Shown here in pieces: positions 1 to 64,000 of a stretch of 64,000 nt of DNA. A program made the translations under genes and the position numbers. The stretch is from contig NZ_BONI01000046.1 of the NCBI RefSeq assembly GCF_016862635.1, positions 1-64,000 on the forward strand, given 5' to 3'. This DNA is from Catellatospora coxensis. GTDB lineage: Bacteria; Actinomycetota; Actinomycetes; Mycobacteriales; Micromonosporaceae. Every line of letters begins with the position of its first letter. Positions within the stretch are counted from its first letter, which is position 1. The notes beneath the pieces were generated by a model. That model worked only from the letters and a program-made list of their open reading frames with translations. It did no database searches and was not told where the DNA came from.

Positions 1-1030
1 TCTGCGCGCTGGGCGTGGTGTCGCCGGCCAGCGTCAGCGCCTGGTCGAGCACCGCGGCGGCGTCGTACGCGGCGACCGCGAACGCCGTTGGGGAGCGCTG
101 GAACTTGGACTGGAACAACGACGAGAACGTGTGGTTGGCCAGGTTGTTGAGGTCGGCCGAGTAGTGCATCGCGGTGAAGAGCCCGCGCGCGCCTTCGCCG
201 AGCTCGTTGAGCGCGCTACCCTCGGCGACCGAACCCGGGGCGTAGATCTCGACGTCGCGGCCCGGCTTGAGCCCCGCGTCCGTCAGCGCCGCCATGAACT
301 TGACGATGTGCGCGCTCGGCAGATTGCAGAAGATCGCCCGCGGGCTCTTGGCGGCGATCTGGCCGGCGTACGACGCGTACTCCGCGGTGGTCGGCTTGAT
401 GCCGGACTTCACGACGATGGGTTCCTGCGCGCCGCCGCCGTAGACGCCGGTGAAACCGAGCATCAGCTCGGTGCCCGCCGTGCCCGGGCTGGTGATGAGG
501 CTGACCTTGCCGCTGCCGTTGCCGTAGCGCCGGCGCAGGTAGTGCGCGATGGCGAGGGCCGGCTCGTCGGACAGGAAGGAGGTGCGCCAGATGTACGGCG
601 CGCTCGGCATCTCGGCCGGGGAGGCGTGCGCGGCCAGCAGCGGCACCTTCGCCTCCTCGACCCGGTCACGCACGGCGGGCAGCAGGTCGGGGTTGGCCAC
701 GCCGACGACGGCCAGCACCTGGGCCTTGTAGAGGTTCTCCAGCGCCGCGGTGCCGGACTTGGTGGTCTCGCCCTCGTCCTCCACCTCGATGCGCACCGCG
801 CGCCCGCCGAGCTTGCCGTCGTGCAGGTCGACGTAGAGCTTGAAGCCCAGCTCCAGGTCGGCGCCGACCTCCTTGTTCGCTCCGGTGGCGGGGACGAGCA
901 GACCGATGCTGACGCCGCTGCGCTCGCTGGTCGTGCCAGCGGTCGAGCAGCCCGCGAGGCCGCCGGTCACGCCCGCAACGCCGACGCCGGTCAGCAGACC
1001 GAGCAGCCTGCGACGGTCAAGGCCGTCCAA
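1..1030 (-). CDS. ABC transporter substrate-binding lipoprotein (Leu/Ile/Val-type fold), 3'-truncated by the window
   Basis: Extracytoplasmic solute receptor for an ABC importer, anchored outside the membrane by lipidation. The reading frame runs open off the left edge of the window (at least 343 codons). The N-terminus reads LDRRRLLGLLTG with a twin-arginine-like basic cluster, then a hydrophobic stretch ending in a lipobox LAGC (Cys about residue 28). The mature part begins SIGLLVPATGANKEVGADL and continues with the 'GFKLYVD', 'VVGVANP' and 'GTAGTEL' segments typical of the amino-acid/amide-binding periplasmic family (Peripla_BP_6). The start is taken as TTG at 1030 because GGAGG sits five bases upstream; the nearby ATG is out of frame. 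The substrate cannot be read from sequence, and no permease gene is visible because the window ends. Confidence 0.85.
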   Translation of the reverse strand, partial: MDGLDRRRLLGLLTGVGVAGVTGGLAGCSTAGTTSERSGVSIGLLVPATGANKEVGADLELGFKLYVDLHDGKLGGRAVRIEVEDEGETTKSGTAALENLYKAQVLAVVGVANPDLLPAVRDRVEEAKVPLLAAHASPAEMPSAPYIWRTSFLSDEPALAIAHYLRRRYGNGSGKVSLITSPGTAGTELMLGFTGVYGGGAQEPIVVKSGIKPTTAEYASYAGQIAAKSPRAIFCNLPSAHIVKFMAALTDAGLKPGRDVEIYAPGSVAEGSALNELGEGARGLFTAMHYSADLNNLANHTFSSLFQSKFQRSPTAFAVAAYDAAAVLDQALTLAGDTTPSAQ

Positions 1031-1191
1031 TGTGTCCTCCAGAGTGACATTCGGCCGGACGCGCGTACCGAGGGGCACGGCCGTGGGGGTGTCGCCAAAC
1101 CTGTGGGCGCGCAGTCTTATGACCCACTGTGGCGTTCTACCGTGTCCTGGCACTCCCGTCAATGATCAACATAGGCCCGCGTCTCGGGATC

Positions 1192-1197
1192 TAGGAT
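1192..1197 (+). promoter_or_regulatory. candidate -10 box (TAGGAT) for bpa
   Basis: TAGGAT matches the actinobacterial TANNNT -10 pattern. Transcription would start near 1204, about 22 bases before the GTG at 1226 and upstream of its GAGGAGG ribosome site at 1214-1220. The in-frame ATG at 1196 overlaps this box, which argues against it as the start codon. No convincing -35 hexamer is visible. Confidence 0.35.
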
Positions 1198-1225
1198 GGG
1201 TGGGTTCGACGCTGAGGAGGTCGTG

Positions 1226-1756
1226 GTGAGCCAGCAGCATCCCGAGGAGAAGAGTGTCGTGGTCGTCGGTCCGGACGGTCGGCCCATCGGCACGGTCGAG
1301 GTCAACCCTGACGGCGCCACCGGGCGTGAGGAGGACCCGAGCCACCTCATCGAGCAGCCTGCCAAGGTCATGCGCATCGGCAGCATGATCAAACAGCTGC
1401 TGGAGGAGGTACGGGCGGCGCCCCTCGACGAGGCCGGCCGCCAGCGCCTGGTGGAGATCCACCGCCGCTCGATAGTCGAGCTGGAGGACGGGCTCTCCGC
1501 CGAGCTGCGCGACGAGCTGGAGCGGATCTCCGTCGACTTCACCGAGGGCGCCACCCCGTCGGAGTCCGAGCTGCGCATCGCGCAGGCGCAGCTGGTCGGC
1601 TGGCTGGAGGGCCTGTTCCACGGCATCCAGGCGGCGCTGGTGGCCCAGCAGATGGCCGCCCGCATGCAACTCGAGCAGATGCGCAACGTGCCCGCCCTGC
1701 CCCCGGGCACCCACATCGAACCCGGCAAGGCCACCTCGCCCGGCCAGTACCTCTGA
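1226..1756 (+). CDS. bpa: Bacterial proteasome activator Bpa (PafE)
   Basis: ATP-independent activator that docks on the actinobacterial 20S proteasome and feeds it unfolded substrates; cytoplasmic. About 176 residues, usual for the family. The C-terminus is GQYL, the docking tail whose penultimate Tyr inserts into the alpha-ring pockets of the proteasome. The middle part (about residues 40-145) is helical and rich in Leu/Glu/Arg, including 'MIKQLLEEVRAAPLDEAGRQ' and 'AQLVGWLEGLFHGIQAAL', consistent with the four-helix bundle of the oligomeric ring. Start chosen at GTG 1226, five bases after GAGGAGG; an upstream in-frame ATG at 1196 has no ribosome site and overlaps a -10-like box. It converges with the HAD gene across a shared hairpin. 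Proteasome genes themselves are not in this window. Confidence 0.88.
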   Translation: MSQQHPEEKSVVVVGPDGRPIGTVEVNPDGATGREEDPSHLIEQPAKVMRIGSMIKQLLEEVRAAPLDEAGRQRLVEIHRRSIVELEDGLSAELRDELERISVDFTEGATPSESELRIAQAQLVGWLEGLFHGIQAALVAQQMAARMQLEQMRNVPALPPGTHIEPGKATSPGQYL

Positions 1757-1766
1757 CCTCATCACC

Positions 1767-1795
1767 CCCACCGCTCGCCCAGGGCGAGCGGTGGG
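1767..1795. terminator. bidirectional terminator hairpin between bpa and the HAD gene
   Basis: Perfect 14-bp inverted repeat (1767-1780 with 1782-1795) lying between two convergent genes. It ends one base before the stop codon of the minus-strand HAD gene. There is no T-run, as is common for high-GC actinomycetes. Confidence 0.75.
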
Positions 1796-2701
1796 TCAGG
1801 GTTCGCGTTTGAGGAGTTCGTCGAGGTAGACGGCTACGCCGTCGCGGTCGTTGGAGAGGGTGACCTCGTCGGCCAGGGCGAGGATCTCGGGGTGCGCGTT
1901 GGCGACCGCCACCCGGTGGCCCGCCCACTCGAACATCGGGATGTCGTTGGGCATGTCCCCGAAGACCAGCACGTCGGCCGGGTCGATGCCCAGCTCCGCG
2001 GCGACCACGGCCAGCCCGGTCGCCTTGTCGACGCCGGGCGGGGTCACCTCCACCCAGCCCAGCCCGGAGTGCGTGAACGCGGCCACCTCGGGGGCGACCA
2101 GACCCCGCGCCGTACGCAGCAGCGTGTCGGCATCCGTGTCATCGGTCTTCACGAACGCCTTGATCACGTCGTAGCAGAGCGATTCCTCGCGCGGCCGGAA
2201 CTTCAGGTCATCCGGGTACGGCCAGTCGTCCACGTCGTCGCCCCACAGCGGGGCGCGCTGCGTGTCCAGGACTTCGACCAGCAGTTTCACCCGCCCGAGC
2301 CGGTTCTCCAGGGCATCGACCAGGCCCGCCACCACCGGGCCGGGCAGCCGCGCGTCGCGCAGCACCCGCGGCGCGGACGGGTCGCGCAGGTCCAGCACCC
2401 GCCCGCCGCCGCCCAGCACGAGCAGGTCGGCGTGCGGCAGGTCGATCCGGCTCAGCTCCTCCAGCCGGGGGCCGCGGCCGGTGGCGCCCACGATGGGCAC
2501 CCCGGCCGCGCGCACCCGGTCGAAGACCGCGTGGGTGAAGCCGCTGACGGTCTCATCCGACCGGACGACGGTGCCGTCCAGGTCGGTGGCGACGAGTTTG
2601 GGCAGCCCGCGCAGCCGTACCCCGTCGTTGCGCAGCTCGGACCGGTCGGCCGCGTCTCGTTCCGGCACCTCGACGTGCCCCGTCCCCCCGTGGTCGGGCA
2701 C
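1796..2701 (-). CDS. HAD-superfamily (Cof-type) phosphatase
   Basis: Cytoplasmic Mg-dependent phosphatase of the HAD IIB/Cof group, which usually acts on sugar phosphates or related small phosphates; the true substrate is unknown. Motif I with the nucleophile is LVATDLDGTVV (first Asp about residue 40), motif II is 'IVGATGRG', and the C-terminal motif IV 'VLVFGDMPNDIPMFEWAG' supplies the metal-binding acids. The cap domain lies between about residues 100 and 220. About 301 residues from GTG 2701, which is five bases after the serS stop and suggests translational coupling; no strong ribosome site is visible and a later GTG is possible. The stop abuts the bidirectional terminator shared with bpa. 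Confidence 0.85.
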   Translation of the reverse strand: MPDHGGTGHVEVPERDAADRSELRNDGVRLRGLPKLVATDLDGTVVRSDETVSGFTHAVFDRVRAAGVPIVGATGRGPRLEELSRIDLPHADLLVLGGGGRVLDLRDPSAPRVLRDARLPGPVVAGLVDALENRLGRVKLLVEVLDTQRAPLWGDDVDDWPYPDDLKFRPREESLCYDVIKAFVKTDDTDADTLLRTARGLVAPEVAAFTHSGLGWVEVTPPGVDKATGLAVVAAELGIDPADVLVFGDMPNDIPMFEWAGHRVAVANAHPEILALADEVTLSNDRDGVAVYLDELLKREP

Positions 2702-2706
2702 GCCGC

Positions 2707-3978
2707 TCAGGACCCTGCCTTGGCGGGCTCCAGCACGTCGCGGCCGCCCACGAACGGCTGCAGCGCCTTGGGCACCCGCACCGAGCCGTCCGGCTGCTGG
2801 TGCTGCTCCAGGAGCGCCACGAGCATGCGTGTGGTGGCCAGCGTGCCGTTGAGCGTCGCCACGGTCTGGGTCTTGCCGTCGGCGTCGCGGAACCGGGTGT
2901 TCAGCCGCCGGGCCTGGAACGTGGTGCAGTTCGAGGTCGAGGTGACCTCCATGTACCGGTTCTGGGTGGGCAGCCACGCCTCGCAGTCGAACTTGCGCGC
3001 CGCCGACGAGCCGAGGTCGCCCGCCGCCACGTCGATCACCCGGTAGGCCAGCTCCAGCTTGCCGAGCATCTCCTCCTCCCACGCCAGCAGGCGCAGGTGC
3101 TCCTCGGCCGCGTCGGCCGGGTCGCAGTACGAGAACATCTCGACCTTGTCGAACTGGTGCACCCGGATGATGCCGCGGGTGTCCTTGCCGTACGAGCCGG
3201 CCTCCCGGCGGAAGCAGCTCGACCAGCCGGCGTAGCGCAGCGGCCCGTCGCCCAGGTTCAGGATCTCGTCCTTGTGGTACGCCGCCAGCGGCACCTCGCT
3301 CGTGCCGACCAGGTACAGGTCGTCGGCGGGCAGGTGGTAGACCTCGGCGGCGTGCGAGCCGAGGAAACCGGTGCCCTCCATCGACTCCGGCTTGACCAGC
3401 ACCGGCGGGATCATCGGGGTGAACCCGGCCTCCACCGACTGCCACAGGCCCATCTGCAGCAGGCCGAGCTGCAGCAGCGCACCGACGCCGGTCATGTAGT
3501 AGAAGCGGGCGCCCGACACCTTCGCGCCGCGCTCGGTGTCGATCGCGCCGAGCAGCTCGCCCAGCGCCAGGTGGTCGCGCGGGTTGTCGAACACCGGGCG
3601 CTCGCCGACCTCGCGCAGCACGACGTAGTCGTCCTCGCCGCCGCCGGGCGCGCCGTCCTGCACCACGTTCGCGATCGCGAACTGCGCGGCCCGCAGCACC
3701 TGCTCGGCCTCGTTGACCGCGGCCTCGGCCGCCTTCACCTCGGCGGCGAGGTCCTTGGTCCGGGCCAGCAGCGCGGCCTTCTCGTCCCCGGTCGCCTTCG
3801 GCATCAACTTGCCGAGCTGCTTCTGCTCACCGCGCAGCGCCTCGAAGGACGCCACCGCGGACCGCCGCGACTCGTCGGCGCGCAGCAGGTCGTCGACGGC
3901 GTCGACGGAGTCGCCGCGCAGGCGCTGGCTGGCTCGTACGGCTTCGGGGTCCTCGCGGAGCAGACGCAGATCAATCAC
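2707..3978 (-). CDS. serS: Seryl-tRNA synthetase
   Basis: Charges tRNA-Ser (and tRNA-Sec where present) with serine in the cytoplasm. 423 residues, normal length for a bacterial enzyme. The N-terminal 110 residues form the long antiparallel coiled-coil arm ('[20 protein letters not shown]', '[19 protein letters not shown]') that binds the tRNA long variable arm. The class II catalytic core follows: motif 2 '[20 protein letters not shown]' and motif 3 '[17 protein letters not shown]'. '[15 protein letters not shown]' is the serine/ATP pocket segment. It begins with ATG and is followed at five bases by the HAD gene. The gene order next to pheA and a minimal metallopeptidase resembles that around M. 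tuberculosis Rv3834c. Confidence 0.97.
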
Positions 3979-4015
3979 GTCGAAAAGCGTACCGGCACAC
4001 GTTCGGAGCTTCGCG

Positions 4016-4684
4016 TCAGTATTGCCGTATGAACGGCGCGGCGGTGGTGACCGTCAGATCGATGTCGCCCGACTCGTAGTCGTCGGACTCGTCGCCGTCG
4101 TCGGCGGCCGCGTGCCGGCCGCGTGCCGTTTCGGGCTCCTGCCGGTGCGCGGACAGCATCGCGAGCCCCAGCAGGACCACCGCCGCGAGCGCCGCCCACA
4201 TGCCGCGGCCGGGGCTGGAGCTGAAGCGGGACAGCAGCTCGGTGTTCATGAAGCCGCCGAACACGCGTGGCAGCTCACTGGTCGTGCTCAGCACGCTCGC
4301 CGCGGCCGCCAGCACCACGAGCAGCACCGCCGAGGTGCCGAGCGCGGCCAGCCGCGCGGTCGACCGGGCCGCGGCCGGCCCGAACAGCGCCACCGCGGTC
4401 GCCGCCGCCACCAGCATCAGGCCCGACAGGTACGGCGTGCCGCCGGTGGTCGACCAGACCGAGCTGGTCACCTGCGGGATGCTGGCGAAGTACTCGTCGC
4501 CGGACCGGGTGGTGTCGATGATCTGCCACTCCCCGATCAGCGACGCGATCGCCGCGGCGCCCGCCAGCACGACGAGCCCTGTCGTCAGCCGGGAGTCCGT
4601 CGTCATCGCACGCCAGCCGGGGCGGCGGCGTTCCGCGACGGCCGTCTCCGGCCCGAACTCCACCACATCGAGGTCCTCGGACAT
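4016..4684 (-). CDS. Four-helix integral membrane protein of unknown function
   Basis: 222 residues. A short acidic cytoplasmic N-terminus (about 30 residues) is followed by four hydrophobic segments at about residues 33-52, 86-106, 112-134 and 160-178, then a hydrophilic acidic tail '[16 protein letters not shown]' ending near 'FIRQY'. A loop of about 30 residues between helices 1 and 2 contains '[11 protein letters not shown]' and is probably extracellular. I do not recognise the family. It sits 37 bases upstream of serS on the same strand and could be transcribed with it; a strong terminator at 4710-4742 separates it from the AIM24 gene. Confidence 0.7.
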
Positions 4685-4709
4685 GGGCGCATCATCCCAT
4701 GTACGGCTG

Positions 4710-4742
4710 AAAAAACAGGCCCCTCCACGGGGGAGGGGCCTG
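4710..4742 (-). terminator. intrinsic terminator of the AIM24-family gene
   Basis: 11-bp perfect stem (4716-4726 with 4732-4742), five-base loop, followed on the minus strand by six T residues (4715-4710). It lies 24 bases after the stop codon of the AIM24-type gene and is one of the few hairpin-plus-U-tract terminators in the window. Confidence 0.85.
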
Positions 4743-4765
4743 CCGTCATCGGACCTGCGCCGGGG

Positions 4766-5500
4766 TCACTGGCCGAGCAGGCCGCCCAGCAGCCCGCCCT
4801 GCTGCTGCTGGCCGCCGCTGCCGCCGGCGATGCCCGCCGGGGGCTCCTCGGACGGTTGCACCACGACGAAGCCCTGGCCCTGGAAGCTCATGGTGAAGGC
4901 CTCACCGGTGCTGCGGCCCAGCAGGGTGCCGATGCCCAGCTGCTCGGCGCGGTGGTAGCCGGTCTGCAGGTTGGCCGACCAGCAGATCGCCGCCTGGGGG
5001 TCGGCGTAGGTGGGCTGGTCCACGGTCAGCACGACCGGGGTGCCCTTGGTGGTGATGGCGATCCGGCCCTGGCCCGAGAAGACGCAGTTGAACAGGCCGG
5101 CCGCGGAGAACATGCCCATGCCCTGGACCATCTTGATGTCGTAGTTCAGCGACGACTCGAAGGCCAGCACGTTGGTGCCGTTGACGCTGAGGTGGTCACC
5201 GGGGCCCAGGTCGATCAGGTGCACGTCGGCGGCCCGGTCGGCCAGGAACACGTCACCACGGCCGGAAAGCTTCATCAGCGGGATGCCCTCACCGGTGAGC
5301 TTGCTCTTGAGCCACTTGGCCGCGCCACCGGAACCCAGCGCCTGGAACTGCACCTGGCCCTGGTAGGCAACCATCGCGCCGGTGCGTGCCATGACCTCGC
5401 CGTTGAGCTCGATCTTCAGCATCTTCGAGTTCTGCAGCGTCAGACCGGGAGTCGCGGACTCCTTCTCCAGGTTCTCGGCAGCGAAGAGTGCGCTCTGCAT
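4766..5500 (-). CDS. AIM24 family protein (DUF124/TIM24 fold)
   Basis: Beta-rich protein of the AIM24 family, whose mitochondrial members affect inner-membrane architecture; bacterial roles are not established. About 244 residues. Family features are 'MLKIELNGEVMARTGAMVAY', 'RGDVFLADRAADVHLIDLGP', 'VNGTNVLAFESSLNYDIK' and 'GLFNCVFSGQGRIAITTKGTP'. The C-terminus is a low-complexity Gly/Gln/Leu tail (GGQQQQGGLLGGLLGQ). Start chosen at ATG 5500, which follows GGAGG at normal spacing; the frame stays open further upstream to 5593 but without a ribosome site. It has its own terminator downstream and appears monocistronic. Confidence 0.82.
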   Translation of the reverse strand: MQSALFAAENLEKESATPGLTLQNSKMLKIELNGEVMARTGAMVAYQGQVQFQALGSGGAAKWLKSKLTGEGIPLMKLSGRGDVFLADRAADVHLIDLGPGDHLSVNGTNVLAFESSLNYDIKMVQGMGMFSAAGLFNCVFSGQGRIAITTKGTPVVLTVDQPTYADPQAAICWSANLQTGYHRAEQLGIGTLLGRSTGEAFTMSFQGQGFVVVQPSEEPPAGIAGGSGGQQQQGGLLGGLLGQ

Positions 5501-5631
5501 GTCGTCATCCTCCATACAAACGGGGGCGGAGAAACGCACCGAGCGTAGTTGACCTGCACAAGTATGAAAGTCGGCTTCGTGACTCAGTGGCAAAGGTCAG
5601 GGTGAAGATCGGGGAAACCCGCGGGGGTTTC

Positions 5632-5985
5632 TCAGCCCCAGCCCAGCTCGTGCAGGCGGTCGTCGTCGATGCCGAAGTGGTGGGCGATCTCGTGCACCAC
5701 GGTGACCGCCACCTCCTCGACGACGTCGTCGTCGGTGTCGCAGATGCGCAGGATCGGATGCCGGTAGATGGTGATCCGGTCGGGCAGCACCCCGGCATAG
5801 TCCCAGCCGCGGGCGGTGAGCGCGTGGCCCTCGTACAGGCCGAGCAGCTCGGGCTCGCCCGGCGGCGACTCGTCCTCCACCAGGATGACGACGTTGCGCA
5901 TCAGGTTGAGCAGCTCCTGCGGGACCTCGTCGAGGGCGTCGGCGACCAGCTCCTCGAAGCGTTCCCGGCTCATCTCGACGGCCAT
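5632..5985 (-). CDS. Minimal MMP-like metallopeptidase (zincin) family protein
   Basis: 117-residue protein carrying the zinc-protease motif HEIAHHFGIDDDRLHELGW near its C-terminus: HExxH plus a downstream acidic/His segment characteristic of the small actinobacterial 'metallopeptidase family' proteins. Upstream segments 'MSRERFEELVADALDEVPQE' and 'PELLGLYEGHALT' are also typical. Likely cytoplasmic; no signal peptide. It starts three bases after the pheA stop and is presumably co-transcribed with it. A homologue lies near serS and pheA in M. tuberculosis. Proteolytic activity is inferred from the motif only. Confidence 0.85.
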   Translation of the reverse strand: MAVEMSRERFEELVADALDEVPQELLNLMRNVVILVEDESPPGEPELLGLYEGHALTARGWDYAGVLPDRITIYRHPILRICDTDDDVVEEVAVTVVHEIAHHFGIDDDRLHELGWG

Positions 5986-5988
5986 GGC

Positions 5989-6945
5989 TCAGGACAGCTC
6001 GCCCCGGCGCAGCCGGCCCAGCCAGGCGGCGGCGTCGGTGTAGTCCGGGTCGGACAGTCCCGGCGGCGGCGGCACCGGCCGCTCCGGCGCCGAGCCGGGC
6101 AGACCGGCCCGGGGGTACGAGCCGAGGAAGCGCACCCCGGCGCAGATGCGGCGCAGGCCCTGCAGCGCCTCGCCGACCCGCGCCTCGGCGACGTGGCCGG
6201 TGCAGTCGAGGAAGAAGACGTACCGGCCGAGCCGCTCGCCGGTGGGGCGGGACTCGATCCGGGTCAGGTTCACGCCGCGTACGGCCAGCTCGGTGAGCAC
6301 GGCGAGCAGCGCCCCGACCCGGTCGTGGGAGATCCAGACGGCCAGCGAGGTGAGGTCGTTGCCGGTCGGCTCGGGCGGGGTGCCCGGCCGCGACAGCAGC
6401 ACGAAACGCGTCGCGGCGTCCGGGTGATCGGCGATCTTGTCCGCTAGCTGGAGCAGGCCGAAGCGCTGGATGGCGATCGGGGCGCAGATCGCGGCGTCGA
6501 AGTCGCCCGCGGCGACCCCGGCCGCGGCGGCCCCGTTGGACAGCACGTCGACCACGGTCGCGTCCGGCGCGTACGCCCGCAGCCAGCCCCGGCACTGCGT
6601 GGACGCCTGCGGGTGCGCCGCGATCGAGCGCACGCCGGCCAGCGTGGTGCCGGAGCGGACGGCCAGCACGAACTCCACCGGGATGACCACCTCGCGGGTG
6701 ATCACCAGCGGGTCGCCGTCGACCAGCTCGTCCAGCGTCACGCCGACGGCGCCGCCGATCGAGTTCTCCCACGGGACCAGCGCCGCGTCGGCGTCGCCGG
6801 CCCGCACGGCCTCCAGCGCCTCGGGCACGCTGCGGGCGGGCGTCCGGATGCCTCTCCCGGCGGCCGGAATGGTGAGCAGCGCCTGCTCGGCGAAGGTGCT
6901 CTCCGGACCGAGGTAGACGAAACGGGTGGGCGGAACTCCAGGCAT
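5989..6945 (-). CDS. pheA: Prephenate dehydratase
   Basis: Converts prephenate to phenylpyruvate in phenylalanine biosynthesis. About 318 residues. The PDT domain (about residues 5-185) opens with 'FVYLGPESTFAEQALL' and includes 'LVPWENSIGGAVGVTLDELV' and the catalytic Thr-Arg-Phe in 'DAATRFVLLSRP'. The ACT regulatory domain (about 195-270) has 'HDRVGALLAVLTELAVRGVN' followed by 'LTRIESRP', the phenylalanine-binding signature, so feedback inhibition by Phe is expected. A Pro-rich tail follows. Start chosen at ATG 6945 by comparison with family length; in-frame ATGs at 6963 and 6990 are alternatives. Just upstream of the small metallopeptidase gene. Confidence 0.95.
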   Translation of the reverse strand: MPGVPPTRFVYLGPESTFAEQALLTIPAAGRGIRTPARSVPEALEAVRAGDADAALVPWENSIGGAVGVTLDELVDGDPLVITREVVIPVEFVLAVRSGTTLAGVRSIAAHPQASTQCRGWLRAYAPDATVVDVLSNGAAAAGVAAGDFDAAICAPIAIQRFGLLQLADKIADHPDAATRFVLLSRPGTPPEPTGNDLTSLAVWISHDRVGALLAVLTELAVRGVNLTRIESRPTGERLGRYVFFLDCTGHVAEARVGEALQGLRRICAGVRFLGSYPRAGLPGSAPERPVPPPPGLSDPDYTDAAAWLGRLRRGELS

Positions 6946-7002
6946 ACCGACGAGCCTAGTCATTGGTGGCCGCCTTCGCGGCCACGGCATGCGGCCACGG
7001 CG

Positions 7003-7524
7003 TCAGCAGCCGGCCGTGATGCGGATGCCGGGTGGGGCGAAGTTGCGCACCTCGACGGTGCAGATGTCGGTGCCGGCGGTGACCAGGTCGAGCGAGGTCG
7101 GCACGCCCTTGGTGACGACCTGCAGGGGTTCCCGGCCCGGCACGGTGAGCACGGTGTACTGCCAGGTTCCGGCGCAGACCGGGGGCCTGGTCACGGTGAC
7201 CGTGCCCGAGCCGGGCAGGATCGACGACTTGCGGCGCACCGCGGCGATGATCTGGTCGCCGCCGGGGCGGCCCTGGCAGTCGGTGACGGTCAGCTCGGGG
7301 AAGGGGCCGGGGCTGCTGGGCGGGGCCGACGGCGGCAGGCTGAAGCTGGGCGGCAGCGTCACCGCACTGGGTGACACGGACGGCTGCGGCACGGTGCCGC
7401 CGGGCTTGGGCTGCAGCTCGGGTGGAACTCCGCAGCCACCGAGCAGAGCCGCGCCGGCCAGGCACGCGGTGGCGAGCGGGAGGGCCCGGTTGGACGGACG
7501 GGTTGGACGCAGGGGCATGGGCAA
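7003..7524 (-). CDS. Secreted lipoprotein of unknown function
   Basis: 173 residues. N-terminal signal with basic residues, a hydrophobic core 'LPLATACLAGAALLGGC' and lipobox LGGC, then a Pro/Ser-rich linker of about 40 residues, then a small domain (about residues 75-173) with 'ELTVTDCQGRPGGDQIIAAV', 'PPVCAGTWQYTVLTVPG' and 'DICTVEVRNFAPPGIRITAGC'. The four Cys residues of the domain could form two disulfides. Not a family I recognise. It precedes pheA on the same strand with a gap of about 57 bases. Confidence 0.75.
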   Translation of the reverse strand: MPMPLRPTRPSNRALPLATACLAGAALLGGCGVPPELQPKPGGTVPQPSVSPSAVTLPPSFSLPPSAPPSSPGPFPELTVTDCQGRPGGDQIIAAVRRKSSILPGSGTVTVTRPPVCAGTWQYTVLTVPGREPLQVVTKGVPTSLDLVTAGTDICTVEVRNFAPPGIRITAGC

Positions 7525-7555
7525 CGAGACTAGCGCGCGGTCGCCCTACCCGCGG

Positions 7556-7984
7556 TCATACCGCCGCGAAGAAGCTGAGTGAGCCGACGACCTGACCGCC
7601 CTGCCACAGCGGGGTGGCGACGGCGTCGAGGGTTCGGCTTGGCGTGTCCTGGGGCCCGCGCACGCGCAGCAGGCCGCGTGCGGGCCGCTTGGAGGTGAGC
7701 GCGAGCAGTGGGGGGATCTGCTCGCGCTCTGCTTCACCCAGCTCGTTTCCGGCGGCGGTGAAGTCGATCAGGCACAGGACCTCGCGTACGTCCCGCCCGG
7801 CCAGCTCGGTGTGGTGCTCCACGGAGAGCAGCCGGACCCAGGACGAGGAGGCGGCGACGATCAAGCCTTTGGCGTCGATGACCAAACACGACTCCTCGGC
7901 CGAGGAAACCGGGACCGACCAGCTGTGCAGCGGGTCGACGGCGATCGGCTCCAACGGGGAGAGGGAGAGCTCGATGTGGGTCAT
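7556..7984 (-). CDS. Small PAS-fold-like protein
   Basis: 142 residues, no signal peptide or membrane segment. The segment 'CLVIDAKGLIVAASSSWVRL' followed by 'LAGRDVREVLCLIDF' resembles the start of a PAS domain, where a protein reflects on a cofactor or ligand, and 'LDAVATPLWQGGQVVGSLSF' fits the final beta-strands. There is no attached output domain, so it may act by partner binding. It lies 11 bases downstream of the NERD-like gene and is probably in the same transcript. The PAS assignment rests on pattern only. Confidence 0.6.
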   Translation of the reverse strand: MTHIELSLSPLEPIAVDPLHSWSVPVSSAEESCLVIDAKGLIVAASSSWVRLLSVEHHTELAGRDVREVLCLIDFTAAGNELGEAEREQIPPLLALTSKRPARGLLRVRGPQDTPSRTLDAVATPLWQGGQVVGSLSFFAAV

Positions 7985-7995
7985 CGCTGCTCACG

Positions 7996-8733
7996 TTACC
8001 CGCGTGCAGTGCCCTTGTCACCGGGGGTCGAGCCTTCCGGGTGCCACGTGTAACCGCTGCCCGCGGCGTACGGCTGGTTGACCCAGATCGCGGGGTTGCG
8101 GGCCACCTGGGACAGCTTCTCGGCGGTGGTGCCGGTGATCCGCCGGCCGGTGGAGTCGAGCACCTTGTCGAGCTCGCGATACGACGTGACGATGCATTCC
8201 TTGGGCAGGCCGTTGACGCTGATCGGCCCGCTGCCGACGAACGCGAGCACGGCGAACACCTTGATGTCCTGCCCGATCGCCGCGGAGATGGCCTTGGCGG
8301 CGCGCTTGGCGTCGCGGCGGGCCTGCGAGATGTACGGCGGCCGGCGGCCGCTGATCTGCACCACGTCGCCGGCGATGAGCACCCGGCTGCGGCCGTGCTG
8401 GGCGAGGGAGACGCTGAAGATGCCGCCCGGCCCGATGGCGAGGAAGCCCGCGTTCGAGGGCTGCTGCGGTTTGGCCGTGCCGGCCTGCGCGGTCTGGGTG
8501 GTCAGCAATGCGTGCGGCCACTCGATGACGTGCCAGTCGCGACCGAGGCGGTGCACCGCGCGGTCCTCGGCGGCCGACATGCGCCGGACGGCTCGGTCGG
8601 CGCGGCGGCGGCGGGCCCAGTCCATCGGGGAACCGGGGGGCGGGGCGGTGTCTGGTCCTGACGGCACCGGCAGGCTGGGGGAGCGTCCGAAGGTCGGGCG
8701 CAGGAAGGGCGCACGATCGGGGTAGACGGTCAT
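7996..8733 (-). CDS. NERD (nuclease-related domain)-like protein
   Basis: 245 residues. After a Pro-rich N-terminus (about 40 residues) and an Arg-rich helix, the central part reads 'DWHVIEWPHALL', 'NAGFLAIGPGGIFSVSL' and 'ISQARRDAKRAAKAISAAIG', the usual order of NERD-domain elements (beta-strands plus the helix with Gln/Lys-rich face). The usual catalytic Asp/Glu-x-Lys set is not obvious: the 'GIFSVSLAQHG' position normally reads like 'G-I-ivEvK', so nuclease activity is doubtful. GGAGG lies in front of ATG 8733. Co-directional with the PAS-like gene. Confidence 0.65.
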   Translation of the reverse strand: MTVYPDRAPFLRPTFGRSPSLPVPSGPDTAPPPGSPMDWARRRRADRAVRRMSAAEDRAVHRLGRDWHVIEWPHALLTTQTAQAGTAKPQQPSNAGFLAIGPGGIFSVSLAQHGRSRVLIAGDVVQISGRRPPYISQARRDAKRAAKAISAAIGQDIKVFAVLAFVGSGPISVNGLPKECIVTSYRELDKVLDSTGRRITGTTAEKLSQVARNPAIWVNQPYAAGSGYTWHPEGSTPGDKGTARG

Positions 8734-8956
8734 GGGGTGCCTCCGGGTGGAACGACACGCATTGAGTTAGGTGTCCCTTACCGTACGTGTTCGCTCATCG
8801 ATGTGTCAGGGGGCAAATCGGGCACTCAGCAAGAATGAATGGATGAATGTCCGGTTCAGCTTCATTCCCTGGGGCTCATGCGGCAGGTCTGTCGCCGCGC
8901 GTCGCCGAGATTCTCACGCACCCGGCCGCCGTGCGGTGAGCAACCCGTGAGACAGG

Positions 8957-8992
8957 GCTGCGCCCGCACTGCCGGAGCAGCACGGGCGCAGC
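8957..8992 (-). terminator. hairpin downstream of the DUF5926 gene
   Basis: Perfect 10-bp inverted repeat (8957-8966 with 8983-8992) with a 16-base loop, 22 bases beyond the stop of the DUF5926 gene. No T-run follows. The rest of the 281-base interval 8734-9014 holds the upstream region of the NERD-like gene; no further gene is visible. Confidence 0.5.
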
Positions 8993-9014
8993 GGGACGTA
9001 CGTGAAAAGGCAGG

Positions 9015-9890
9015 TCAGCGCAGGGTCAGCTGGCGGCCGAGCAGGCCCTGCCGCGCGCGGCGCTGGTCGGGGGTGAGCGGCTCGTCGACCGCCTTCGCCG
9101 CGTCGTACCGCGCCGAGACCGCGGCCAGCGACTCCTCCCACGCGCCGGCGTCGGGGGCCGACGGCAGGTCCCAGACCGGGACGAGCAGGCCGTGCGCCCG
9201 GAACATGCCGGCGAACTTGGTCTCGTCGGTCAGCTTCAGCTCGCCCCCCGCGCTCAGCCGGGCCAGCGCGTTGAGCGCCACGTCCTCGCCGTCGGGCAGC
9301 ACCCAGCGCACGTGGGACTTCTCCGGCACCCGGCACCAGTACGCGGCCGGCGCCGCCGCCATCCGCACCGTCGGGTACACCGAGGCGTTGGCCGCGTCCA
9401 GCGATGCCGACACCTCGGCGTCGCGCTCCTGGTCCGCGTCGAGCCAGAAGTCGAAGCCCTCGTGCACCGTGATCTCCAGCGGTGCGTCGACCAGCAGGTC
9501 GCCCAGGCGCGGACCCTCGCCCGGCAGCGGGGGCACGTTCACCGGCGCGCCGGGCTCGCCCTCCAGCGCGCACAGCAGTGCCACGGCCAGGTCGCGGTTC
9601 ACGTCGCCGGAGCGCTCGTGCCGCTGCAGGCCGAGCAGGATGCGCCCGTCCGTCTTGGTCAGCGCGGGCCAGGCCATCGGCAGGATGGTGGCCAGCGTGA
9701 TCTGGCGCTCGCCGTACTTCTCGACGTACTCCGGGGCCAGGGTGAGCGGCGCGGTCGCCGCGGGCACCAGCTCGCGCAGCGCCACCAGCTCGGTCTCGGC
9801 GGCCAGCCCTTCGAACGGGCGGGCCACGAAGACGTCGCGCACCTTCGGCGGCTTCGCCTGCTTCTTCTCCAGGCGGTTCTTCTTACTCAC
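9015..9890 (-). CDS. DUF5926 family protein
   Basis: 291 residues, cytoplasmic. The Lys/Arg-rich start 'MSKKNRLEKKQAKPPKVRD' followed by 'VFVARPFEGLAAETELVALR' and 'ELVPAATAPLTL' is the signature of a conserved actinobacterial family of unknown function (DUF5926), sometimes mislabelled as a SecA-like protein. Other conserved parts are 'YGERQITLATILPMAWPALT', 'HEGFDFWLD' and 'FRAHGLLVPVWDLP'. No catalytic motif is apparent. About 79 bases downstream of the RsbW-like ATPase gene and followed by a hairpin. Confidence 0.85.
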   Translation of the reverse strand: MSKKNRLEKKQAKPPKVRDVFVARPFEGLAAETELVALRELVPAATAPLTLAPEYVEKYGERQITLATILPMAWPALTKTDGRILLGLQRHERSGDVNRDLAVALLCALEGEPGAPVNVPPLPGEGPRLGDLLVDAPLEITVHEGFDFWLDADQERDAEVSASLDAANASVYPTVRMAAAPAAYWCRVPEKSHVRWVLPDGEDVALNALARLSAGGELKLTDETKFAGMFRAHGLLVPVWDLPSAPDAGAWEESLAAVSARYDAAKAVDEPLTPDQRRARQGLLGRQLTLR

Positions 9891-9969
9891 GGCTGCTCCT
9901 CAGCTCCGCTCGTCGCAGCTTCCCAGGACTCATGAGTCGCTCCCGGAAGGCTGGCGTGGGATCACCGGG

Positions 9970-10386
9970 TCAGCTTAGTTCCGCCCAGACGCTCTGCCCG
10001 AGACCGTCCCGCTCGACACCCCACCGGACCGCGAGCGCATCGACGATGGTGAGGCCGCGGCCGTCCGGGTCCTCGGCCCCGGCGGTGCGCGGGCGGGGCA
10101 GCCCAGGCGCGCCGCCGTCGGTCACCCGCACCTCGATGACCTGCTTCGACTCGACCACCCGCAGCCGCCAGGCCAGCCGGACGACCCCGCCGGGCAGCGG
10201 CTCGGCGTGCCGCACCGCGTTGCCGACCAGCTCGGCGGCGACCGAGACGACATCGGCGAGCAGGTTGGGGGTGACCGCGTCGGCGAGGGCCGCGGCGAGA
10301 CGGTGTCGCGCCTGCTGCGCGCCGCGGGCGTGGTGGGGCACCACCACACACCAGGCTCGCTCAGCGACAGCCATCGACACGATCAT
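9970..10386 (-). CDS. RsbW-like histidine-kinase-fold ATPase (anti-sigma regulator type)
   Basis: 138 residues with a stand-alone HATPase_c domain. The N box is 'ELVGNAVRHAEP', the G1-like box is 'EVRVTDGGAPGLPRP', and the G2-like region is 'DGRGLTIVDALAVRWGV'. Such short proteins in actinomycetes are thought to phosphorylate or sequester anti-anti-sigma or sigma factors. Its ATG (10386) overlaps the stop of the upstream sensor kinase by four bases (ATGA), so the two are translationally coupled. No sigma or anti-anti-sigma gene is adjacent; the target is unknown. Confidence 0.85.
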   Translation of the reverse strand: MIVSMAVAERAWCVVVPHHARGAQQARHRLAAALADAVTPNLLADVVSVAAELVGNAVRHAEPLPGGVVRLAWRLRVVESKQVIEVRVTDGGAPGLPRPRTAGAEDPDGRGLTIVDALAVRWGVERDGLGQSVWAELS

Positions 10387-11606
10387 GCCTCCCCGGATGC
10401 GTGCGCATCCCTCTTGACGTCACCTCGCGGCAGCCGTACCTCTGCGACGGTACCTCCCCCATCCCGGGGACGTAAGGACACCCATCCGTTTTGTCGTTCA
10501 ATAGTCTTTCGGACGAGATAAAGACCCAGACCGGCACCACCGTACCGCCGTCCGTCGCCGCTGTCCGCCTGCCAGAACCGCTCGAACACCTGATGGACCT
10601 GTTCGGGGGCGATCCCTATCCCCCGATCGAGTACCTGGAAGAACACCGTGCGCCGGTCGTTGCCGGCGGTCAGCACCACGGTCTCCTCCCGCGCCGAGTA
10701 CTTGTCGGCGTTGGTGGCCAGCTCGGTGAGCACGTTCGGAATGGTGGCGCGGTCCCCGTAGGCCAGCGGCAGGCGCTCCGGCAGCTCCAGCCGGAACCGG
10801 CGGCGCAGATCGGCGGGCAGGTTCGCCGCGGCGTGGCGAAGCGCTTCGACGACGTCGAACGGGCCCGGCGACAGCGTGCCGACCGCGGTGTCGGTGCTCG
10901 CGGCCAGCAGCCGGTCGACCAGGCGGGCCAGTTCGTCGCTGCGCTGGCCGATCACCCGGGCCGCCTCCCGGCGCGACTTGTCGTCGAGCTGGCTCCAGTG
11001 GTCGCGCAGCGTGTCCGCGTACCCCTTGATGACGGTGACCGGGGTGCGCAGCTCGTGGCTGGTGACGGCGATGAACAGCTCCCGATCGGCCAGATCGTCA
11101 CCGGCGTTCTGCACCGGCAGCCCGGCCCGCTCGCTGTAGAGGCGGCCCACGGTCGCCCCGAGCAGCGCCATCACGGCGAGCTGGTCGGCGTCGGCGGGGC
11201 TGTCGTCCGGCATGAACGCGCCGAGCATCGCGGGCGTACGCCCATCGAGGTCGATCCGGTGCAGCAGGATCCACCGGCTGCCCAGCGACGTCATCTGGTC
11301 GGACGAATCGTCGTCGACCGCGCCCAGCTCCACCCGGTAGGTCGCCAGCCCGGGACGCAGCACGGCGGCCACCACCTCGGGCTGGACCGGGCGGCCCAGC
11401 GCCCAGTCAGCGGTGCCGGTGGCGGCGATGACCCGGCCGGCCCCGCCGGCGGTGTGCAGTTCCGACAGCGCCATTCCGGGCACGCCCAGCGCGTACTGGC
11501 CGAGGTGCAGCAGGCGGTCGAGGGCCGGCAGGCCGCCGCGGCCGGTGACCGGGTCGTTGAAGAGCGCGGCGATACCCAACGTCAGCTCGCGGTACGCCAC
11601 CTCCAC
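10383..11606 (-). CDS. GAF-type sensor histidine kinase
   Basis: About 407 residues, apparently soluble. The N-terminal half (about 1-185) looks like a GAF-type sensor ('LTLGIAALFNDPVTGRGGLP', 'LDRLLHLGQYALGVPGMALS'). The H-box is 'FIAVTSHELRTPVTVIKGYA' with the phospho-accepting His, followed by N box 'LTELATNADKYS', G1 'VLDRGIGIAP', F box 'VFERFWQ' and G2 'GGAGLGLYLVRKTIE'. The frame is open upstream to 11726, overlapping the GDPD gene; I place the start at GTG 11606, where an AGGA lies eight bases upstream. No response regulator is encoded nearby; its partner may be the overlapping RsbW-like ATPase or an orphan regulator elsewhere. Confidence 0.85.
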   Translation of the reverse strand: MEVAYRELTLGIAALFNDPVTGRGGLPALDRLLHLGQYALGVPGMALSELHTAGGAGRVIAATGTADWALGRPVQPEVVAAVLRPGLATYRVELGAVDDDSSDQMTSLGSRWILLHRIDLDGRTPAMLGAFMPDDSPADADQLAVMALLGATVGRLYSERAGLPVQNAGDDLADRELFIAVTSHELRTPVTVIKGYADTLRDHWSQLDDKSRREAARVIGQRSDELARLVDRLLAASTDTAVGTLSPGPFDVVEALRHAAANLPADLRRRFRLELPERLPLAYGDRATIPNVLTELATNADKYSAREETVVLTAGNDRRTVFFQVLDRGIGIAPEQVHQVFERFWQADSGDGRRYGGAGLGLYLVRKTIERQNGWVSLRPRDGGGTVAEVRLPRGDVKRDAHASGEA

Positions 11607-11667
11607 ATGCAGGATCCTGCCTGCCGGAGCAGCGACGCGCCAGGGCTCGTGACCGATCAGTGATGAT

Positions 11668-12453
11668 TCAACGACCGAGGTGTGCCAGCACCTCGGCCGG
11701 ACGGTCCGTGATGATGCCGTCGACACCGAGCTTGAGCAGCAGGTCCACGTCGTCGGTGGCGTTCACGGTCCACACGTACACCTGCTGGCCGCCGGCCTTG
11801 AGCCGCCGCACCAGATCCGGCCGCCGGCGCACCAGCTCCAGGCCGGGGCCCGCGATGCGGGTGCCGAACGGCAGCCGCCGGATGCGCAGCCCCGGTGGCA
11901 GCAGGTCCATCAGCTGCACCGTGGGCAGCGACGGCAGCAGCTCGCGGGAGCGGCGCACCGCCAGCGGCGAGAACGACATCACCGTCACCCGCACCGGCGC
12001 GGCCGCGGACGTGCTGGTCAGGCCGTGCCGGTTCAGCACCGCCCGCAGCCGGTACTCCACGGCTTTGCCGTACCGGTTGGGGTGCTTGGTCTCGATCAGC
12101 ATCCGCACCGGCCGCCCGGCCTGGCGCGCGGTGTCGAGCAGCTCCTCCAGCGTCAGCACCCCGGCCGGCTGCCCGCTGGGGTGCCACGAGCCGAAGTCGA
12201 GCGCCCGCAACTGGGCCAGCGTGTACGCCGCGACCGGCCCCCGCCCGTCGCTGACCCGGTCCAGGCGCCGGTCGTGCACGCACACGAGGTGCCCGTCGCG
12301 CGTCAGCCGCACGTCGCACTCGATGCCGTCGGCGCCCTCGCGCAGCGCACGCGCGTACGCCCCCAGCGTGTGCTCGGGCAGGGCGGCCGACGAGCCGCGA
12401 TGGGCGAACACCAGTGGGGACGGGTCGGGGGTCGGACTCATACGCTCGCTCAC
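11668..12453 (-). CDS. Glycerophosphodiester phosphodiesterase
   Basis: Hydrolyses glycerophosphodiesters to glycerol-3-phosphate and an alcohol; TIM-barrel enzyme, no signal peptide, so probably cytoplasmic. 261 residues. The catalytic motif HRGSS near residue 19 is followed by 'PEHTLGAYARALREGADGIE' and 'CDVRLTRDGHLVCVHDRRLD', giving the metal-binding Glu/Asp and second catalytic His. 'LIETKHP' is the third motif and 'VYVWTVNATDD' with 'GVDGIITDRP' closes the barrel. Starts at GTG 12453 (an internal ATG at 12441 is possible), two bases after the rhodanese stop. The gene order LCP to GDPD resembles the glpQ1 area of M. tuberculosis. Confidence 0.93.
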   Translation of the reverse strand: MSERMSPTPDPSPLVFAHRGSSAALPEHTLGAYARALREGADGIECDVRLTRDGHLVCVHDRRLDRVSDGRGPVAAYTLAQLRALDFGSWHPSGQPAGVLTLEELLDTARQAGRPVRMLIETKHPNRYGKAVEYRLRAVLNRHGLTSTSAAAPVRVTVMSFSPLAVRRSRELLPSLPTVQLMDLLPPGLRIRRLPFGTRIAGPGLELVRRRPDLVRRLKAGGQQVYVWTVNATDDVDLLLKLGVDGIITDRPAEVLAHLGR

Positions 12454-12455
12454 GA

Positions 12456-12791
12456 CTAGATGATCTGCGGCGACCGGCCCTCGTCGGCGACGACCGGGCG
12501 GCCGGCGGCGGCCCAGCCCATCATGCCGCCGTCGACGTTGGTGACGTTGTCCCAGCCCTGCTGGCGCAGGTACGACACGACCTGGCCGGAGCGGCCGCCG
12601 ACCCGGCAGAGCACGTAGACCTCACGGTCCTGCGGGACCTCGGCCATGCGAACCGGAATCTGCATCATGGGCAGGTGGACAGCCGCGGGGGCGTGGCCGG
12701 CGGCCCACTCGTCGTCCTCGCGGACGTCGAGCAGGAAGGCGTCGGCGGGCACCTCGGCGACGGTGGCGGTGGGAATCTGCGCAGCGAACAC
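12456..12791 (-). CDS. Rhodanese-like domain protein
   Basis: Single-domain rhodanese of about 111 residues, cytoplasmic. Conserved parts are 'FLLDVREDDEWAAGHAPAAV', 'EVYVLCRVGGRSGQVVSYL' (active-site loop with the catalytic Cys in CRVGGRS) and 'VDGGMMGWAAAGRPV'. The active loop length fits sulfurtransferases of the PspE/GlpE type. Sulfur carrier or sulfurtransferase role inferred. Starts at a GTG (12791) with only a weak ribosome site; the frame is open further upstream but that sequence is a shadow of the LCP gene. Tightly spaced with the GDPD gene. Confidence 0.88.
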   Translation of the reverse strand: MFAAQIPTATVAEVPADAFLLDVREDDEWAAGHAPAAVHLPMMQIPVRMAEVPQDREVYVLCRVGGRSGQVVSYLRQQGWDNVTNVDGGMMGWAAAGRPVVADEGRSPQII

Positions 12792-12822
12792 GCCTGCAAG
12801 TGTAAAGGTCAGTCCCGCCCAA

Positions 12823-12905
12823 GGAGCCCGTCGGAGCGGCCGCTCGGTGTCCGGCCGGAGCGCAGCGGAGGCTGGACGACCGCTTAAGGCCGCGGAGCGG
12901 GCTCC
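12823..12905 (-). other. structured 125-base gap after the first LCP gene
   Basis: Between the LCP stop (12917) and the rhodanese start (12791), 8-bp arms 12823-12830 and 12898-12905 are complementary and enclose smaller GC-rich inverted repeats. This could be a branched terminator for the LCP gene. No T-run is present. Confidence 0.3.
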
Positions 12906-12916
12906 GCATGTCACCG

Positions 12917-14155
12917 TCAGATCGCGTTGACCCATTCGGGATGCTGCTGCACCCAGGTGGCCAGGTCGGCGTCGCGCATGGCCCGGAACAGGTCCTCGGC
13001 CCCGTCCTGCAGCAGCACGTACGACACCCCGCCGATGCTCTGCGGGTAGGACGGCACCCGGATGCCGGTGAGCGAGTCGGGGCGGATGTTGCGCAGCGCC
13101 ACGATCAGGTCGGTCAGCGTGGCATCGCCGGTGTCCAGGGTCAGCGACTGCCCGATGCCCCGGATGAACTGGTCGAGCTTGAGCGGGTTGCGGGTCACCC
13201 CGCTGTCCAGCGCCTTGCTGAGGATCGCCTTGACCAGCTGCTGCTGGTGGCGCTGCCGGTCGAAGTCGCCGCCCGGCAGGCCGTACCGCTGCCGGGAGTA
13301 GTCCAGCGCCTCGGCCCCGTTCATCTCGCGGCAGCCGACGGTGAACAGCCGCTTGGTGTGGATCGACCGCACCTCGGTGTCGACGCACATGTTCACCCCG
13401 CCGAGGCTGTCGATGACCTGGGTGAAGCCGCCGAAGTCGACCACCGCCGCGCCGTCGAAGCGCATCCCGGTGAGCGCGGTCAGGGTGGCCGACAGCAGCT
13501 GAACGCCGCCGCTGCCGCCCCCGCCGGCCTCGAACGCCGCGTTGATGCGCTGGCGCGCCCCGCCGAACGAGGTGCCGCCCAGCTCGGGGATCTCCACCCG
13601 CAGGTCGCGTGGGATCGAGATGACGTACGCGTGGTTCAGGTCGCGGTCCACCTGGACGACCAGGATGGTGTCCGAGCGCTGCCCCGCCCCCGGGTTCGAC
13701 TCCCGCAGGTCGGACCCGATGAGCAGGTAGTTGAGCGGGCCGGTGAGCCGCCGCCAGCCCACCTGCGAGTCGGCCATGTCCCGGGCGCGCGGGTCGAGCA
13801 GCACGTCACGGCTCACGCTCGACTCGTACCGTTGCACCAGCGCCTGCCCGGCGACGAGGCCGCCACCGGCGAGCAGCACCAGGCCGACCAGGACCGCGAC
13901 CAGTGCCTGTGGCCAGCGCCGGCGGCGCGGCGACTCGTCGGAGCGCACCGGGTCCGCACGATGGCTGTTCCCGGGCTGCCGGATGTTCCTGCCCGTCCGG
14001 ACCTTCCGGCCGGCCTGCGGGTTCTCCGGCCAGCCGAGGCCCGAGCGGGGCGACCCGCGCCCCGGTGGCGCCGCCGCCGGGGAGGGCCAGCCGAGGCCGG
14101 TGGCCCGGGGCTCATCCCTCCTGCCGTCGCCGGTATGCCACACGGAGCTGGCCAT
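12917..14155 (-). CDS. LytR-CpsA-Psr (LCP) family wall-polymer ligase, LCP1
   Basis: LCP enzymes transfer polyprenyl-linked glycopolymers onto peptidoglycan at the outer membrane face. 412 residues: a Pro/Gly/Arg-rich cytoplasmic tail (about 1-80), one membrane anchor 'ALVAVLVGLVLLAGGGLVAG', then the LCP domain. Key residues are visible: 'GSDLRESNPG' and 'RSDTILVVQVD' (Asp/Arg that bind pyrophosphate), 'ISIPRDLRVEI', 'RINAAFEAGG', and 'DYSRQRYGLPGGDFDRQRHQ' with the conserved Arg pair. ATG 14155 follows GGAGG. The cytoplasmic tail is longer than in LCP2 and LCP3. First gene, by transcription, of a possible unit with rhodanese, GDPD and the sensor kinase. Confidence 0.93.
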   Translation of the reverse strand: MASSVWHTGDGRRDEPRATGLGWPSPAAAPPGRGSPRSGLGWPENPQAGRKVRTGRNIRQPGNSHRADPVRSDESPRRRRWPQALVAVLVGLVLLAGGGLVAGQALVQRYESSVSRDVLLDPRARDMADSQVGWRRLTGPLNYLLIGSDLRESNPGAGQRSDTILVVQVDRDLNHAYVISIPRDLRVEIPELGGTSFGGARQRINAAFEAGGGGSGGVQLLSATLTALTGMRFDGAAVVDFGGFTQVIDSLGGVNMCVDTEVRSIHTKRLFTVGCREMNGAEALDYSRQRYGLPGGDFDRQRHQQQLVKAILSKALDSGVTRNPLKLDQFIRGIGQSLTLDTGDATLTDLIVALRNIRPDSLTGIRVPSYPQSIGGVSYVLLQDGAEDLFRAMRDADLATWVQQHPEWVNAI

Positions 14156-14228
14156 GCCGCCTCCCGGAGTGGGAAATCCTCACCCTCAGCGTATGGACCG
14201 CTCACTCCGGAAGGCGTTGAATCCGAAA

Positions 14229-15458
14229 TTACTTCTCGTTGTTGACGACTTCTGGATGGATAAGTACGAAGTTGCCCAGCTTGTCATTCTTCGCAGCGCG
14301 GAACATGTCCTTGGTCGTCTTGTCGAGCGCTTCGCCCTGGTACTTGCCGTTGACGACGATGCTCTCGTAGGTGCCCGAGTTGGTCTTGAGCAGCACGAGA
14401 TCGGCGCTGGCCATGTCCTTCATGGTGAACAGGAAGTCCGTGACGCCCATCCCCTTGGGCAGGCTGAGCAGCATCGACTTGCCCACCGCGGCGATCAGCT
14501 GGTTGACCTTGCCGAAGTCGGTGAGCACGCCGGCCGAGCCGGCCTTCTTCGCCATCGCCTTGATCAGCTGCTGCTGGTGGCGCTGGCGGCCGTAGTCGCC
14601 GGACCCGTCCGGCAGGTAGCGCTGGCGCGCGTAGTCCAGCGCCTCCCAGCCCGCCATCTCCCGGCAGCCCGGCTTGTGCAGGTAGCGCTGGTTGCCCGTA
14701 CGCCGGGCGTAGCTGTCGGCCTCGTGCTCGTCGGCGATGCCGCCGATGTACTTGGGCTTGCCCTTGACCACGAAGTTGTGGATCGACTTGGTCGGCGCCT
14801 CCACGCACATGGGCACGGTGCCCAGCGCGTCGATGAACGTCTTGAAGCCGCCGAAGTCGATGACCGCCGCCGCCTCGAACGCCATGCCACCGGTCAGCTT
14901 GCTGATCGCCTTGGCCGCGGACTTCAGCCCGCCCCGCCAGTCGCCCTTGCCGCCAAGACCGTTCGTGAACGCGCCGTTGATGCGCTGCTGCGAACCCGGG
15001 ATGTTCACGTCCCGCGGCACCGACATCAGGTATGCCTGATCGTGGTTCTTCGACACGTGAAGGATGAGGATGGTGTCGGAGCGGGCGTCGGTCGCCTTCT
15101 GGCTGGCGCGCGTGTCGATGCCCAGCAGCAGGATGTTGAACGCGCCGTCGAAGGCCTTACCCGCCGGGGCGGCCGGGGCGGCCGAGGTCTCCGGGTCCAC
15201 CAGCTCGGTGCTCTCCGACACCTGGATGTTGCCCTCCAGGTTGCCGACGATGGTCTTGATCCCCACCAGCGCGCCACCGGAGACCATCATCAGCAGCGCG
15301 CCGAAGGTGATCGCCAGCTTGGCGGACAGTGGCGCACCACGTCTCTTCTTGCGCTTCGGGGTCTTGGTGGCCGGTGTGTCGTCGCCGCGCCCGCGAGGGG
15401 GGCGCCGTTGCGGCACGAAGCCTCGTTGCTCTTCTTGGTCGATCGTCGATGTTGCCAC
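14229..15458 (-). CDS. LCP family wall-polymer ligase, LCP2
   Basis: About 409 residues with a basic cytoplasmic tail ending 'PKRKKRRGAPLSAKLAI', one membrane segment 'FGALLMMVSGGALVGIK' and the LCP domain: 'LLLGIDTRASQKATDARSDT', 'LMSVPRDVNIPG', 'RINGAFTNG', 'VIDFGGFKTFIDALGTV' and 'DYARQRYLPDGSGDYGRQRH'. Very close to LCP3, including near-identical stretches around 'QRHQQQLIKAMAKKAGS', 'GVLTD' and 'DLVLLKTN', and ending EVVNNEK against EFVNREK. Start chosen at GTG 15458 (context CCTGGGGAGTCAC-GTG), which aligns with the LCP3 start; the frame is open to 15731. Its putative promoter is about 240 bases upstream, giving an unusually long leader. Confidence 0.92.
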   Translation of the reverse strand: MATSTIDQEEQRGFVPQRRPPRGRGDDTPATKTPKRKKRRGAPLSAKLAITFGALLMMVSGGALVGIKTIVGNLEGNIQVSESTELVDPETSAAPAAPAGKAFDGAFNILLLGIDTRASQKATDARSDTILILHVSKNHDQAYLMSVPRDVNIPGSQQRINGAFTNGLGGKGDWRGGLKSAAKAISKLTGGMAFEAAAVIDFGGFKTFIDALGTVPMCVEAPTKSIHNFVVKGKPKYIGGIADEHEADSYARRTGNQRYLHKPGCREMAGWEALDYARQRYLPDGSGDYGRQRHQQQLIKAMAKKAGSAGVLTDFGKVNQLIAAVGKSMLLSLPKGMGVTDFLFTMKDMASADLVLLKTNSGTYESIVVNGKYQGEALDKTTKDMFRAAKNDKLGNFVLIHPEVVNNEK

Positions 15459-15966
15459 GTGACTCCCCAGGTCCGTTGCGTGGGTGTGGTCGCCTTGACG
15501 GGCGCGGTCAGCTGACCCTCTTGGCGAACTCCGGGCTGGCCGCGCGAACTGATCGAGGGTCGTCGGCGGCGGCTGCAACGGCCGTCGTGGCCACCGCTGT
15601 GGGGTCGGCCGCCGGCCGGGCATGGTGTTCCGTGCACTGTTCGCTGTGACACGTCCGCCATGCCTCCCCCAGGGTCTGGATCGCCTTCGACCGAGCCACT
15701 GTAGTTGGTCAGCCTCGGCGACCGCGAGCAATGACGAGATCAGATCTTTTACCGGTATCCGGGGGAATTAGGCAGATTCATCCCCTGCTTGCCATTGCGG
15801 CCCGAGCTCGCCGAGCCTCGTGAATTTGAGCTGACGACGGCTGCTCGTAAGCGACGATCTGAGGCCCCCCACGACGTTCGATCGGGGATTACGATCTCGA
15901 TCGTCCGAACGCGACTTGATCGGGAAGGGCTCGATCGGCGCTGCTCGGGCAGTGAGAGGACGGGGA
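15459..15966. other. 508-base divergent intergenic region between LCP2 and the I36 cassette
   Basis: Holds the long LCP2 leader (15459-15697) with an out-of-frame ATG reading frame starting at 15661, the shared LCP promoter block (15698-15728), and a relatively AT-rich stretch around 15729-15800. The last 40 bases before the first I36 gene are duplicated before the second. No convincing conserved gene was found inside. Confidence 0.5.
15698..15728 (-). promoter_or_regulatory. promoter-like block of LCP2, shared with LCP3
   Basis: On the minus strand the order is CTCGCGGT, 17 bases, TACAGT, then GGCTCGGTC. The same two boxes with exactly the same 17-base spacer and the same downstream GGCTCGGTC occur in front of LCP3 (23303-23333), while the spacer sequence differs. 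TACAGT fits a -10 box; CTCGCGGT is not a standard -35 box. Promoter function is inferred from the conservation. Confidence 0.5.
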
Positions 15967-16446
15967 ATGGCAATCATCGGCAAGCGAGGCAGAGTCCGGT
16001 TGGCCAGTGCGGTGCTCGCTGTCGCGGGGTCGGTCGGACTCGTGGTGACCACGGCCGCGCCGGCCAGCGCAGCTCCGGCGTACATCCATCTGTATGCCGT
16101 CCAGGACGTGGGTTCGAGTGACAACGGCTACTGCGACACCGGGTACTTCTGCGCCTACACCAAGCCTTGGCTCGATCCCTACGGCATCGGCTTCTACAAC
16201 GACAAGTGGGACTGGGCGGCCACCGACGTGCCGAAGATCTGGAGCGGCACCGAGTCGATCAACAACAATGCGGAGTCGTGGTGGAATCACGGCACTCCGT
16301 CTTACAACAATGACGTGCAGGTATACCAATACGCCGGTGGCAGCGGTGTGAGCATGTGCGTGCAGAACGGTGTGCAGATCCAGCTGGCCTCCTCGTACGG
16401 GATGGCGAACCTTCCGTCAGCCCACGTCTGGCGCAGCTCCTGCTGA
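15967..16446 (+). CDS. Secreted peptidase-inhibitor I36-type protein, copy 1
   Basis: 159 residues: signal peptide with basic start, hydrophobic core 'LASAVLAVAGSVGLVVTTA' and a cleavage site near APASA/AP, then a mature domain of about 124 residues. 'GYCDTGYFCAYTKPW', 'GIGFYNDKWDWAATDVPKIW' and 'SINNNAESWWNHGT' follow the crystallin-like pattern of inhibitor family I36, whose type member is the Streptomyces metalloproteinase inhibitor SMPI. Four Cys (two near the N-terminus, 'SMCVQNG', C-terminal Cys) could make two disulfides. Start at ATG 15967 after AGAGGACGGGGA; an upstream TTG (15916) would precede the signal peptide. Inhibitor activity is not shown; a surface or signalling role is equally possible. 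Codon use is visibly more AT-tolerant than in the flanking LCP genes. Confidence 0.8.
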   Translation: MAIIGKRGRVRLASAVLAVAGSVGLVVTTAAPASAAPAYIHLYAVQDVGSSDNGYCDTGYFCAYTKPWLDPYGIGFYNDKWDWAATDVPKIWSGTESINNNAESWWNHGTPSYNNDVQVYQYAGGSGVSMCVQNGVQIQLASSYGMANLPSAHVWRSSC

Positions 16447-16464
16447 CAGGCCCGGAAGCGTTGC

Positions 16465-16532
16465 GGGGGCGTCGTCTTCGGCGGCGTCCCCGATGGACGC
16501 CCGGTGCATCCGGGTCCAGAAACGACGCCCCC
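16465..16532 (+). terminator. branched hairpin after I36 copy 1
   Basis: 11-bp perfect arms (16465-16475 with 16522-16532) enclose smaller inverted repeats, one pairing 16465-16474 with a nearby GGCGTCCCC-type arm. It begins 18 bases past the stop of copy 1 and lies before the ribosome site of copy 2. Could attenuate rather than stop transcription. Confidence 0.45.
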
Positions 16533-16628
16533 CATGAAGATCAGGTGGAGGCTAATATCGCGACTGCTCGAGCGCGGCCGGCCGGGAGCGGCTCGATCGG
16601 CGCGGCTCGGCCAGTGAAGGGACGGGGA

Positions 16629-17105
16629 ATGGTGGACATCCGTAAGAGGGCCGGCGCACGGCTTGCGGGAGTGGCTCTCGCAGTGGCGTCATCGGTCGGT
16701 CTGGTGCTCACGACGGCGGCGCCGGCCAGCGCGGCGCCCGCGTTCATCAAGCTGTGGTCGGCGCAGGACGTCGGAGCGAGTGAGGAAGGGTACTGCGACA
16801 CCGGGTACTTCTGCGCCTACATCAGCACGAATCTGACGAGCCAGGGCATCGGCTTCTACAACGACAAGTGGGACTGGGCGGCCACGGACGTTCCGAATAC
16901 GTTCAGCGGATACGACATCAACAACAACGCCGAGTCGTGGTGGAACCACGGCACGCCGTCCTTCAACAACGACGTCCAGGTCTACCAGTACGCGGGTGGC
17001 AGCGGCGTCAGCATGTGCGTCCAGAACGGGGTGCAGATCAAGTACGGCTCGTCGTACGGCATGGCCAACCTTCCCTCGGCCCACGTATGGCGCAGCTCGT
17101 GCTGA
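16629..17105 (+). CDS. Secreted peptidase-inhibitor I36-type protein, copy 2
   Basis: 158 residues, paralogue of copy 1. Signal peptide 'LAGVALAVASSVGLVLTTAA' with cleavage near APASA/AP. The mature domain has 'GYCDTGYFCAYIST', 'GIGFYNDKWDWAATDVPNTF', 'DINNNAESWWNHGTPSFNND' and the same final 17 residues as copy 1. Differences cluster between the second Cys and 'GIGFYND' and around 'YGSSYGM', which may define specificity. Start at ATG 16629 in the duplicated GACGGGGA context; the longer open frame upstream (to 16356) runs back into copy 1 out of frame. Its end overlaps the start of the following lipoprotein gene, suggesting coupled expression with the exporter genes. Confidence 0.82.
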   Translation: MVDIRKRAGARLAGVALAVASSVGLVLTTAAPASAAPAFIKLWSAQDVGASEEGYCDTGYFCAYISTNLTSQGIGFYNDKWDWAATDVPNTFSGYDINNNAESWWNHGTPSFNNDVQVYQYAGGSGVSMCVQNGVQIKYGSSYGMANLPSAHVWRSSC

Positions 17106-18046
17106 AGTTCGGCACCACGCTCGCGGCCGTCGCCCTGGCGACGGCCGCGTGCGGCACCGCCTCGACCCCCGAACCCCCGCAGGCACAGCCGACGGGATCG
17201 GCGCCGGTCGTCGACGGCGATGCCTTCCGCGAGGTCGGGCGGCTACGGCAGGAGCTCGACGACGCCATCGGCAAGCTCGAGGACAGATGCATGCTGGGCA
17301 AGGGCTTCACCGTGCTGCTGCCCCGGGAGCCCCGTACGGACCCCGGTTTCGTCATGCTCGACATCTACTCGTCGCCGTCGTCGGCCGATGCCGAGCGCGA
17401 CGGCTACGGCATCGCGGGTCGCGTCGAGCAGCGTGGCCACGATGTCGAACCCCAGCCGACGGGTGCGTGGTACGAGCAGTCGCTCGAGGAGCAGCGCCGG
17501 TACGAACGGGAGTTGACGGGATCGGGGGACACCCCGGCGACGCCCGGCGCCAACGGCACCGGGCAGGACGGAGGTTGCCGGGGCGCGGTGCTCACCGCGG
17601 CCTACGGCGCCACGCAGCGCGGCCCTCGCAACCCGACCTACCAGCACCTGCCGACTGAGGAGATGCTGGCCGCGGTGCCAGCGGTACGCAAGGCCCGCGA
17701 AGCCTGGGCGCTGTGCGTGGCCAAGGCGGGATACCCGCGGTTCGATGAGCCGCGTGACGCCGCCGCATACGCGCAGTACTTCTTCGACCCGGTCGGTAGC
17801 CGCCCGGGTGTGCCGGTGCCCAAGGGCGGCCCGTGGCCCCTCGCCGAGGCACGGATGAAGGAGCGCACACTGGCCGTCGCGGACGCCCGCTGCGCGGACG
17901 AACACCAGGTGCGCGAGACCGTGTCGGCGCAGTGGGCGCTGCTGGTCGATCAGGCACGCCGGCGGATCGAACCGCAGCTTGTCGCGTATGCCGCGCAGCT
18001 TCGTGAGTGTCTCGTCCGGGTTCAGCAGGAGTTGGGCGGAAAATAG
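17087..18046 (+). CDS. Lipoprotein of the I36/ABC cassette, 319 residues
   Basis: N-terminus MAQLVLKFGTTLAAVALATAAC with a lipobox at Cys 22, then a Pro-rich linker and a helical domain. Features are 'VGRLRQELDDAIGKLEDRCM', 'AREAWALCVAKAGYPRF', and 'LRECLVRVQQELGGK' at the end. ATG 17087 overlaps the second I36 gene by 19 bases; GTG 17099 is an alternative that keeps the signal. It shares a 'C-V-A-x-G-Y-P' element and overall layout with the next lipoprotein. Unknown family; sits outside the membrane, possibly as an accessory or immunity component of the exporter that follows. Confidence 0.72.
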   Translation: MAQLVLKFGTTLAAVALATAACGTASTPEPPQAQPTGSAPVVDGDAFREVGRLRQELDDAIGKLEDRCMLGKGFTVLLPREPRTDPGFVMLDIYSSPSSADAERDGYGIAGRVEQRGHDVEPQPTGAWYEQSLEEQRRYERELTGSGDTPATPGANGTGQDGGCRGAVLTAAYGATQRGPRNPTYQHLPTEEMLAAVPAVRKAREAWALCVAKAGYPRFDEPRDAAAYAQYFFDPVGSRPGVPVPKGGPWPLAEARMKERTLAVADARCADEHQVRETVSAQWALLVDQARRRIEPQLVAYAAQLRECLVRVQQELGGK

Positions 18047-18949
18047 ATGCGCAAAGTGGTCTGCGCCCTCATCGGCGTGATGCTCGTCGGCGGCTGCACC
18101 TCCCCGGACAGCGGGACCGAGGAAGTCAGACTGACGCAGGTCGACGGTATGCCCACGGCCGATGTGGACGACACCGTCTGGCTCGAGTGGGCCGAGTCGA
18201 CGCTGGCCGGAGAATGCATGGTGGCCCGCGGATACCCGTTCTGGGCGCAGTGGCGCGCACGAGTTCGGAAGAACACCGAGCCCGATCAGCTTTACGGCAT
18301 CGCCGACGTCACGTGGGTCACGGCGCACGGATACGGGATCGGGGAACGCCGATCGGCACCGGACGTGACGCCGGAAGACCCCAACACCCGCTACCTGCAT
18401 TCGTTGCCCAAGGAGCGCTGGCGGGAGTACGACACCGCCTATCACGGCACCGAGCAGGACCGGATCACGGTCACCTTGGCCAACGGCATGACCGCCAGCA
18501 TGGCGTCGAAGGGTTGCCTCGCGGAGGCACGTACGAAGCTGTTCGGATCGCTGCCCGACTGGTTGCGGCTCGACACGTCCTGGCGCAACATCGACGCGGA
18601 AATCGCCCCGACGGTGCTCAAGGACGCCCGGTACCTGAAAGCGCTGGCCGGCTGGCGCGCATGCATGGCCGGCAGGGGACAGCAGGTCGCCGAACCGATG
18701 GCGTTGCGTGAACAGGTATCGCGCGAGTACTCGCTGAAGCCCCGTACGGAGGCCAGGGAGCTGGAGATGGCACTGGCGAAGCTCGAAGCCGAGTGCGCCC
18801 AGACCACGGCACTGATCCGGACTGCCGAGGAGGTACACGCCGAGGTTCGGGCAGGCCTCGACACCACGCGTAAGAGTGACCTCGACACCTACCGCGAGAT
18901 GATGCGCACCGCGCTCGACGCCGCTCGAAAGCTGGCCGGCCCGGCGTAG
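18047..18949 (+). CDS. Lipoprotein of the I36/ABC cassette, 300 residues
   Basis: Signal MRKVVCALIGVMLVGGC with lipobox VGGC (Cys 17). The mature part includes 'VWLEWAESTLAGECMVARGY', 'PNTRYLHSLPKERWREYDTA', 'LKALAGWRACMAGRGQQV' and a long charged helix near the C-terminus ('EARELEMALAKLEAECAQT'). Its start codon follows directly on the stop of the preceding lipoprotein gene. The repeated 'C-M-x-x-G' elements resemble those of the preceding protein, so the two look like distant paralogues. Function unknown; I see no enzyme motif. Confidence 0.72.
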   Translation: MRKVVCALIGVMLVGGCTSPDSGTEEVRLTQVDGMPTADVDDTVWLEWAESTLAGECMVARGYPFWAQWRARVRKNTEPDQLYGIADVTWVTAHGYGIGERRSAPDVTPEDPNTRYLHSLPKERWREYDTAYHGTEQDRITVTLANGMTASMASKGCLAEARTKLFGSLPDWLRLDTSWRNIDAEIAPTVLKDARYLKALAGWRACMAGRGQQVAEPMALREQVSREYSLKPRTEARELEMALAKLEAECAQTTALIRTAEEVHAEVRAGLDTTRKSDLDTYREMMRTALDAARKLAGPA

Positions 18950-18989
18950 TCGTGCGTGGTGTGACAGGCTCCTCGGCTGGAGGGAAGAC

Positions 18990-20144
18990 ATGAATCGACG
19001 TCAACTGCTGGTCGCCGGTGGTTCGGCCGGGCTGTTGGCGGCTACCGGCACGGCGGTGTACGCAGCCAGCCTGGCCCGCACCCCGGGTCAGCGCGCGGCG
19101 CAAGCGGCGGCACCGCCACCGTCTGTGGTGACGGTGCCGGTGCGGCGTGGACAGCTGCTCGACGAGACCGTGCTGGACGGTGTGCTGGAACGCGCCGTCA
19201 CGACAGACATCGCCGCGCCCGCGGCGGTGGAGGGCGCGAGCAAGATCGTCGTCACCAGGCTGAAGGTCGCCATCGGCAGCCAGGTGCGCTCTGGCGATGT
19301 GCTGATGGAGGTGTCGGGCCGACCGTTGATCGTGCTGCCCGGACAGTTCCCGGCCTTCCGCGACCTCCAGCGTGGCGACACGGGCCCCGATGTCAGGCAG
19401 TTGCAGGAGGCCCTGCGTGCCCGCTTCGGCACACCGCGGACCTCGGTCTTCGACAGCCGCACCGAGCGTGATCTGCGGCAGCTGTATCAGCGGGCCGGTT
19501 ACGCGCCGGTGACCCGCGATGTCGCCCTGCCGGAAGGGTCCACGCCCCTTCCGGCACAGTCGCCCACCGCCGGCGCGGCGGGCGCGGCGCGGCGGGTGGT
19601 GCTGCCGGCCGGGGAGATCGCATTCGTGCCTGCGCTTCCGGCACAGGTTGCCGGCCTTGCCGCCAAGGTCGGTGCGGTGGCCGGCGGCACGGTCGCGTCG
19701 CTTGCCTCGGGCCCCTGGCGGGTCGCCGCCCTGCTCGATGCCGCCGGTGAGCGTGCGCTCAGCGAAAACAGGCCTGAGGTGACCTTCGGCGCCGGTCCGA
19801 TGCAGGATCGCAGGACCAGCCTGCTGGAGATCCGGGAGCGGCCCGCCGTTGGTGAACGCCCCGCGTATCGCGAGGGTGTGTTCGCCGTGGAAGGCACGCC
19901 TGTTCTGGAACCGGGCACCGCACAGTCGGTGCGGGTGTCCCGTGCCCACAGCGCCGAGAACAGCCTGATCGTGCCGGTGTCGGCGCTGTGGACCGGCGCT
20001 GACGGCGCAGTCCATGTCACTGTGCTCAAGGACGGCCGGAGCACGCAGGTGCCGGTGACGGTGATGCTCAGTGTCCTGGGCGAGGCTGCGGTCACCGGCG
20101 AACTCGTGGAGAACGACCCGGTGGTCGTCGCCGGGCATGGCTGA
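18990..20144 (+). CDS. Membrane-fusion (HlyD/MacA-like) protein with peptidoglycan-binding domain
   Basis: 384 residues. The start MNRRQLLVAGGSAGLLAATG forms an uncleaved or Tat-like anchor. It is followed by a biotinyl/lipoyl-type hairpin ('VVTVPVRRGQLLDETVLDG', 'LKVAIGSQVRSGDVLMEVSG'), then a peptidoglycan-binding insertion 'GDTGPDVRQLQEALRARFG' and a C-terminal beta-barrel part ('ENSLIVPVSALWTGADGAVH'). This is the adaptor of tripartite MacAB-like exporters as found in Gram-positive actinomycetes, where the peptidoglycan-binding insert ties the complex to the wall. Its stop overlaps the ATPase start by eight bases. Confidence 0.85.
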   Translation: MNRRQLLVAGGSAGLLAATGTAVYAASLARTPGQRAAQAAAPPPSVVTVPVRRGQLLDETVLDGVLERAVTTDIAAPAAVEGASKIVVTRLKVAIGSQVRSGDVLMEVSGRPLIVLPGQFPAFRDLQRGDTGPDVRQLQEALRARFGTPRTSVFDSRTERDLRQLYQRAGYAPVTRDVALPEGSTPLPAQSPTAGAAGAARRVVLPAGEIAFVPALPAQVAGLAAKVGAVAGGTVASLASGPWRVAALLDAAGERALSENRPEVTFGAGPMQDRRTSLLEIRERPAVGERPAYREGVFAVEGTPVLEPGTAQSVRVSRAHSAENSLIVPVSALWTGADGAVHVTVLKDGRSTQVPVTVMLSVLGEAAVTGELVENDPVVVAGHG

Positions 20145-20820
20145 GCCCGTGCTCGAGGCGGTGGGCCTGTCCCGCGTCTTCGCCGGCCCGCCCGAGGTGC
20201 ACGCACTGCGTGACGCGAGCCTGTCCGTCAAGGGCGGAGAGATGGTCGCGGTGGTGGGTGCGTCGGGCTCCGGTAAGTCGACCCTGCTCAACATCCTCGG
20301 TCTGCTCGACAAGCCGACCTCGGGGGTGCTCCGGCTGGGTGGGCGCGATGTCACCACCTTGACCGAACGTGAACGCACCCGTGCTCGGGCCCGCGCTATC
20401 GGCTTCGTCTTCCAGGCCTTCCACCTGGTTCCTCACCTGGACTGCGTGCGCAATGTCATGCTGCCGCTGGTACACCAGGGTGTCCCCCGTGACGTCCGCG
20501 GACACCGCGCCGAGGCGGCCCTGGGCCGGGTCGGCCTGGCACACCGGCTCACCGCCCGGCCGGGCACGCTGTCTGGTGGTGAGCAGCAGCGTGTCGCGGT
20601 CGCTCGGGCGATAGTGCATGATCCGACGCTACTGCTCTGCGACGAGCCCACGGGCAACCTCGACAGCGAGAACACCGCGACGGTCCTGGAACTGCTACGG
20701 GAACTGGCCACGCCGGGCCGTGCGGTCGTGGTGATCACGCACGATCAGCAGGTCCGTGATGCTGCCGACCGCTGGGTGGAGGTGCGCGATGGCCGCTGCG
20801 GCTCGCACCAGTCCGCGTGA
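20137..20820 (+). CDS. ABC transporter ATP-binding protein (MacB/LolD type)
   Basis: 227 residues; energises the FtsX-type permease encoded next. Walker A '[20 protein letters not shown]', Q-loop '[14 protein letters not shown]', signature '[19 protein letters not shown]', Walker B '[16 protein letters not shown]' and H-loop '[10 protein letters not shown]'. The segment '[12 protein letters not shown]' and the 'PTGNLDS' motif place it in the MacB/LolD/FtsE group (mechanotransmission, not classical import). Start at ATG 20137, overlapping the membrane-fusion gene. Confidence 0.93.
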
Positions 20821-21985
20821 CGTCTTCACGCAGGCATGGCACGCAGCAGTCGGCAGGCGAGGCCGGTCGTTGCTGACGGCGGCCGGTGTCGGCCTCGGAG
20901 TCGCGGCGACCGTCGCCACGCTGGCAGTCACGGCCACCGCGTCCGGTGCGATCTCTGACAAGTTCGACGCGACCCGTGCCACGAGCCTGACGCTGCGCTG
21001 GCCGGAGCGGGTGAGCAGGCCCGAACCGGGTGTGATCATGAACGTGACCAGGCTCAACGGGGTCGAGGCAGCTGGGCTGATCTGTGAGGCGGCACGCGAT
21101 GAGCACCGTGCCACGGCCGTCACGCCGCAGCATGCCACCGGTGTGCCGACGAGGATCGGCCTGCTCGCGGCGCAGCCGAGCGCGTTCAGCGCGCTGCGGG
21201 TCGCGCCGGTCTCGGGCCGATTCTTCGACGACGGACACGGCACCCGCGCTGAGCAGGTCGTGGTCGTGGATACGGTGGCCGCTCAAGCCCTGGGAGTGTC
21301 GCAGCCCGGACAGCTCATCTACGTGGACGGAGCGCCGGTCAGCGTGATCGGCGTCTACGAGGCCCCGGTGGGTGAGGCCCGGATGACCGCAGCGGTGATC
21401 ATGCCCTACCAGCGCTGCCTTCATGACAGCCGCGAGCAGCCGCTGTTCGGACAGCCGATGGTGGTGGTGCGAACCGCTCTCGGCGCAGCCGACCAGGTCG
21501 CAGGTGAAGCCCGGCTGGCGCTGTATCCAGCCGATCCCGGTGCGCTGGAGGCGCTTGTGCCGCCGGACCTGCGTACCTTCCGTGAGGGTGTCGAGGAGGA
21601 TACGCGTGCGCTGTTCCTGGGTCTGGCGCTCGTGTCGTTGATCATCGGGGCGCTGGGCGTCTCGAACGCGACGCTGGTATCGGTCTTGGAACGCAGGCCA
21701 GAGATCGGGTTGCGGAGGGCGATCGGCGCCTCGAGAGCCGCCGTCGCCGGCCAGTTCCTCGTCGAATCAGGCTTGCTCGGTCTGGCCGGCGGAATCCTCG
21801 GTACGGTCGTGGCAGTCGATGCCGCTGTCGCGGTGGCGCTCGTGAAGCAATGGTTGGTCGTGCTGGATCCGGCCCTTCTCGGCGGCGGGCCGTTGCTGGG
21901 CCTCCTGGTCGGCACCGCGGCCGGAGCCTACCCGGCGTGGAAGGCGAGCCGGGTCGAACCGGCGGCATCGCTGCGAGCGTCCTGA
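20789..21985 (+). CDS. FtsX/MacB-like ABC permease
   Basis: 398 residues. One N-terminal membrane helix ('LLTAAGVGLGVAATVATLAV'), a large extracellular MacB-periplasmic-core domain (about residues 55-265), then three C-terminal helices with the FtsX signature 'ALGVSNATLVSVLERRPEIG' and 'LRRAIGASRAAVAGQFLVES'. The start ATG 20789 follows GGAGG and overlaps the ATPase gene by 32 bases. With the preceding two genes it completes a MacAB-like system. Such systems move or sense peptides or lipids at the outer membrane face; the I36 proteins are plausible partners, but that is inferred from linkage only. Confidence 0.9.
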   Translation: MAAAARTSPRDVFTQAWHAAVGRRGRSLLTAAGVGLGVAATVATLAVTATASGAISDKFDATRATSLTLRWPERVSRPEPGVIMNVTRLNGVEAAGLICEAARDEHRATAVTPQHATGVPTRIGLLAAQPSAFSALRVAPVSGRFFDDGHGTRAEQVVVVDTVAAQALGVSQPGQLIYVDGAPVSVIGVYEAPVGEARMTAAVIMPYQRCLHDSREQPLFGQPMVVVRTALGAADQVAGEARLALYPADPGALEALVPPDLRTFREGVEEDTRALFLGLALVSLIIGALGVSNATLVSVLERRPEIGLRRAIGASRAAVAGQFLVESGLLGLAGGILGTVVAVDAAVAVALVKQWLVVLDPALLGGGPLLGLLVGTAAGAYPAWKASRVEPAASLRAS

Positions 21986-22007
21986 CCGGGCAAGCGGGCC
22001 GACGCCG

Positions 22008-23264
22008 TCACTTCTCCCTGTTCACGAACTCCGGGTTGAGCAGCGCGAATTGTCCGAGCTGGTCATTCTTGGCCGCCCGGAACATCTGCATCGTGTTGGA
22101 GCTGAGCGCCTCGCCGCCGCTGCCGGAGCTGTTGTACCAGCCCGCGTTAGTCTTCAGCAGCACGAGGTCGGCGCCGGCCAGATCCTTCAGGGAGAACATG
22201 AAGTCGATCAGCGGGACGCCGTGCGTGTCCAGGATCATGGACTCGCCGACGGCCTTCATCAGGGCGTTGACCTTGCCGAGGTCGGTCAGCACACCGCTGG
22301 ACCCGGCCTTCTTCGCCATCGCCTTGATCAGCTGCTGCTGGTGGCGCTGGCGGCCGTAGTCGCCGTCGTCGAGGGACTTGCGGATACGGGAGTAGTCCAG
22401 GGCCTCCCAGCCCGGCTTCTCCCGGCAGCCCTTCTTGTGCAGGTACTCCTTGCCGAGCAGGCCGAGCCTGCGCTCCACCGCCAGGTTGTCGTTGCCCGAG
22501 CCGGAGACGTACTTCGGCTTGCCGTCGATCATGAAGTAGTGGCTGGACTTCGTGTCCTCCTCGACGCAGACGTTCACCGTGCCCAGGGCGTCGATGATCT
22601 TCTTGAAGCCGCCGAAGTCGATGACGGCGGCACCGTCGAAGGTGATGCCGGTCAGCTTGGTGACCGTCTTGGCGGTCAGGCCCAAGCCGCCGGCCCAGCC
22701 GCCGCCGTTCTGGGCGCCGAAGTAGAAGGCCGCATTGATCTTGTTGGTGCCGCCGCTGTACCTGGTCTTGGGGTTGGCCGGGATGGAGACCTGGGTGTCA
22801 CGCGGGATCGACATCAGGTATGCCTGGTCGTGCGTGGCCGGGATGTGCAGCAGCAGGACCGTGTCCGCGCGGGCGTTGTCCTTCTCCTGGGTCGCGCGCA
22901 CGTCGATGCCGAGCAGCAGCATGTCGATCGCGCCCTTGAGGTCGCTGCCCTTCGGGCCGGTGTCGGTCTTGCCGGCGTCGCCCAGCACGTCGACGACGGC
23001 GACGTTGTCCGTGAGCTGGCCTTCGAACGACTTGACACCGACAATCGCGCCGCCGGCGACCAACATCAGCAGGGCGCCGAAGGTCAGCGTCAGCTTCGCC
23101 CAGAGGGGGGCGGCGCGCTTGGACTTCTTCTTGCCCTTGCCCTTGTTGAGCGAGTGGCCGGTCTTCCTGCCGGAGGGCTCGTCGTCGTACGCGTCGGCGG
23201 GCCGGCGGCTCCGCTGGCTGGGCACGGTGTTCTTGGCACCGCCTCGCCGCTGCTTGTTCGCCAC
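22008..23264 (-). CDS. LCP family wall-polymer ligase, LCP3
   Basis: 418 residues. Basic cytoplasmic tail ('LNKGKGKKKSKRAAPLWAKL'), single membrane segment 'FGALLMLVAGGAIVGVK', then the LCP domain: 'LLLGIDVRATQEKDNARADT', 'LMSIPRDTQVSIP', 'KINAAFYFG', 'VIDFGGFKKIIDALGTV' and 'DYSRIRKSLDDGDYGRQRHQ'. Closest relative in the window is LCP2. Start GTG 23264 after CCCGGGGGAACGC. Its stop lies 22 bases from the end of the convergent permease gene; no clear terminator separates them. Confidence 0.93.
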   Translation of the reverse strand: MANKQRRGGAKNTVPSQRSRRPADAYDDEPSGRKTGHSLNKGKGKKKSKRAAPLWAKLTLTFGALLMLVAGGAIVGVKSFEGQLTDNVAVVDVLGDAGKTDTGPKGSDLKGAIDMLLLGIDVRATQEKDNARADTVLLLHIPATHDQAYLMSIPRDTQVSIPANPKTRYSGGTNKINAAFYFGAQNGGGWAGGLGLTAKTVTKLTGITFDGAAVIDFGGFKKIIDALGTVNVCVEEDTKSSHYFMIDGKPKYVSGSGNDNLAVERRLGLLGKEYLHKKGCREKPGWEALDYSRIRKSLDDGDYGRQRHQQQLIKAMAKKAGSSGVLTDLGKVNALMKAVGESMILDTHGVPLIDFMFSLKDLAGADLVLLKTNAGWYNSSGSGGEALSSNTMQMFRAAKNDQLGQFALLNPEFVNREK

Positions 23265-23302
23265 GCGTTCCCCCGGGGGTCTGGTTGACCGTAGACCGAG
23301 CC

Positions 23303-23333
23303 ACTGTAATAGCTCGGCCTACGGAACCGCGAG
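23303..23333 (-). promoter_or_regulatory. promoter-like block of LCP3, shared with LCP2
   Basis: Minus-strand order CTCGCGGT, 17 bases, TACAGT, then GGCTCGGTC, identical in boxes and spacing to the block upstream of LCP2. Here it is about 39 bases from the start codon, a normal leader length. The surrounding 23334-23400 is notably AT-rich for this genome. Confidence 0.5.
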
Positions 23334-23387
23334 GCTGCATAGACCAAATCAGATGTGTTTAGACCGATTTGCGACGAATTTTCATTG

Positions 23388-24863
23388 CTAATTATTGACA
23401 GATGGTGACGGCGGCGGGCTGACGTTGGTCTCGTACCACTGCTTCATCTGGTCCTTGCCGACCGCCTCGTAGAGTGCGATGGCCTTCGGCTTGTCCGACA
23501 CGACCACGCTCTCCCCGCCGACCATCTGGCTGCCCAGGTGCGGGCTGGTCAGGAAGATCAAGTCGTCGCTGCGGATGCCGCGGAACTGGATCGCCATGTC
23601 GATCAGCTTGAACTCCTGGTCGACGGTGACCGCGCTGGTGACCGCCCCGAGGAAGTCGTTGAGCTTGCCGGGGCTGGTCAGGATGCCGCCGCTGGCCGCC
23701 TTGTCCAGCAGCGCCTTGAGCAGCTGCTGCTGGTGGCGCATCCGGGCGAAGTCGCCGTCCGGGAACTGCTTGCGCTGGCGTACGTAGTCCAGCGCTTCGG
23801 CGCCGTTGAGGTGCATGGTGCCCTTGGTGAAGGTGCGCTTGGGCTTGTGGATCGAGGTGATGGTCTTCTCGATCTTCATGTCCACGCCGCCGATCGCGTC
23901 GACCACCTCGGTGAAGCCGCCGAAGTCGATCAGCATCACGTGGTCCATGCGCACCGCGGCGTAGCACTCGACCGTCTTCACCAGCAGCGGCATGCCGCCG
24001 AAGGCGTACGCGGCGTTCAGCTTCGCCTTGCGCGTGCCGCAGTCGGCCTGCGCGGCATCCTTCGGGATGTAGACGTGCAGGTCCCGGGGCAGCGAGATGA
24101 GATACGCCCGGTCCTGGGAGGACGGGATGTGCATGATGATCATGGTGTCGGTGCGCCACTGCCCGCCCTTGTCGGTGGGCGCGTCCGGGTCCCGCGAATC
24201 GCTGCCCACCAGCAGGATGTTCTGGCTGCCGTTGACCGTCTTGGGCGGCCGGCCGCCGGTGAGCGCGCTGAACGGGTCCGTGCGGGACAGGTCGCCCTCG
24301 ACGCTCTTGGCGTAGAGCCACGCGCCGCCCAGGCCGAGACCGCCGCACAGCGCCAGCGCGATCAACGCCACCAGAGCGATCCGGCCCCACTTGGGCTGGA
24401 CCTTCTTCTTCGCGGAGCCGTACGTGTTGCCGGCGGTGGAGACCGGCACCCGCGCCGAGCCGCCGTTGCCGCGCCCGCGCGACGACGAGGACGAGCCTGA
24501 CGGCCGCGCCGAGCCCGCCGGACCGGTCGGCACCGAGGCCCGCCCGCTGGTGGCTCGCGCGGCGGAACCGCGGCCCGCGGCCTTGTCGTCCGCCTTGTCG
24601 GCCGACGCCGAGCCGCCTGCGGCGGCCTTGCCGTAGACGCGCGCGGACGGCTTGTTCTTGTCGTCGCCCGACGACCCGCCGACCGACGGGTACGGGCCGG
24701 TGGGCAGGTTGGCGAAGCCGCCCGGAGGCGGCGTCACGGAGGCGCGGCCGACCGACGCCCGGCCGGTCGGGCGCTGTGCGGGCTTGGCCGAGGACGCGTC
24801 CTCGGCACCGGCGTCCCCAGCCTTGGGGGTGGCCTCGGGTTCGTCAGGCGTCTGCTGGGACAT
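23388..24863 (-). CDS. LCP family wall-polymer ligase, LCP4
   Basis: 491 residues, the longest LCP here. About 190 residues of Ser/Ala/Gly/Arg-rich cytoplasmic tail ('RASVGRASVTPPPGGFANLP', repeated 'GRAS'-type units) precede the membrane helix 'IALVALIALALCGGLGLGGA'. LCP domain: 'ILLVGSDSRDPDAPTDKGG', 'WRTDTMIIMHIP', 'ISLPRDLHVYIP', 'KLNAAYAFGG', 'LIDFGGFTEVVDAIGGVDMK' and 'DYVRQRKQFPDGDFARMRHQ'. The long, Ser/Thr-rich tail may be a substrate for Ser/Thr kinases (inference). Start ATG 24863: a TAGGCT box ends seven bases upstream, consistent with a leaderless mRNA; an ATG at 24893 is an alternative. Confidence 0.93.
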   Translation of the reverse strand: MSQQTPDEPEATPKAGDAGAEDASSAKPAQRPTGRASVGRASVTPPPGGFANLPTGPYPSVGGSSGDDKNKPSARVYGKAAAGGSASADKADDKAAGRGSAARATSGRASVPTGPAGSARPSGSSSSSRGRGNGGSARVPVSTAGNTYGSAKKKVQPKWGRIALVALIALALCGGLGLGGAWLYAKSVEGDLSRTDPFSALTGGRPPKTVNGSQNILLVGSDSRDPDAPTDKGGQWRTDTMIIMHIPSSQDRAYLISLPRDLHVYIPKDAAQADCGTRKAKLNAAYAFGGMPLLVKTVECYAAVRMDHVMLIDFGGFTEVVDAIGGVDMKIEKTITSIHKPKRTFTKGTMHLNGAEALDYVRQRKQFPDGDFARMRHQQQLLKALLDKAASGGILTSPGKLNDFLGAVTSAVTVDQEFKLIDMAIQFRGIRSDDLIFLTSPHLGSQMVGGESVVVSDKPKAIALYEAVGKDQMKQWYETNVSPPPSPSVNN

Positions 24864-24958
24864 GAGAACCAGCCTACGAGGCCCCCGCGACAACGCCGGG
24901 GTACGTGATGATCGTGGCGCGGCAGCTCACACGCCGGTTGCCCGGCGATCCGCCTTGA

Positions 24959-25459
24959 TCACGACAGTGTCGTGTACCTGCCACGATGGTGCAGCAGCGG
25001 CGGCGCGGGCGCACCGAGCGTGATCTCCATCAGGCTCGCCTCGACCAGCAGGCCCCAGCCGAACGGCCGTGCACCGTCGAGCCGGCAGCCCGCCCAGGTG
25101 CCCGTGCCCGCCGGGATCGGCCCGTACGGCGTCTGCGTCCACGCCTCCTGCTTGAACAGGCCGCCCGGCGCGGGCATCAGCCCGGCGAAGCGGTCGGCCA
25201 GCTGCCGGTGCGCCTCACCCAGCGGCGTCACCGCGAACACGCCCGCCCGCTCGATCGCCGGCCACAGCTCCGACTCGTCATCGACGATGCCCAGCAGCCG
25301 CCCCGGGTCCCCGTCGGCCACCAGCGTCGACGACACCGTCAGCCCGGCCGGACCCGGCGCGGTCCACAGGCAGACCGTCATCCCGAACCGCCCCCGCAAC
25401 CGGCGCACATCACTGCGCTCCGATTCCGGGGTCGCGAACGGATCAGTGTCATGGATCAC
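24959..25459 (-). CDS. Flavin-reductase-like FMN-binding domain protein
   Basis: 166 residues with a split-barrel flavin-reductase fold. 'RLRGRFGMTVCLWTAPGPAG' followed by 'LTVSSTLVADGDPGRLLGIV' matches the FMN-binding opening (the usual 'vt-GlTvsS' stretch), and 'FAVTPLGEAHRQLADRFAG' is the next conserved helix. Proteins of this type supply reduced flavin to two-component monooxygenases or bind FMN for unknown reactions. Start GTG 25459. A palindromic repeat (25481-25526) lies just upstream and separates it from the E2 gene. No partner oxygenase is adjacent. Confidence 0.78.
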   Translation of the reverse strand: MIHDTDPFATPESERSDVRRLRGRFGMTVCLWTAPGPAGLTVSSTLVADGDPGRLLGIVDDESELWPAIERAGVFAVTPLGEAHRQLADRFAGLMPAPGGLFKQEAWTQTPYGPIPAGTGTWAGCRLDGARPFGWGLLVEASLMEITLGAPAPPLLHHRGRYTTLS

Positions 25460-25480
25460 GACGCCCGCCCCTCGAACAAA

Positions 25481-25526
25481 GGAAGGGCACCTTCACATCG
25501 CTATGCGTTGTAGAAGGTGCCCTTCC
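25481..25526. repeat. dispersed palindrome family R1, copy A (terminator-like)
   Basis: 14-bp perfect arms (25481-25494 with 25513-25526) with core GAAGGGCACCTTC and an 18-base loop that itself has partial inverted symmetry. It ends eight bases before the E2 stop codon, so on the minus strand it follows that gene directly. Copies B (53254-53297) and C (61696-61739) have the same arms in the opposite loop orientation. Confidence 0.9.
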
Positions 25527-25533
25527 CATCGGA

Positions 25534-26994
25534 TCACGTCCAGGCGAGGAGCATCGCCTCGGGGTCGGTGAGGAAGGCGCCGATGTCCCGGAGGAACTTC
25601 GAGCCCAGCTCGCCGTCGATGATGCGGTGGTCGAACGACAGGCCCAGCGTGGTGACCTGGCGCAGCTTGACCTTGCCCTTGTGCGCCCACGGGGTCTCCC
25701 GCACCGCGCCGAAGGCCAGGATCGCGGCCTCGCCCGGGGGCAGGATCGGGGTGCCGGTGTCCACGCCGAACACGCCCACGTTGGTGATCGTGAACGTGCC
25801 GCCGGACATCGCCGACGGCGGCGTCTTGCCCGACTTCGCCGTCGCCACCAGATCGGTCATCGCGTCGGCCAGCTCCCGCAGGGACATCCGCCCCGCGTCG
25901 GCGATGTTCGGCACGATCAGGCCGCGCTCGGTGGCCGCCGCGATGCCCAGGTTCACGTAGTCCTTGACCACGATCTCCTGCGCCGCCTCGTCCCACGACG
26001 AGTTGACCATCGGGTGGCGCTTCGCCGCCAGCAGCACCGCCTTGGCGACCAGCAGCAGCGGCGAGACGCGCACGTCACGCCACTCGCGGTCGGCCTTCAG
26101 CCGCTCCAGCGCCTTCATCGAGCGCGTCATGTCGACCGTGAGGAACTCGGTGACGTGCGGAGCCGTGAAGGCCGAGGCGACCATGTTGGCGGCCGTGAGC
26201 TTGCGTACCCCCTTGATGGGGACACGGGTCTCGCGCTCGCCCGCGACCATGACCACCTGCGCACGCGGCGCGGCGGCGGCCGGGGCCGCCAGCGCGGCCT
26301 GCACGTCGTCCCGGGTGATCGAGCCCTGCGGGCCCGTCCCGGTCAGCGTGGACAGGTCCACGCCCAGCGTGCGGGCCAGCATCCGGACCGGCGGCTTCGC
26401 CAGCACGCCGTGCCCGTTGGCAGCCGGAGCAGCACCGGCCGGGGCGGTGGCAGCCTTCGCCGGGGCGGCCGGAGCCGCCGGAGCCACGGGCTGGGCCGCC
26501 CGAGCGGGCGCGGCCGGAGCAGCCGCCACCGGAGCCGCGGCCACGGGGGCCGGGGCAGCCGGAGCCGCAGGGGTGTCGCCCTTGCGGGCGCGGCGCTTCG
26601 CGGCGGTGACCCGCGGGCCGTAGCCGACCAGCACCGCGGTGCGGCCGGACGCGGTCGTCTCGCCGATCAGGCCGCCCGTGGCCTCGCCGGCAGCCTTCTC
26701 GGCCTGGGCGGCGGCACCCTGGGACATGTCGTCGGCGACCGGCGCGGACGGGCCGCCGGTGTCGATCGAGATGATCGGGGAGCCGACCTCGACCACCGTG
26801 CCCTCGGGCACGAAGATCTTCACGACGGTGCCGGCCCACTTCGCCGGGATCTCGACCGCCGCCTTCGCGGTCTCCACCTCGACGATGGGCTGGTTCAGCT
26901 CGATGACGTCGCCCTCGGCGACGAGCCACTTGAGGATCTCGCCCTCGGTCAGACCCTCACCGAGGTCGGGCAGGGGGAACTGGTTGATCGCCAT
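25534..26994 (-). CDS. 2-oxo-acid dehydrogenase E2 (dihydrolipoamide acyltransferase)
   Basis: Core acyltransferase of a branched-chain 2-oxo-acid or pyruvate dehydrogenase complex. 486 residues. Lipoyl domain (about 4-80) with the lipoyl-lysine in 'VEVETAKAAVEIP'; a long Ala/Pro linker (about 140-215) built of 'APAAPAKAATAP'-type units; the E1/E3-binding domain (about 220-255, 'PPVRMLARTLGVDLSTLTGT'); and the catalytic domain ending with 'LGLSFDHRIIDGELGSKFLR', which carries the active-site His and Asp. One lipoyl domain only. ATG 26994 follows GAGGAGG and lies 14 bases after the E1-beta stop. The lipoamide dehydrogenase (E3) gene is not adjacent. Confidence 0.93.
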   Translation of the reverse strand: MAINQFPLPDLGEGLTEGEILKWLVAEGDVIELNQPIVEVETAKAAVEIPAKWAGTVVKIFVPEGTVVEVGSPIISIDTGGPSAPVADDMSQGAAAQAEKAAGEATGGLIGETTASGRTAVLVGYGPRVTAAKRRARKGDTPAAPAAPAPVAAAPVAAAPAAPARAAQPVAPAAPAAPAKAATAPAGAAPAANGHGVLAKPPVRMLARTLGVDLSTLTGTGPQGSITRDDVQAALAAPAAAAPRAQVVMVAGERETRVPIKGVRKLTAANMVASAFTAPHVTEFLTVDMTRSMKALERLKADREWRDVRVSPLLLVAKAVLLAAKRHPMVNSSWDEAAQEIVVKDYVNLGIAAATERGLIVPNIADAGRMSLRELADAMTDLVATAKSGKTPPSAMSGGTFTITNVGVFGVDTGTPILPPGEAAILAFGAVRETPWAHKGKVKLRQVTTLGLSFDHRIIDGELGSKFLRDIGAFLTDPEAMLLAWT

Positions 26995-27008
26995 CAGTGC
27001 ACCCCTCC

Positions 27009-27992
27009 TCAGAACCCGAAGGAACGGTCGACGGCCTCGAGCACGCGGTCCAGGTCGGGCAGGAACTCCTCCTCCACCCGGGAAGCCGGGTAGGGGATGT
27101 CGTAGCCGGTCACCCGCAGCACCGGGGCCTCCAGGGAGTAGAAGCACTCCTCGGAGATGCGCGCGGCAACCTCGGCGCCCAGGCCGATGTTGCCCGGGGC
27201 CTCGTGCACGACCACGGCCCGGCCGGTCTTGCGGACCGACTCGAACACCGGGACCATGTCCAGCGGGGACAGCGTGCGCAGGTCGATGACCTCCAGGTTG
27301 CGGCCGTCCTCGGCCGCCGCGGTCGCGGCATCCAGGCAGGTGCGCACCATCGGGCCGTACGCCAGCAGCGTCGCGTCGGTGCCCGGGCGCAGCACCCGGG
27401 AGCTGTGCAGCGGGTACGCCGCGGACAGCGGCGCGGCCGTGTCGACCTCGCCCTTCTCCCAATAGCGGCGCTTCGGCTCGAAGAAGATGATCGGGTCGTC
27501 GCTGGCGATGGCCTGCTGGATCATCCAGTACGCGTCGGACGGGTTGCTGCACGCCACGACCTTGAGACCGGCCGTGTGCGAGAAGTACGCCTCGGGCGAC
27601 TCCGAGTGGTGCTCGACCGCGCCGATGCCGCCGCCGAACGGGATCCGGATGACCATGGGCAGGCTGACCTTGCCCCGGGACCGGTAGTGGAACTTCGCCA
27701 CCTGGCACACGATCTGGTCGTACGCCGGGTAGACGAAGCCGTCGAACTGGATCTCGACGACCGGGCGGTAGCCGCGCAGCGCCAGGCCGATCGCGGTGCC
27801 GACGATGCCGGCCTCGGCCAGCGGGGTGTCGATGACGCGGTCGTCGCCGAAGTCCTTCTGCAGGCCGTCGGTGATGCGGAACACGCCGCCGAGCTTGCCG
27901 ACGTCCTCGCCCATGATGAGGACCTTGCTGTCGTCCTCCATCGCGCGGCGCAGGCCCAGGTTGAGCGACTTGCCGAGGGTAAGCGTCTCCAT
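27009..27992 (-). CDS. 2-oxo-acid dehydrogenase E1 beta subunit
   Basis: 327 residues, usual length. Together with E1-alpha it forms the thiamine-diphosphate-dependent decarboxylase. 'VLIMGEDVGKLGGVFRITDG' holds the conserved Glu that activates the cofactor; 'TPLAEAGIVGTAIGLALRGY', 'RIPFGGGIGAVEHHSESPEA' and 'VHEAPGNIGLGAEVAARI' are family signatures. The 'EHHSES' element resembles branched-chain-type E1-beta (His-Ser-x-Ser region). Starts two bases after the E1-alpha stop with GGGGAG upstream, so translation is probably coupled. Confidence 0.94.
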   Translation of the reverse strand: METLTLGKSLNLGLRRAMEDDSKVLIMGEDVGKLGGVFRITDGLQKDFGDDRVIDTPLAEAGIVGTAIGLALRGYRPVVEIQFDGFVYPAYDQIVCQVAKFHYRSRGKVSLPMVIRIPFGGGIGAVEHHSESPEAYFSHTAGLKVVACSNPSDAYWMIQQAIASDDPIIFFEPKRRYWEKGEVDTAAPLSAAYPLHSSRVLRPGTDATLLAYGPMVRTCLDAATAAAEDGRNLEVIDLRTLSPLDMVPVFESVRKTGRAVVVHEAPGNIGLGAEVAARISEECFYSLEAPVLRVTGYDIPYPASRVEEEFLPDLDRVLEAVDRSFGF

Positions 27993-27994
27993 GA

Positions 27995-29137
27995 TCAGTG
28001 GCTCCCCTCGAACGAGGCGTGGTAGGTCTCGAACTCGGCGCGCTGCTTGTCGATCAGCGGCGAGCCGTTGGGGTAGACGTGGTCGAACATGGTCGCCGGA
28101 TCCGGGTCGGGCATCGACAGCACCCGCTCGCGCAGCGCCACGGCCTCGACCTTGGCCTGCTCGTCGACGGCGGCGAAGAACGCCTCGTCGGCCAGGCCCT
28201 GCTTCTCCAGCATCTTGCGCATGCGCACGACCGGGTCCTTGGCCTGCCACGCCTCGACCTCGCTGGCCACGCGGTAGCGCGTCGGGTCGTCGGAGGTGGT
28301 GTGCGCGCCCATGCGGTACGTGTACGCCTCGATCAGGGTCGGGCCCTGGCCGTGGCGGGCGTTGTCCAGCGCCGCGCGGGTCACCGCGTACGTCGCCAGC
28401 ACGTCGTTGCCGTCGACCCGGATGCCGGGGAAGCCGAAGCCGGCCGCGCGCTGGTACAGCGGGATGCGGGTCTGGCGCTCCAGCGGCTCGGAGATCGCGT
28501 ACTGGTTGTTCTGGCAGAAGAACACGATCGGCGCGTTGTACACGCTGCTGAAGATGAACGACTCGTTGACGTCGCCCTGGCTGGTCGCGCCGTCGCCGAA
28601 GTAGGCGATGACGGCCTCGCTGGTCTCGTCGTCGTCGCCGACCTTGCCGTCCTTGACGATGCCCATGGCGTAGCCGGTCGCGTGCAGGGTCTGCGCGCCG
28701 ATGACGATCGTGTACATGTTGAACCGGTGTGCCACCGGGTCCCAGCCGCCCTGGTCCACGCCCCGGAACAGGCCCAGCGGCATGATCGGGTCGATGTTGC
28801 GGCAGTAGAGGACGCCGTGCTCCCGGTACGTCGGGAAGGCCATGTCCTGCTTGCGCAGCGCGCGGCCGGAACCGACCTGCGCCGCCTCCTGGCCCAGCAG
28901 GCTGGCCCAGATGCCGAGCTCACCCTGCCGCTGCAGAGCGGTCGCCTCGGCGTCGAGCTTGCGCACCGTGACCAGGTCGCGGTACAGCCCGCGCAGCTCG
29001 TCGTCGGTGAAGTCGACGGAGTAGTCGGGGTGTGAGACTCGGTCACCCTCGGGGGTGAGGAGCTGTACGAACTCCGGCTCGGGGGGCCCCGAGCGCTTGC
29101 CGCCGCGGCGAGAGGCCGCGCGCTCGACTTTGGTCAT
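27995..29137 (-). CDS. 2-oxo-acid dehydrogenase E1 alpha subunit
   Basis: 380 residues. TPP/Mg motif '[20 protein letters not shown]' continuing to 'NNQYAIS'; '[19 protein letters not shown]' and '[17 protein letters not shown]' (phosphorylation-loop equivalent) are conserved. The ~35-residue N-terminal extension is basic ('[16 protein letters not shown]'). First gene of a three-gene operon (E1-alpha, E1-beta, E2). The substrate, branched-chain 2-oxo acids (bkd) or pyruvate (pdh), cannot be fixed from sequence; the organisation as separate alpha and beta subunits without adjacent E3 favours the bkd type of actinomycetes. Confidence 0.94.
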
Positions 29138-29448
29138 CCGTGTTCTCCCTGTCAGTGGTGCGTCGGCGACGGGGTGTGTCTGCCGCGCATCGGTGGCGCC
29201 ACGTCGAGTCCCTCGTGGGGCGAAGACGCCTGGCTGCGGCAGTAGTGAGTCCGGAGTACGCGGTGACCACGGCCACTCTGCCGCCTGGCCCCCATACTGC
29301 CGTATCGGTGGCGGCAGTCACAGGCCGGGCAGGTGATATTGGCAACCGGTAGCGGAAAAACCTGGCTCCAGGAATACCCCAAATACCCGGATCATGGATG
29401 GCGTTGGGGCATTCTGGGCGAATTCCCCCGTGCCCTAGGAGCACTCCG
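29138..29448. other. 311-base divergent promoter region
   Basis: Separates the 2-oxo-acid dehydrogenase operon (minus) from the Pro/Gly-repeat gene (plus). The section 29330-29400 is lower in GC ('AATACCCCAAATACCCGG') and probably contains plus-strand promoter elements, but I cannot assign boxes confidently. AGGAG lies before the ATG at 29449. No conserved small gene was found. Confidence 0.4.
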
Positions 29449-30927
29449 ATGCCCGACGACAATTTCCTGGAAGACCTCTTCGGCTCGCCGCCACCGTCGC
29501 CCCCGCCGCCCGCGGTGCCGGCGGCGTTCCAGGCCCCCGTTGCCCCGTCTCCCCGCCGTCCCCCCTCCCGGCGGCACGGCCTGCTGGTCGCGCTGCTGGT
29601 CGGGATCACCGCCGTACCGACCTGGATCGTGCTGCGTGCCGGCGTCGAAGGGGTCGACCCCGACTTCGGCGAGCGCCTGGCCGGGCCGGTGCAGCCGTTC
29701 GTGGTGCCCGGCGACCACCTGGCCCACGGCTCGTTCCAGCTGCCCGAGCGGCCGCTGCGGCCCGCCCCGCAGAACGACCCGGGGCTGGCCCAGCGCGGCG
29801 GACCGGCGGTGGGCGACGACGAGGACGACGACGAGCGGCCCGACGACGTCGCCGTACCCGTGCTCGAACACCGCCGCCCCGCCGTCACGCTGCCGATCCG
29901 GCCGATCTGGCGACCGGCCCGTCCGGTGCCGCAGCGTCCCGTCCCGCCCGCCGGTACACCCACCCGACCCGTTCCGCCCGGTAGCGGTCCATCCGGTCCT
30001 GGTGAGCCGCCGTTCCCCGGGGGGCCGTCCTTCCCTGGCGGGCCCTCGTTCCCTGGTGGCCCGTCCTTCCCTGGCGGCCCGTCCTTCCCTGGCGGGCCGT
30101 CTTTCCCTGGCGGGCCGTCCTTTCCTGGTGGCCCGTCGTTCCCTGGCGGGCCCGCGCATCCTGGCGGACCTTGGTGGCCGGGTGGACCCGGCCGGCCCGG
30201 TCGCCCGCCGGGTTCGGAAGGGCCGGCGCGACCGGGTGGGCACGGCTGGCCGGGTGGTCCCGGTCGGCCGACTGGCCCGGGCTGGCCGGGCTGGCCGGGC
30301 TGGCCGGGCGGTGGCTCCGGCGGACCTGGAGACGAGCCGTGCGAGCGGCCCGGACGGGCCTGGCCTGCGGCGACTGCGATGCTCGCATCGACACGGCCGA
30401 TCGTGCGGCGTCCCACGACGCCGCAGCCGGTCACGGGGCGCGCGGCGGCAGTGGCGTCGGCCGGTTCCGCGGGCCTGCTCGGGTCTGGTCTCCTGCGGAG
30501 CGGTGCGCCCCGACGTGCGATGAAGGCGCGGGCGTCAGCGGATCCGACTGCGCCTTCGGCACCCCGAGTGCGCGGGGATCGTGCGCTCCACCAGGCGGCT
30601 GCATCCCTGGATCAGCCGCGGCAGCGGCTCCGGCCGGAGGTGCGGCGCGCGGAGCAGCGCAAGGGCCCGCGCTCCGGTGGGGTGAAAACAGACCTCGGAA
30701 AGATGGCGAGCGGGCACGACGGGGCCCGGTCGCGGCACGGCAAGGCCGGTGTCCGGCACGGCAACGGCGGCGCACAGCACACCAAGGCCGGCGCCCGGCA
30801 CGGCAAGGCCGGTGTCCCGCACGGCAAGGCGAAGGATCATCAGATCGGCAGGAAAGCCGCCATGCGTTCCGGCCACGGCGGCAAGGTCGAGAGCCGCCAC
30901 GGGCAGGGGCGCTCCGCGCACCGCTGA
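29449..30927 (+). CDS. Single-span membrane protein with Pro/Gly hexapeptide repeats
   Basis: 492 residues, family not recognised. Acidic start '[13 protein letters not shown]', a Pro-rich stretch, one membrane helix at about 44-63 ('[20 protein letters not shown]'), and a putative external part of about 430 residues: '[20 protein letters not shown]', an acidic DDEDDDE patch, then PSFPGG hexapeptides from residue 187, a Gly/Pro/Trp-rich segment ('[11 protein letters not shown]'), and a basic tail with 'RHGKAGV'-type repeats. Third positions stay GC-rich along the whole frame, supporting one continuous gene. The antisense strand reads as a collagen-like frame (see findings). AGGAG precedes the ATG. 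Possibly wall-embedded through its basic, Gly/His-rich tail (inference). Confidence 0.68.
30007..30168 (+). repeat. 18-base tandem repeat array coding for PSFPGG
   Basis: Nine consecutive 18-base units: one PPFPGG, seven PSFPGG and one PAHPGG. Units differ mostly at third codon positions, as expected for an array kept by selection on the protein or by recent expansion with drift. On the opposite strand the same units spell Gly-Pro-Pro-Gly-Lys-Asp. Confidence 0.92.
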
Positions 30928-30961
30928 CCGCGCCGCCTTCGGCGGTCGCCGACCATGATTC

Positions 30962-31013
30962 GTTTTCGTGGACGCTGGACGTCCCTGTAGCGGCGTCCAG
31001 CGTCCACAAAAAC
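30962..31013. terminator. bidirectional intrinsic terminator
   Basis: Arms of 20 bases (30962-30981 with 30994-31013) pair with one G-T-type exception; the core 14 bp is perfect and is flanked by T and A runs, giving a U-tract on either strand. It lies between the convergent repeat-protein gene and the larger GTPase gene. Confidence 0.88.
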
Positions 31014-31084
31014 AGATCTTGATTCCCCGAACCGGCGACGTCGCCGCGAGATGCGGGAAATCGCGGTATCGGTGCGTGGCCGGA

Positions 31085-32383
31085 TCAGGTGAGGGAGGTG
31101 CGGGCGCGTTCGTACGCGGCCAGGGCGCGGCGTACCGGCTCGACGACGTACCGCAGGGCGACCTTGTCGATCTCGGCGCGCAGCACGAACTCGGTCTTCT
31201 GGTCGGCGCGCTTCTTGCCGCCGGGCAGCCAGTTGCGGCGCGGGCGCTGGGCGTCGGCGAACGCGACGGCCTGGCCCAGCGCGGCGGGCAGCTCGTGCAG
31301 GCGGGACCGGGCGGCCTGCTCGACGGCCCTGGCCCAGGGGCCGGGCAGGCCGACGGAGGCGCTCGCGGCGTACGCCTGGATGGTCTGCTCGATGCGGGCG
31401 GCGTCGGTGCCGGCCGAGGACAGCCCGCGGACCAGCGGGTTGATCGTCGGCGGGCTGGCCGGGCCGCCGATGAGCTTGCCCAGGTCGGCGATGCTCGCGG
31501 TCAGGTCGCGGTCGACGGACTCCTCGGCCAGCGTGCCGCGCAGGATGATCGGTTCGAGCAGCGCGCGCAGCGCGGAGACGCCGGAGTGGCCGCGGGTGGA
31601 GCGCTCGGCGACGAACGGGCCCGGCTTCGGCTTGATCGGGCCGCGCTTGGCCGGCGGCAGCTGCGGGACCTCCCCGGTGGCCGAGGTCGGCACCAGCGGG
31701 ACCTTCGACAGGCCGCCCTCGTCGAGCAGCTGGCGCAGGTCGGCGCCGACCTTGGGCAGCTGGGCGGGCTGCAGCCGGTCGGTCTGGTTGAGGGCGACGA
31801 TCAGGCCCTCCCGCGAGCTGGCGAGCTGGCGCAGGTAGCCCTCGTGCACGAGCTGGTCGCCGTACTTCTGCGGGTCGCAGATCCAGATGACCACGTCGAC
31901 GAGGTGCAGCAGCCGGTCGACCTCGGCGCGGTGGCGCGGCTCGACGGAGTCGACGTCGGGCAGGTCGAGCAGGATCATGCCGCGCAGGCCGACCTCGTCG
32001 TTGGCGTCGAGCGCCGACTCCCGGGTGAACCGGCGGCGCGAGGACACGCCGAGCCAGTCGAGCAGCTCGTCGGCGAAGGTCAGGCTGCCCCAGACGCACG
32101 CGTACGGCTCGGAGGTCGTCGGGCGCAGGATGCCCGCCGGCGACCGGTCGATCGTGGTGAACGCGTTGAACATGCTGGACTTGCCGCTGCCGGTGGTGCC
32201 GGCCAGCGCGATGGTGGTGAACCCGCGGGCCAGCCGCAGCCGATCGGCGGAGCGCTCCGCGAGCGTCCGCGCGTTCTCCAGCGCCGGCTCGCCGGCGAGA
32301 TGCTCGCCCGCGAGGTCGACGAACTGCTGGACCATGTCGAGCTTGGTGGTGACGGACTCACTGCCGGGGGTGGAGTGGGCCAC
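31085..32383 (-). CDS. Dynamin-like GTPase, larger partner
   Basis: 432 residues. G1 P-loop 'LAGTTGSGKSSMFNAF', a switch-like 'AGILRPTTSEPYACVWG', G3 'ILLDLPDVDSVEPRHR', G4 'ALNQTDRL', and a helical C-terminal half ('SIADLGKLIGG', 'IEQTIQAYAASASVGLPGPW', 'VALRYVVEPVRRALAAYERA'). No obvious membrane helix. Bacterial dynamin-like proteins remodel membranes or support septation; a role here is unproven. GTG 32383 is preceded by GAGGAGG. Encoded 77 bases after the smaller GTPase in the same direction; the pair shares the 'GILRPTT' motif and probably works together. Confidence 0.8.
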   Translation of the reverse strand: MAHSTPGSESVTTKLDMVQQFVDLAGEHLAGEPALENARTLAERSADRLRLARGFTTIALAGTTGSGKSSMFNAFTTIDRSPAGILRPTTSEPYACVWGSLTFADELLDWLGVSSRRRFTRESALDANDEVGLRGMILLDLPDVDSVEPRHRAEVDRLLHLVDVVIWICDPQKYGDQLVHEGYLRQLASSREGLIVALNQTDRLQPAQLPKVGADLRQLLDEGGLSKVPLVPTSATGEVPQLPPAKRGPIKPKPGPFVAERSTRGHSGVSALRALLEPIILRGTLAEESVDRDLTASIADLGKLIGGPASPPTINPLVRGLSSAGTDAARIEQTIQAYAASASVGLPGPWARAVEQAARSRLHELPAALGQAVAFADAQRPRRNWLPGGKKRADQKTEFVLRAEIDKVALRYVVEPVRRALAAYERARTSLT

Positions 32384-32460
32384 TGGTCCCTCCTCACGCT
32401 CTCCTCAGCCGACGCCCTGCCGACCTGAACCCTCGTCGCCCGCGGAAGCGGCCGTCCGTG

Positions 32461-33051
32461 TCATCTTGACTCGGCAAGTTTCGCACTAGCGGTCTTGTCG
32501 AGGAACTCCCAGATAGGGGTTACCACTCGGTCCGAGAGCATGCCCTGCCGGTCGAGCGCCGATTCGGCCACCACGAACAGGGGCACCGGTTCGCCGAGCA
32601 GCTGGGTCAGGTGCGGCAGGATCTCGTCAGCGGCCTCGGTGGGCAGCCGGTTGAGGACCACCGCCAGGTCGACCCGGCGCTGCTGCGCGGCCCTCAGGTG
32701 CCGCCACGCCTCGGCGTCAGCGTAGCGGCTCGCCGTGGTCACGAAGATCCAGAGGTCGGCCCGCTCGAACGCCGCGTCGGTGGCCGCCCGGTTCTTCTGG
32801 TCCACCGCGTTGAGGTCCGGCGAGTCCACGATCGCGACGTGCGCGGGCAGCGCGGGTGCGGCGATCGGCTGCAGCCCGGCCACGTGGGTCGCCGCCACGC
32901 TGCGGGGGTGGCAGGCCAGGACCGGTTTGCGGGTGGTGGGCCGGAGGATGCCGGTGGCGCTCACGGGTGACCGAACCAGGCTGTTGACCAGCGTGGACTT
33001 GCCCGCGCCGGTCGGCCCGCCGACCACTGCGAGCAGGGGGCCGGTGCGCAC
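32461..33051 (-). CDS. GTPase-domain protein, smaller partner
   Basis: About 196 residues, a G domain with no C-terminal helical region. P-loop 'VVGGPTGAGKSTLVNSLVRS', 'ATGILRPTTRKPVLACH', G3 'IVDSPDLNAVDQKNR'. The G4 position reads 'VVLNRLPTE' and lacks the usual NKxD Asp, so nucleotide specificity may be relaxed. Start chosen at GTG 33051, just after GAGGAGGGCGCG; the frame is open to 33084 and far beyond, but the upstream part is antisense to dnaK. Divergent from dnaK, sharing the 195-base region that carries HAIR sites, so heat-shock control of this pair is conceivable. Confidence 0.75.
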   Translation of the reverse strand: MRTGPLLAVVGGPTGAGKSTLVNSLVRSPVSATGILRPTTRKPVLACHPRSVAATHVAGLQPIAAPALPAHVAIVDSPDLNAVDQKNRAATDAAFERADLWIFVTTASRYADAEAWRHLRAAQQRRVDLAVVLNRLPTEAADEILPHLTQLLGEPVPLFVVAESALDRQGMLSDRVVTPIWEFLDKTASAKLAESR

Positions 33052-33132
33052 CGCGCCCTCCTCGGTTACTCGTTGGTCATACACAGGGGAAGCGTAAGCG
33101 GAAAAGGGACAACTCACTAGGACACCGTCAAA

Positions 33133-33153
33133 CTTGAGTGTGACCGACTCAAC
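33133..33153 (+). promoter_or_regulatory. HAIR operator 1 (HspR site) at dnaK
   Basis: CTTGAGT, seven bases, ACTCAAC: matches the HspR consensus CTTGAGT-N7-ACTCAAG at 13 of 14 positions. Lies directly upstream of the -35-like TTGACA. Confidence 0.9.
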
Positions 33154-33160
33154 CTTCCGC

Positions 33161-33188
33161 TTGACACTTCCCGGTCTCATGTCAGTAT
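33161..33188 (+). promoter_or_regulatory. dnaK promoter
   Basis: TTGACA (33161-33166) and a -10-like CAGTAT (33183-33188) spaced 16 bases. The -10 region overlaps HAIR operator 2, so HspR binding would block RNA polymerase. About 58 bases of leader run to the dnaK ATG. Confidence 0.65.
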
Positions 33189-33207
33189 TGAGCCGTCCGG
33201 ACTCAAC
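33187..33207 (+). promoter_or_regulatory. HAIR operator 2 (HspR site) at dnaK
   Basis: ATTGAGC, seven bases, ACTCAAC: 11 of 14 positions match the HAIR consensus. A further half-site CTTGAGT follows at 33207-33213. Confidence 0.75.
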
Positions 33208-33246
33208 TTGAGTCTCCGGCGACCTTGATCTTGGAGGAACACGAAC

Positions 33247-35084
<1,838 letters not shown>

Positions 35085-35088
<4 letters not shown>

Positions 35089-35975
35089 CCGAAGCGGCAC
35101 AGGGTGCCTCGCCGGCGGAGGAGCAGTCCCCCGCCGGCGAGCGCATCGTGATCAAGAACAAGCGAAAGATCAGCCCGAGCGGAGCGACCATGTCCGAGCA
35201 GCCGGCGACGCCGGCCGCCCCGGCGGCCGGCACCGAACAGCCGAACGGTGGTGGGGAGTCCTCGGAAGCCGGCCGTCCAGGCGCGGTTCCGGGACGAGCC
35301 ACTACCGGAGTGGAGCAGGGGACCCCTGCGCAGGAGAGCACCGAGCAGAACCCGACCGCGGACGTCACCGACCAGGTTGTCGCCGGCCAGGACACCGTCG
35401 AGGTGCCGGTCGTCGCGCAGCCGGAGGCGGCTGCCGAGGCCGAGCCGGAAGCCGCCGAGGCGGTGGAGGGCGAGGTCGTGGAGGCCGAGCCGGTCACCGC
35501 GCCGGCCGCGCCCGAGCCCGAGGCGGCGCCGGCGGCGCTGGGCGCGGAACTCGCGCAGCTGCGGTCCGCTCTGGAAGAGCGCACCGCCGACCTGCAGCGG
35601 GTGACCGCCGAGTACGCCAACTACCGCAAGCGGGTGGAGCGGGACCGCACGGTCTCCGCCGAGCTGGCCACCGGTCAGGTGCTGACGGCGCTGCTGCCGG
35701 TGCTCGACGACCTGGACCGGGCGCGCGAGCACGGCGACCTGAGCGGGCCGTTCGGCGCGGTGGCCGACCAGATCGCCGCGGTGGTGGCGAAGTTCGGCCT
35801 GACCGCGTTCGGCGAGAAGGGCGACGCCTTCGACCCGAACCGGCACGAGGCGGTGGCGCACCTGCCGTCCGCCGACGTGACCGAGCCGACGTGCATCGAC
35901 GTGATGCGCCGTGGTTACCTGCTGGGCGAGCGCCTGCTCCGCCCCGCGATGGTGGCCGTAGCAGCGCCGGAATGA
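35085..35975 (+). CDS. grpE: Nucleotide exchange factor GrpE, with long acidic N-terminal extension
   Basis: Promotes ADP release from DnaK. 296 residues, against about 200 for a typical GrpE. The GrpE core begins near residue 150 ('[20 protein letters not shown]', '[15 protein letters not shown]') and ends with the beta-wing '[20 protein letters not shown]' and '[20 protein letters not shown]'. The first 150 residues are Ala/Glu/Pro-rich and look disordered. GTG 35085 overlaps the dnaK stop (GTGA). An internal ATG at 35190 also exists but lacks a clear ribosome site; the extension may therefore be shorter in vivo. Confidence 0.95.
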
Positions 35976-36055
35976 CAACATGACCGGAGCTCTCTTCCCG
36001 CGCCGAACACCGGTGCGGGAAGGGAGCTTCGATCACGACAGGGGGAGGGGGACGG

Positions 36056-37222
36056 ATGAGCTCGAAAGACTGGCTGGAGAAGGATTTCTACGCCGTGCTC
36101 GGAGTGGCCAAGGACGCCACCGCAAGCGAGATCAAGAAGGCGTACCGCAGACTCGCACGCGAGCTGCATCCTGACCACAACCCCGGCAACACCGCCGCCG
36201 AGGAGCGCTTCAAGGCGGTGTCCGAGGCGTACGACGTGCTGTCGGAGGAGAACCGGCGGCGTGAGTACGACGAGATGCGCTCGCTGTTCGAGGCCGGCGC
36301 GTTCCGCCGGGGCGCGCGCGGCGCGGGCGGGCAGCACTTCGACGTGAACGACCTGTTCGGCCAGGGCGGCGGACGCCAGGGCCCGGACCAGCGGTTCGGC
36401 GGCGCGAGCTTCTCCGACCTGTTCGGCTCGATCTTCTCGGGCGGGGCCACCGGCCCCGGCGCTCCCCCGCGCGGCCCGGCCCGCGGCCGCGACGTCGAGG
36501 CCGAGATCTTCCTGGACTTCGCCGACGCGGTGCAGGGCACCACCCAGCCGCTGACGCTGCGCACGCTGGGCGTGTGCGACACCTGCCACGGCGACGGGGC
36601 CAAGCCGGGCACCCGTCCCCGGGCCTGCCCGCACTGCCAGGGCACCGGTGTGGTCAACCGCAACCAGGGTGCGTTCGGCTTCTCCGAGGCCTGCCGTGAC
36701 TGCCAGGGCGTGGGCACGGTCGTCGACCAGAAGTGCCCGGAGTGCCACGGCACCGGCGGGGTGACCAAGACCCGCACGCTGACCGTACGCATCCCGGCCG
36801 GTGTCTCCGACGGGCAGCGCATCCGGCTGGCCGGGCGCGGCGAGCCGGGCGAGCGCGGTGGCGCCCCCGGCGACCTGTACATCCGCGCGATCGTGCGCCC
36901 GGACGCGATGTTCGGCCGCAACGGCGACGACCTGACCGTGACGGTCCCGGTGACCTTCGCCGAGTCGGTGCTCGGCGCGGAGGTCCGGGTGCCCACGTTG
37001 GACGGCATGATGAAGGTCAAGGTGCCCGCCGGCACGCCCAGCGGGCGGCTGCTGCGGGTGCGGGGCAAGGGTGTGCCCAAACGTGATGGCCACAGCGGGG
37101 ATCTGCTGGTTACCGTGGAGATAGTGGTGCCGCAGCAGCTCTCCGAGGAAGCCCGGGACGCGCTGGTGCGCTTCACCGAGCTGGCCCCGCCGGTGCGGCG
37201 GGACCACCTGGAACGGAGGTGA
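36056..37222 (+). CDS. dnaJ: Co-chaperone DnaJ (DnaJ1)
   Basis: Stimulates DnaK ATPase and delivers substrates. 388 residues. J domain (about 9-75) with HPD at 38-40 ('ARELHPDHNPG'); Gly/Phe region (about 90-145); zinc-binding domain with all four CxxCxGxG units ('CDTCHGDG', 'CPHCQGTG', 'CRDCQGVG', 'CPECHGTG'); and the C-terminal substrate-binding barrels ending 'LVRFTELAPPVRRDHLERR'. The beginning 'MSSKDWLEKDFYAVLGV' is typical of the DnaJ encoded with HspR in actinobacteria. ATG 36056 follows AGGGGGAGGGGG. About 80 bases after grpE and six bases before hspR. Confidence 0.98.
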   Translation: MSSKDWLEKDFYAVLGVAKDATASEIKKAYRRLARELHPDHNPGNTAAEERFKAVSEAYDVLSEENRRREYDEMRSLFEAGAFRRGARGAGGQHFDVNDLFGQGGGRQGPDQRFGGASFSDLFGSIFSGGATGPGAPPRGPARGRDVEAEIFLDFADAVQGTTQPLTLRTLGVCDTCHGDGAKPGTRPRACPHCQGTGVVNRNQGAFGFSEACRDCQGVGTVVDQKCPECHGTGGVTKTRTLTVRIPAGVSDGQRIRLAGRGEPGERGGAPGDLYIRAIVRPDAMFGRNGDDLTVTVPVTFAESVLGAEVRVPTLDGMMKVKVPAGTPSGRLLRVRGKGVPKRDGHSGDLLVTVEIVVPQQLSEEARDALVRFTELAPPVRRDHLERR

Positions 37223-37228
37223 TCCACA

Positions 37229-37636
37229 GTGGACGTGCACGCTAAGGTGCTGCTCATCTCGGTGGCCGCGCAGCTGGCCGGCATGCATCCGCAGACGCTG
37301 CGGCAGTACGACCGGATGGGTCTGGTCGAGCCGGGCCGTTCCGCGGGCGGCGGACGCCGCTACAGCCTGCGCGACGTCGAGCTGCTGCGGGAGATCCAGC
37401 GGCTGAGCCAGGAGGAGGGCGTGAGCCTGGCCGGCGTCAAGCGGATCATCGATCTGGAGCAGCTGGTGCTGGAGTTGCGCGAGCGGCTGGAGCAGGCCCA
37501 CCAGCAGCTGGCGTACGCCGAGCGGCGGCTGGCGCAGCTGGAGACCATCTCCGCGTTCCCGCGCACCGATCTGCTGCCGAGCACCCGCACCTCGACCGCC
37601 CTGGTGGTGTGGCGGCCGCGTTCCAGCGAAGGCTGA
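37229..37636 (+). CDS. hspR: Heat-shock repressor HspR (MerR family)
   Basis: Represses dnaK and clpB by binding HAIR sites, with DnaK acting as co-repressor in characterised actinomycetes. 135 residues. MerR-type helix-turn-helix '[20 protein letters not shown]' with wing '[20 protein letters not shown]', then a coiled coil '[20 protein letters not shown]'. The C-terminal tail (about 105-135) ends in a basic/hydrophobic segment. GTG 37229 uses GGAGG overlapping the dnaJ stop. As last gene of the operon it repressses, it should form a negative feedback loop. Confidence 0.96.
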
Positions 37637-37711
37637 GCCCGGCCGGCCACCGGCCGGTATCCTCGATGAGGGATCAGTCCGAATTGTCGGACTGGCCCGG
37701 AGGGGGATGAA

Positions 37712-37927
37712 ATGGGCATGTTGGACAAGGCCAAGGACGCCCTCGGCATCGACGACAAGGCGGACCAGGCCTCGGACAAGGCCAAGCAGATGCAGGACAA
37801 GGCCAAGAAGGCCGTCGACCAGGCGGGCGACGCCGTCGACGACAAGACCGGCGGCAAGTACGCGGGTCACGTCGACAAGGCCCAGGACATGGCCAAAGAC
37901 GCGATCGACAAGATGGACAAGAAATAG
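37712..37927 (+). CDS. Small Lys/Asp-rich protein of the 'MT0933-like antitoxin' family
   Basis: 71 residues, highly charged, amphipathic-helical: 'MLDKAKDALGIDDKADQASD' and 'HVDKAQDMAKDAIDKMDKK'. Resembles proteins annotated as Rv0909/MT0933-type antitoxins and also small stress proteins with repeated D-K-A-K patterns. No toxin gene is adjacent, so the antitoxin label should be treated with caution. A GGAGGGGG ribosome site precedes the ATG. Located after hspR and closed by a strong terminator, so it may share the heat-shock transcript or have its own promoter in the 75-base gap. Confidence 0.75.
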   Translation: MGMLDKAKDALGIDDKADQASDKAKQMQDKAKKAVDQAGDAVDDKTGGKYAGHVDKAQDMAKDAIDKMDKK

Positions 37928-37939
37928 GTCGTATCGCGC

Positions 37940-37975
37940 CACGGCTCCCCGCGGTCAGTTCCGCGGGGAGCCGTG
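37940..37975. terminator. strong hairpin terminator
   Basis: 15-bp perfect stem (37940-37954 with 37961-37975) and six-base loop, placed between the convergent small charged protein gene and the hypothetical gene ending at 37987. Serves both strands. Confidence 0.85.
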
Positions 37976-37986
37976 TGTGCGGCGAA

Positions 37987-38418
37987 TTATTGGAGCCTGC
38001 GCGAGTGCCGGACCAGGCCGCCTTCGCACCAGTCGTGGTAGTCGAAGAGCTGGGGACGGGCCAGCAGCACGCGGGTGTTGTGGGCCCAGATCGCCATCTG
38101 CTCGTCGCCCTCCTCCTCGGCCTCCTCGACCATCTTGCGCAGCTTGCGCCGAGGGTGGGCCTTGAAGCCGGTGCGGATCGCGTCGGCGGCGTAGATGTAC
38201 AGGCAGTGCATGGTGAAGCGGCGGGCCGGGCAGCTGGTGTCCATCGCCAGGTCGAACAGGGTCCCGATGAGCCGGTCACCGGAGACGAGCAGGTCCCAGT
38301 CCGGCGGCATGGCGGTGAGCGGCACGGAGTCCGGCGCGTACGCCCAGGTGCGCAACTCGTTGGGGGTGGGGTCGACCGGGTTGGCGAATCCTCGGAACAC
38401 CGCCGGAGAAGCGCTCAT
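37987..38418 (-). CDS. Conserved-looking hypothetical protein
   Basis: 143 residues, soluble, no signal peptide. Reads 'LRTWAYAPDSVPLTAMPPDW', 'DLLVSGDRLIGTLFDLAMDT', 'MHCLYIYAADAIRTGF', a basic-acidic helix 'PRRKLRKMVEEAEEEGDEQM' and a Trp/Tyr/His-rich end 'LFDYHDWCEGGLVRHSRRLQ'. Codon use is regular for the genome. I do not recognise the family and see no catalytic signature. GGAGATAT-type ribosome site before ATG 38418. The 253-base region upstream, shared with the divergent lipoprotein gene, contains no further gene that I can support. Confidence 0.7.
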   Translation of the reverse strand: MSASPAVFRGFANPVDPTPNELRTWAYAPDSVPLTAMPPDWDLLVSGDRLIGTLFDLAMDTSCPARRFTMHCLYIYAADAIRTGFKAHPRRKLRKMVEEAEEEGDEQMAIWAHNTRVLLARPQLFDYHDWCEGGLVRHSRRLQ

Positions 38419-38671
38419 CGATATCTCCTCCGCTGTGAAGACGCGGGATGGGGGAAGACGCGGCCAGATTCAGCGGCGCTGCTGCCGCGACACGCTAGCG
38501 CGCCCGCCCAGGTCAAGGGAAGGTCACGGCGCGTACTTTCATCAACCTGTTACGCATTGCGACCAACCCGGCACGGCCGCTCGGCGTCGGGACACCGGAA
38601 GCGCGCTCCCATCGACCGGCACGAGCGGGCCACGACGGGAACCGGCCCGCCCGCTCGCGGCTCGACCCGGT

Positions 38672-39826
38672 ATGACTTCCGCCAGCGTGAACAGGTTCGC
38701 GGGCCGCGTGCGCCCACTGCTTCTGACGGCGCTCGGGCTCGCGCTGGTGACAGCGTGCACCCCGCGCGGCGAGGCCTCCGGCCCGTCCCCGGCCGCGCCG
38801 CCTCCCGGCACGGCGGCGTCCCCGCCCGCGCGGGCGGTGGTGCAGGAGCGCACGGCCGACGTCGGCGTGCCGCCGGACTACCACCCGTTCGTCGAGTTCG
38901 CCGACGCCCGCAACGGCTACGCCGTCTTCACCGACTGCGGCGGCAGCGGGACCTGCCGGGGCCGGCTGTTCGCGACCGCCGACGCCGGGGCGACCTGGCA
39001 GGCCCGCCCGATGCCGCTGGCCGAGGACGAGAGCATCCAGCTGTACGTGGTCGGCCCGAAGCAGATGATGATCTGGGGCGACCGGGCGGGCGGCTACCAC
39101 CTGTCCCGCGACGGCGGCCTGACCTTCACCTTCAGCCCCACCGTGCCGGCCGGCTACCACGCCGCCACCGGGGTGCGTTACGGCGTGGACTACGCCGCCG
39201 ACGAGCCGGTGCTGCGGGACTGGCAGACCGGCAGGCCGGTGCCGCTGCCCGGCGGCTACCAGGGCGCAGGCGCTGTCGCCACGCCCGACGGCGCGATCTG
39301 GCTGACCACCCTGGAGCCGAGGAAGGAGACCGCCCGCAGCGTCGACGGCGGGCGCACCTGGCAGCGGCTGGCCGTGCCGGACCAGCCGGGCCGCAAGCTG
39401 TGGATGCTGTCGGTGCGGGTCTCCCCCACCGGTGACACGTGGCTGGTCGGCGAGCAGGACATGCTGTCCGCCGGCGGCGGGACGTCGCTGCTCCGCGGCT
39501 CGGTGCTCAAGGCCACCGGCCTGCCGCTGATCTGGCAGCTGGTGGACGGCGCCTGGCGGCCCCGCCCGATCGAGGGCCTGCGGGAGCAGCCGAACCAGAT
39601 GTACACGGTGACCCCGGCAGGCGACGGGCTGCTCGCCATCGCCGGGCCCGACGCCGTCGGCTACCTGGCCGAGCGGTACGTCGAGATCCCCGGCACGCCG
39701 CGGCTCGACTGGGTCACCGCGCTGCCCGACGGCACGCTGTTCGCCCGGCAGGACGCATACGGCGAGTTCTATCTGGGCACCGGCACGGGGTGGCGGCGCG
39801 ATTGGGTGAAGGTCACCGTGAAGTAG
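38672..39826 (+). CDS. Lipoprotein with BNR/Asp-box (sialidase-type) repeats
   Basis: 384 residues. Signal 'PLLLTALGLALVTAC' with lipobox VTAC (Cys 29), a Pro/Ala linker, then a beta-propeller-like domain with Asp-box motifs: 'ATADAGATWQA', 'SRDGGLTFTF' and 'SVDGGRTWQR'. Such proteins resemble sialidase or WD40/YVTN propellers, often without enzymatic activity. Catalytic residues of sialidases (Arg triad, FRIP motif) are not evident. No good ribosome site precedes ATG 38672, so a leaderless transcript is possible. Located just upstream of the clpB HAIR site and on the same strand. Confidence 0.75.
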   Translation: MTSASVNRFAGRVRPLLLTALGLALVTACTPRGEASGPSPAAPPPGTAASPPARAVVQERTADVGVPPDYHPFVEFADARNGYAVFTDCGGSGTCRGRLFATADAGATWQARPMPLAEDESIQLYVVGPKQMMIWGDRAGGYHLSRDGGLTFTFSPTVPAGYHAATGVRYGVDYAADEPVLRDWQTGRPVPLPGGYQGAGAVATPDGAIWLTTLEPRKETARSVDGGRTWQRLAVPDQPGRKLWMLSVRVSPTGDTWLVGEQDMLSAGGGTSLLRGSVLKATGLPLIWQLVDGAWRPRPIEGLREQPNQMYTVTPAGDGLLAIAGPDAVGYLAERYVEIPGTPRLDWVTALPDGTLFARQDAYGEFYLGTGTGWRRDWVKVTVK

Positions 39827-39861
39827 GCCGCCGGCGGCTCCCTCCAGACTGGCCCGGACAA

Positions 39862-39882
39862 GTTGAGTGCAGTAGGCTCAAC
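39862..39882 (+). promoter_or_regulatory. HAIR operator (HspR site) at clpB
   Basis: GTTGAGT, seven bases, GCTCAAC: 11 of 14 positions match CTTGAGT-N7-ACTCAAG, and the arms GTTGAG/CTCAAC form a perfect inverted repeat. About 33 bases before the clpB ATG. Confidence 0.8.
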
Positions 39883-39914
39883 TTTGGTTCGGAGACCATC
39901 AGTCGAGGGAGCGT

Positions 39915-42494
<2,580 letters not shown>

Positions 42495-42645
42495 ACCGGT
42501 CATTCGCAGACGACGTGAGTGGTGGACCCACTCCCGTCGCCGTGTGCGGGCCGTGGCGGACTGGGCGCGTCTCCTCCTGAGGGGTGAGCGGCGATCGATC
42601 TGAGGTCGCAGGCGCGTCTGGCGGTCGGCGATTACGGTGTGCTGC

Positions 42646-43278
42646 ATGTCGTACACGCCACCTCCGAGCGGTTACCTTGTTCCCGCCGCGCCGGGCTCCA
42701 CTCCGCGGCCGGCCACGGTATCCGTGTCCGCCCTGCTGCTCTACGTCGTCTCCGCCGCCCTGCTGATCAGCGCGGCCATCTCGGTGTACACGTTCGCCTC
42801 GTTGCCCGAGGGCCTCATCGAGGACATCTACCGGGACGCGGGTATCGACTCCAGCGTCGCGGAGACCAGTGCCACCGCCGCGATGATCGGGGCCTACATC
42901 GGCGCCGCGCTGTACGCGGTGCTCGCCGTGTTCTTCGTCGTGCTCGGCCTGTTCGTGAACAAGGGCAAGCAGTGGGCCCGGATCACCACATGGGTGCTGG
43001 GCGGCATCGGCCTGTGCTGCATCGGGTTCGGCCTGGCGTTCCAGGGGATCGGAAGCAGCCTCAGCTCGTCCAACGCCGGTGGCATCGACCAGCAGGAGGT
43101 CACCGAGCGCATGGCCGAGGCCATGCCGGGCTGGACCACCCCGGTGAGCACGGTGCTGAGCGTGGTGCTGCTGCTGTCGATGCTGGCCGTGATCATCATG
43201 CTGGCGCTGCCGCCGTCGAACGCCTACTTCCGCAAGCCGGCGCCGGAGTGGACGCCGCCGGCATACCCGACAGTCTGA
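42646..43278 (+). CDS. Four-helix membrane protein, paralogue A
   Basis: 210 residues. Pro-rich N-terminus, then hydrophobic helices at about 27-49, 84-106, 115-138 and 175-197. Between helices 3 and 4 a soluble loop ends 'MAEAMPGWTTPVSTVLS'; the last helix is followed by 'LALPPSNAYFRKPAPEW'. Very similar layout and motifs in the next gene ('DSFPGWWAVPFGLSSLAQVL', 'LALPAANAFF'). Function unknown. A TACGGT box at 42633-42638 ends seven bases before ATG 42646 and no ribosome site is present, consistent with a leaderless transcript. Followed by a strong hairpin. Confidence 0.75.
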   Translation: MSYTPPPSGYLVPAAPGSTPRPATVSVSALLLYVVSAALLISAAISVYTFASLPEGLIEDIYRDAGIDSSVAETSATAAMIGAYIGAALYAVLAVFFVVLGLFVNKGKQWARITTWVLGGIGLCCIGFGLAFQGIGSSLSSSNAGGIDQQEVTERMAEAMPGWTTPVSTVLSVVLLLSMLAVIIMLALPPSNAYFRKPAPEWTPPAYPTV

Positions 43279-43289
43279 CCTGACGAACA

Positions 43290-43320
43290 GCGGGGCCGGC
43301 GCGATACGCGCCGGCCCCGC
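43290..43320 (+). terminator. GC-rich hairpin terminator
   Basis: 14-bp perfect stem (43290-43303 with 43307-43320) around a three-base loop, 12 bases after the stop of membrane paralogue A. Confidence 0.8.
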
Positions 43321-43417
43321 GTGCTGTCGGGGATATCCCCAATCAGGCACATACTCCCTGGTAGTGCGGGTAACTTCCGATCTGGAGCAATCTTCGGGCC
43401 GCATCGGGGGTACGCCA

Positions 43418-44077
43418 ATGTCGCAATCCGCCTCGTTCCCGGTGGAGCCGGTGTCACCGGCCGGCCCCGGCGTCGCACCCGCCCGGCCCACGGTCGTCAC
43501 CGCCGCGGCGGCCATCCTCGGCCTGCTCGCCCTGCTCCACCTGGTCAACGCGATCCTGCACCTGGCCGCGATCAGCGGTGTGCTCAACCGGCTCCGGGTG
43601 CGCGCCGTGCTGGCGGGCGTGAGCCCTGCGGTCCTGGTCGACCTGGAGAACAGCGCCAAAGCCACGCTGCTCACCAGCGCCGCGGTCGCGGTGATCGCCG
43701 CGATCGTGCTGCTGGCCCTGGCCTGGGGTGTCTGGCAGGGCAACCGGGTGGCCCGGATCCTCACCTGGATCGTCTGCGGCCTCGGCATCCTGCTGGCCTG
43801 CTGCGGCGTCTCCGGGGCGGTCAGCCTGGGCACCGGCAACGTGACCGTGCAGGGCGGCGGCGACCCCTCCTACACGCGCGGCGTGCAGGCTCTCGTCGAC
43901 TCGTTCCCCGGCTGGTGGGCGGTGCCTTTCGGGCTCTCCTCGCTGGCGCAGGTTCTCGGCTACATTGCCACTGCGGTGCTGCTCGCGCTCCCGGCTGCGA
44001 ACGCTTTCTTCAGCCGGACGCGGCCGCTGCCGCCGGGCCCCGACACCCCCGCGGTGCCCCCGCCGACGACCGCCTGA
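43418..44077 (+). CDS. Four-helix membrane protein, paralogue B
   Basis: 219 residues with helices at about 24-50, 86-108, 112-136 and 172-196. 'AWGVWQGNRVARILTWIVCG' corresponds to 'KGKQWARITTWVLGG' in paralogue A, and the final helix ends 'LALPAANAFFSR' against 'LALPPSNAYFRK'. The two genes are therefore a diverged tandem pair separated by a terminator. Pro-rich N- and C-termini. I do not recognise the family. Start ATG 43418; eight bases before the SDR gene, so it is probably co-transcribed with it. Confidence 0.75.
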   Translation: MSQSASFPVEPVSPAGPGVAPARPTVVTAAAAILGLLALLHLVNAILHLAAISGVLNRLRVRAVLAGVSPAVLVDLENSAKATLLTSAAVAVIAAIVLLALAWGVWQGNRVARILTWIVCGLGILLACCGVSGAVSLGTGNVTVQGGGDPSYTRGVQALVDSFPGWWAVPFGLSSLAQVLGYIATAVLLALPAANAFFSRTRPLPPGPDTPAVPPPTTA

Positions 44078-44085
44078 GGTGACCG

Positions 44086-44958
44086 ATGTCCTCCTCCGCA
44101 AACACCGCCGTGCCCGACGCCGCAGCGGCACCCCGGACCACACCCGAACCGGCGGGCGAGCGCCGCACCGCGCTGGTCACCGGCGCGACCGCTGGCATCG
44201 GCCGGGCCTTCGCGGTCCGCCTGGCCACCGACGGGTGGGACGTGGTGCTCGTCGCCCGCGACGCCGGCCGGCTGGCCGACTTCTCCGAGGCTCTGAGCAG
44301 GACATACGGCGTGCAGGCGAGTGTCATTTCGGCGGATCTCGCCACCACGGAGGGTTGCGAGCTGGTGGAGGCGCGGCTGCGCGACACCGCCCGGCCGGTG
44401 GATCTGCTGGTGAACAACGCGGGACTGTCGCTGAACACGCCGTTCCTGAAATCCACTGTGGAGCAGGAACTGCACCTGCTGGCCGTGAACGTGCAGGCGG
44501 TGATGCGGTTGACGCACGCGGCGCTGCCCGTCATGGCGGCACGCGGCCGCGGAGATGTCATCAATGTCTCATCGGTGGCCGGATTCGGCGCGGCGATGCC
44601 TGGTAGCACCTATCCGGCGAGTAAAGCGTGGGTCACCAACTTCAGCGAGTCGGTGGCGCTGTCGGTGGCCCACCGCGGGGTGCGCGTGATGGCGCTGTGC
44701 CCGGGATTCACCCGCACCGAATTCCACGACCGGGCCGGAATCAACATGACGAAGACGCCGGGGTGGCTGTGGCTGCAGGCCCCTCAGGTCGTCGCCGACA
44801 GCCTGCGTGACCTGCGGCGGGGCCGCACGGTGAGCGTGCCGAGCTGGAAATACAAAGTGCTGGTGGGTTTCATGCGGCACACCCCCACGCGGCTGCTGCG
44901 GCGGCTCGCGCGCGGGGCCCGGGTGCGCACCGGACGCGACACCGAATCCGACAGCTGA
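44086..44958 (+). CDS. Short-chain dehydrogenase/reductase (SDR)
   Basis: 290 residues, classical SDR. Cofactor motif 'LVTGATAGIGRAFAVRLATD' (TGxxxGIG), 'DLLVNNAGLSLNTPF' (NNAG), 'DVINVSSVAGFGAAMPGSTY' (catalytic Ser) and 'YPASKAWVTNFSESVAL' (YxxxK). Arg after the glycine motif region ('VLVARDAGRLADF') favours NADPH. A Pro/Ala-rich N-terminal 30 residues precede the fold; the C-terminus is basic ('RLLRRLARGARVRTGRD'). Related proteins act on lipid or steroid-like substrates; the true one is unknown. GAGGTGACCG precedes the ATG. Confidence 0.9.
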   Translation: MSSSANTAVPDAAAAPRTTPEPAGERRTALVTGATAGIGRAFAVRLATDGWDVVLVARDAGRLADFSEALSRTYGVQASVISADLATTEGCELVEARLRDTARPVDLLVNNAGLSLNTPFLKSTVEQELHLLAVNVQAVMRLTHAALPVMAARGRGDVINVSSVAGFGAAMPGSTYPASKAWVTNFSESVALSVAHRGVRVMALCPGFTRTEFHDRAGINMTKTPGWLWLQAPQVVADSLRDLRRGRTVSVPSWKYKVLVGFMRHTPTRLLRRLARGARVRTGRDTESDS

Positions 44959-45025
44959 CGAGTGTGGGGAGGTCAACGCACCCCCCTAGATCGAGCTCTC
45001 AGGATCGGCGAGTAGTGTCCGTCCC

Positions 45026-45556
45026 ATGTCCGACCGCGACGACCTGCGTAAATTCATCACTGACCTCGCGGTGGTTCGGGGAAAGGTGGTCCTGTCCTCG
45101 GGACAGGAGGCCGACTACTACGTCGACCTTCGCCGGATCACCCTGCACCACGCTGCTGCGCCCCTGGTCGGGCGCGTGCTGAACGAGCTCACCGCGGACT
45201 GGGACTTCGACGCCGTGGGCGGTCTCACGCTCGGCGCGGACCCGGTCGCCGCTGCCATGCTGCACACCTCGTCGCGTCCGCTGGACGCGTTCGTGGTGCG
45301 CAAGGAGGGCAAGGCGCACGGGCTTCAGCGCCGCATCGAAGGACCCGACGTGGCCGGCCGCCGCGTGCTCGCTGTCGAGGACACCTCGACTACTGGCGGT
45401 AGTGTTCTTGCCGCTATTGATGCACTGCGGGAGGCGGGTGCCGAGGTCATCGGTGTTGCGGTTATTGTCGATCGAGGCGCGGGCGATACGGTGCGTGCTG
45501 CCGGTCTGTCGTACCGAGCCGCCTATACGTTGGCGGACCTTGGCCTGTCGGCCTAA
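45026..45556 (+). CDS. pyrE: Orotate phosphoribosyltransferase
   Basis: Adds phosphoribosyl to orotate, fifth step of pyrimidine synthesis. 176 residues, as usual for actinobacterial PyrE. PRPP-binding loop 'VLAVEDTSTTGGSVLAAIDA' (acidic pair replaced by E-D before TSTTGGS), 'VVLSSGQEADYYVDLRRITL' and 'VVRKEGKAHGLQRRIEG' (catalytic Lys loop). No ribosome site; a TAGTGT box at 45013-45018 ends seven bases before the ATG, which suggests a leaderless mRNA. Separate from other pyr genes. Confidence 0.95.
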   Translation: MSDRDDLRKFITDLAVVRGKVVLSSGQEADYYVDLRRITLHHAAAPLVGRVLNELTADWDFDAVGGLTLGADPVAAAMLHTSSRPLDAFVVRKEGKAHGLQRRIEGPDVAGRRVLAVEDTSTTGGSVLAAIDALREAGAEVIGVAVIVDRGAGDTVRAAGLSYRAAYTLADLGLSA

Positions 45557-45623
45557 CGGAACTCCGATCCGTACCTGCTAATATGTAGGTGGATCGATGC
45601 TGTTGTTGGAAGGAAGAAATCAC

Positions 45624-45992
45624 GTGGGAACAGCTCTGGTGGAAACCCCGCTGCCTCAAATCTCGCCCCTCGCTGGTGAGCCGATCGAGCGTGCCGACGC
45701 GGAGCGCCTCGCCGGTGTCCTCAAGGCGCTGGCCGACCCGGCCCGTCTGCGGCTGCTCAGCCTTATCCAGTCTGCCCCCGAGGGCGAGGCGTGCGTCTGT
45801 GACCTGACCGCTCCGCTGGGCCTGTCCCAGCCGACTGTCAGCCACCACCTGCGCATCCTCACCGAGGCCGGCCTGCTCAACCGCGACAAGCGCGGCGTGT
45901 GGGCCTACTACAGCCTGGTGCCGTCCGCCATCGCCACCGTCGCCGAGCTGCTGACGCCGCCGCGCAAGCGCGCGACCAAGAAGGCTCGCTGA
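45624..45992 (+). CDS. ArsR/SmtB-family metal-responsive repressor
   Basis: 122 residues. Winged helix 'RLAGVLKALADPARLRLLSL', 'CVCDLTAPLGLSQPTVSHHL' and 'RILTEAGLLNRDKRGVWAYY'. The CVC metal-thiolate pair in the 'E-x-CVCDL' element is the classic As(III)/Cd/Pb-type alpha-3 site, so a thiophilic metal ligand is likely. Start chosen at GTG 45624, which follows GGAAGGAAG; an ATG at 45597 is in frame but lacks a ribosome site. No metal exporter is adjacent, so its targets are probably elsewhere or it regulates itself. Confidence 0.9.
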   Translation: MGTALVETPLPQISPLAGEPIERADAERLAGVLKALADPARLRLLSLIQSAPEGEACVCDLTAPLGLSQPTVSHHLRILTEAGLLNRDKRGVWAYYSLVPSAIATVAELLTPPRKRATKKAR

Positions 45993-46009
45993 CCCTGGCA
46001 AGGCCCTGA

Positions 46010-46058
46010 AGCGCCGTGGGGCGCACCCTCCGTGACGGAGGGTGCGCCCCACGGCGCT
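46010..46058 (+). terminator. very strong intrinsic terminator after the arsR-type gene
   Basis: 23-bp perfect stem (46010-46032 with 46036-46058), three-base loop, followed by TTTT. It is 17 bases past the stop codon. The remaining 46059-46243 holds the upstream region of the VWA gene; no other gene or riboswitch could be supported. Confidence 0.92.
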
Positions 46059-46243
46059 TTTGGTGATATTGAGCGGCGAAAACGTCACGCAGCGCAGGCT
46101 TCGGCAACCGTGAGTGAATTCTGTCATCACCCGGTTGCGCCTGGCCGGGGGACATCTAAGCTGACGCGAAGTCAGGCGTGCTGCCGCCCCGGTAACCCCC
46201 GCCGAAGGGCTCGGCGCCGCCGCCTCCTCACTGGGAGTCACCC

Positions 46244-47971
46244 ATGTCTGGACGCCACATCCGTCGCGGCTGGGATGCCCCCGAGGCACCCGCGCCCCGG
46301 CGGACCGGCCTGTTCGGTCGCCGTGCCGTACGGATTCCCGTCATCATCATCAGTGCCCTGTCCGTATGCGGCCTGGCCACCGTCGTGCTGCGCTCGGTCA
46401 GCGCGGACGCCGACGGCTGCGGCAGCGCCGGCATCACCCTCACCGTCGCCGCCGACCCCGCCATCGCCCCGGCCCTCACCGAGATCGGTTCCCGCTGGAG
46501 CGCCACCAGCCCCATGGTCGGCGAGGACTGCGTACGCGTCGAAGTCATCGAGAAGGCGTCGCACGAGGTGGCCAACTCGCTCGGCACCTGGGCCGGCGGT
46601 GCGGTGGACGTGGCCGGCAAGGCCGCGCCGACCCCGGCCGACTCCGAACTGCCGGTGGTCTGGGTGCCGGACTCGACATACTGGCTGGGCCGGGTCCGCG
46701 GGGTCGACCGCGACCTGTTCGACGCCACCGCTCCGTCCCTGGCGGCCAGCCCGGTGGTGCTCGCCGTGCCGGAGACCGTCGCCCGCAACCTCACCGACAA
46801 GCTCGGCTCCGGCGTCGACGCCACCCTGCTCAAGAGCCTGCTGTTCGCCAAGACGCCCGTGCTCAAGCTGGGTGTGGTCGAGCCGCGCCGGGACACCGCG
46901 GGCATGGTCGGCGCGATGATGCTGTCCGACGCGGTCGTCGCCTCCGAAGCCGACCTGCCCGCGCTGGTCGCCGTGTACCGCGGCATCGGCGGGCCGGTCC
47001 CGGACACCGGGGCGCTGTGGAAGGCGTACGCCGCGGGCATGACCGGCGCCCCCGTCAGCGAGCAGGCCGTGATCGCGTACAACGCGGCCACGCCCAAGGC
47101 CCCGATGGCCGCGGTCACCCTGGCCCAGGCCCCGACGCTCGACTTCCCGTACGCCGTGCGGGCCCGCCAGCCGCGCCCGCTGGCCGCCGCGGCCGCCCTG
47201 TTCTCGCAGGCCCTGGTCAGCGGCGAATACAAGTCGGTGTTCGCGGAGAAGGGCCTGCGCTCGCCGGAGGGCGAGGCTTCCACGGGCTTCCCGACCGGCC
47301 ACGGCGTCACCTCCAACACCGTCTTCGTGCAGCCGCTCAACGACATGAACAAGGTCCGCGGCGCGATGACGGCCTGGGTCGCCGCCAAGACGCCGTCCCG
47401 GGTGATCGCGCTGGTCGACGCCACCTCGTCGATGGGCCGCACGATGACCGGCGGCGGCAACACGGCCGTGCGGATGCAGGTGCTGCGCAGTGCCGCGGAG
47501 AAGGGCCTGAAGCTGTTCACCGACGACAGCGAGGTCGGCCTGTGGGCGTTCGCCGGTCCGGGCCACCAGCCGCTGGTGCCGCTGGCCGAACTGACCAAGG
47601 CGCAGCGCAACAAGCTGAACGGGGCCGTCAACCAGGCCTCGCCCGCGCCGACCGACGTCTGCCCGCTCTACAAGTCGATCATCGACGGTTACCGCGAGCT
47701 GCTCAAGGGATACGACCCGACCCGCAGCAACACGCTGGTGGTCTTCACCGACAGCCGGGACAACTCCGGCATGTCGCTGCGCGCGGTGCAGAAGGAGCTG
47801 GAGAAGCTGGCCGACGTGACCAAGCCGGTCCGGGTGGTGCTGCTCGGCCTCGGCCCGGACGTCAAGCTGGCTGACCTGCAGGCCGTCGCCGACACCACCG
47901 GCGGCGTCGCGTTCCAGGTCACCGACCCCAGCCAGATGCAGACGATCTTCCTGAAGGCGCTCCTTGCCTGA
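46244..47971 (+). CDS. Membrane-anchored VWA protein with solute-binding-like domain
   Basis: 575 residues. Short cytoplasmic Arg-rich start, one membrane helix 'IPVIIISALSVCGLATVVLR' (about 31-50), an extracellular part resembling periplasmic solute-binding proteins ('GITLTVAADPAIAPALTEIG', 'GAVDVAGKAAPTPADSELPV'), then a C-terminal von Willebrand A domain (about 385-575) with the MIDAS-like 'VIALVDATSSMGRTM' (D-x-T-x-S-type), 'TLVVFTDSRDNSG' and 'VLLGLGPDVKLADLQ'. Such solute-binding plus VWA fusions are frequent in actinomycetes and may mediate adhesion or complex assembly. GGGAG before ATG. Confidence 0.85.
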   Translation: MSGRHIRRGWDAPEAPAPRRTGLFGRRAVRIPVIIISALSVCGLATVVLRSVSADADGCGSAGITLTVAADPAIAPALTEIGSRWSATSPMVGEDCVRVEVIEKASHEVANSLGTWAGGAVDVAGKAAPTPADSELPVVWVPDSTYWLGRVRGVDRDLFDATAPSLAASPVVLAVPETVARNLTDKLGSGVDATLLKSLLFAKTPVLKLGVVEPRRDTAGMVGAMMLSDAVVASEADLPALVAVYRGIGGPVPDTGALWKAYAAGMTGAPVSEQAVIAYNAATPKAPMAAVTLAQAPTLDFPYAVRARQPRPLAAAAALFSQALVSGEYKSVFAEKGLRSPEGEASTGFPTGHGVTSNTVFVQPLNDMNKVRGAMTAWVAAKTPSRVIALVDATSSMGRTMTGGGNTAVRMQVLRSAAEKGLKLFTDDSEVGLWAFAGPGHQPLVPLAELTKAQRNKLNGAVNQASPAPTDVCPLYKSIIDGYRELLKGYDPTRSNTLVVFTDSRDNSGMSLRAVQKELEKLADVTKPVRVVLLGLGPDVKLADLQAVADTTGGVAFQVTDPSQMQTIFLKALLA

Positions 47972-48017
47972 AGGAAGCATCAGCCCAGCCTGAAGGCCCT
48001 GCTGGCCTGAGCGGGTA

Positions 48018-48054
48018 CGAAGAGGGGCACGGCCGAAGGCCGTGCCCCTCTTCG
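48018..48054 (+). terminator. hairpin terminator after the VWA gene
   Basis: 17-bp perfect stem (48018-48034 with 48038-48054) around a GAA loop, 46 bases past the stop codon. Confidence 0.88.
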
Positions 48055-48060
48055 CGTCTA

Positions 48061-48138
48061 GATCATCGGACTTGCCGGGCAGGTGTGCGTATCTTGGACC
48101 GCTTTCGCCCACCTGCCTGGCAAGTCGAGCGATCGTGG
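48061..48138. repeat. dispersed palindrome family R2, copy 1
   Basis: 78-base imperfect palindrome: arms 48061-48085 and 48110-48134 pair except for five positions. It ends exactly one base before the DedA stop codon and sits only six bases after the VWA terminator. The reverse complement aligns along its whole length with copy 2 at 53094-53176. Confidence 0.88.
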
Positions 48139-48903
48139 TCAGCCGATGTCGACCTTGCTCATGATGACGGTGTCGTCGCCGTGGCCGTGCAGGCCGTTCT
48201 TCTTGGCCTTGCGCTCGCGGATGATCTCGATGAAGACCGGGATCAGCGAGAGGAAGACGATCAGGAAGACCATCGGCAGGATGTACTTGTCGATGTGCTC
48301 GGGGCCGCCGATCGCGTTGATGATCTGCTCGGCGAGCAGGTAGCCGGCCAGCAGGATGCCGTCGACCCAGAGGATCGCGCCGATCACGTTCCACACGAAG
48401 AACTGCCGGGCCGGCATGCCGAGCACGCCCGCGACCGGGTTCATGAAGGTGCGCACGATCGGGATGAACCGGGCCAGCACGATCGCCTTGCGCGGGCCGA
48501 ACTTCGCGAAGTAGTGCTCGGCCTTGCGCACGTACTCCTGCTTGAACAGGCGGGAGTCGGGCTTGTTGAACATCTTGGGGCCGTACTTCGCACCCAGCCA
48601 GTGCCCCAGCTGCGCGCCGATGATGGCGCAGAGCGGGCCGAGCAGCAGCAGCCAGCCGATCGGCAGCTGGACGCCCTTCGACTCCAGGAAGCCGGAGGCG
48701 AACACGCCCGCGATGAACAGCAGCGAGTCACCGGGCAGGAAGAAGCCGACCATCAGGCCGGTCTCGGCGAACAGGATGAAGCAGACGCCGAACAGCGCGG
48801 CCGGGCCGAACAGGTTCAACCAGTCCGTCGGATTCAGGGGATTGAAGTCGGCGGCGGCCAGCGGGGGCGCGGCCAGGGCCTGGAGAGTGTCGACTACGGT
48901 CAC
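48139..48903 (-). CDS. DedA family membrane protein
   Basis: 254 residues with several hydrophobic segments. DedA/SNARE-associated motifs: 'FAETGLMVGFFLPGDSLLFI', 'GAQLGHWLGAKYGPKMF', 'FAKFGPRKAIVLARFIPIVR' and 'NPVAGVLGMPARQFFVWNVI'. Recently studied DedA proteins translocate undecaprenyl phosphate or phospholipids; this one would fit recycling of the lipid carrier used by LCP and peptidoglycan enzymes (inference). GTG 48903 start without a clear ribosome site. Divergent from the ECF sigma gene with a 66-base gap. Confidence 0.92.
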   Translation of the reverse strand: MTVVDTLQALAAPPLAAADFNPLNPTDWLNLFGPAALFGVCFILFAETGLMVGFFLPGDSLLFIAGVFASGFLESKGVQLPIGWLLLLGPLCAIIGAQLGHWLGAKYGPKMFNKPDSRLFKQEYVRKAEHYFAKFGPRKAIVLARFIPIVRTFMNPVAGVLGMPARQFFVWNVIGAILWVDGILLAGYLLAEQIINAIGGPEHIDKYILPMVFLIVFLSLIPVFIEIIRERKAKKNGLHGHGDDTVIMSKVDIG

Positions 48904-48969
48904 GCCGCACAACAGTACCGGGCAATGTTCTGAACACCCGGACACGTCCTGTGAGTCGAGGAGGTGGCT

Positions 48970-49467
48970 GTGACATACGAGGAATTCGTCAACTCGCGAC
49001 TCGGCGCGCTCGCGCGCTATGCGGTGATGCTTACGGGTGACCAGCACACGGCCCAGGACCTCGTCCAGGAGACGATGGTCCGCGTCCAGCTGAACTGGCG
49101 CAAGGTGGCCCGCGCGGACGCGCCCGAGCGCTACGTCAAGCGCATGATGATCAACCAGTATCTCGACTGGCGGCGCGGATCCTGGCTGCGCAGGGTGTTC
49201 CTGCGGCCCGACGCCGACGAGGCGGTCGCCGTACCCGTCGATCACGCGCAGCGCACCGCGGACCGCGACCTGATCTGGTCCGTGCTGGCCACGCTGCCGC
49301 GGCAGCAGCGGGCGGCGCTGGTGCTGCGCTACTACGAGGACCTGCCGGACGGGGAGATCGCCGAGATGCTCGGCTGCACCGTCGGCACGGCCCGCGGTTA
49401 CATCTCGAAGGCGCTGGCCCGGTTGCGGGAGTCGGCGGAGCGGCTGAGCCTGGGGGGAGTCCGATGA
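48970..49467 (+). CDS. SigE-family ECF RNA polymerase sigma factor
   Basis: 165 residues, the short actinobacterial SigE type. Region 2 'GALARYAVMLTGDQHTAQDL' and 'VQETMVRVQLNWRKV' recognises the -10 element; region 4 'LIWSVLATLPRQQRAALVLR' and 'LPDGEIAEMLGCTVGTARGY' recognises the -35 element. Start at GTG 48970, five bases after GAGGAGG (48958-48964); the upstream GTG at 48964 overlaps that site. Its end overlaps the following LCP gene by four bases (ATGA). In this sigma family the overlapping downstream gene usually encodes a membrane-bound regulator. Confidence 0.93.
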   Translation: MTYEEFVNSRLGALARYAVMLTGDQHTAQDLVQETMVRVQLNWRKVARADAPERYVKRMMINQYLDWRRGSWLRRVFLRPDADEAVAVPVDHAQRTADRDLIWSVLATLPRQQRAALVLRYYEDLPDGEIAEMLGCTVGTARGYISKALARLRESAERLSLGGVR

Positions 49468-50504
49468 TCGAGGAAGAGCTGCTGCGTGACGCGTTCGCCC
49501 GGCACGAGGAGCAGGCACCCCCGCTGGACCCGCTGCGCCGGGCGATCGACGCGCTGGCCACGCGCCGCCGTCGCCGCCGTGCGGCGACCCGTACCGGAGC
49601 CGCCGCGGTGGCCGTCGCACTCGCGCTGGCCGTGCCGGTGCAGCTGTGGCGGGGCGGCGCGGTCGCCGACTACGTCGCGGCGATCGGGGTCGAGTCGTCG
49701 GTCGCGGCTCCGTCGGGTCCGCTGAACCTCCTGCTGCTCGGGCTCGACCGGCGCGGCAGCATGGCGAACTCCCGAGCCGACACGATCATCCTGGTACACC
49801 TGCCCGCGGACGGCGGCGCGGCATACCTGATCTCCATCCCGCGTGACACGGCCACCGAGATTCCCGGCGTCACCGGGACCTTCAAGATCAATGGTTCGTA
49901 CACGCAGGGCGGAGCCGAGACCGTCCGGCAAGCCGTGGAGCGGCTCACCGGGGTGCGGGCCGACGCCGTGGCGGAGGTGGATTTCTCGGCTCTGCGCTCG
50001 GTGACCGACGCCCTGGGCGGGCTGCCGGTGTGCCTGCCGCAGCGGGTGACCTCGCAGCACACCGGCGACGTCTTCCCGGCCGGTTGCCGGGACTATGCGG
50101 GCGCACAGGTGGAGGATCTGGTCCGGCAGCGCAGGGGCATGCCCCACGGGGGCTACGACCGCGACCGCCTCGGCCAGCGGGTGCTGCTGGGTCTGGCGAG
50201 GAAGGCCGGCGAACGGTCGCTGCTCGGCGACTTCGGCACGGTGAGCCGGCTGGCGCGGACACCAGGCTTGACTGTGCACACCGGCGACCTCAGCCTGCTC
50301 GGTCTGGCGATGCGGCTGAACCGGGTCGATGCCGGGGCTGTCGTCGGCGTCAGCCAGCCGACGTTCAACAAGGTCACGATCGGCGGGGAGTCGTTCGAGC
50401 AGTTCGATCCGGAGGTCGCGCCGCAGCTGTTCGCGGCGCTGCGGGACGACACCATGAGCGGGTTCGTCCTGCTTCACCCGGCCTGGGTGCTGCCTCAGGA
50501 GTAG
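49464..50504 (+). CDS. LCP-domain protein in the anti-sigma position (LCP5)
   Basis: 346 residues. The cytoplasmic part of about 40 residues ('IEEELLRDAFARHEEQAPPL', 'DPLRRAIDALATRRRRRR') resembles the N-terminus of proteins encoded after SigE-type sigma genes; a membrane helix follows (about 44-62), then an extracellular LCP domain with conserved residues 'LLGLDRRGSMANSRADTIIL', 'ISIPRDTATEI', 'KINGSYTQG', 'VDFSALRSVTDALGGLPVC' and 'VRQRRGMPHGGYDRDRLGQR'. The pyrophosphate-binding Arg/Asp set appears intact. Start overlaps the sigma stop (ATGA), so expression is coupled. It could be a wall ligase under its own sigma factor, or a sensor that controls the sigma factor; both are inference. Its end overlaps the convergent small gene by 10 bases. 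Confidence 0.88.
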   Translation: MIEEELLRDAFARHEEQAPPLDPLRRAIDALATRRRRRRAATRTGAAAVAVALALAVPVQLWRGGAVADYVAAIGVESSVAAPSGPLNLLLLGLDRRGSMANSRADTIILVHLPADGGAAYLISIPRDTATEIPGVTGTFKINGSYTQGGAETVRQAVERLTGVRADAVAEVDFSALRSVTDALGGLPVCLPQRVTSQHTGDVFPAGCRDYAGAQVEDLVRQRRGMPHGGYDRDRLGQRVLLGLARKAGERSLLGDFGTVSRLARTPGLTVHTGDLSLLGLAMRLNRVDAGAVVGVSQPTFNKVTIGGESFEQFDPEVAPQLFAALRDDTMSGFVLLHPAWVLPQE

Positions 50505-50719
50505 TCCTCGTCGGCGGGCACGACCACCACGTTCTGCTCGATCTTGTCCCACTCGGAGGCCGGGGGCACCGGCGCGCCCGGCTCTCCGAGCGGCTCCGCC
50601 GGGAGGGCGTCGTCGAGGTCCTCGGCGTCCGCTCGGGGATCCGCCGGTGTCGACTGCTCGAGCGCGTCGGCTTCGGGCACGTCGTCGGCGTACGTGTTCC
50701 CTGCCACGTTCTCGGTCAT
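50495..50719 (-). CDS. Small acidic hypothetical protein
   Basis: 74 residues, strongly acidic and Pro/Ala-rich: 'MTENVAGNTYADDVPEADAL', 'EDLDDALPAEPLGEPGAPVP' and 'EWDKIEQNVVVVPADEDYS'. No motif recognised; likely disordered except for the hydrophobic C-terminal strand. GC3 pattern and a plausible ATG support it as a gene, but evidence is limited. Convergent with LCP5 and divergent from the holin-like gene. Confidence 0.5.
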   Translation of the reverse strand: MTENVAGNTYADDVPEADALEQSTPADPRADAEDLDDALPAEPLGEPGAPVPPASEWDKIEQNVVVVPADEDYS

Positions 50720-50787
50720 TGCTTCACGGTATGACTCGCCTGTGATATTCGCCAGCAGATGTGGGTTTCGGCGTAGAAGATGACCAT

Positions 50788-51168
50788 ATGGGCTTTCTGA
50801 TCCGTTGGGTGATCAACGCAGTGGCGTTGTGGGTCACCACCCTGATCGTCTCGGGCATCGAGGTCACCGCCGCGACCACCACCCGCAGCATCCTCACCCT
50901 GATCGTGGTCTCGCTGATCTTCGGGCTGGTCAACGCGATCCTGAAGCCGATCATCCACCTCTTCGGGTGCGTCTTCTACGTGATCACGCTTGGGCTGTTC
51001 GCGCTGTTCGTCAACGCGATGCTGTTCCTGCTGGTGGACTGGCTGGCGACGGTGTTCAAGCTGCCGTTCGAGATCAACGGATTCTGGCCCGCGTTCTGGG
51101 GCGCCATCGTCATGGGCATCGTGAGCTGGGCGCTCAGCCTGCTGGTGCCGGACGGCGGCGAAGGCTGA
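50788..51168 (+). CDS. Phage-holin-family (PF04020-type) small membrane protein
   Basis: 126 residues with four hydrophobic helices: 'FLIRWVINAVALWVTTLIVS', 'ILTLIVVSLIFGLVNAILKP', 'FYVITLGLFALFVNAMLFLL' and 'FWGAIVMGIVSWALSLLVP'. Matches the 'phage holin family 4' pattern (superfamily IV), which despite its name is common in bacterial chromosomes and of unknown function. Start chosen at ATG 50788 after AGAAGATGACC; a GTG at 50761 is in frame. No lysin or phage gene lies nearby, so a prophage origin is unlikely. Confidence 0.85.
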   Translation: MGFLIRWVINAVALWVTTLIVSGIEVTAATTTRSILTLIVVSLIFGLVNAILKPIIHLFGCVFYVITLGLFALFVNAMLFLLVDWLATVFKLPFEINGFWPAFWGAIVMGIVSWALSLLVPDGGEG

Positions 51169-51326
51169 GCCCGCACGACGGTCCGGGCAGGGGCCGATTC
51201 GCCAGGTCAAGTGACGTAGGCAATACTCCTGTAACGAGGACATCGCGGTCTTCCCGCAGCCATCGGGCGCGGCGACGCGCCACCGCGGCCATCCGCGTCA
51301 CGCACGCACGCTAGGAGCGTTCACAG

Positions 51327-52349
<1,023 letters not shown>

Positions 52350-52389
52350 CACGCCACGCGGGCCGTCACGGTCCGCGGGCTGGTGGCAA

Positions 52390-52450
52390 GATCGCCGAAT
52401 GCGGTCATGATCTGCGGTTCGACCCCAGATCATGACCGCATTTCGCGATC
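52390..52450. repeat. long palindrome R3 downstream of fba (terminator-like)
   Basis: 17-bp perfect inner arms (52398-52414 with 52426-52442) and a further 6-bp outer pair GATCGC/GCGATC (52390-52395 with 52445-52450). The inner arm contains GGTCATGATCTG; a CATGATC core is also seen in the R2 and R4 palindromes. It lies 41 bases after the fba stop. Confidence 0.88.
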
Positions 52451-52552
52451 ACGGCGTGTTTCTTTGCGCGCGTGTCGCCCCGCGTCCCCGCCTTAGCTGA
52501 CGGGAATCGGTACGATCGTCCGAATCCGCGTCTCAGGGCAGGAGGTCCGCAC

Positions 52553-53071
52553 GTGCTGGGCATCGACGGGTACGACCCGGTCTGGCACCACGATGCCGGT
52601 GCGCTGGCGGCGGCGCACCGCAACCGCTTCGCCCGCGTCATCGGACAGCCGCTCGTCGGCTCCTGGCTGGTGTGGGACCTGGACGCCGAGGCCTGGTTCA
52701 CCGGCGGCCCCGTGGTGTTCGGCTTCCCCGACGCCAACATCGAGATCACGCACCGCAAGTTCGACGAGTGCGCGATCAGCTGGGACACCATCGACCTGCA
52801 GGCCCAGCTCGACTGGCCCGGCCTGCGCCTGGACTGGTGGGCCGACACCCACCCCGCGATCCTCTCGGCCCGGGGCCGCCCGCTGACCCGGGTCAACGTC
52901 ATCGAACGGATCAGCCCCACCGCCTGGCGCCCGCATGTGCTGCACGCGCTGGAGTTCTTCTTCGGCGACCTGCGCGTCGCCCTGTTCAACGCGATGGACG
53001 AGAACGGCCTCACCGGCGAACCCGAGGTCAACCTCCCGGTCGGCTTCTGGCGCCGCATCCCGGTCGCATAG
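52553..53071 (+). CDS. Hypothetical protein, 172 residues
   Basis: Soluble protein with many aromatic residues: 'VWHHDAGALAAAHRNRFARV', 'WLVWDLDAEAWFTGGPVVFG', 'FDECAISWDTIDLQAQLDWP', 'LDWWADTHPAILSARGRPLT' and 'VLHALEFFFGDLRVALFNAM'. Looks like a compact alpha/beta domain; I do not recognise the family. Start GTG 52553 is supported by AGGAGG; the ORF is open upstream but without ribosome sites. It ends before two palindromic repeats that separate it from the convergent LOG gene. Confidence 0.72.
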   Translation: MLGIDGYDPVWHHDAGALAAAHRNRFARVIGQPLVGSWLVWDLDAEAWFTGGPVVFGFPDANIEITHRKFDECAISWDTIDLQAQLDWPGLRLDWWADTHPAILSARGRPLTRVNVIERISPTAWRPHVLHALEFFFGDLRVALFNAMDENGLTGEPEVNLPVGFWRRIPVA

Positions 53072-53093
53072 CGACCAGGGATCGGCGGTACGG

Positions 53094-53176
53094 CCATGAT
53101 CGTCGGACTTGCCTGGCAAGTGGGCGAATGACGGCCCAAGATGCGCACGTCTGCCCCGCAAGTCCGACGATCATGG
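53094..53176. repeat. dispersed palindrome family R2, copy 2
   Basis: 83-base palindrome with 19 perfect terminal pairs starting at CCATGATCGTCGGACTTGC and its complement at the other end. Its central part aligns with the reverse complement of copy 1 (48061-48138). Positioned between convergent genes, 22 bases after the hypothetical gene. Confidence 0.88.
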
Positions 53177-53253
53177 GCGCGGATCCGGTCCGCCGCCCGC
53201 ACATGCACGGCCTCCGGCCGACGTTCTCCCTGGCCGGCGCGGTGGCGCGTTAA

Positions 53254-53297
53254 GAAGGGCACCTTCCACCACGTATAGCGATGTGAAGGTGCCCTTC
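53254..53297. repeat. dispersed palindrome family R1, copy B (terminator-like)
   Basis: 13-bp perfect arms (53254-53266 with 53285-53297) with core GAAGGGCACCTTC; loop related to the reverse complement of copy A. It ends two bases before the LOG-family stop codon. AA and TT flanks give short U-tracts on both strands. Confidence 0.9.
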
Positions 53298-53299
53298 CT

Positions 53300-54403
53300 T
53301 CACTGGCAGAGGATGGCGAGGGCTTCGTCGACGTCGTCGGTGACGTGGACCAGGTCGGCCAGGGCGGCGCCGTTGAGCAGGGTGCGGAGCAGGGCGGTGA
53401 CGGGGAGTTCCTCGGTCCAGAAGTGGTGGCCGAGGAAGACGAAGGGGCCGCTCTCGCCGTCGGTGGCGTAGTAGGTCTTGGTCGCGGCCTGGAAGACCTC
53501 CTGGACGGTGCCCGCTCGGCCCGGGGCGAAGACGATGCCGCCGCGGGCCGCTTTCAGGATCACATCCTCGCGGATCGCGTTCGAGAAGTACTTCGCGATC
53601 TGGCCGGCGAAGACGTTCGCGGGTTCGTGGCCGTAGAGCCAGGTCGGCACGGACAGGCCGCCCGCCCACGGGTCCAGGGTCGGGAACTCGGCCAGCACAT
53701 GCAGGGCGACCTTGGTGTACGGGTCGTGGGCGTGGAAGTCCGGTTCCGCGGCCAGCCGGCCGATCGCCTCGTCCAGCGCCGCGACCGGGTGGGCGGCCAG
53801 GTAGGAGCCCAGGTTCGCGGCCTCCATGACGCCCGGACCGCCGCCGGTCAGCACCAGCCTGCCGTGGCCGGCCAGCGCGTGGCCGATCGCCGCCGCCATG
53901 CGGTACGCGCCGCTGCCGCGCACCTCCGCGTGGCCGCCCATGATGCCGATGCGCCGCCGGGGCGAGATGGCGGCCAGGGCGTCATGCAGGGCGTTGTCGA
54001 TGCCGTGGTCGTGCAGACGCTGCGCGAGCGCCTCGCGGACCCCCGCGTTCGGGCCGCCCTCGGCGACGAAATGCTCGTACACCCGGGTGTCGTACATGCC
54101 GGCGAAGCCGTTCTCGGCGAACCCCGCGGTCAGGTCGGCAGCCGTGTAGAGGCGTGCGGGGTGCGTCGGGTAGGGCACCCAGTCCGCCACCGGCACCACG
54201 TGCGCGCCGCGGCGTACCAGCGCGGCCTCCGCGGCCAGGCTCGGGAACGTGCAGCCGATGAAGACCGCGTCCTTGACCTTGATCCGGGACAGGTCGGCGC
54301 CGATCGTGAGCCCCTGCACGGTGAGCCCGGCCAGGCTCTTCTCGGCGAGCCGCTCGGACAGCTCTTCCAGGGACTCGATCTCCAGCGGGGTAGCAGCAGA
54401 CAT
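53300..54403 (-). CDS. LOG-family (lysine decarboxylase-like) protein
   Basis: 367 residues. The Rossmann core (about 145-330) has 'IGIMGGHAEVRGSGAYRMAA', 'LVLTGGGPGVMEAANLGSYL' and the LOG motif 'VFAPGRAGTVQEVFQAATKT', a variant of PGGxGTxxE. True LOG enzymes release cytokinin bases from their ribotides; actinobacterial homologues also act as nucleotide 5'-monophosphate phosphoribohydrolases. The N-terminal 140 residues ('FIGCTFPSLAAEAALVRRGA', 'GFAENGFAGMYDTRVYEHF') are an extension not present in short LOG proteins. Start ATG 54403. Confidence 0.88.
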   Translation of the reverse strand: MSAATPLEIESLEELSERLAEKSLAGLTVQGLTIGADLSRIKVKDAVFIGCTFPSLAAEAALVRRGAHVVPVADWVPYPTHPARLYTAADLTAGFAENGFAGMYDTRVYEHFVAEGGPNAGVREALAQRLHDHGIDNALHDALAAISPRRRIGIMGGHAEVRGSGAYRMAAAIGHALAGHGRLVLTGGGPGVMEAANLGSYLAAHPVAALDEAIGRLAAEPDFHAHDPYTKVALHVLAEFPTLDPWAGGLSVPTWLYGHEPANVFAGQIAKYFSNAIREDVILKAARGGIVFAPGRAGTVQEVFQAATKTYYATDGESGPFVFLGHHFWTEELPVTALLRTLLNGAALADLVHVTDDVDEALAILCQ

Positions 54404-54478
54404 CAGGCGAGTATGCCCGTGACGAAACCCTCAGCGCAGCGCGGGGACTTCGGCACCCCCACCGGGTTGAATGTCCGT

Positions 54479-54886
54479 ATGCAGAACCTGATGCCCGAAC
54501 CTCCTGCCACGCTGCTGCCCGCCGACGAGCCGGCCGCCGCCGCGCTGGCCGCCGCGTCGGACCCGACCTCCGTCGCCGCGGCGCACCCCACCTACAGCGC
54601 CGCGTGGGCCGCGCTGGCCCAGGTCGCGCTGACCGCGGGGCAGCCTGTTCCGGCGTACGCGTTCGCCCGCACCGGTTACCACCGCGGCCTGGACCAGCTG
54701 CGCCGTGCGGGCTGGAAGGGCCACGGCCCGGTGCCCTGGTCGCACGAGCCCAACCAGGGCTTCCTGCGCTGCCTGCACGCGCTCTCGGTGGCGGCCGCGG
54801 AGATCGGCGAGGCCGACGAGGCGGCGCGCTGCGCCCAGTTCCTGCGCGACTGCGACCCGGCCGCGTTCGACGCGCTGAACTCCTGA
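54479..54886 (+). CDS. DUF3151 family protein
   Basis: 135 residues. Matches the actinobacterial DUF3151 pattern: 'LMPEPPATLLPADEPAAAAL', 'TYSAAWAALAQVALTAGQPV', 'AYAFARTGYHRGLDQLRRAG', 'GPVPWSHEPNQGFLRCLHAL' and 'EADEAARCAQFLRDCDPAAF'. All-helical, TPR-like, cytoplasmic, function unknown. The gene is commonly found near fba and purA in actinomycetes, as here. Start ATG 54479; an in-frame ATG four codons later is possible. Confidence 0.9.
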   Translation: MQNLMPEPPATLLPADEPAAAALAAASDPTSVAAAHPTYSAAWAALAQVALTAGQPVPAYAFARTGYHRGLDQLRRAGWKGHGPVPWSHEPNQGFLRCLHALSVAAAEIGEADEAARCAQFLRDCDPAAFDALNS

Positions 54887-54897
54887 CGGGCACGACC

Positions 54898-54934
54898 GGA
54901 CCCGCCCGCCACCTGAGCGGAGGCGGGCGGGTTC
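54898..54934. terminator. bidirectional hairpin terminator
   Basis: 10-bp perfect GC stem (54901-54910 with 54922-54931), extendable to 13 pairs including one wobble, between the convergent DUF3151 and ParA-like genes. It ends four bases before the ParA-like stop. Confidence 0.8.
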
Positions 54935-54937
54935 CGG

Positions 54938-56704
54938 TCAGAGGCCCTCGGCGACGGAGGCGGCGATGCGCAGCCAGGCGTCCTGGGACTCGTCGGTGAG
55001 GCGGCCGTAGTCGATCGGTTCGCCGGAGTCGAGCATGCGCTCGTACGGCGCGATCAGCACGGCCCGGGTGCGCGCGGCGAAGTGCCGTTCGATGGCGGGG
55101 ATGTCCAGCTCGCGGCGGCTCGGCGGCAGGGAGACGATGGTGACGGCCTGCCGGACCAGGCGGCTGCGGCCGGTCTGCTCCAGGTGGTCGAGCATCCGGG
55201 CGGCCGTCTCCGCCGAGTCGTTGCGGGCCGACATGGTGACCACGAGCTGGTCGGTCGCGTCGATGGCGGCCTGCCAGTTCTCGGCCCGCACGTTGTTGCC
55301 GGTGTCCACCATGATCAGCTTGTAGAAGCGGCTGACCACCTCGCGGATCTCGGCGAAGGCGTGCGCGGTGAGCATCTCGCCCGCGGTCGCGGACTCGTCC
55401 GAGGCGAGCACCTCGAACATGCCGTCGCCCTGCGAGCGCACGTACTGCGACAGGTCGCCGACGCGGCTCTGCGAGCCCTGGAACTGGTGCAGGTCACGCA
55501 TCAGGTCGCGCACCGTACGCGAGTGGAAGTCCTGCTGGGAGCGCATGCCCAGGGTGCCCTGGGTCTCGTTGTTGTCCCAGGCCAGCACGTACCCGCCGCG
55601 CTTGCGGCCGAACGTCATCGCCAGCAGCAGCACGGCCACCGTCTTGCCCGCGCCGCCCTTGGGGTTGACCACGGTGATCTGCCGCAGCCCGCCGAAGTTG
55701 CGCCGGACCAGGTCGGTGGCCCGGCGGATCTCCTGCTCGCGCTGGCCCGGGCTCAGGTTGAGCAGCCCGAACGTCGTCTTGCGCAGCGCCGCCTGGATGC
55801 CCATGTGGGCGACCGGGTCGGCGGGACGGGTCGCGCGGCGGCGCGCGAACTCCTCGGCCGTGGGCAGGTAGACCTCGCCTCCGCCGGCCGGGCCGGGCTG
55901 CTGCGGCCCGCCGAACTGCGGCGGCGTCGGGGCGGCCGTGGTGGGCAGCGGCGGGATGCTCGGCTGGGCCGATACGGGCCATACGCCAGGCGCGGTCTGC
56001 GGCGGCGGCACCGCCGTGACGGCCGGACGTTGCGGCGGCACGGCGGCGGTCGCGGTGTACGGAGTGGCCGGGCCCGGCTCGGCGGCCGGCGGGACCGGCG
56101 CCGCCGCGCGGGGCTCAGCCGGCGGAACCGGCACGGCGGCCCGCGCCTCGGCGGGCGGCAACGGCACGGCTGCCCGAGCCTGAGACGTGGGTGCGGTTGC
56201 GCGGTTCTCCACCGGAGCTGCCGCGCGGGCCTCGGCCGCCGGGGTGCGGTAGGGCACGCGCGGGTCGGCTGGTCCGGCTTGCGGGGGCGTCGGAGCTGCC
56301 GGGGACACCTGGGCGGTCGGCGGGGCGGCGACGGGCGGGGGCGGCACCGGCGCGGCCGCCTGCTGCGGGGGCAGCGGGATGGGCGCGCTGTGCGGCTGGA
56401 CCGGCACGGCGGTCGGCGGCAGCGGCACCGCGGCGCGCTCGCGCTGGGGCAGGGGCGGCAGCGGCACCTGCACGGTCCGGGTCAGGTCGGCGGCACCGGC
56501 CACCTGCTGCGGCGCGGGGATCGGGATGCCCGCCTGCGGGGCGGGCACCGCCATGGGCACGCCGGCCGAGGGCCCGCCGGACACCGGATCAGGGCGCGGC
56601 ACCGCGGCGGACGCCCGGGCGGGCTGGCCGCGCGTGATCTGCTTGCTGTCCTCAGCGGGGCCGCTGATCTCGTCCGGCGGCCACTCCCATTCCGTCATCG
56701 CCAT
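54938..56704 (-). CDS. MinD/ParA-like ATPase with long Pro/Ala-rich N-terminus
   Basis: 588 residues. The first 310 residues are Pro/Ala-rich and repetitive ('PPAEARAAVPVPPAEPRAAA'). After a short linker 'EVYLPTAEEFARRRATRPAD' comes the ATPase: deviant Walker A 'VVNPKGGAGKTVAVLLLAM', 'VLAWDNNETQGTLGMRSQQD', 'KLIMVDTGNNVRAENWQAAI' (Walker B) and 'DQLVVTMSARNDSAETAARM'. It resembles actinobacterial proteins of the EspI/SCO5717 type, some of which are linked to type VII secretion or polar growth. No secretion genes are nearby. Probably cytoplasmic and membrane-associated. Confidence 0.85.
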   Translation of the reverse strand: MAMTEWEWPPDEISGPAEDSKQITRGQPARASAAVPRPDPVSGGPSAGVPMAVPAPQAGIPIPAPQQVAGAADLTRTVQVPLPPLPQRERAAVPLPPTAVPVQPHSAPIPLPPQQAAAPVPPPPVAAPPTAQVSPAAPTPPQAGPADPRVPYRTPAAEARAAAPVENRATAPTSQARAAVPLPPAEARAAVPVPPAEPRAAAPVPPAAEPGPATPYTATAAVPPQRPAVTAVPPPQTAPGVWPVSAQPSIPPLPTTAAPTPPQFGGPQQPGPAGGGEVYLPTAEEFARRRATRPADPVAHMGIQAALRKTTFGLLNLSPGQREQEIRRATDLVRRNFGGLRQITVVNPKGGAGKTVAVLLLAMTFGRKRGGYVLAWDNNETQGTLGMRSQQDFHSRTVRDLMRDLHQFQGSQSRVGDLSQYVRSQGDGMFEVLASDESATAGEMLTAHAFAEIREVVSRFYKLIMVDTGNNVRAENWQAAIDATDQLVVTMSARNDSAETAARMLDHLEQTGRSRLVRQAVTIVSLPPSRRELDIPAIERHFAARTRAVLIAPYERMLDSGEPIDYGRLTDESQDAWLRIAASVAEGL

Positions 56705-56776
56705 CTCCCCAGTGCCGTCTGCCCCTGCAGCCTAGTCAGTGCGCACACCCCGCAGCAGGGTCCGTGTTCCCACCTC

Positions 56777-59183
<2,407 letters not shown>

Positions 59184-59209
59184 CCGCGCTGCTGCCGCCT
59201 AACCGCGTT

Positions 59210-59264
59210 GATCATGAACTTATGGCACGGCTCGTCGGTGTGTCGCTGCCATAAGTTCATGATC
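59210..59264. repeat. palindrome R4 (arms related to the half-copy at 60333)
   Basis: 17-bp perfect arms (59210-59226 with 59248-59264), 21-base loop. The left arm with its flank (GTTGATCATGAACTTATGGC and adjacent AC) occurs in inverted orientation as a half-copy at 60333-60354, beyond the AbiEi-type gene. Located just after purA; a terminator role is likely as well. Confidence 0.88.
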
Positions 59265-59283
59265 GATCGGGGTGGCGTTCTGG

Positions 59284-59305
59284 TTGTCCACAGGGGTTGT
59301 CCACA
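59284..59305 (+). other. two direct-repeat DnaA-box sequences (TTGTCCACA)
   Basis: TTGTCCACA at 59284-59292 and 59297-59305, both perfect matches to the actinobacterial DnaA box, 13 bases start to start, within the tandem unit GTTGTCCACAGGG. A near-match TTATCCACC lies inside the following gene at about 59417. There is no surrounding box cluster, so this is not an origin. Confidence 0.5.
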
Positions 59306-59345
59306 GGGGTTGTGAGCTGGGCTCGAGCGGCTCAGGCTGGCCGAT

Positions 59346-60317
59346 GTGCTTGCTGTGCAACGAATTGCGGAGCGGCAGGACGGCCTGATCACCGCGGGCC
59401 AGTGCCGCGACCTGGAGTTATCCACCGCCTCGGTCAAGAACTTCCTCCGTCGAGGGGTATGGCGCGCGCTGAGCCGCGGCGTCTACCTGGTCGACGCCGA
59501 CCTGCGCGGCAGCTCGCCGGAATCGCCGAAGGCGCTGGTCCGGGCCGCGGTGCTGACCGGCGGCCCGAATGCCGTCGCGGTGCTGGAGAGCGCGGCGGTC
59601 GTGCACGGGCTGCACGGCCTGCGGCCGCAGACGCGGCTGCACGTCAGCCTGCCGGGCAAGCTGGCGGTGCCCCGCCGGCTGACCGACCTGACGGTGGTGC
59701 CGCATCAACTGACCCTGGGCCCGGAAGACGTCACCGTGGTGGACGGGATCAGGGTGACGACGGTCCGGCGTACCGTCGCAGATCTGCTCTTGAGGCTCGA
59801 CCGCCTGGCCGCGGTCTCCGTCCTGGACTCGGCGCTGCACCTGGGTCTGCTGGCCGAGGACGAGCTCGCGGAACTGCCCGCGCTGATGTTCGGCCGGCGT
59901 GGTGTGGCCGTGGCGCGGAACTGGATCGAGCAGGCGGACGGCCGGGCGGAGTCGCCGCTGGAGACGCGAGCCCGCCTGCGCTGCGCGGACGCGGGCATCC
60001 CGCCCGACGACCTGCAGGCGTCGATCGTCGGCGGTGACGGGCGGGTGCTCGCCCGGGTGGACCTGCTGTGGCGCGCGGCCCGGCTGGTCGGCGAGGCGGA
60101 CGGCGGCGAGGTGCACGACCGTCCCGAGGCGGTGTACCGCGACCGGCAGCGCCAGAACGACCTCGTCAACGCGGGCTACCGGGTTGTCCGCTTCACCTGG
60201 TCCGACACCCTGGACGCCGAAGCCATCCCGCGTATCGTCCGCCGTGCCCTGGCCCGCATCCCGCAGCCCGCCGTGCCGGGGGACTCCGCGGAGTCGATCA
60301 GGAAGCTGTGGACATGA
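59346..60317 (+). CDS. AbiEi-N / DUF559 protein (type IV antitoxin-like, orphan)
   Basis: 323 residues. N-terminal winged helix of the AbiEi antitoxin type: 'RIAERQDGLITAGQCRDLEL' and 'KNFLRRGVWRALSRGVYLVD'. The middle part 'AAVLTGGPNAVAVLESAAVV' continues the AbiEi-like domain. The C-terminus (about 230-310) is DUF559, a Vsr-like endonuclease fold: 'VLARVDLLWRAARLVGEADG' then 'RDRQRQNDLVNAGYRVVRFT', with Asp and Glu at plausible catalytic places. No AbiEii nucleotidyltransferase toxin follows, as is normal for these frequent actinobacterial proteins. The gene is enclosed by inverted copies of the R4 arm. Start GTG 59346, no strong ribosome site. Confidence 0.82.
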   Translation: MLAVQRIAERQDGLITAGQCRDLELSTASVKNFLRRGVWRALSRGVYLVDADLRGSSPESPKALVRAAVLTGGPNAVAVLESAAVVHGLHGLRPQTRLHVSLPGKLAVPRRLTDLTVVPHQLTLGPEDVTVVDGIRVTTVRRTVADLLLRLDRLAAVSVLDSALHLGLLAEDELAELPALMFGRRGVAVARNWIEQADGRAESPLETRARLRCADAGIPPDDLQASIVGGDGRVLARVDLLWRAARLVGEADGGEVHDRPEAVYRDRQRQNDLVNAGYRVVRFTWSDTLDAEAIPRIVRRALARIPQPAVPGDSAESIRKLWT

Positions 60318-60332
60318 ATCGCCGTCGACCCG

Positions 60333-60354
60333 TGCCATAAGTTCATGATCAACT
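60333..60354. repeat. R4 half-copy, inverted relative to 59206-59228
   Basis: 22 bases GTGCCATAAGTTCATGATC plus AAC, the exact reverse complement of the left flank of the R4 palindrome. It lies 15 bases after the AbiEi-type gene and ends eight bases before the purD -10-like box, so it may contribute to that promoter. Confidence 0.85.
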
Positions 60355-60373
60355 CGGAGGGTAGGGTGGGGGT

Positions 60374-61621
60374 GTGCGGGTACTGGTGGTTGGTGGTGGG
60401 GGGCGGGAGCACGCCCTGGTGTTGGGCTTGGGGCGGGATCCGGGGGTCAGCGCTGTCATCGTGGCGCCGGGGAGTCCGGGGATCGCGGAGGTGGCGACGG
60501 AGCTGCGGGAGGTGGACATCCTGTCGCCGGAGGCCGTGGCCGGGCTCGCCGTCGAGGTCGAGGCCGATCTTGTCGTGGTGGGGCCGGAGGCTCCGCTGGT
60601 GGCGGGGGTCGCCGACGCGGTCCGGGCGAAGGGCATTCCGGTCTTCGGGCCCTCCGGCAGCGCGGCGCGGCTGGAGGGGTCGAAGGACTTCGCCAAGCAG
60701 GTCATGACCGCGGCCAAGGTGCCGACCGCGCGGGCGTTCACCTGCACCACGGCCGAGGAGGCGGCGCGGGCGCTGGACGCGTTCGGCGCGCCGTACGTGG
60801 TGAAGAACGACGGGCTCGCCGCGGGCAAGGGTGTCGTCGTCACCGACGACCGGGACGCCGCGCTGGCCCACGCCGCCGAGTGCGGGCGCGTGGTCATCGA
60901 GGAGTACCTCGACGGGCCCGAGGTGTCCCTGTTCGTGGTGACCGACGGCGTGACCGCGGTGCCGCTGCTGCCCGCGCAGGACTTCAAGCGCATCTTCGAC
61001 GGCGACGCCGGGCCGAACACCGGCGGCATGGGGGCGTACGCGCCGCTGCCGTGGGCCCCGCCGAACCTGGTCGAGCACGTCATGGCGACCGTGGCCCACC
61101 CGACGCTGCAGCAGATGCGCGAGGCGGGCACCCCGTTCTCCGGCCTGCTCTACATCGGCCTGGCGATCACCGAGGGCGGGCCGAAGGTGATCGAGTTCAA
61201 CGCGCGTTTCGGCGACCCGGAGACGCAGTCGGTGCTGGCGCTGCTGGACACCCCGCTGGGCGGCCTGCTGTACGCGGCGGCCACCGGCGAGCTGGCCGGC
61301 CACCCCGAGCTGCAGTGGAAGGACGCCTTCTCGGTGACCGTGGTGCTGGCCAGCGCCGGGTATCCGGCGAGCGCGCGTACCGGGGACGAGATCACCGGCG
61401 CGGACGGGCTCATCCACGCAGGCACCAAGCGCGGCGCCGACGGGGTGCTGCGCTCGGCCGGCGGCCGGGTGCTGTGCGCGACGGCGACGGGTCACGACCT
61501 GCACGCGGCGCGGGCGGCGGCGTACGAGCTGGTGTCGCACGTGGAGCTGGCCGGCGGCCAGTACCGCACCGACATCGCGCTGGCGGCCGAGGAGGGCCGC
61601 GTCGTCTCCCCCTGGCGCTGA
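60374..61621 (+). CDS. purD: Phosphoribosylamine-glycine ligase (GARS)
   Basis: Second step of purine synthesis. 415 residues, ATP-grasp enzyme. 'VLVVGGGGREHALVLGLGRD' (N-domain Rossmann-like), 'LVVVGPEAPLVAGVADAVRA', 'SKDFAKQVMTAAKVPTARAF', 'VKNDGLAAGKGVVVTDDRDA' (ATP-grasp), 'PAQDFKRIFDGDAGPNTGGM' and 'IEFNARFGDPETQSVLALL' (metal ligands). Start GTG 60374. A TAGGGT box at 60362-60367 ends six bases before it, so the mRNA may be leaderless. Separated from purA only by the AbiEi-type gene. Confidence 0.97.
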   Translation: MRVLVVGGGGREHALVLGLGRDPGVSAVIVAPGSPGIAEVATELREVDILSPEAVAGLAVEVEADLVVVGPEAPLVAGVADAVRAKGIPVFGPSGSAARLEGSKDFAKQVMTAAKVPTARAFTCTTAEEAARALDAFGAPYVVKNDGLAAGKGVVVTDDRDAALAHAAECGRVVIEEYLDGPEVSLFVVTDGVTAVPLLPAQDFKRIFDGDAGPNTGGMGAYAPLPWAPPNLVEHVMATVAHPTLQQMREAGTPFSGLLYIGLAITEGGPKVIEFNARFGDPETQSVLALLDTPLGGLLYAAATGELAGHPELQWKDAFSVTVVLASAGYPASARTGDEITGADGLIHAGTKRGADGVLRSAGGRVLCATATGHDLHAARAAAYELVSHVELAGGQYRTDIALAAEEGRVVSPWR

Positions 61622-61695
61622 CGCCGCGCTCGCGCTCCAGCGTTCCGGAGCTGAACAGCCGTCCTTGAGCTGCACAAACGAAGATCGACTGTTAA

Positions 61696-61739
61696 GAAGG
61701 GCACCTTCTACAACGCGGAGCGTTGTGAAGGTGCCCTTC
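61696..61739. repeat. dispersed palindrome family R1, copy C (terminator-like)
   Basis: 13-bp perfect arms (61696-61708 with 61727-61739) with core GAAGGGCACCTTC; the loop contains a second perfect 7-bp stem (61710-61716 with 61720-61726), giving an almost continuous hairpin. Between convergent purD and acyl-CoA synthetase genes; TTAA and CCTTTG flanks add short U-tracts. Confidence 0.92.
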
Positions 61740-61747
61740 CTTTGTCC

Positions 61748-63313
61748 TTACAGGTTGCGGAGGAGGCGGGGGATGACTTTGCCGGTGGCGGTGCGGGGGA
61801 GTTCGGGGACGAAGTGGACGTCGCGGGGGACGCTGAAGCGGGCCAGGTAGTGGCGGACGTACTCGCGGACCTCGTCCCGGTCGAGGTGCTGGCCGGGGTG
61901 CAGGACCAGGTACGCGGCCAGGCGGTGGCCGTACTCGGGGTCGGGGACGCCGATCACGGCCGCCTCGCGGACCTGCGGGAGCTCGGTGAGCAGTTCCTCG
62001 ACGGGGCGGGGGAAGACGTTCTCGCCACCGGAGACGACCATGTCGTCGGCGCGGCCGTCCACGTACAGCAGGCCGTCGGCGTCCAGGTGGCCCAGGTCGC
62101 CGGTGCCGAGCATGCCGTCGGGGCGGTCGCCGGGCGGCGGGGGCACGCCGGGGCCCCGGGTGTATCCCTCGAACAGCATCTCGTTGCCGACGTGGATCTC
62201 GCCGATCCGGCCGCGGGGCACGGGCAGGCCGGTCGGGTCGAGGATCGCGATCCGGGTGCCGTGTGGCGGGCGGCCCGCGGTGCCGGGGTCGCGGCGCAGG
62301 TCGTCGGGGGTGGCGATGGACGCCCAGGAGGCCTCGGTGGAGCCGTACAGGTTGTAGAGGCAGTCGCCCCAGGTGTCCATGAACCGGGTGGCCAGCCCCC
62401 CGGGCAGGGCTGATCCGCTGACCGCGACGATGCGCGGCGGCCTGGCGGGCACGGCCCCGGCCTCGACCAGCCGCTGCAGCATCACCGGCACCGCGAACAG
62501 GGCGGTGCACCCGTGCACGTCGACGGCGTGCGCGGTGGCGACGGGGTCGAAGCGCCGCTGCAGCACGACGGTGGCGCGCATGGCCAGGGAGAGCTGCAGG
62601 GCGGCGTACCCCCAGGTGTGGAACAGGGGCGCGGAGATCAGGATGCGCTCGCCGACCTTCAGCGGGATGCGGTCGATGATGGAGACCAGCGGGCCGAAGC
62701 CGGGCGGGGTGGGCCGGCGGGCACCCTTGGGCGCCCCGGTGGTGCCGGAGGTGAGCACGATGGTGCGGCCGGCCCGGCTGATGTCGGACCAGCGGCCCTG
62801 CGGCGGGGTCTCGGCGATCAGCGAGTCGACGCGTGCCTCGTCGAGCCGCTCGCACGGCGCGGCCGCGGCGACCGGCGCGAACTCGCGGTCGTGGATGAGC
62901 AGGCGCAGCTGCTGCTGCTCGGCCACCGCGGTGAGCTGCGGCGCCGACAGCGCGGTGTTGACCAGGACGGCGTCCGCCCCGAGCAGCGAGCACGCGACCA
63001 GGGCCTCGATCAGCCCGGCGTGGTTGCGGCACATCAGCCCGACGCGTACGCCGGGAGCCACGCCCCGGGTGCCGCCGAGTGCGACGGCCAGGCGCTGGGA
63101 GCGGTGCAGGAGCTGGCGGTAGGTGATCGCCCCGCGGTGCTCGTCGATGACGGCGGGCCGGTGCGGGTCGCGGGCCTCGGCGGCGCGCAGCTCGCCGGCG
63201 AGCGTGAAGCCCCACCGGCGCAGCGTGTTGAGCTGGTCGGCGACGCGGGTCGGGCTGCCGGGGCTGAGCAGCCCGCGGCGGGCCAGGGTACGGACAATGA
63301 AGAGCAGGTCCAC
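61748..63313 (-). CDS. AMP-forming acyl-CoA synthetase (fatty acid-CoA ligase type)
   Basis: 521 residues. Activates a carboxylic acid with ATP and CoA. P-loop 'TIVLTSGTTGAPKGARRPTP', 'ISAPLFHTWGYAALQLSLAM', 'YNLYGSTEASWASIATPDDL', 'GMLGTGDLGHLDADGLLYVD' (ATP-binding Asp), 'VSGGENVFPRPVEELLTELP' and the C-terminal catalytic Lys in 'PRTATGKVIPRLLRNL'. The N-terminus is hydrophobic and Arg-rich ('MDLLFIVRTLARRGLLS'), possibly membrane-associating. It follows the acyl-CoA dehydrogenase gene on the same strand, suggesting a fatty-acid or related catabolic pair, although a terminator lies between. GTG 63313 after GAGAGG. Confidence 0.93.
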   Translation of the reverse strand: MDLLFIVRTLARRGLLSPGSPTRVADQLNTLRRWGFTLAGELRAAEARDPHRPAVIDEHRGAITYRQLLHRSQRLAVALGGTRGVAPGVRVGLMCRNHAGLIEALVACSLLGADAVLVNTALSAPQLTAVAEQQQLRLLIHDREFAPVAAAAPCERLDEARVDSLIAETPPQGRWSDISRAGRTIVLTSGTTGAPKGARRPTPPGFGPLVSIIDRIPLKVGERILISAPLFHTWGYAALQLSLAMRATVVLQRRFDPVATAHAVDVHGCTALFAVPVMLQRLVEAGAVPARPPRIVAVSGSALPGGLATRFMDTWGDCLYNLYGSTEASWASIATPDDLRRDPGTAGRPPHGTRIAILDPTGLPVPRGRIGEIHVGNEMLFEGYTRGPGVPPPPGDRPDGMLGTGDLGHLDADGLLYVDGRADDMVVSGGENVFPRPVEELLTELPQVREAAVIGVPDPEYGHRLAAYLVLHPGQHLDRDEVREYVRHYLARFSVPRDVHFVPELPRTATGKVIPRLLRNL

Positions 63314-63355
63314 GACGGTGAGGCCTCTCGTTCGATCGCCAGGATTACCCGGATA

Positions 63356-63369
63356 TTACTGAGCGGTAA
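63356..63369. promoter_or_regulatory. candidate operator TTACTGAGCGGTAA upstream of the acyl-CoA synthetase
   Basis: Partial palindrome TTAC-N6-GTAA about 43 bases before the start of the acyl-CoA synthetase gene, in a locally AT-richer stretch. TetR-type regulators of fatty-acid genes bind sites of this general shape. No such regulator is in the window. Confidence 0.35.
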
Positions 63370-63370
63370 C

Positions 63371-63412
63371 TAAAAAGTGAAGACGGCGGCCCGCCGAAAC
63401 GGACCGCCGTCT
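63371..63412 (-). terminator. terminator after the acyl-CoA dehydrogenase gene
   Basis: 9-bp stem (63381-63389 with 63404-63412) with a GC-rich inner region, followed on the minus strand by TCACTTTTTA. It lies 14 bases beyond the acyl-CoA dehydrogenase stop. Confidence 0.75.
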
Positions 63413-63426
63413 ATGTGTGTGGGGTA

Positions 63427-64000
63427 TCAGCGCAGCGAGGCCCCGGTGATGGCGCGGGCGATCACCAGCCGCTGGATCTCGCTCGTGCCCTCGAAGATCG
63501 TGTAGATCTTGGCGTCCCGGTACCACCGCTCCACCGGGTGCTCGCGCAGGTAGCCCGCGCCGCCCAGGATCTGCAGCGCCTTCTCGGTCACCGACACCGC
63601 GACCTCGCCGGCCTTCAGCTTGGACATCGAGCCCTCGCCCGCCGTGAACGGCCGGTTGTTGCGGCCCATCCAGGCGGCCCGGTACACCAGCAGCCGCGCG
63701 GCGTCGATCTCCATGCGCATGTCGGCCAGCGCGAACGCGACCGCCTGGTTCTCCACGATCGGCCGGCCGAACTGCACCCGCGTCTTCGCGTACTCCAGCG
63801 CGTACTCGTACGCCGCCCGCGCGATGCCCAGCGCCTGCGCGCCGACCGCGGGCCGGGACAGCTCGAACGTACGCATCGAGGCCTGCCCCGACGAGCGCTG
63901 CCCCGACCGGGCCCGCGCCAGCCGCTCGTCGAGCCGGTCCTTGCCGCCGAGCACGCAGTTGCCGGGCACCCGGACCTCGTCGAGGAAGACGTCGGCCGTG
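63427..64000 (-). CDS. Acyl-CoA dehydrogenase, N-terminal part outside the window
   Basis: FAD-dependent alpha,beta-dehydrogenation of acyl-CoA. Only the C-terminal 190 residues are present; the frame continues past position 64000 ('ADVFLDEVRVPGNCVLG' is the last upstream segment seen). The C-terminal helical domain has 'ELSRPAVGAQALGIARAAYE', 'YAKTRVQFGRPIVENQAVAF' (FAD-binding Arg and Gln), 'KALQILGGAGYLREHPVERW' and 'AKIYTIFEGTSEIQRLVIAR', where the Glu in 'FEGTSE' is the expected catalytic base. The internal ATG at 63969 is not the real start. Followed by a terminator. Confidence 0.93.
   Translation of the reverse strand, partial: TADVFLDEVRVPGNCVLGGKDRLDERLARARSGQRSSGQASMRTFELSRPAVGAQALGIARAAYEYALEYAKTRVQFGRPIVENQAVAFALADMRMEIDAARLLVYRAAWMGRNNRPFTAGEGSMSKLKAGEVAVSVTEKALQILGGAGYLREHPVERWYRDAKIYTIFEGTSEIQRLVIARAITGASLR

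Follow-up and report, generated by a model that had tools for sequence, protein, structure and literature searches.

The window, i.e., the whole stretch of 64,000 nucleotides that was analysed, contains a block of seven plus-strand genes between positions 15967 and 21985, all with open reading frames (Table 1): two genes for small secreted proteins of the I36 type (I36a and I36b), two lipoprotein genes (LP1 and LP2) and the genes of a fusion protein or adaptor (MFP), an ABC ATPase and a permease. All seven are present and open where the initial annotation had placed them; its block start, 15928, lies upstream of the ATG of I36a at 15967. The tight spacing that had been described is also found, i.e., a 19-nt overlap of I36b and LP1, abutting LP1 and LP2, a gap of 40 nt between LP2 and MFP, and overlaps of 8 nt (MFP/ATPase) and 32 nt (ATPase/permease). 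I36a and I36b are tandem duplicates and the duplication takes in about 46 nt of leader. A strong hairpin (−54.2 kcal/mol, z −2.2) lies between them, thus a single transcript over all seven genes is not assured. No T-run terminator was found in the I36a-I36b gap.

Table 1. Features of the block and of its surroundings (positions in the window).
Feature	Position	Strand	Remarks
LytR-CpsA-Psr (LCP) gene, flanking	14229..15416	-	
LCP gene remnants	15507..15745	-	Resemble pieces of gene 22008-23264: 3' end (to 15565), 5' end plus upstream region (15609-15745)
Inserted segment, approximate extent	15746..22007	.	Between LCP remnant and intact LCP gene
I36a	15967..16446	+	159 aa, small secreted protein, Sec-type signal, PF03995
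Strong RNA hairpin, possible attenuator	16464..16491	+	Position from the fold of 16447-16560, I36a/I36b gap
I36b	16629..17105	+	158 aa, tandem duplicate of I36a, four Cys (56, 62, 130, 158)
LP1	17087..18046	+	Lipoprotein with four Cys; no Pfam or NCBIfam model for its family
LP2	18047..18949	+	Paralogue of LP1; mostly helical by prediction
MFP (fusion protein/adaptor)	18990..20144	+	Membrane segment at N-terminus, weak PG_binding_1 match
ABC ATPase	20137..20820	+	LolD/MacB/FtsE type
Permease	20789..21985	+	MacB_PCD plus FtsX
LCP gene, flanking	22008..23264	-	Adjoins the other LCP gene in 10 other genomes of the genus

The assignment of I36a and I36b as two tandem secreted I36-type proteins holds, since both exceed the Pfam cut-off of PF03995 (Inhibitor_I36) of 21.1 bits, with 24.6 and 29.6 bits, respectively. 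The Sec signals attributed to them are likewise recovered, in I36a itself and, as Sec-like signals, in 77 of 81 I36 relatives. The usual naming of I36 genes as «protease inhibitor» rests on homology. An I36 protein with 54% identity is found in C. bangladeshensis NBRC 107357. The structure model of I36b is poor (pLDDT 35.9). Profile A8, made of 44 LP partners, matches chains of gamma-crystallin, spherulin 3A and protein S (E 6.6e-11 for 1elp); profile A7, made of the window I36 proteins only, matched no crystallin chain.

LP1 and LP2 each have a lipobox-like Cys (judged by eye). They can be called related, as had been proposed, because they align with each other through four common Cys; these four Cys are retained in nearly all rows of an alignment of 21 members. 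No family model of Pfam or NCBIfam was matched by LP1 or LP2, save for one spurious Pfam match (E 0.25), and the 21 members gave a single, unrelated match with Pfam (E 0.0044). Among 109 LPs, 82 have a lipobox and 23 a membrane segment only. The structure model of LP2 has no clear fold match.

The permease contains the domains MacB_PCD and FtsX (75 and 60.8 bits) and the ATPase the domain ABC_tran (114.9 bits; Pfam in all cases), i.e., the MacB periplasmic core, the FtsX-like C-terminal domain and the ABC ATPase of MacB-type ABC transporters are all present. The solved structures closest to the permease are those of MacB (5nik, 5lil, 5gko). ATPase and permease are separate genes, with 86.9 and 228.8 bits for the fused ATPase-permease equivalog of MacB (NF007826) against a required 966. 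The ATPase has 195.6 bits with TIGR03608 (lactococcin 972 operon), i.e., less than the cut-off of 254.85. The resemblance of MFP to RND adaptors is weak (31.1 bits with TIGR01730, RND/MacA-type adaptor, for a cut-off of 94.9). MFP had been presented as a peptidoglycan-binding fusion protein: the fusion protein is retained, but its PG_binding_1 match (16.1 bits) is under the Pfam cut-off of 23.

The block in the window is an insertion, absent from 10 of 10 congeners. When the LCP protein of 22008-23264 is used as query, a relative is found in 11 of 11 Catellatospora genomes. The distance between the two LCP genes, on the same strand, is 83-171 nt in 10 of 10 other genomes of the genus and 6,612 nt in the window, and the cassette between the two LCP matches is on the opposite strand to them. 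In the two congeners with a junction readable in the right sense (L296 and L297), the bases that follow the LCP stop can be aligned with those of the window upstream of 15416, as far as 15493-15507. LCP-like remnants are found between this junction and I36a, so the cassette is flanked by a duplicated LCP gene with one decayed copy; the stretch 15609-15745 is also 70% like the window's own 23.2-23.4 kb. This duplication is what a single crossover would leave. The inserted segment contains the seven genes alone, with GC3 values of 0.81-0.88 vs. 0.940 (sd 0.037, minimum 0.768) in the 53 other genes of the window.

Relatives of LP2 were found in 26 of 101 related genomes. At the level of the class, MFP is matched in 90 of 394 genomes (E 1e-5) and the LP profile in at least 93 of 394 (E 1e-6). 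One hundred loci were compared, i.e., 20 places from the LP2 search, 20 from the MFP search (the best or selected ones, two of them in the own genome) and 60 from the LP-profile search. The counts are circular, the LP and I36 profiles having been built from the same loci, and these loci are not independent by descent: among 104 LP clusters, an I36-like gene lies within 1.5 kb on the same strand in 73, an MFP in 31, both in 12 and neither in 12; MFP is missing from 61 of the 73 LP-I36 clusters. Seen from the I36 side, 74 of 81 matches are at most 300 nt from a same-strand LP (7.4% expected by area). Of the seven remaining matches, six are tandem copies and one is an extra copy in L140; apart from the latter, all matches (80/81) adjoin an LP or belong to a tandem I36 run beside an LP. 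The median LP-I36 distance is 31 nt. I36 precedes in 11 of the 12 loci having both I36 and MFP; in the pairs without MFP, 30 are I36-first and 31 LP-first. The best matches of profile A5 are training sequences, and their high LP linkage was therefore left out.

Three checks stand outside this circularity: PF03995, the RefSeq names on two Streptomyces plasmids, and two plasmid cassettes (L308 and L309). With the Pfam I36 model, 17 of 61 places in 41 related genomes are within 1.5 kb of a same-strand LP, for about 0.06 expected under uniform placement and rough genome sizes; the other 44 have no LP within 1.5 kb. In the same 41 genomes, I36 is present at 21 of 54 LP clusters and absent from 33, the latter being mostly in two genomes (8 of 9 clusters in G014 and 14 of 15 in G024). 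In Catellatospora, 10 of 13 LP clusters have I36. PF03995 matches 22 of 30 LP-linked small proteins at E 0.1; among 44 further LP partners (E<=0.01), it matches 29, and PF00030 (Beta/Gamma crystallin) matches 3. RefSeq gives the name «peptidase inhibitor family I36 protein» to the plasmid LP neighbours in S. europaeiscabiei and S. aurantiacus. The two plasmid cassettes, also from Streptomyces, consist of I36-LP-MFP-ATPase-permease and have mobilisation or transposase genes in their neighbourhood. By profile, their I36 proteins reach 58.9 and 46.7 bits and their LPs 155.3 and 182.4 bits; by Pfam, I36 is matched in L308 only, at 18.8 bits, i.e., under the cut-off. The search for the same gene order in other actinomycetes, suggested by the initial annotation, is thus positive: besides these plasmids, it was found in another genus of the same family (L034: LP, I36, LP, MFP, ATPase, permease) and, as I36-LP-MFP-ATPase-permease, at L082 in the same genome and in other families (e.g., L085, L092, L095).

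Exporters standing in most relatives without I36 or lipoprotein genes had been named as the finding that would speak against the linkage. This is not what is seen for lipoproteins, since an LP adjoins the exporter at 19 of the 20 best MFP loci (the exception is L084); for I36 the answer is mixed, with 11 of these 20 loci and none of 20 weaker ones. An LP-profile match precedes MFP in 15 of the 20 weaker loci, which gives an LP by profile at 34 of the 40 exporter loci examined; in the other five weaker loci, visual inspection shows a short ORF ahead of MFP that contains Cys or resembles a lipoprotein. At L086 and L088, I36-LP and MFP are arranged divergently. In 51 loci with one MFP each, an OmpR-type response regulator lies within 4 kb at 22 of the 37 without I36 vs. 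2 of the 14 with I36 (Fisher p 0.005). No response regulator is found at the 59 LP-I36 loci without MFP. In the two loci with both I36 and regulator (L184, L186), the LP-I36 pair and the LP-MFP unit are separate but close to each other. This pattern points to pump plus LP as a broad actinobacterial unit, found beside a sensor or a secreted protein. The claim that all seven genes belong together is borne out by the recurrence, but it is weakened by the exporter loci without I36 (I36 at 11/20 and 0/20) and by the 61 of 73 LP-I36 clusters without MFP. The block has the look of an acquired cassette in which two recurrent modules, LP-I36 and LP-exporter, were joined, rather than of one obligate system.

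The LP and I36 trees were compared with 73 LP-I36 pairs at most 400 nt apart. The Spearman correlation of the tree distances is 0.69; within-family shuffles give a mean of 0.07 (sd 0.04) and none of 500 reaches 0.69. Between-family pairs alone give 0.65, and none of 300 shuffles is as high. LP and I36 move and diversify together, which by itself does not prove physical contact. Co-diversification could also stem from moving as a block. Other partners also occur: in L177, two LPs are preceded by two lectin-like proteins of ricin type; in L271, LP-MFP-ABC follows a small secreted protein that is unrelated; in L087, an LP is paired with a small secreted protein of 103 aa; L253 has four LPs in tandem. 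The secreted partner of an LP can thus apparently be exchanged, as judged from L177 and L271.

The explanation we prefer, tentatively, is that of a secreted envelope-acting agent with cognate lipoproteins and a self-protection pump comparable to YknXYZ/LanFEG, acquired horizontally. Gene content, gene order, recurrence, co-diversification, Sec-like signals and insertion or mobility of the cassette are observed. The following steps would then be expected: (i) the I36 proteins exit by Sec; (ii) these proteins, presumably of beta-gamma-crystallin type, may bind or disturb an outer envelope target of other cells; (iii) LP1 and LP2, on the outer face of the producer's membrane, would keep the cognate I36 off its target in the manner of LanI; (iv) MFP, ATPase and MacB-like permease would use cytoplasmic ATP to extract the captured protein from the membrane or to drive it out through the wall, by analogy with YknXYZ and LanFEG. 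Counted for self-protection are LP-I36 recurrence, I36-first order, co-diversification, partner exchange, insertion and plasmid carriage, as well as a pump whose input would be either a secreted protein of its own or a sensor, as with resistance pumps. Counted against it are the 44 of 61 Pfam-I36 places without LP, the 33 of 54 LP clusters without I36, the low number of clusters with both I36 and MFP (12/104) and the lack of I36 at the 20 weaker exporters.

A wider reading is possible, if doubtful, i.e., that the cassette belongs to an undescribed mobile actinobacterial class made of: (i) an exchangeable small secreted protein (I36, ricin-lectin-like, others); (ii) a cognate four-Cys lipoprotein without Pfam model; (iii) an optional lipoprotein-fed MFP-ABC pump. 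A two-component system would often replace the missing secreted protein, the pump being then an inducible resistance. No description of such an I36-lipoprotein-pump system was found in the literature, in a search that was partly narrow. Concerning the undescribed cell-envelope system initially put forward, the linkage does recur and has no description in this literature, but it corresponds to two modules rather than to one obligate system.

Two other explanations deserve consideration. The LP-exporter complex could monitor or clear foreign envelope-damaging compounds, with I36 as a protective wall or membrane binder working with LP and no toxin involved. LP-MFP-ABC loci without I36 are indeed common and often near an OmpR-type regulator (22/37), the window cassette lies among LCP wall-polymer genes, and efflux and envelope systems are found among the TIGR/MacB relatives. 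We nevertheless consider it rather unlikely: it leaves unexplained the 61 of 73 LP-I36 clusters without MFP, the parallel divergence of I36 and LP and the exchange of partners, and the LCP setting results from an insertion missing in 10 of 10 congeners. It is also unlikely that LP serves I36 specifically as anchor, chaperone or disulfide partner, for its surface display or its maturation (I36 being, e.g., a protease inhibitor or a coat), and that the MacAB-like pump releases I36 from the membrane. This would agree with the conserved Cys on both sides (four Cys columns invariant in 73 of 73 I36-paired LPs, four Cys in 48 of 81 I36 proteins) and with the LP-I36 order being either way in pairs without MFP (30 vs. 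31). However, LPs occur alone or in tandem arrays without recognised partner (33/54 clusters; four in L253), and this would be more expected of immunity or resistance genes than of a dedicated chaperone. Export of I36 by the MacAB-like complex, as the operon-like linkage in the window and in L034 might suggest, is very improbable in view of the Sec-like signal in 77 of 81 I36 relatives and of the lack of MFP at 61 of 73 LP-I36 clusters. A generic LP-exporter operon fortuitously placed beside an I36 gene is hardly credible and already disfavoured, in spite of the common exporters with LP and without I36, since the recurrence is far over chance and includes the two plasmid cassettes outside the profile-building set.

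The recurrent bond between I36, an unnamed lipoprotein family and a MacB-like pump gives a concrete and testable role to all three. If self-protection is true: (i) actinomycetes would deploy crystallin-fold proteins against each other; (ii) agent-immunity pairs would be predictable in many genomes from gene order alone; (iii) the lipoprotein gene beside MFP-ABC operons, at 34 of 40 exporter loci, would be accounted for.

Among known systems, MacAB has in common with the cassette a permease with MacB_PCD and FtsX; the cassette differs by an ATPase unfused to the permease, by the lack of a TolC context and by the linkage to secreted I36 proteins and lipoproteins. Peptidase inhibitor family I36 is known from the Streptomyces metalloproteinase inhibitor. 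The cassette I36 proteins share with this family a PF03995 match above the cut-off; the profile of the LP partners is crystallin-like, their operon includes LP and pump, and an inhibitor role remains putative for them. Lactococcin 972 is exported by Sec. Operons of the lactococcin 972 type have a beta-rich bacteriocin as agent and an ABC-type pair presumed for immunity and transport (PMC11796350). The roles of the two further genes of these loci are reported there as unverified (PMC11796350), thus this analogue is itself unproven. As described there, it is unlike the cassette in having an agent of another family and a three-gene operon without MFP or lipoprotein (PMC11796350).

In LanI and LanFEG, a lipoprotein plus an ABC pump shield the producer from its own envelope-acting agent (PMC4828448). 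The pairing of lipoprotein and ABC pump is that of the cassette, whereas the agent is a small modified peptide and the lipoprotein appears unrelated, as far as the Pfam scan of LP1 and LP2 reaches; no lanthipeptide biosynthesis genes were found in the inserted segment, which holds the seven genes only. YknWXYZ of Bacillus is reported as an efflux pump for SDP that protects against a self-made secreted toxin (PMC4887032). It resembles the cassette by an MFP, a separate ATPase and a MacB-like permease in a Gram-positive, which the cassette has in this gene order. It differs by the Yip1-family protein YknW in place of four-Cys lipoproteins (no such protein was found with Pfam among the seven cassette genes), by a peptide substrate of 42 residues and by the absence of an I36 gene. 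Under self-protection, the general kind of system is already known and the new part would be the lipoprotein family with its exchangeable partner.

The cassette is bordered in the window by remnant pieces of an LCP (LytR-CpsA-Psr) gene on one side and by an intact LCP gene on the other, an arrangement that, judged from the sequence, would be the footprint of a duplication or of a single-crossover integration. LCP arrays may be an entry site for such cassettes. A locus from another family (L086, G310:C13) has three I36 genes, a four-Cys lipoprotein (LP), MFP, ATPase and permease, likewise within an LCP gene array. The window's own genome carries a second, diverged I36-LP-MFP-ATPase-permease set (L082, G000:C53). 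The two I36 genes of the window are separated by a strong GC-rich hairpin, without a T-run.

Coordinates of the features in the window and in the fetched loci
Locus	Position	Feature
Window	15507-15745	LCP remnant pieces
Window	16464-16491	hairpin
Window	22008-23264	intact LCP gene
L253 (G014)	5867-10487	tandem run of four LPs
L177	5179-13189	two lectin-like/LP pairs
L271 (G006:C10)	4216-8896	133-aa protein, LP-MFP-ATPase-permease
L310	310-4632	relative of the 1367-aa protein of L177, MFP-ABC operon
L191	7901-10849	relative of the 1367-aa protein of L177, LP-I36

The LP family is expanded (14 places in G014, 19 in G024), and the LPs of these two genomes have few I36 partners. In L271, from the same genus as the window, the I36 position is taken by a secreted protein without a match in Pfam. 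In L177, two small secreted ricin-lectin-like proteins are each encoded immediately 5' of an LP. Between these pairs lies a 1367-aa protein with lytic-transglycosylase and golvesin C-terminal matches, both weak. The ends of L308 and L309 (Streptomyces plasmids) cut through genes comparable to it in size; relatives of the 1367-aa protein adjoin the operon of L310, also a Streptomyces plasmid, and the L191 locus.
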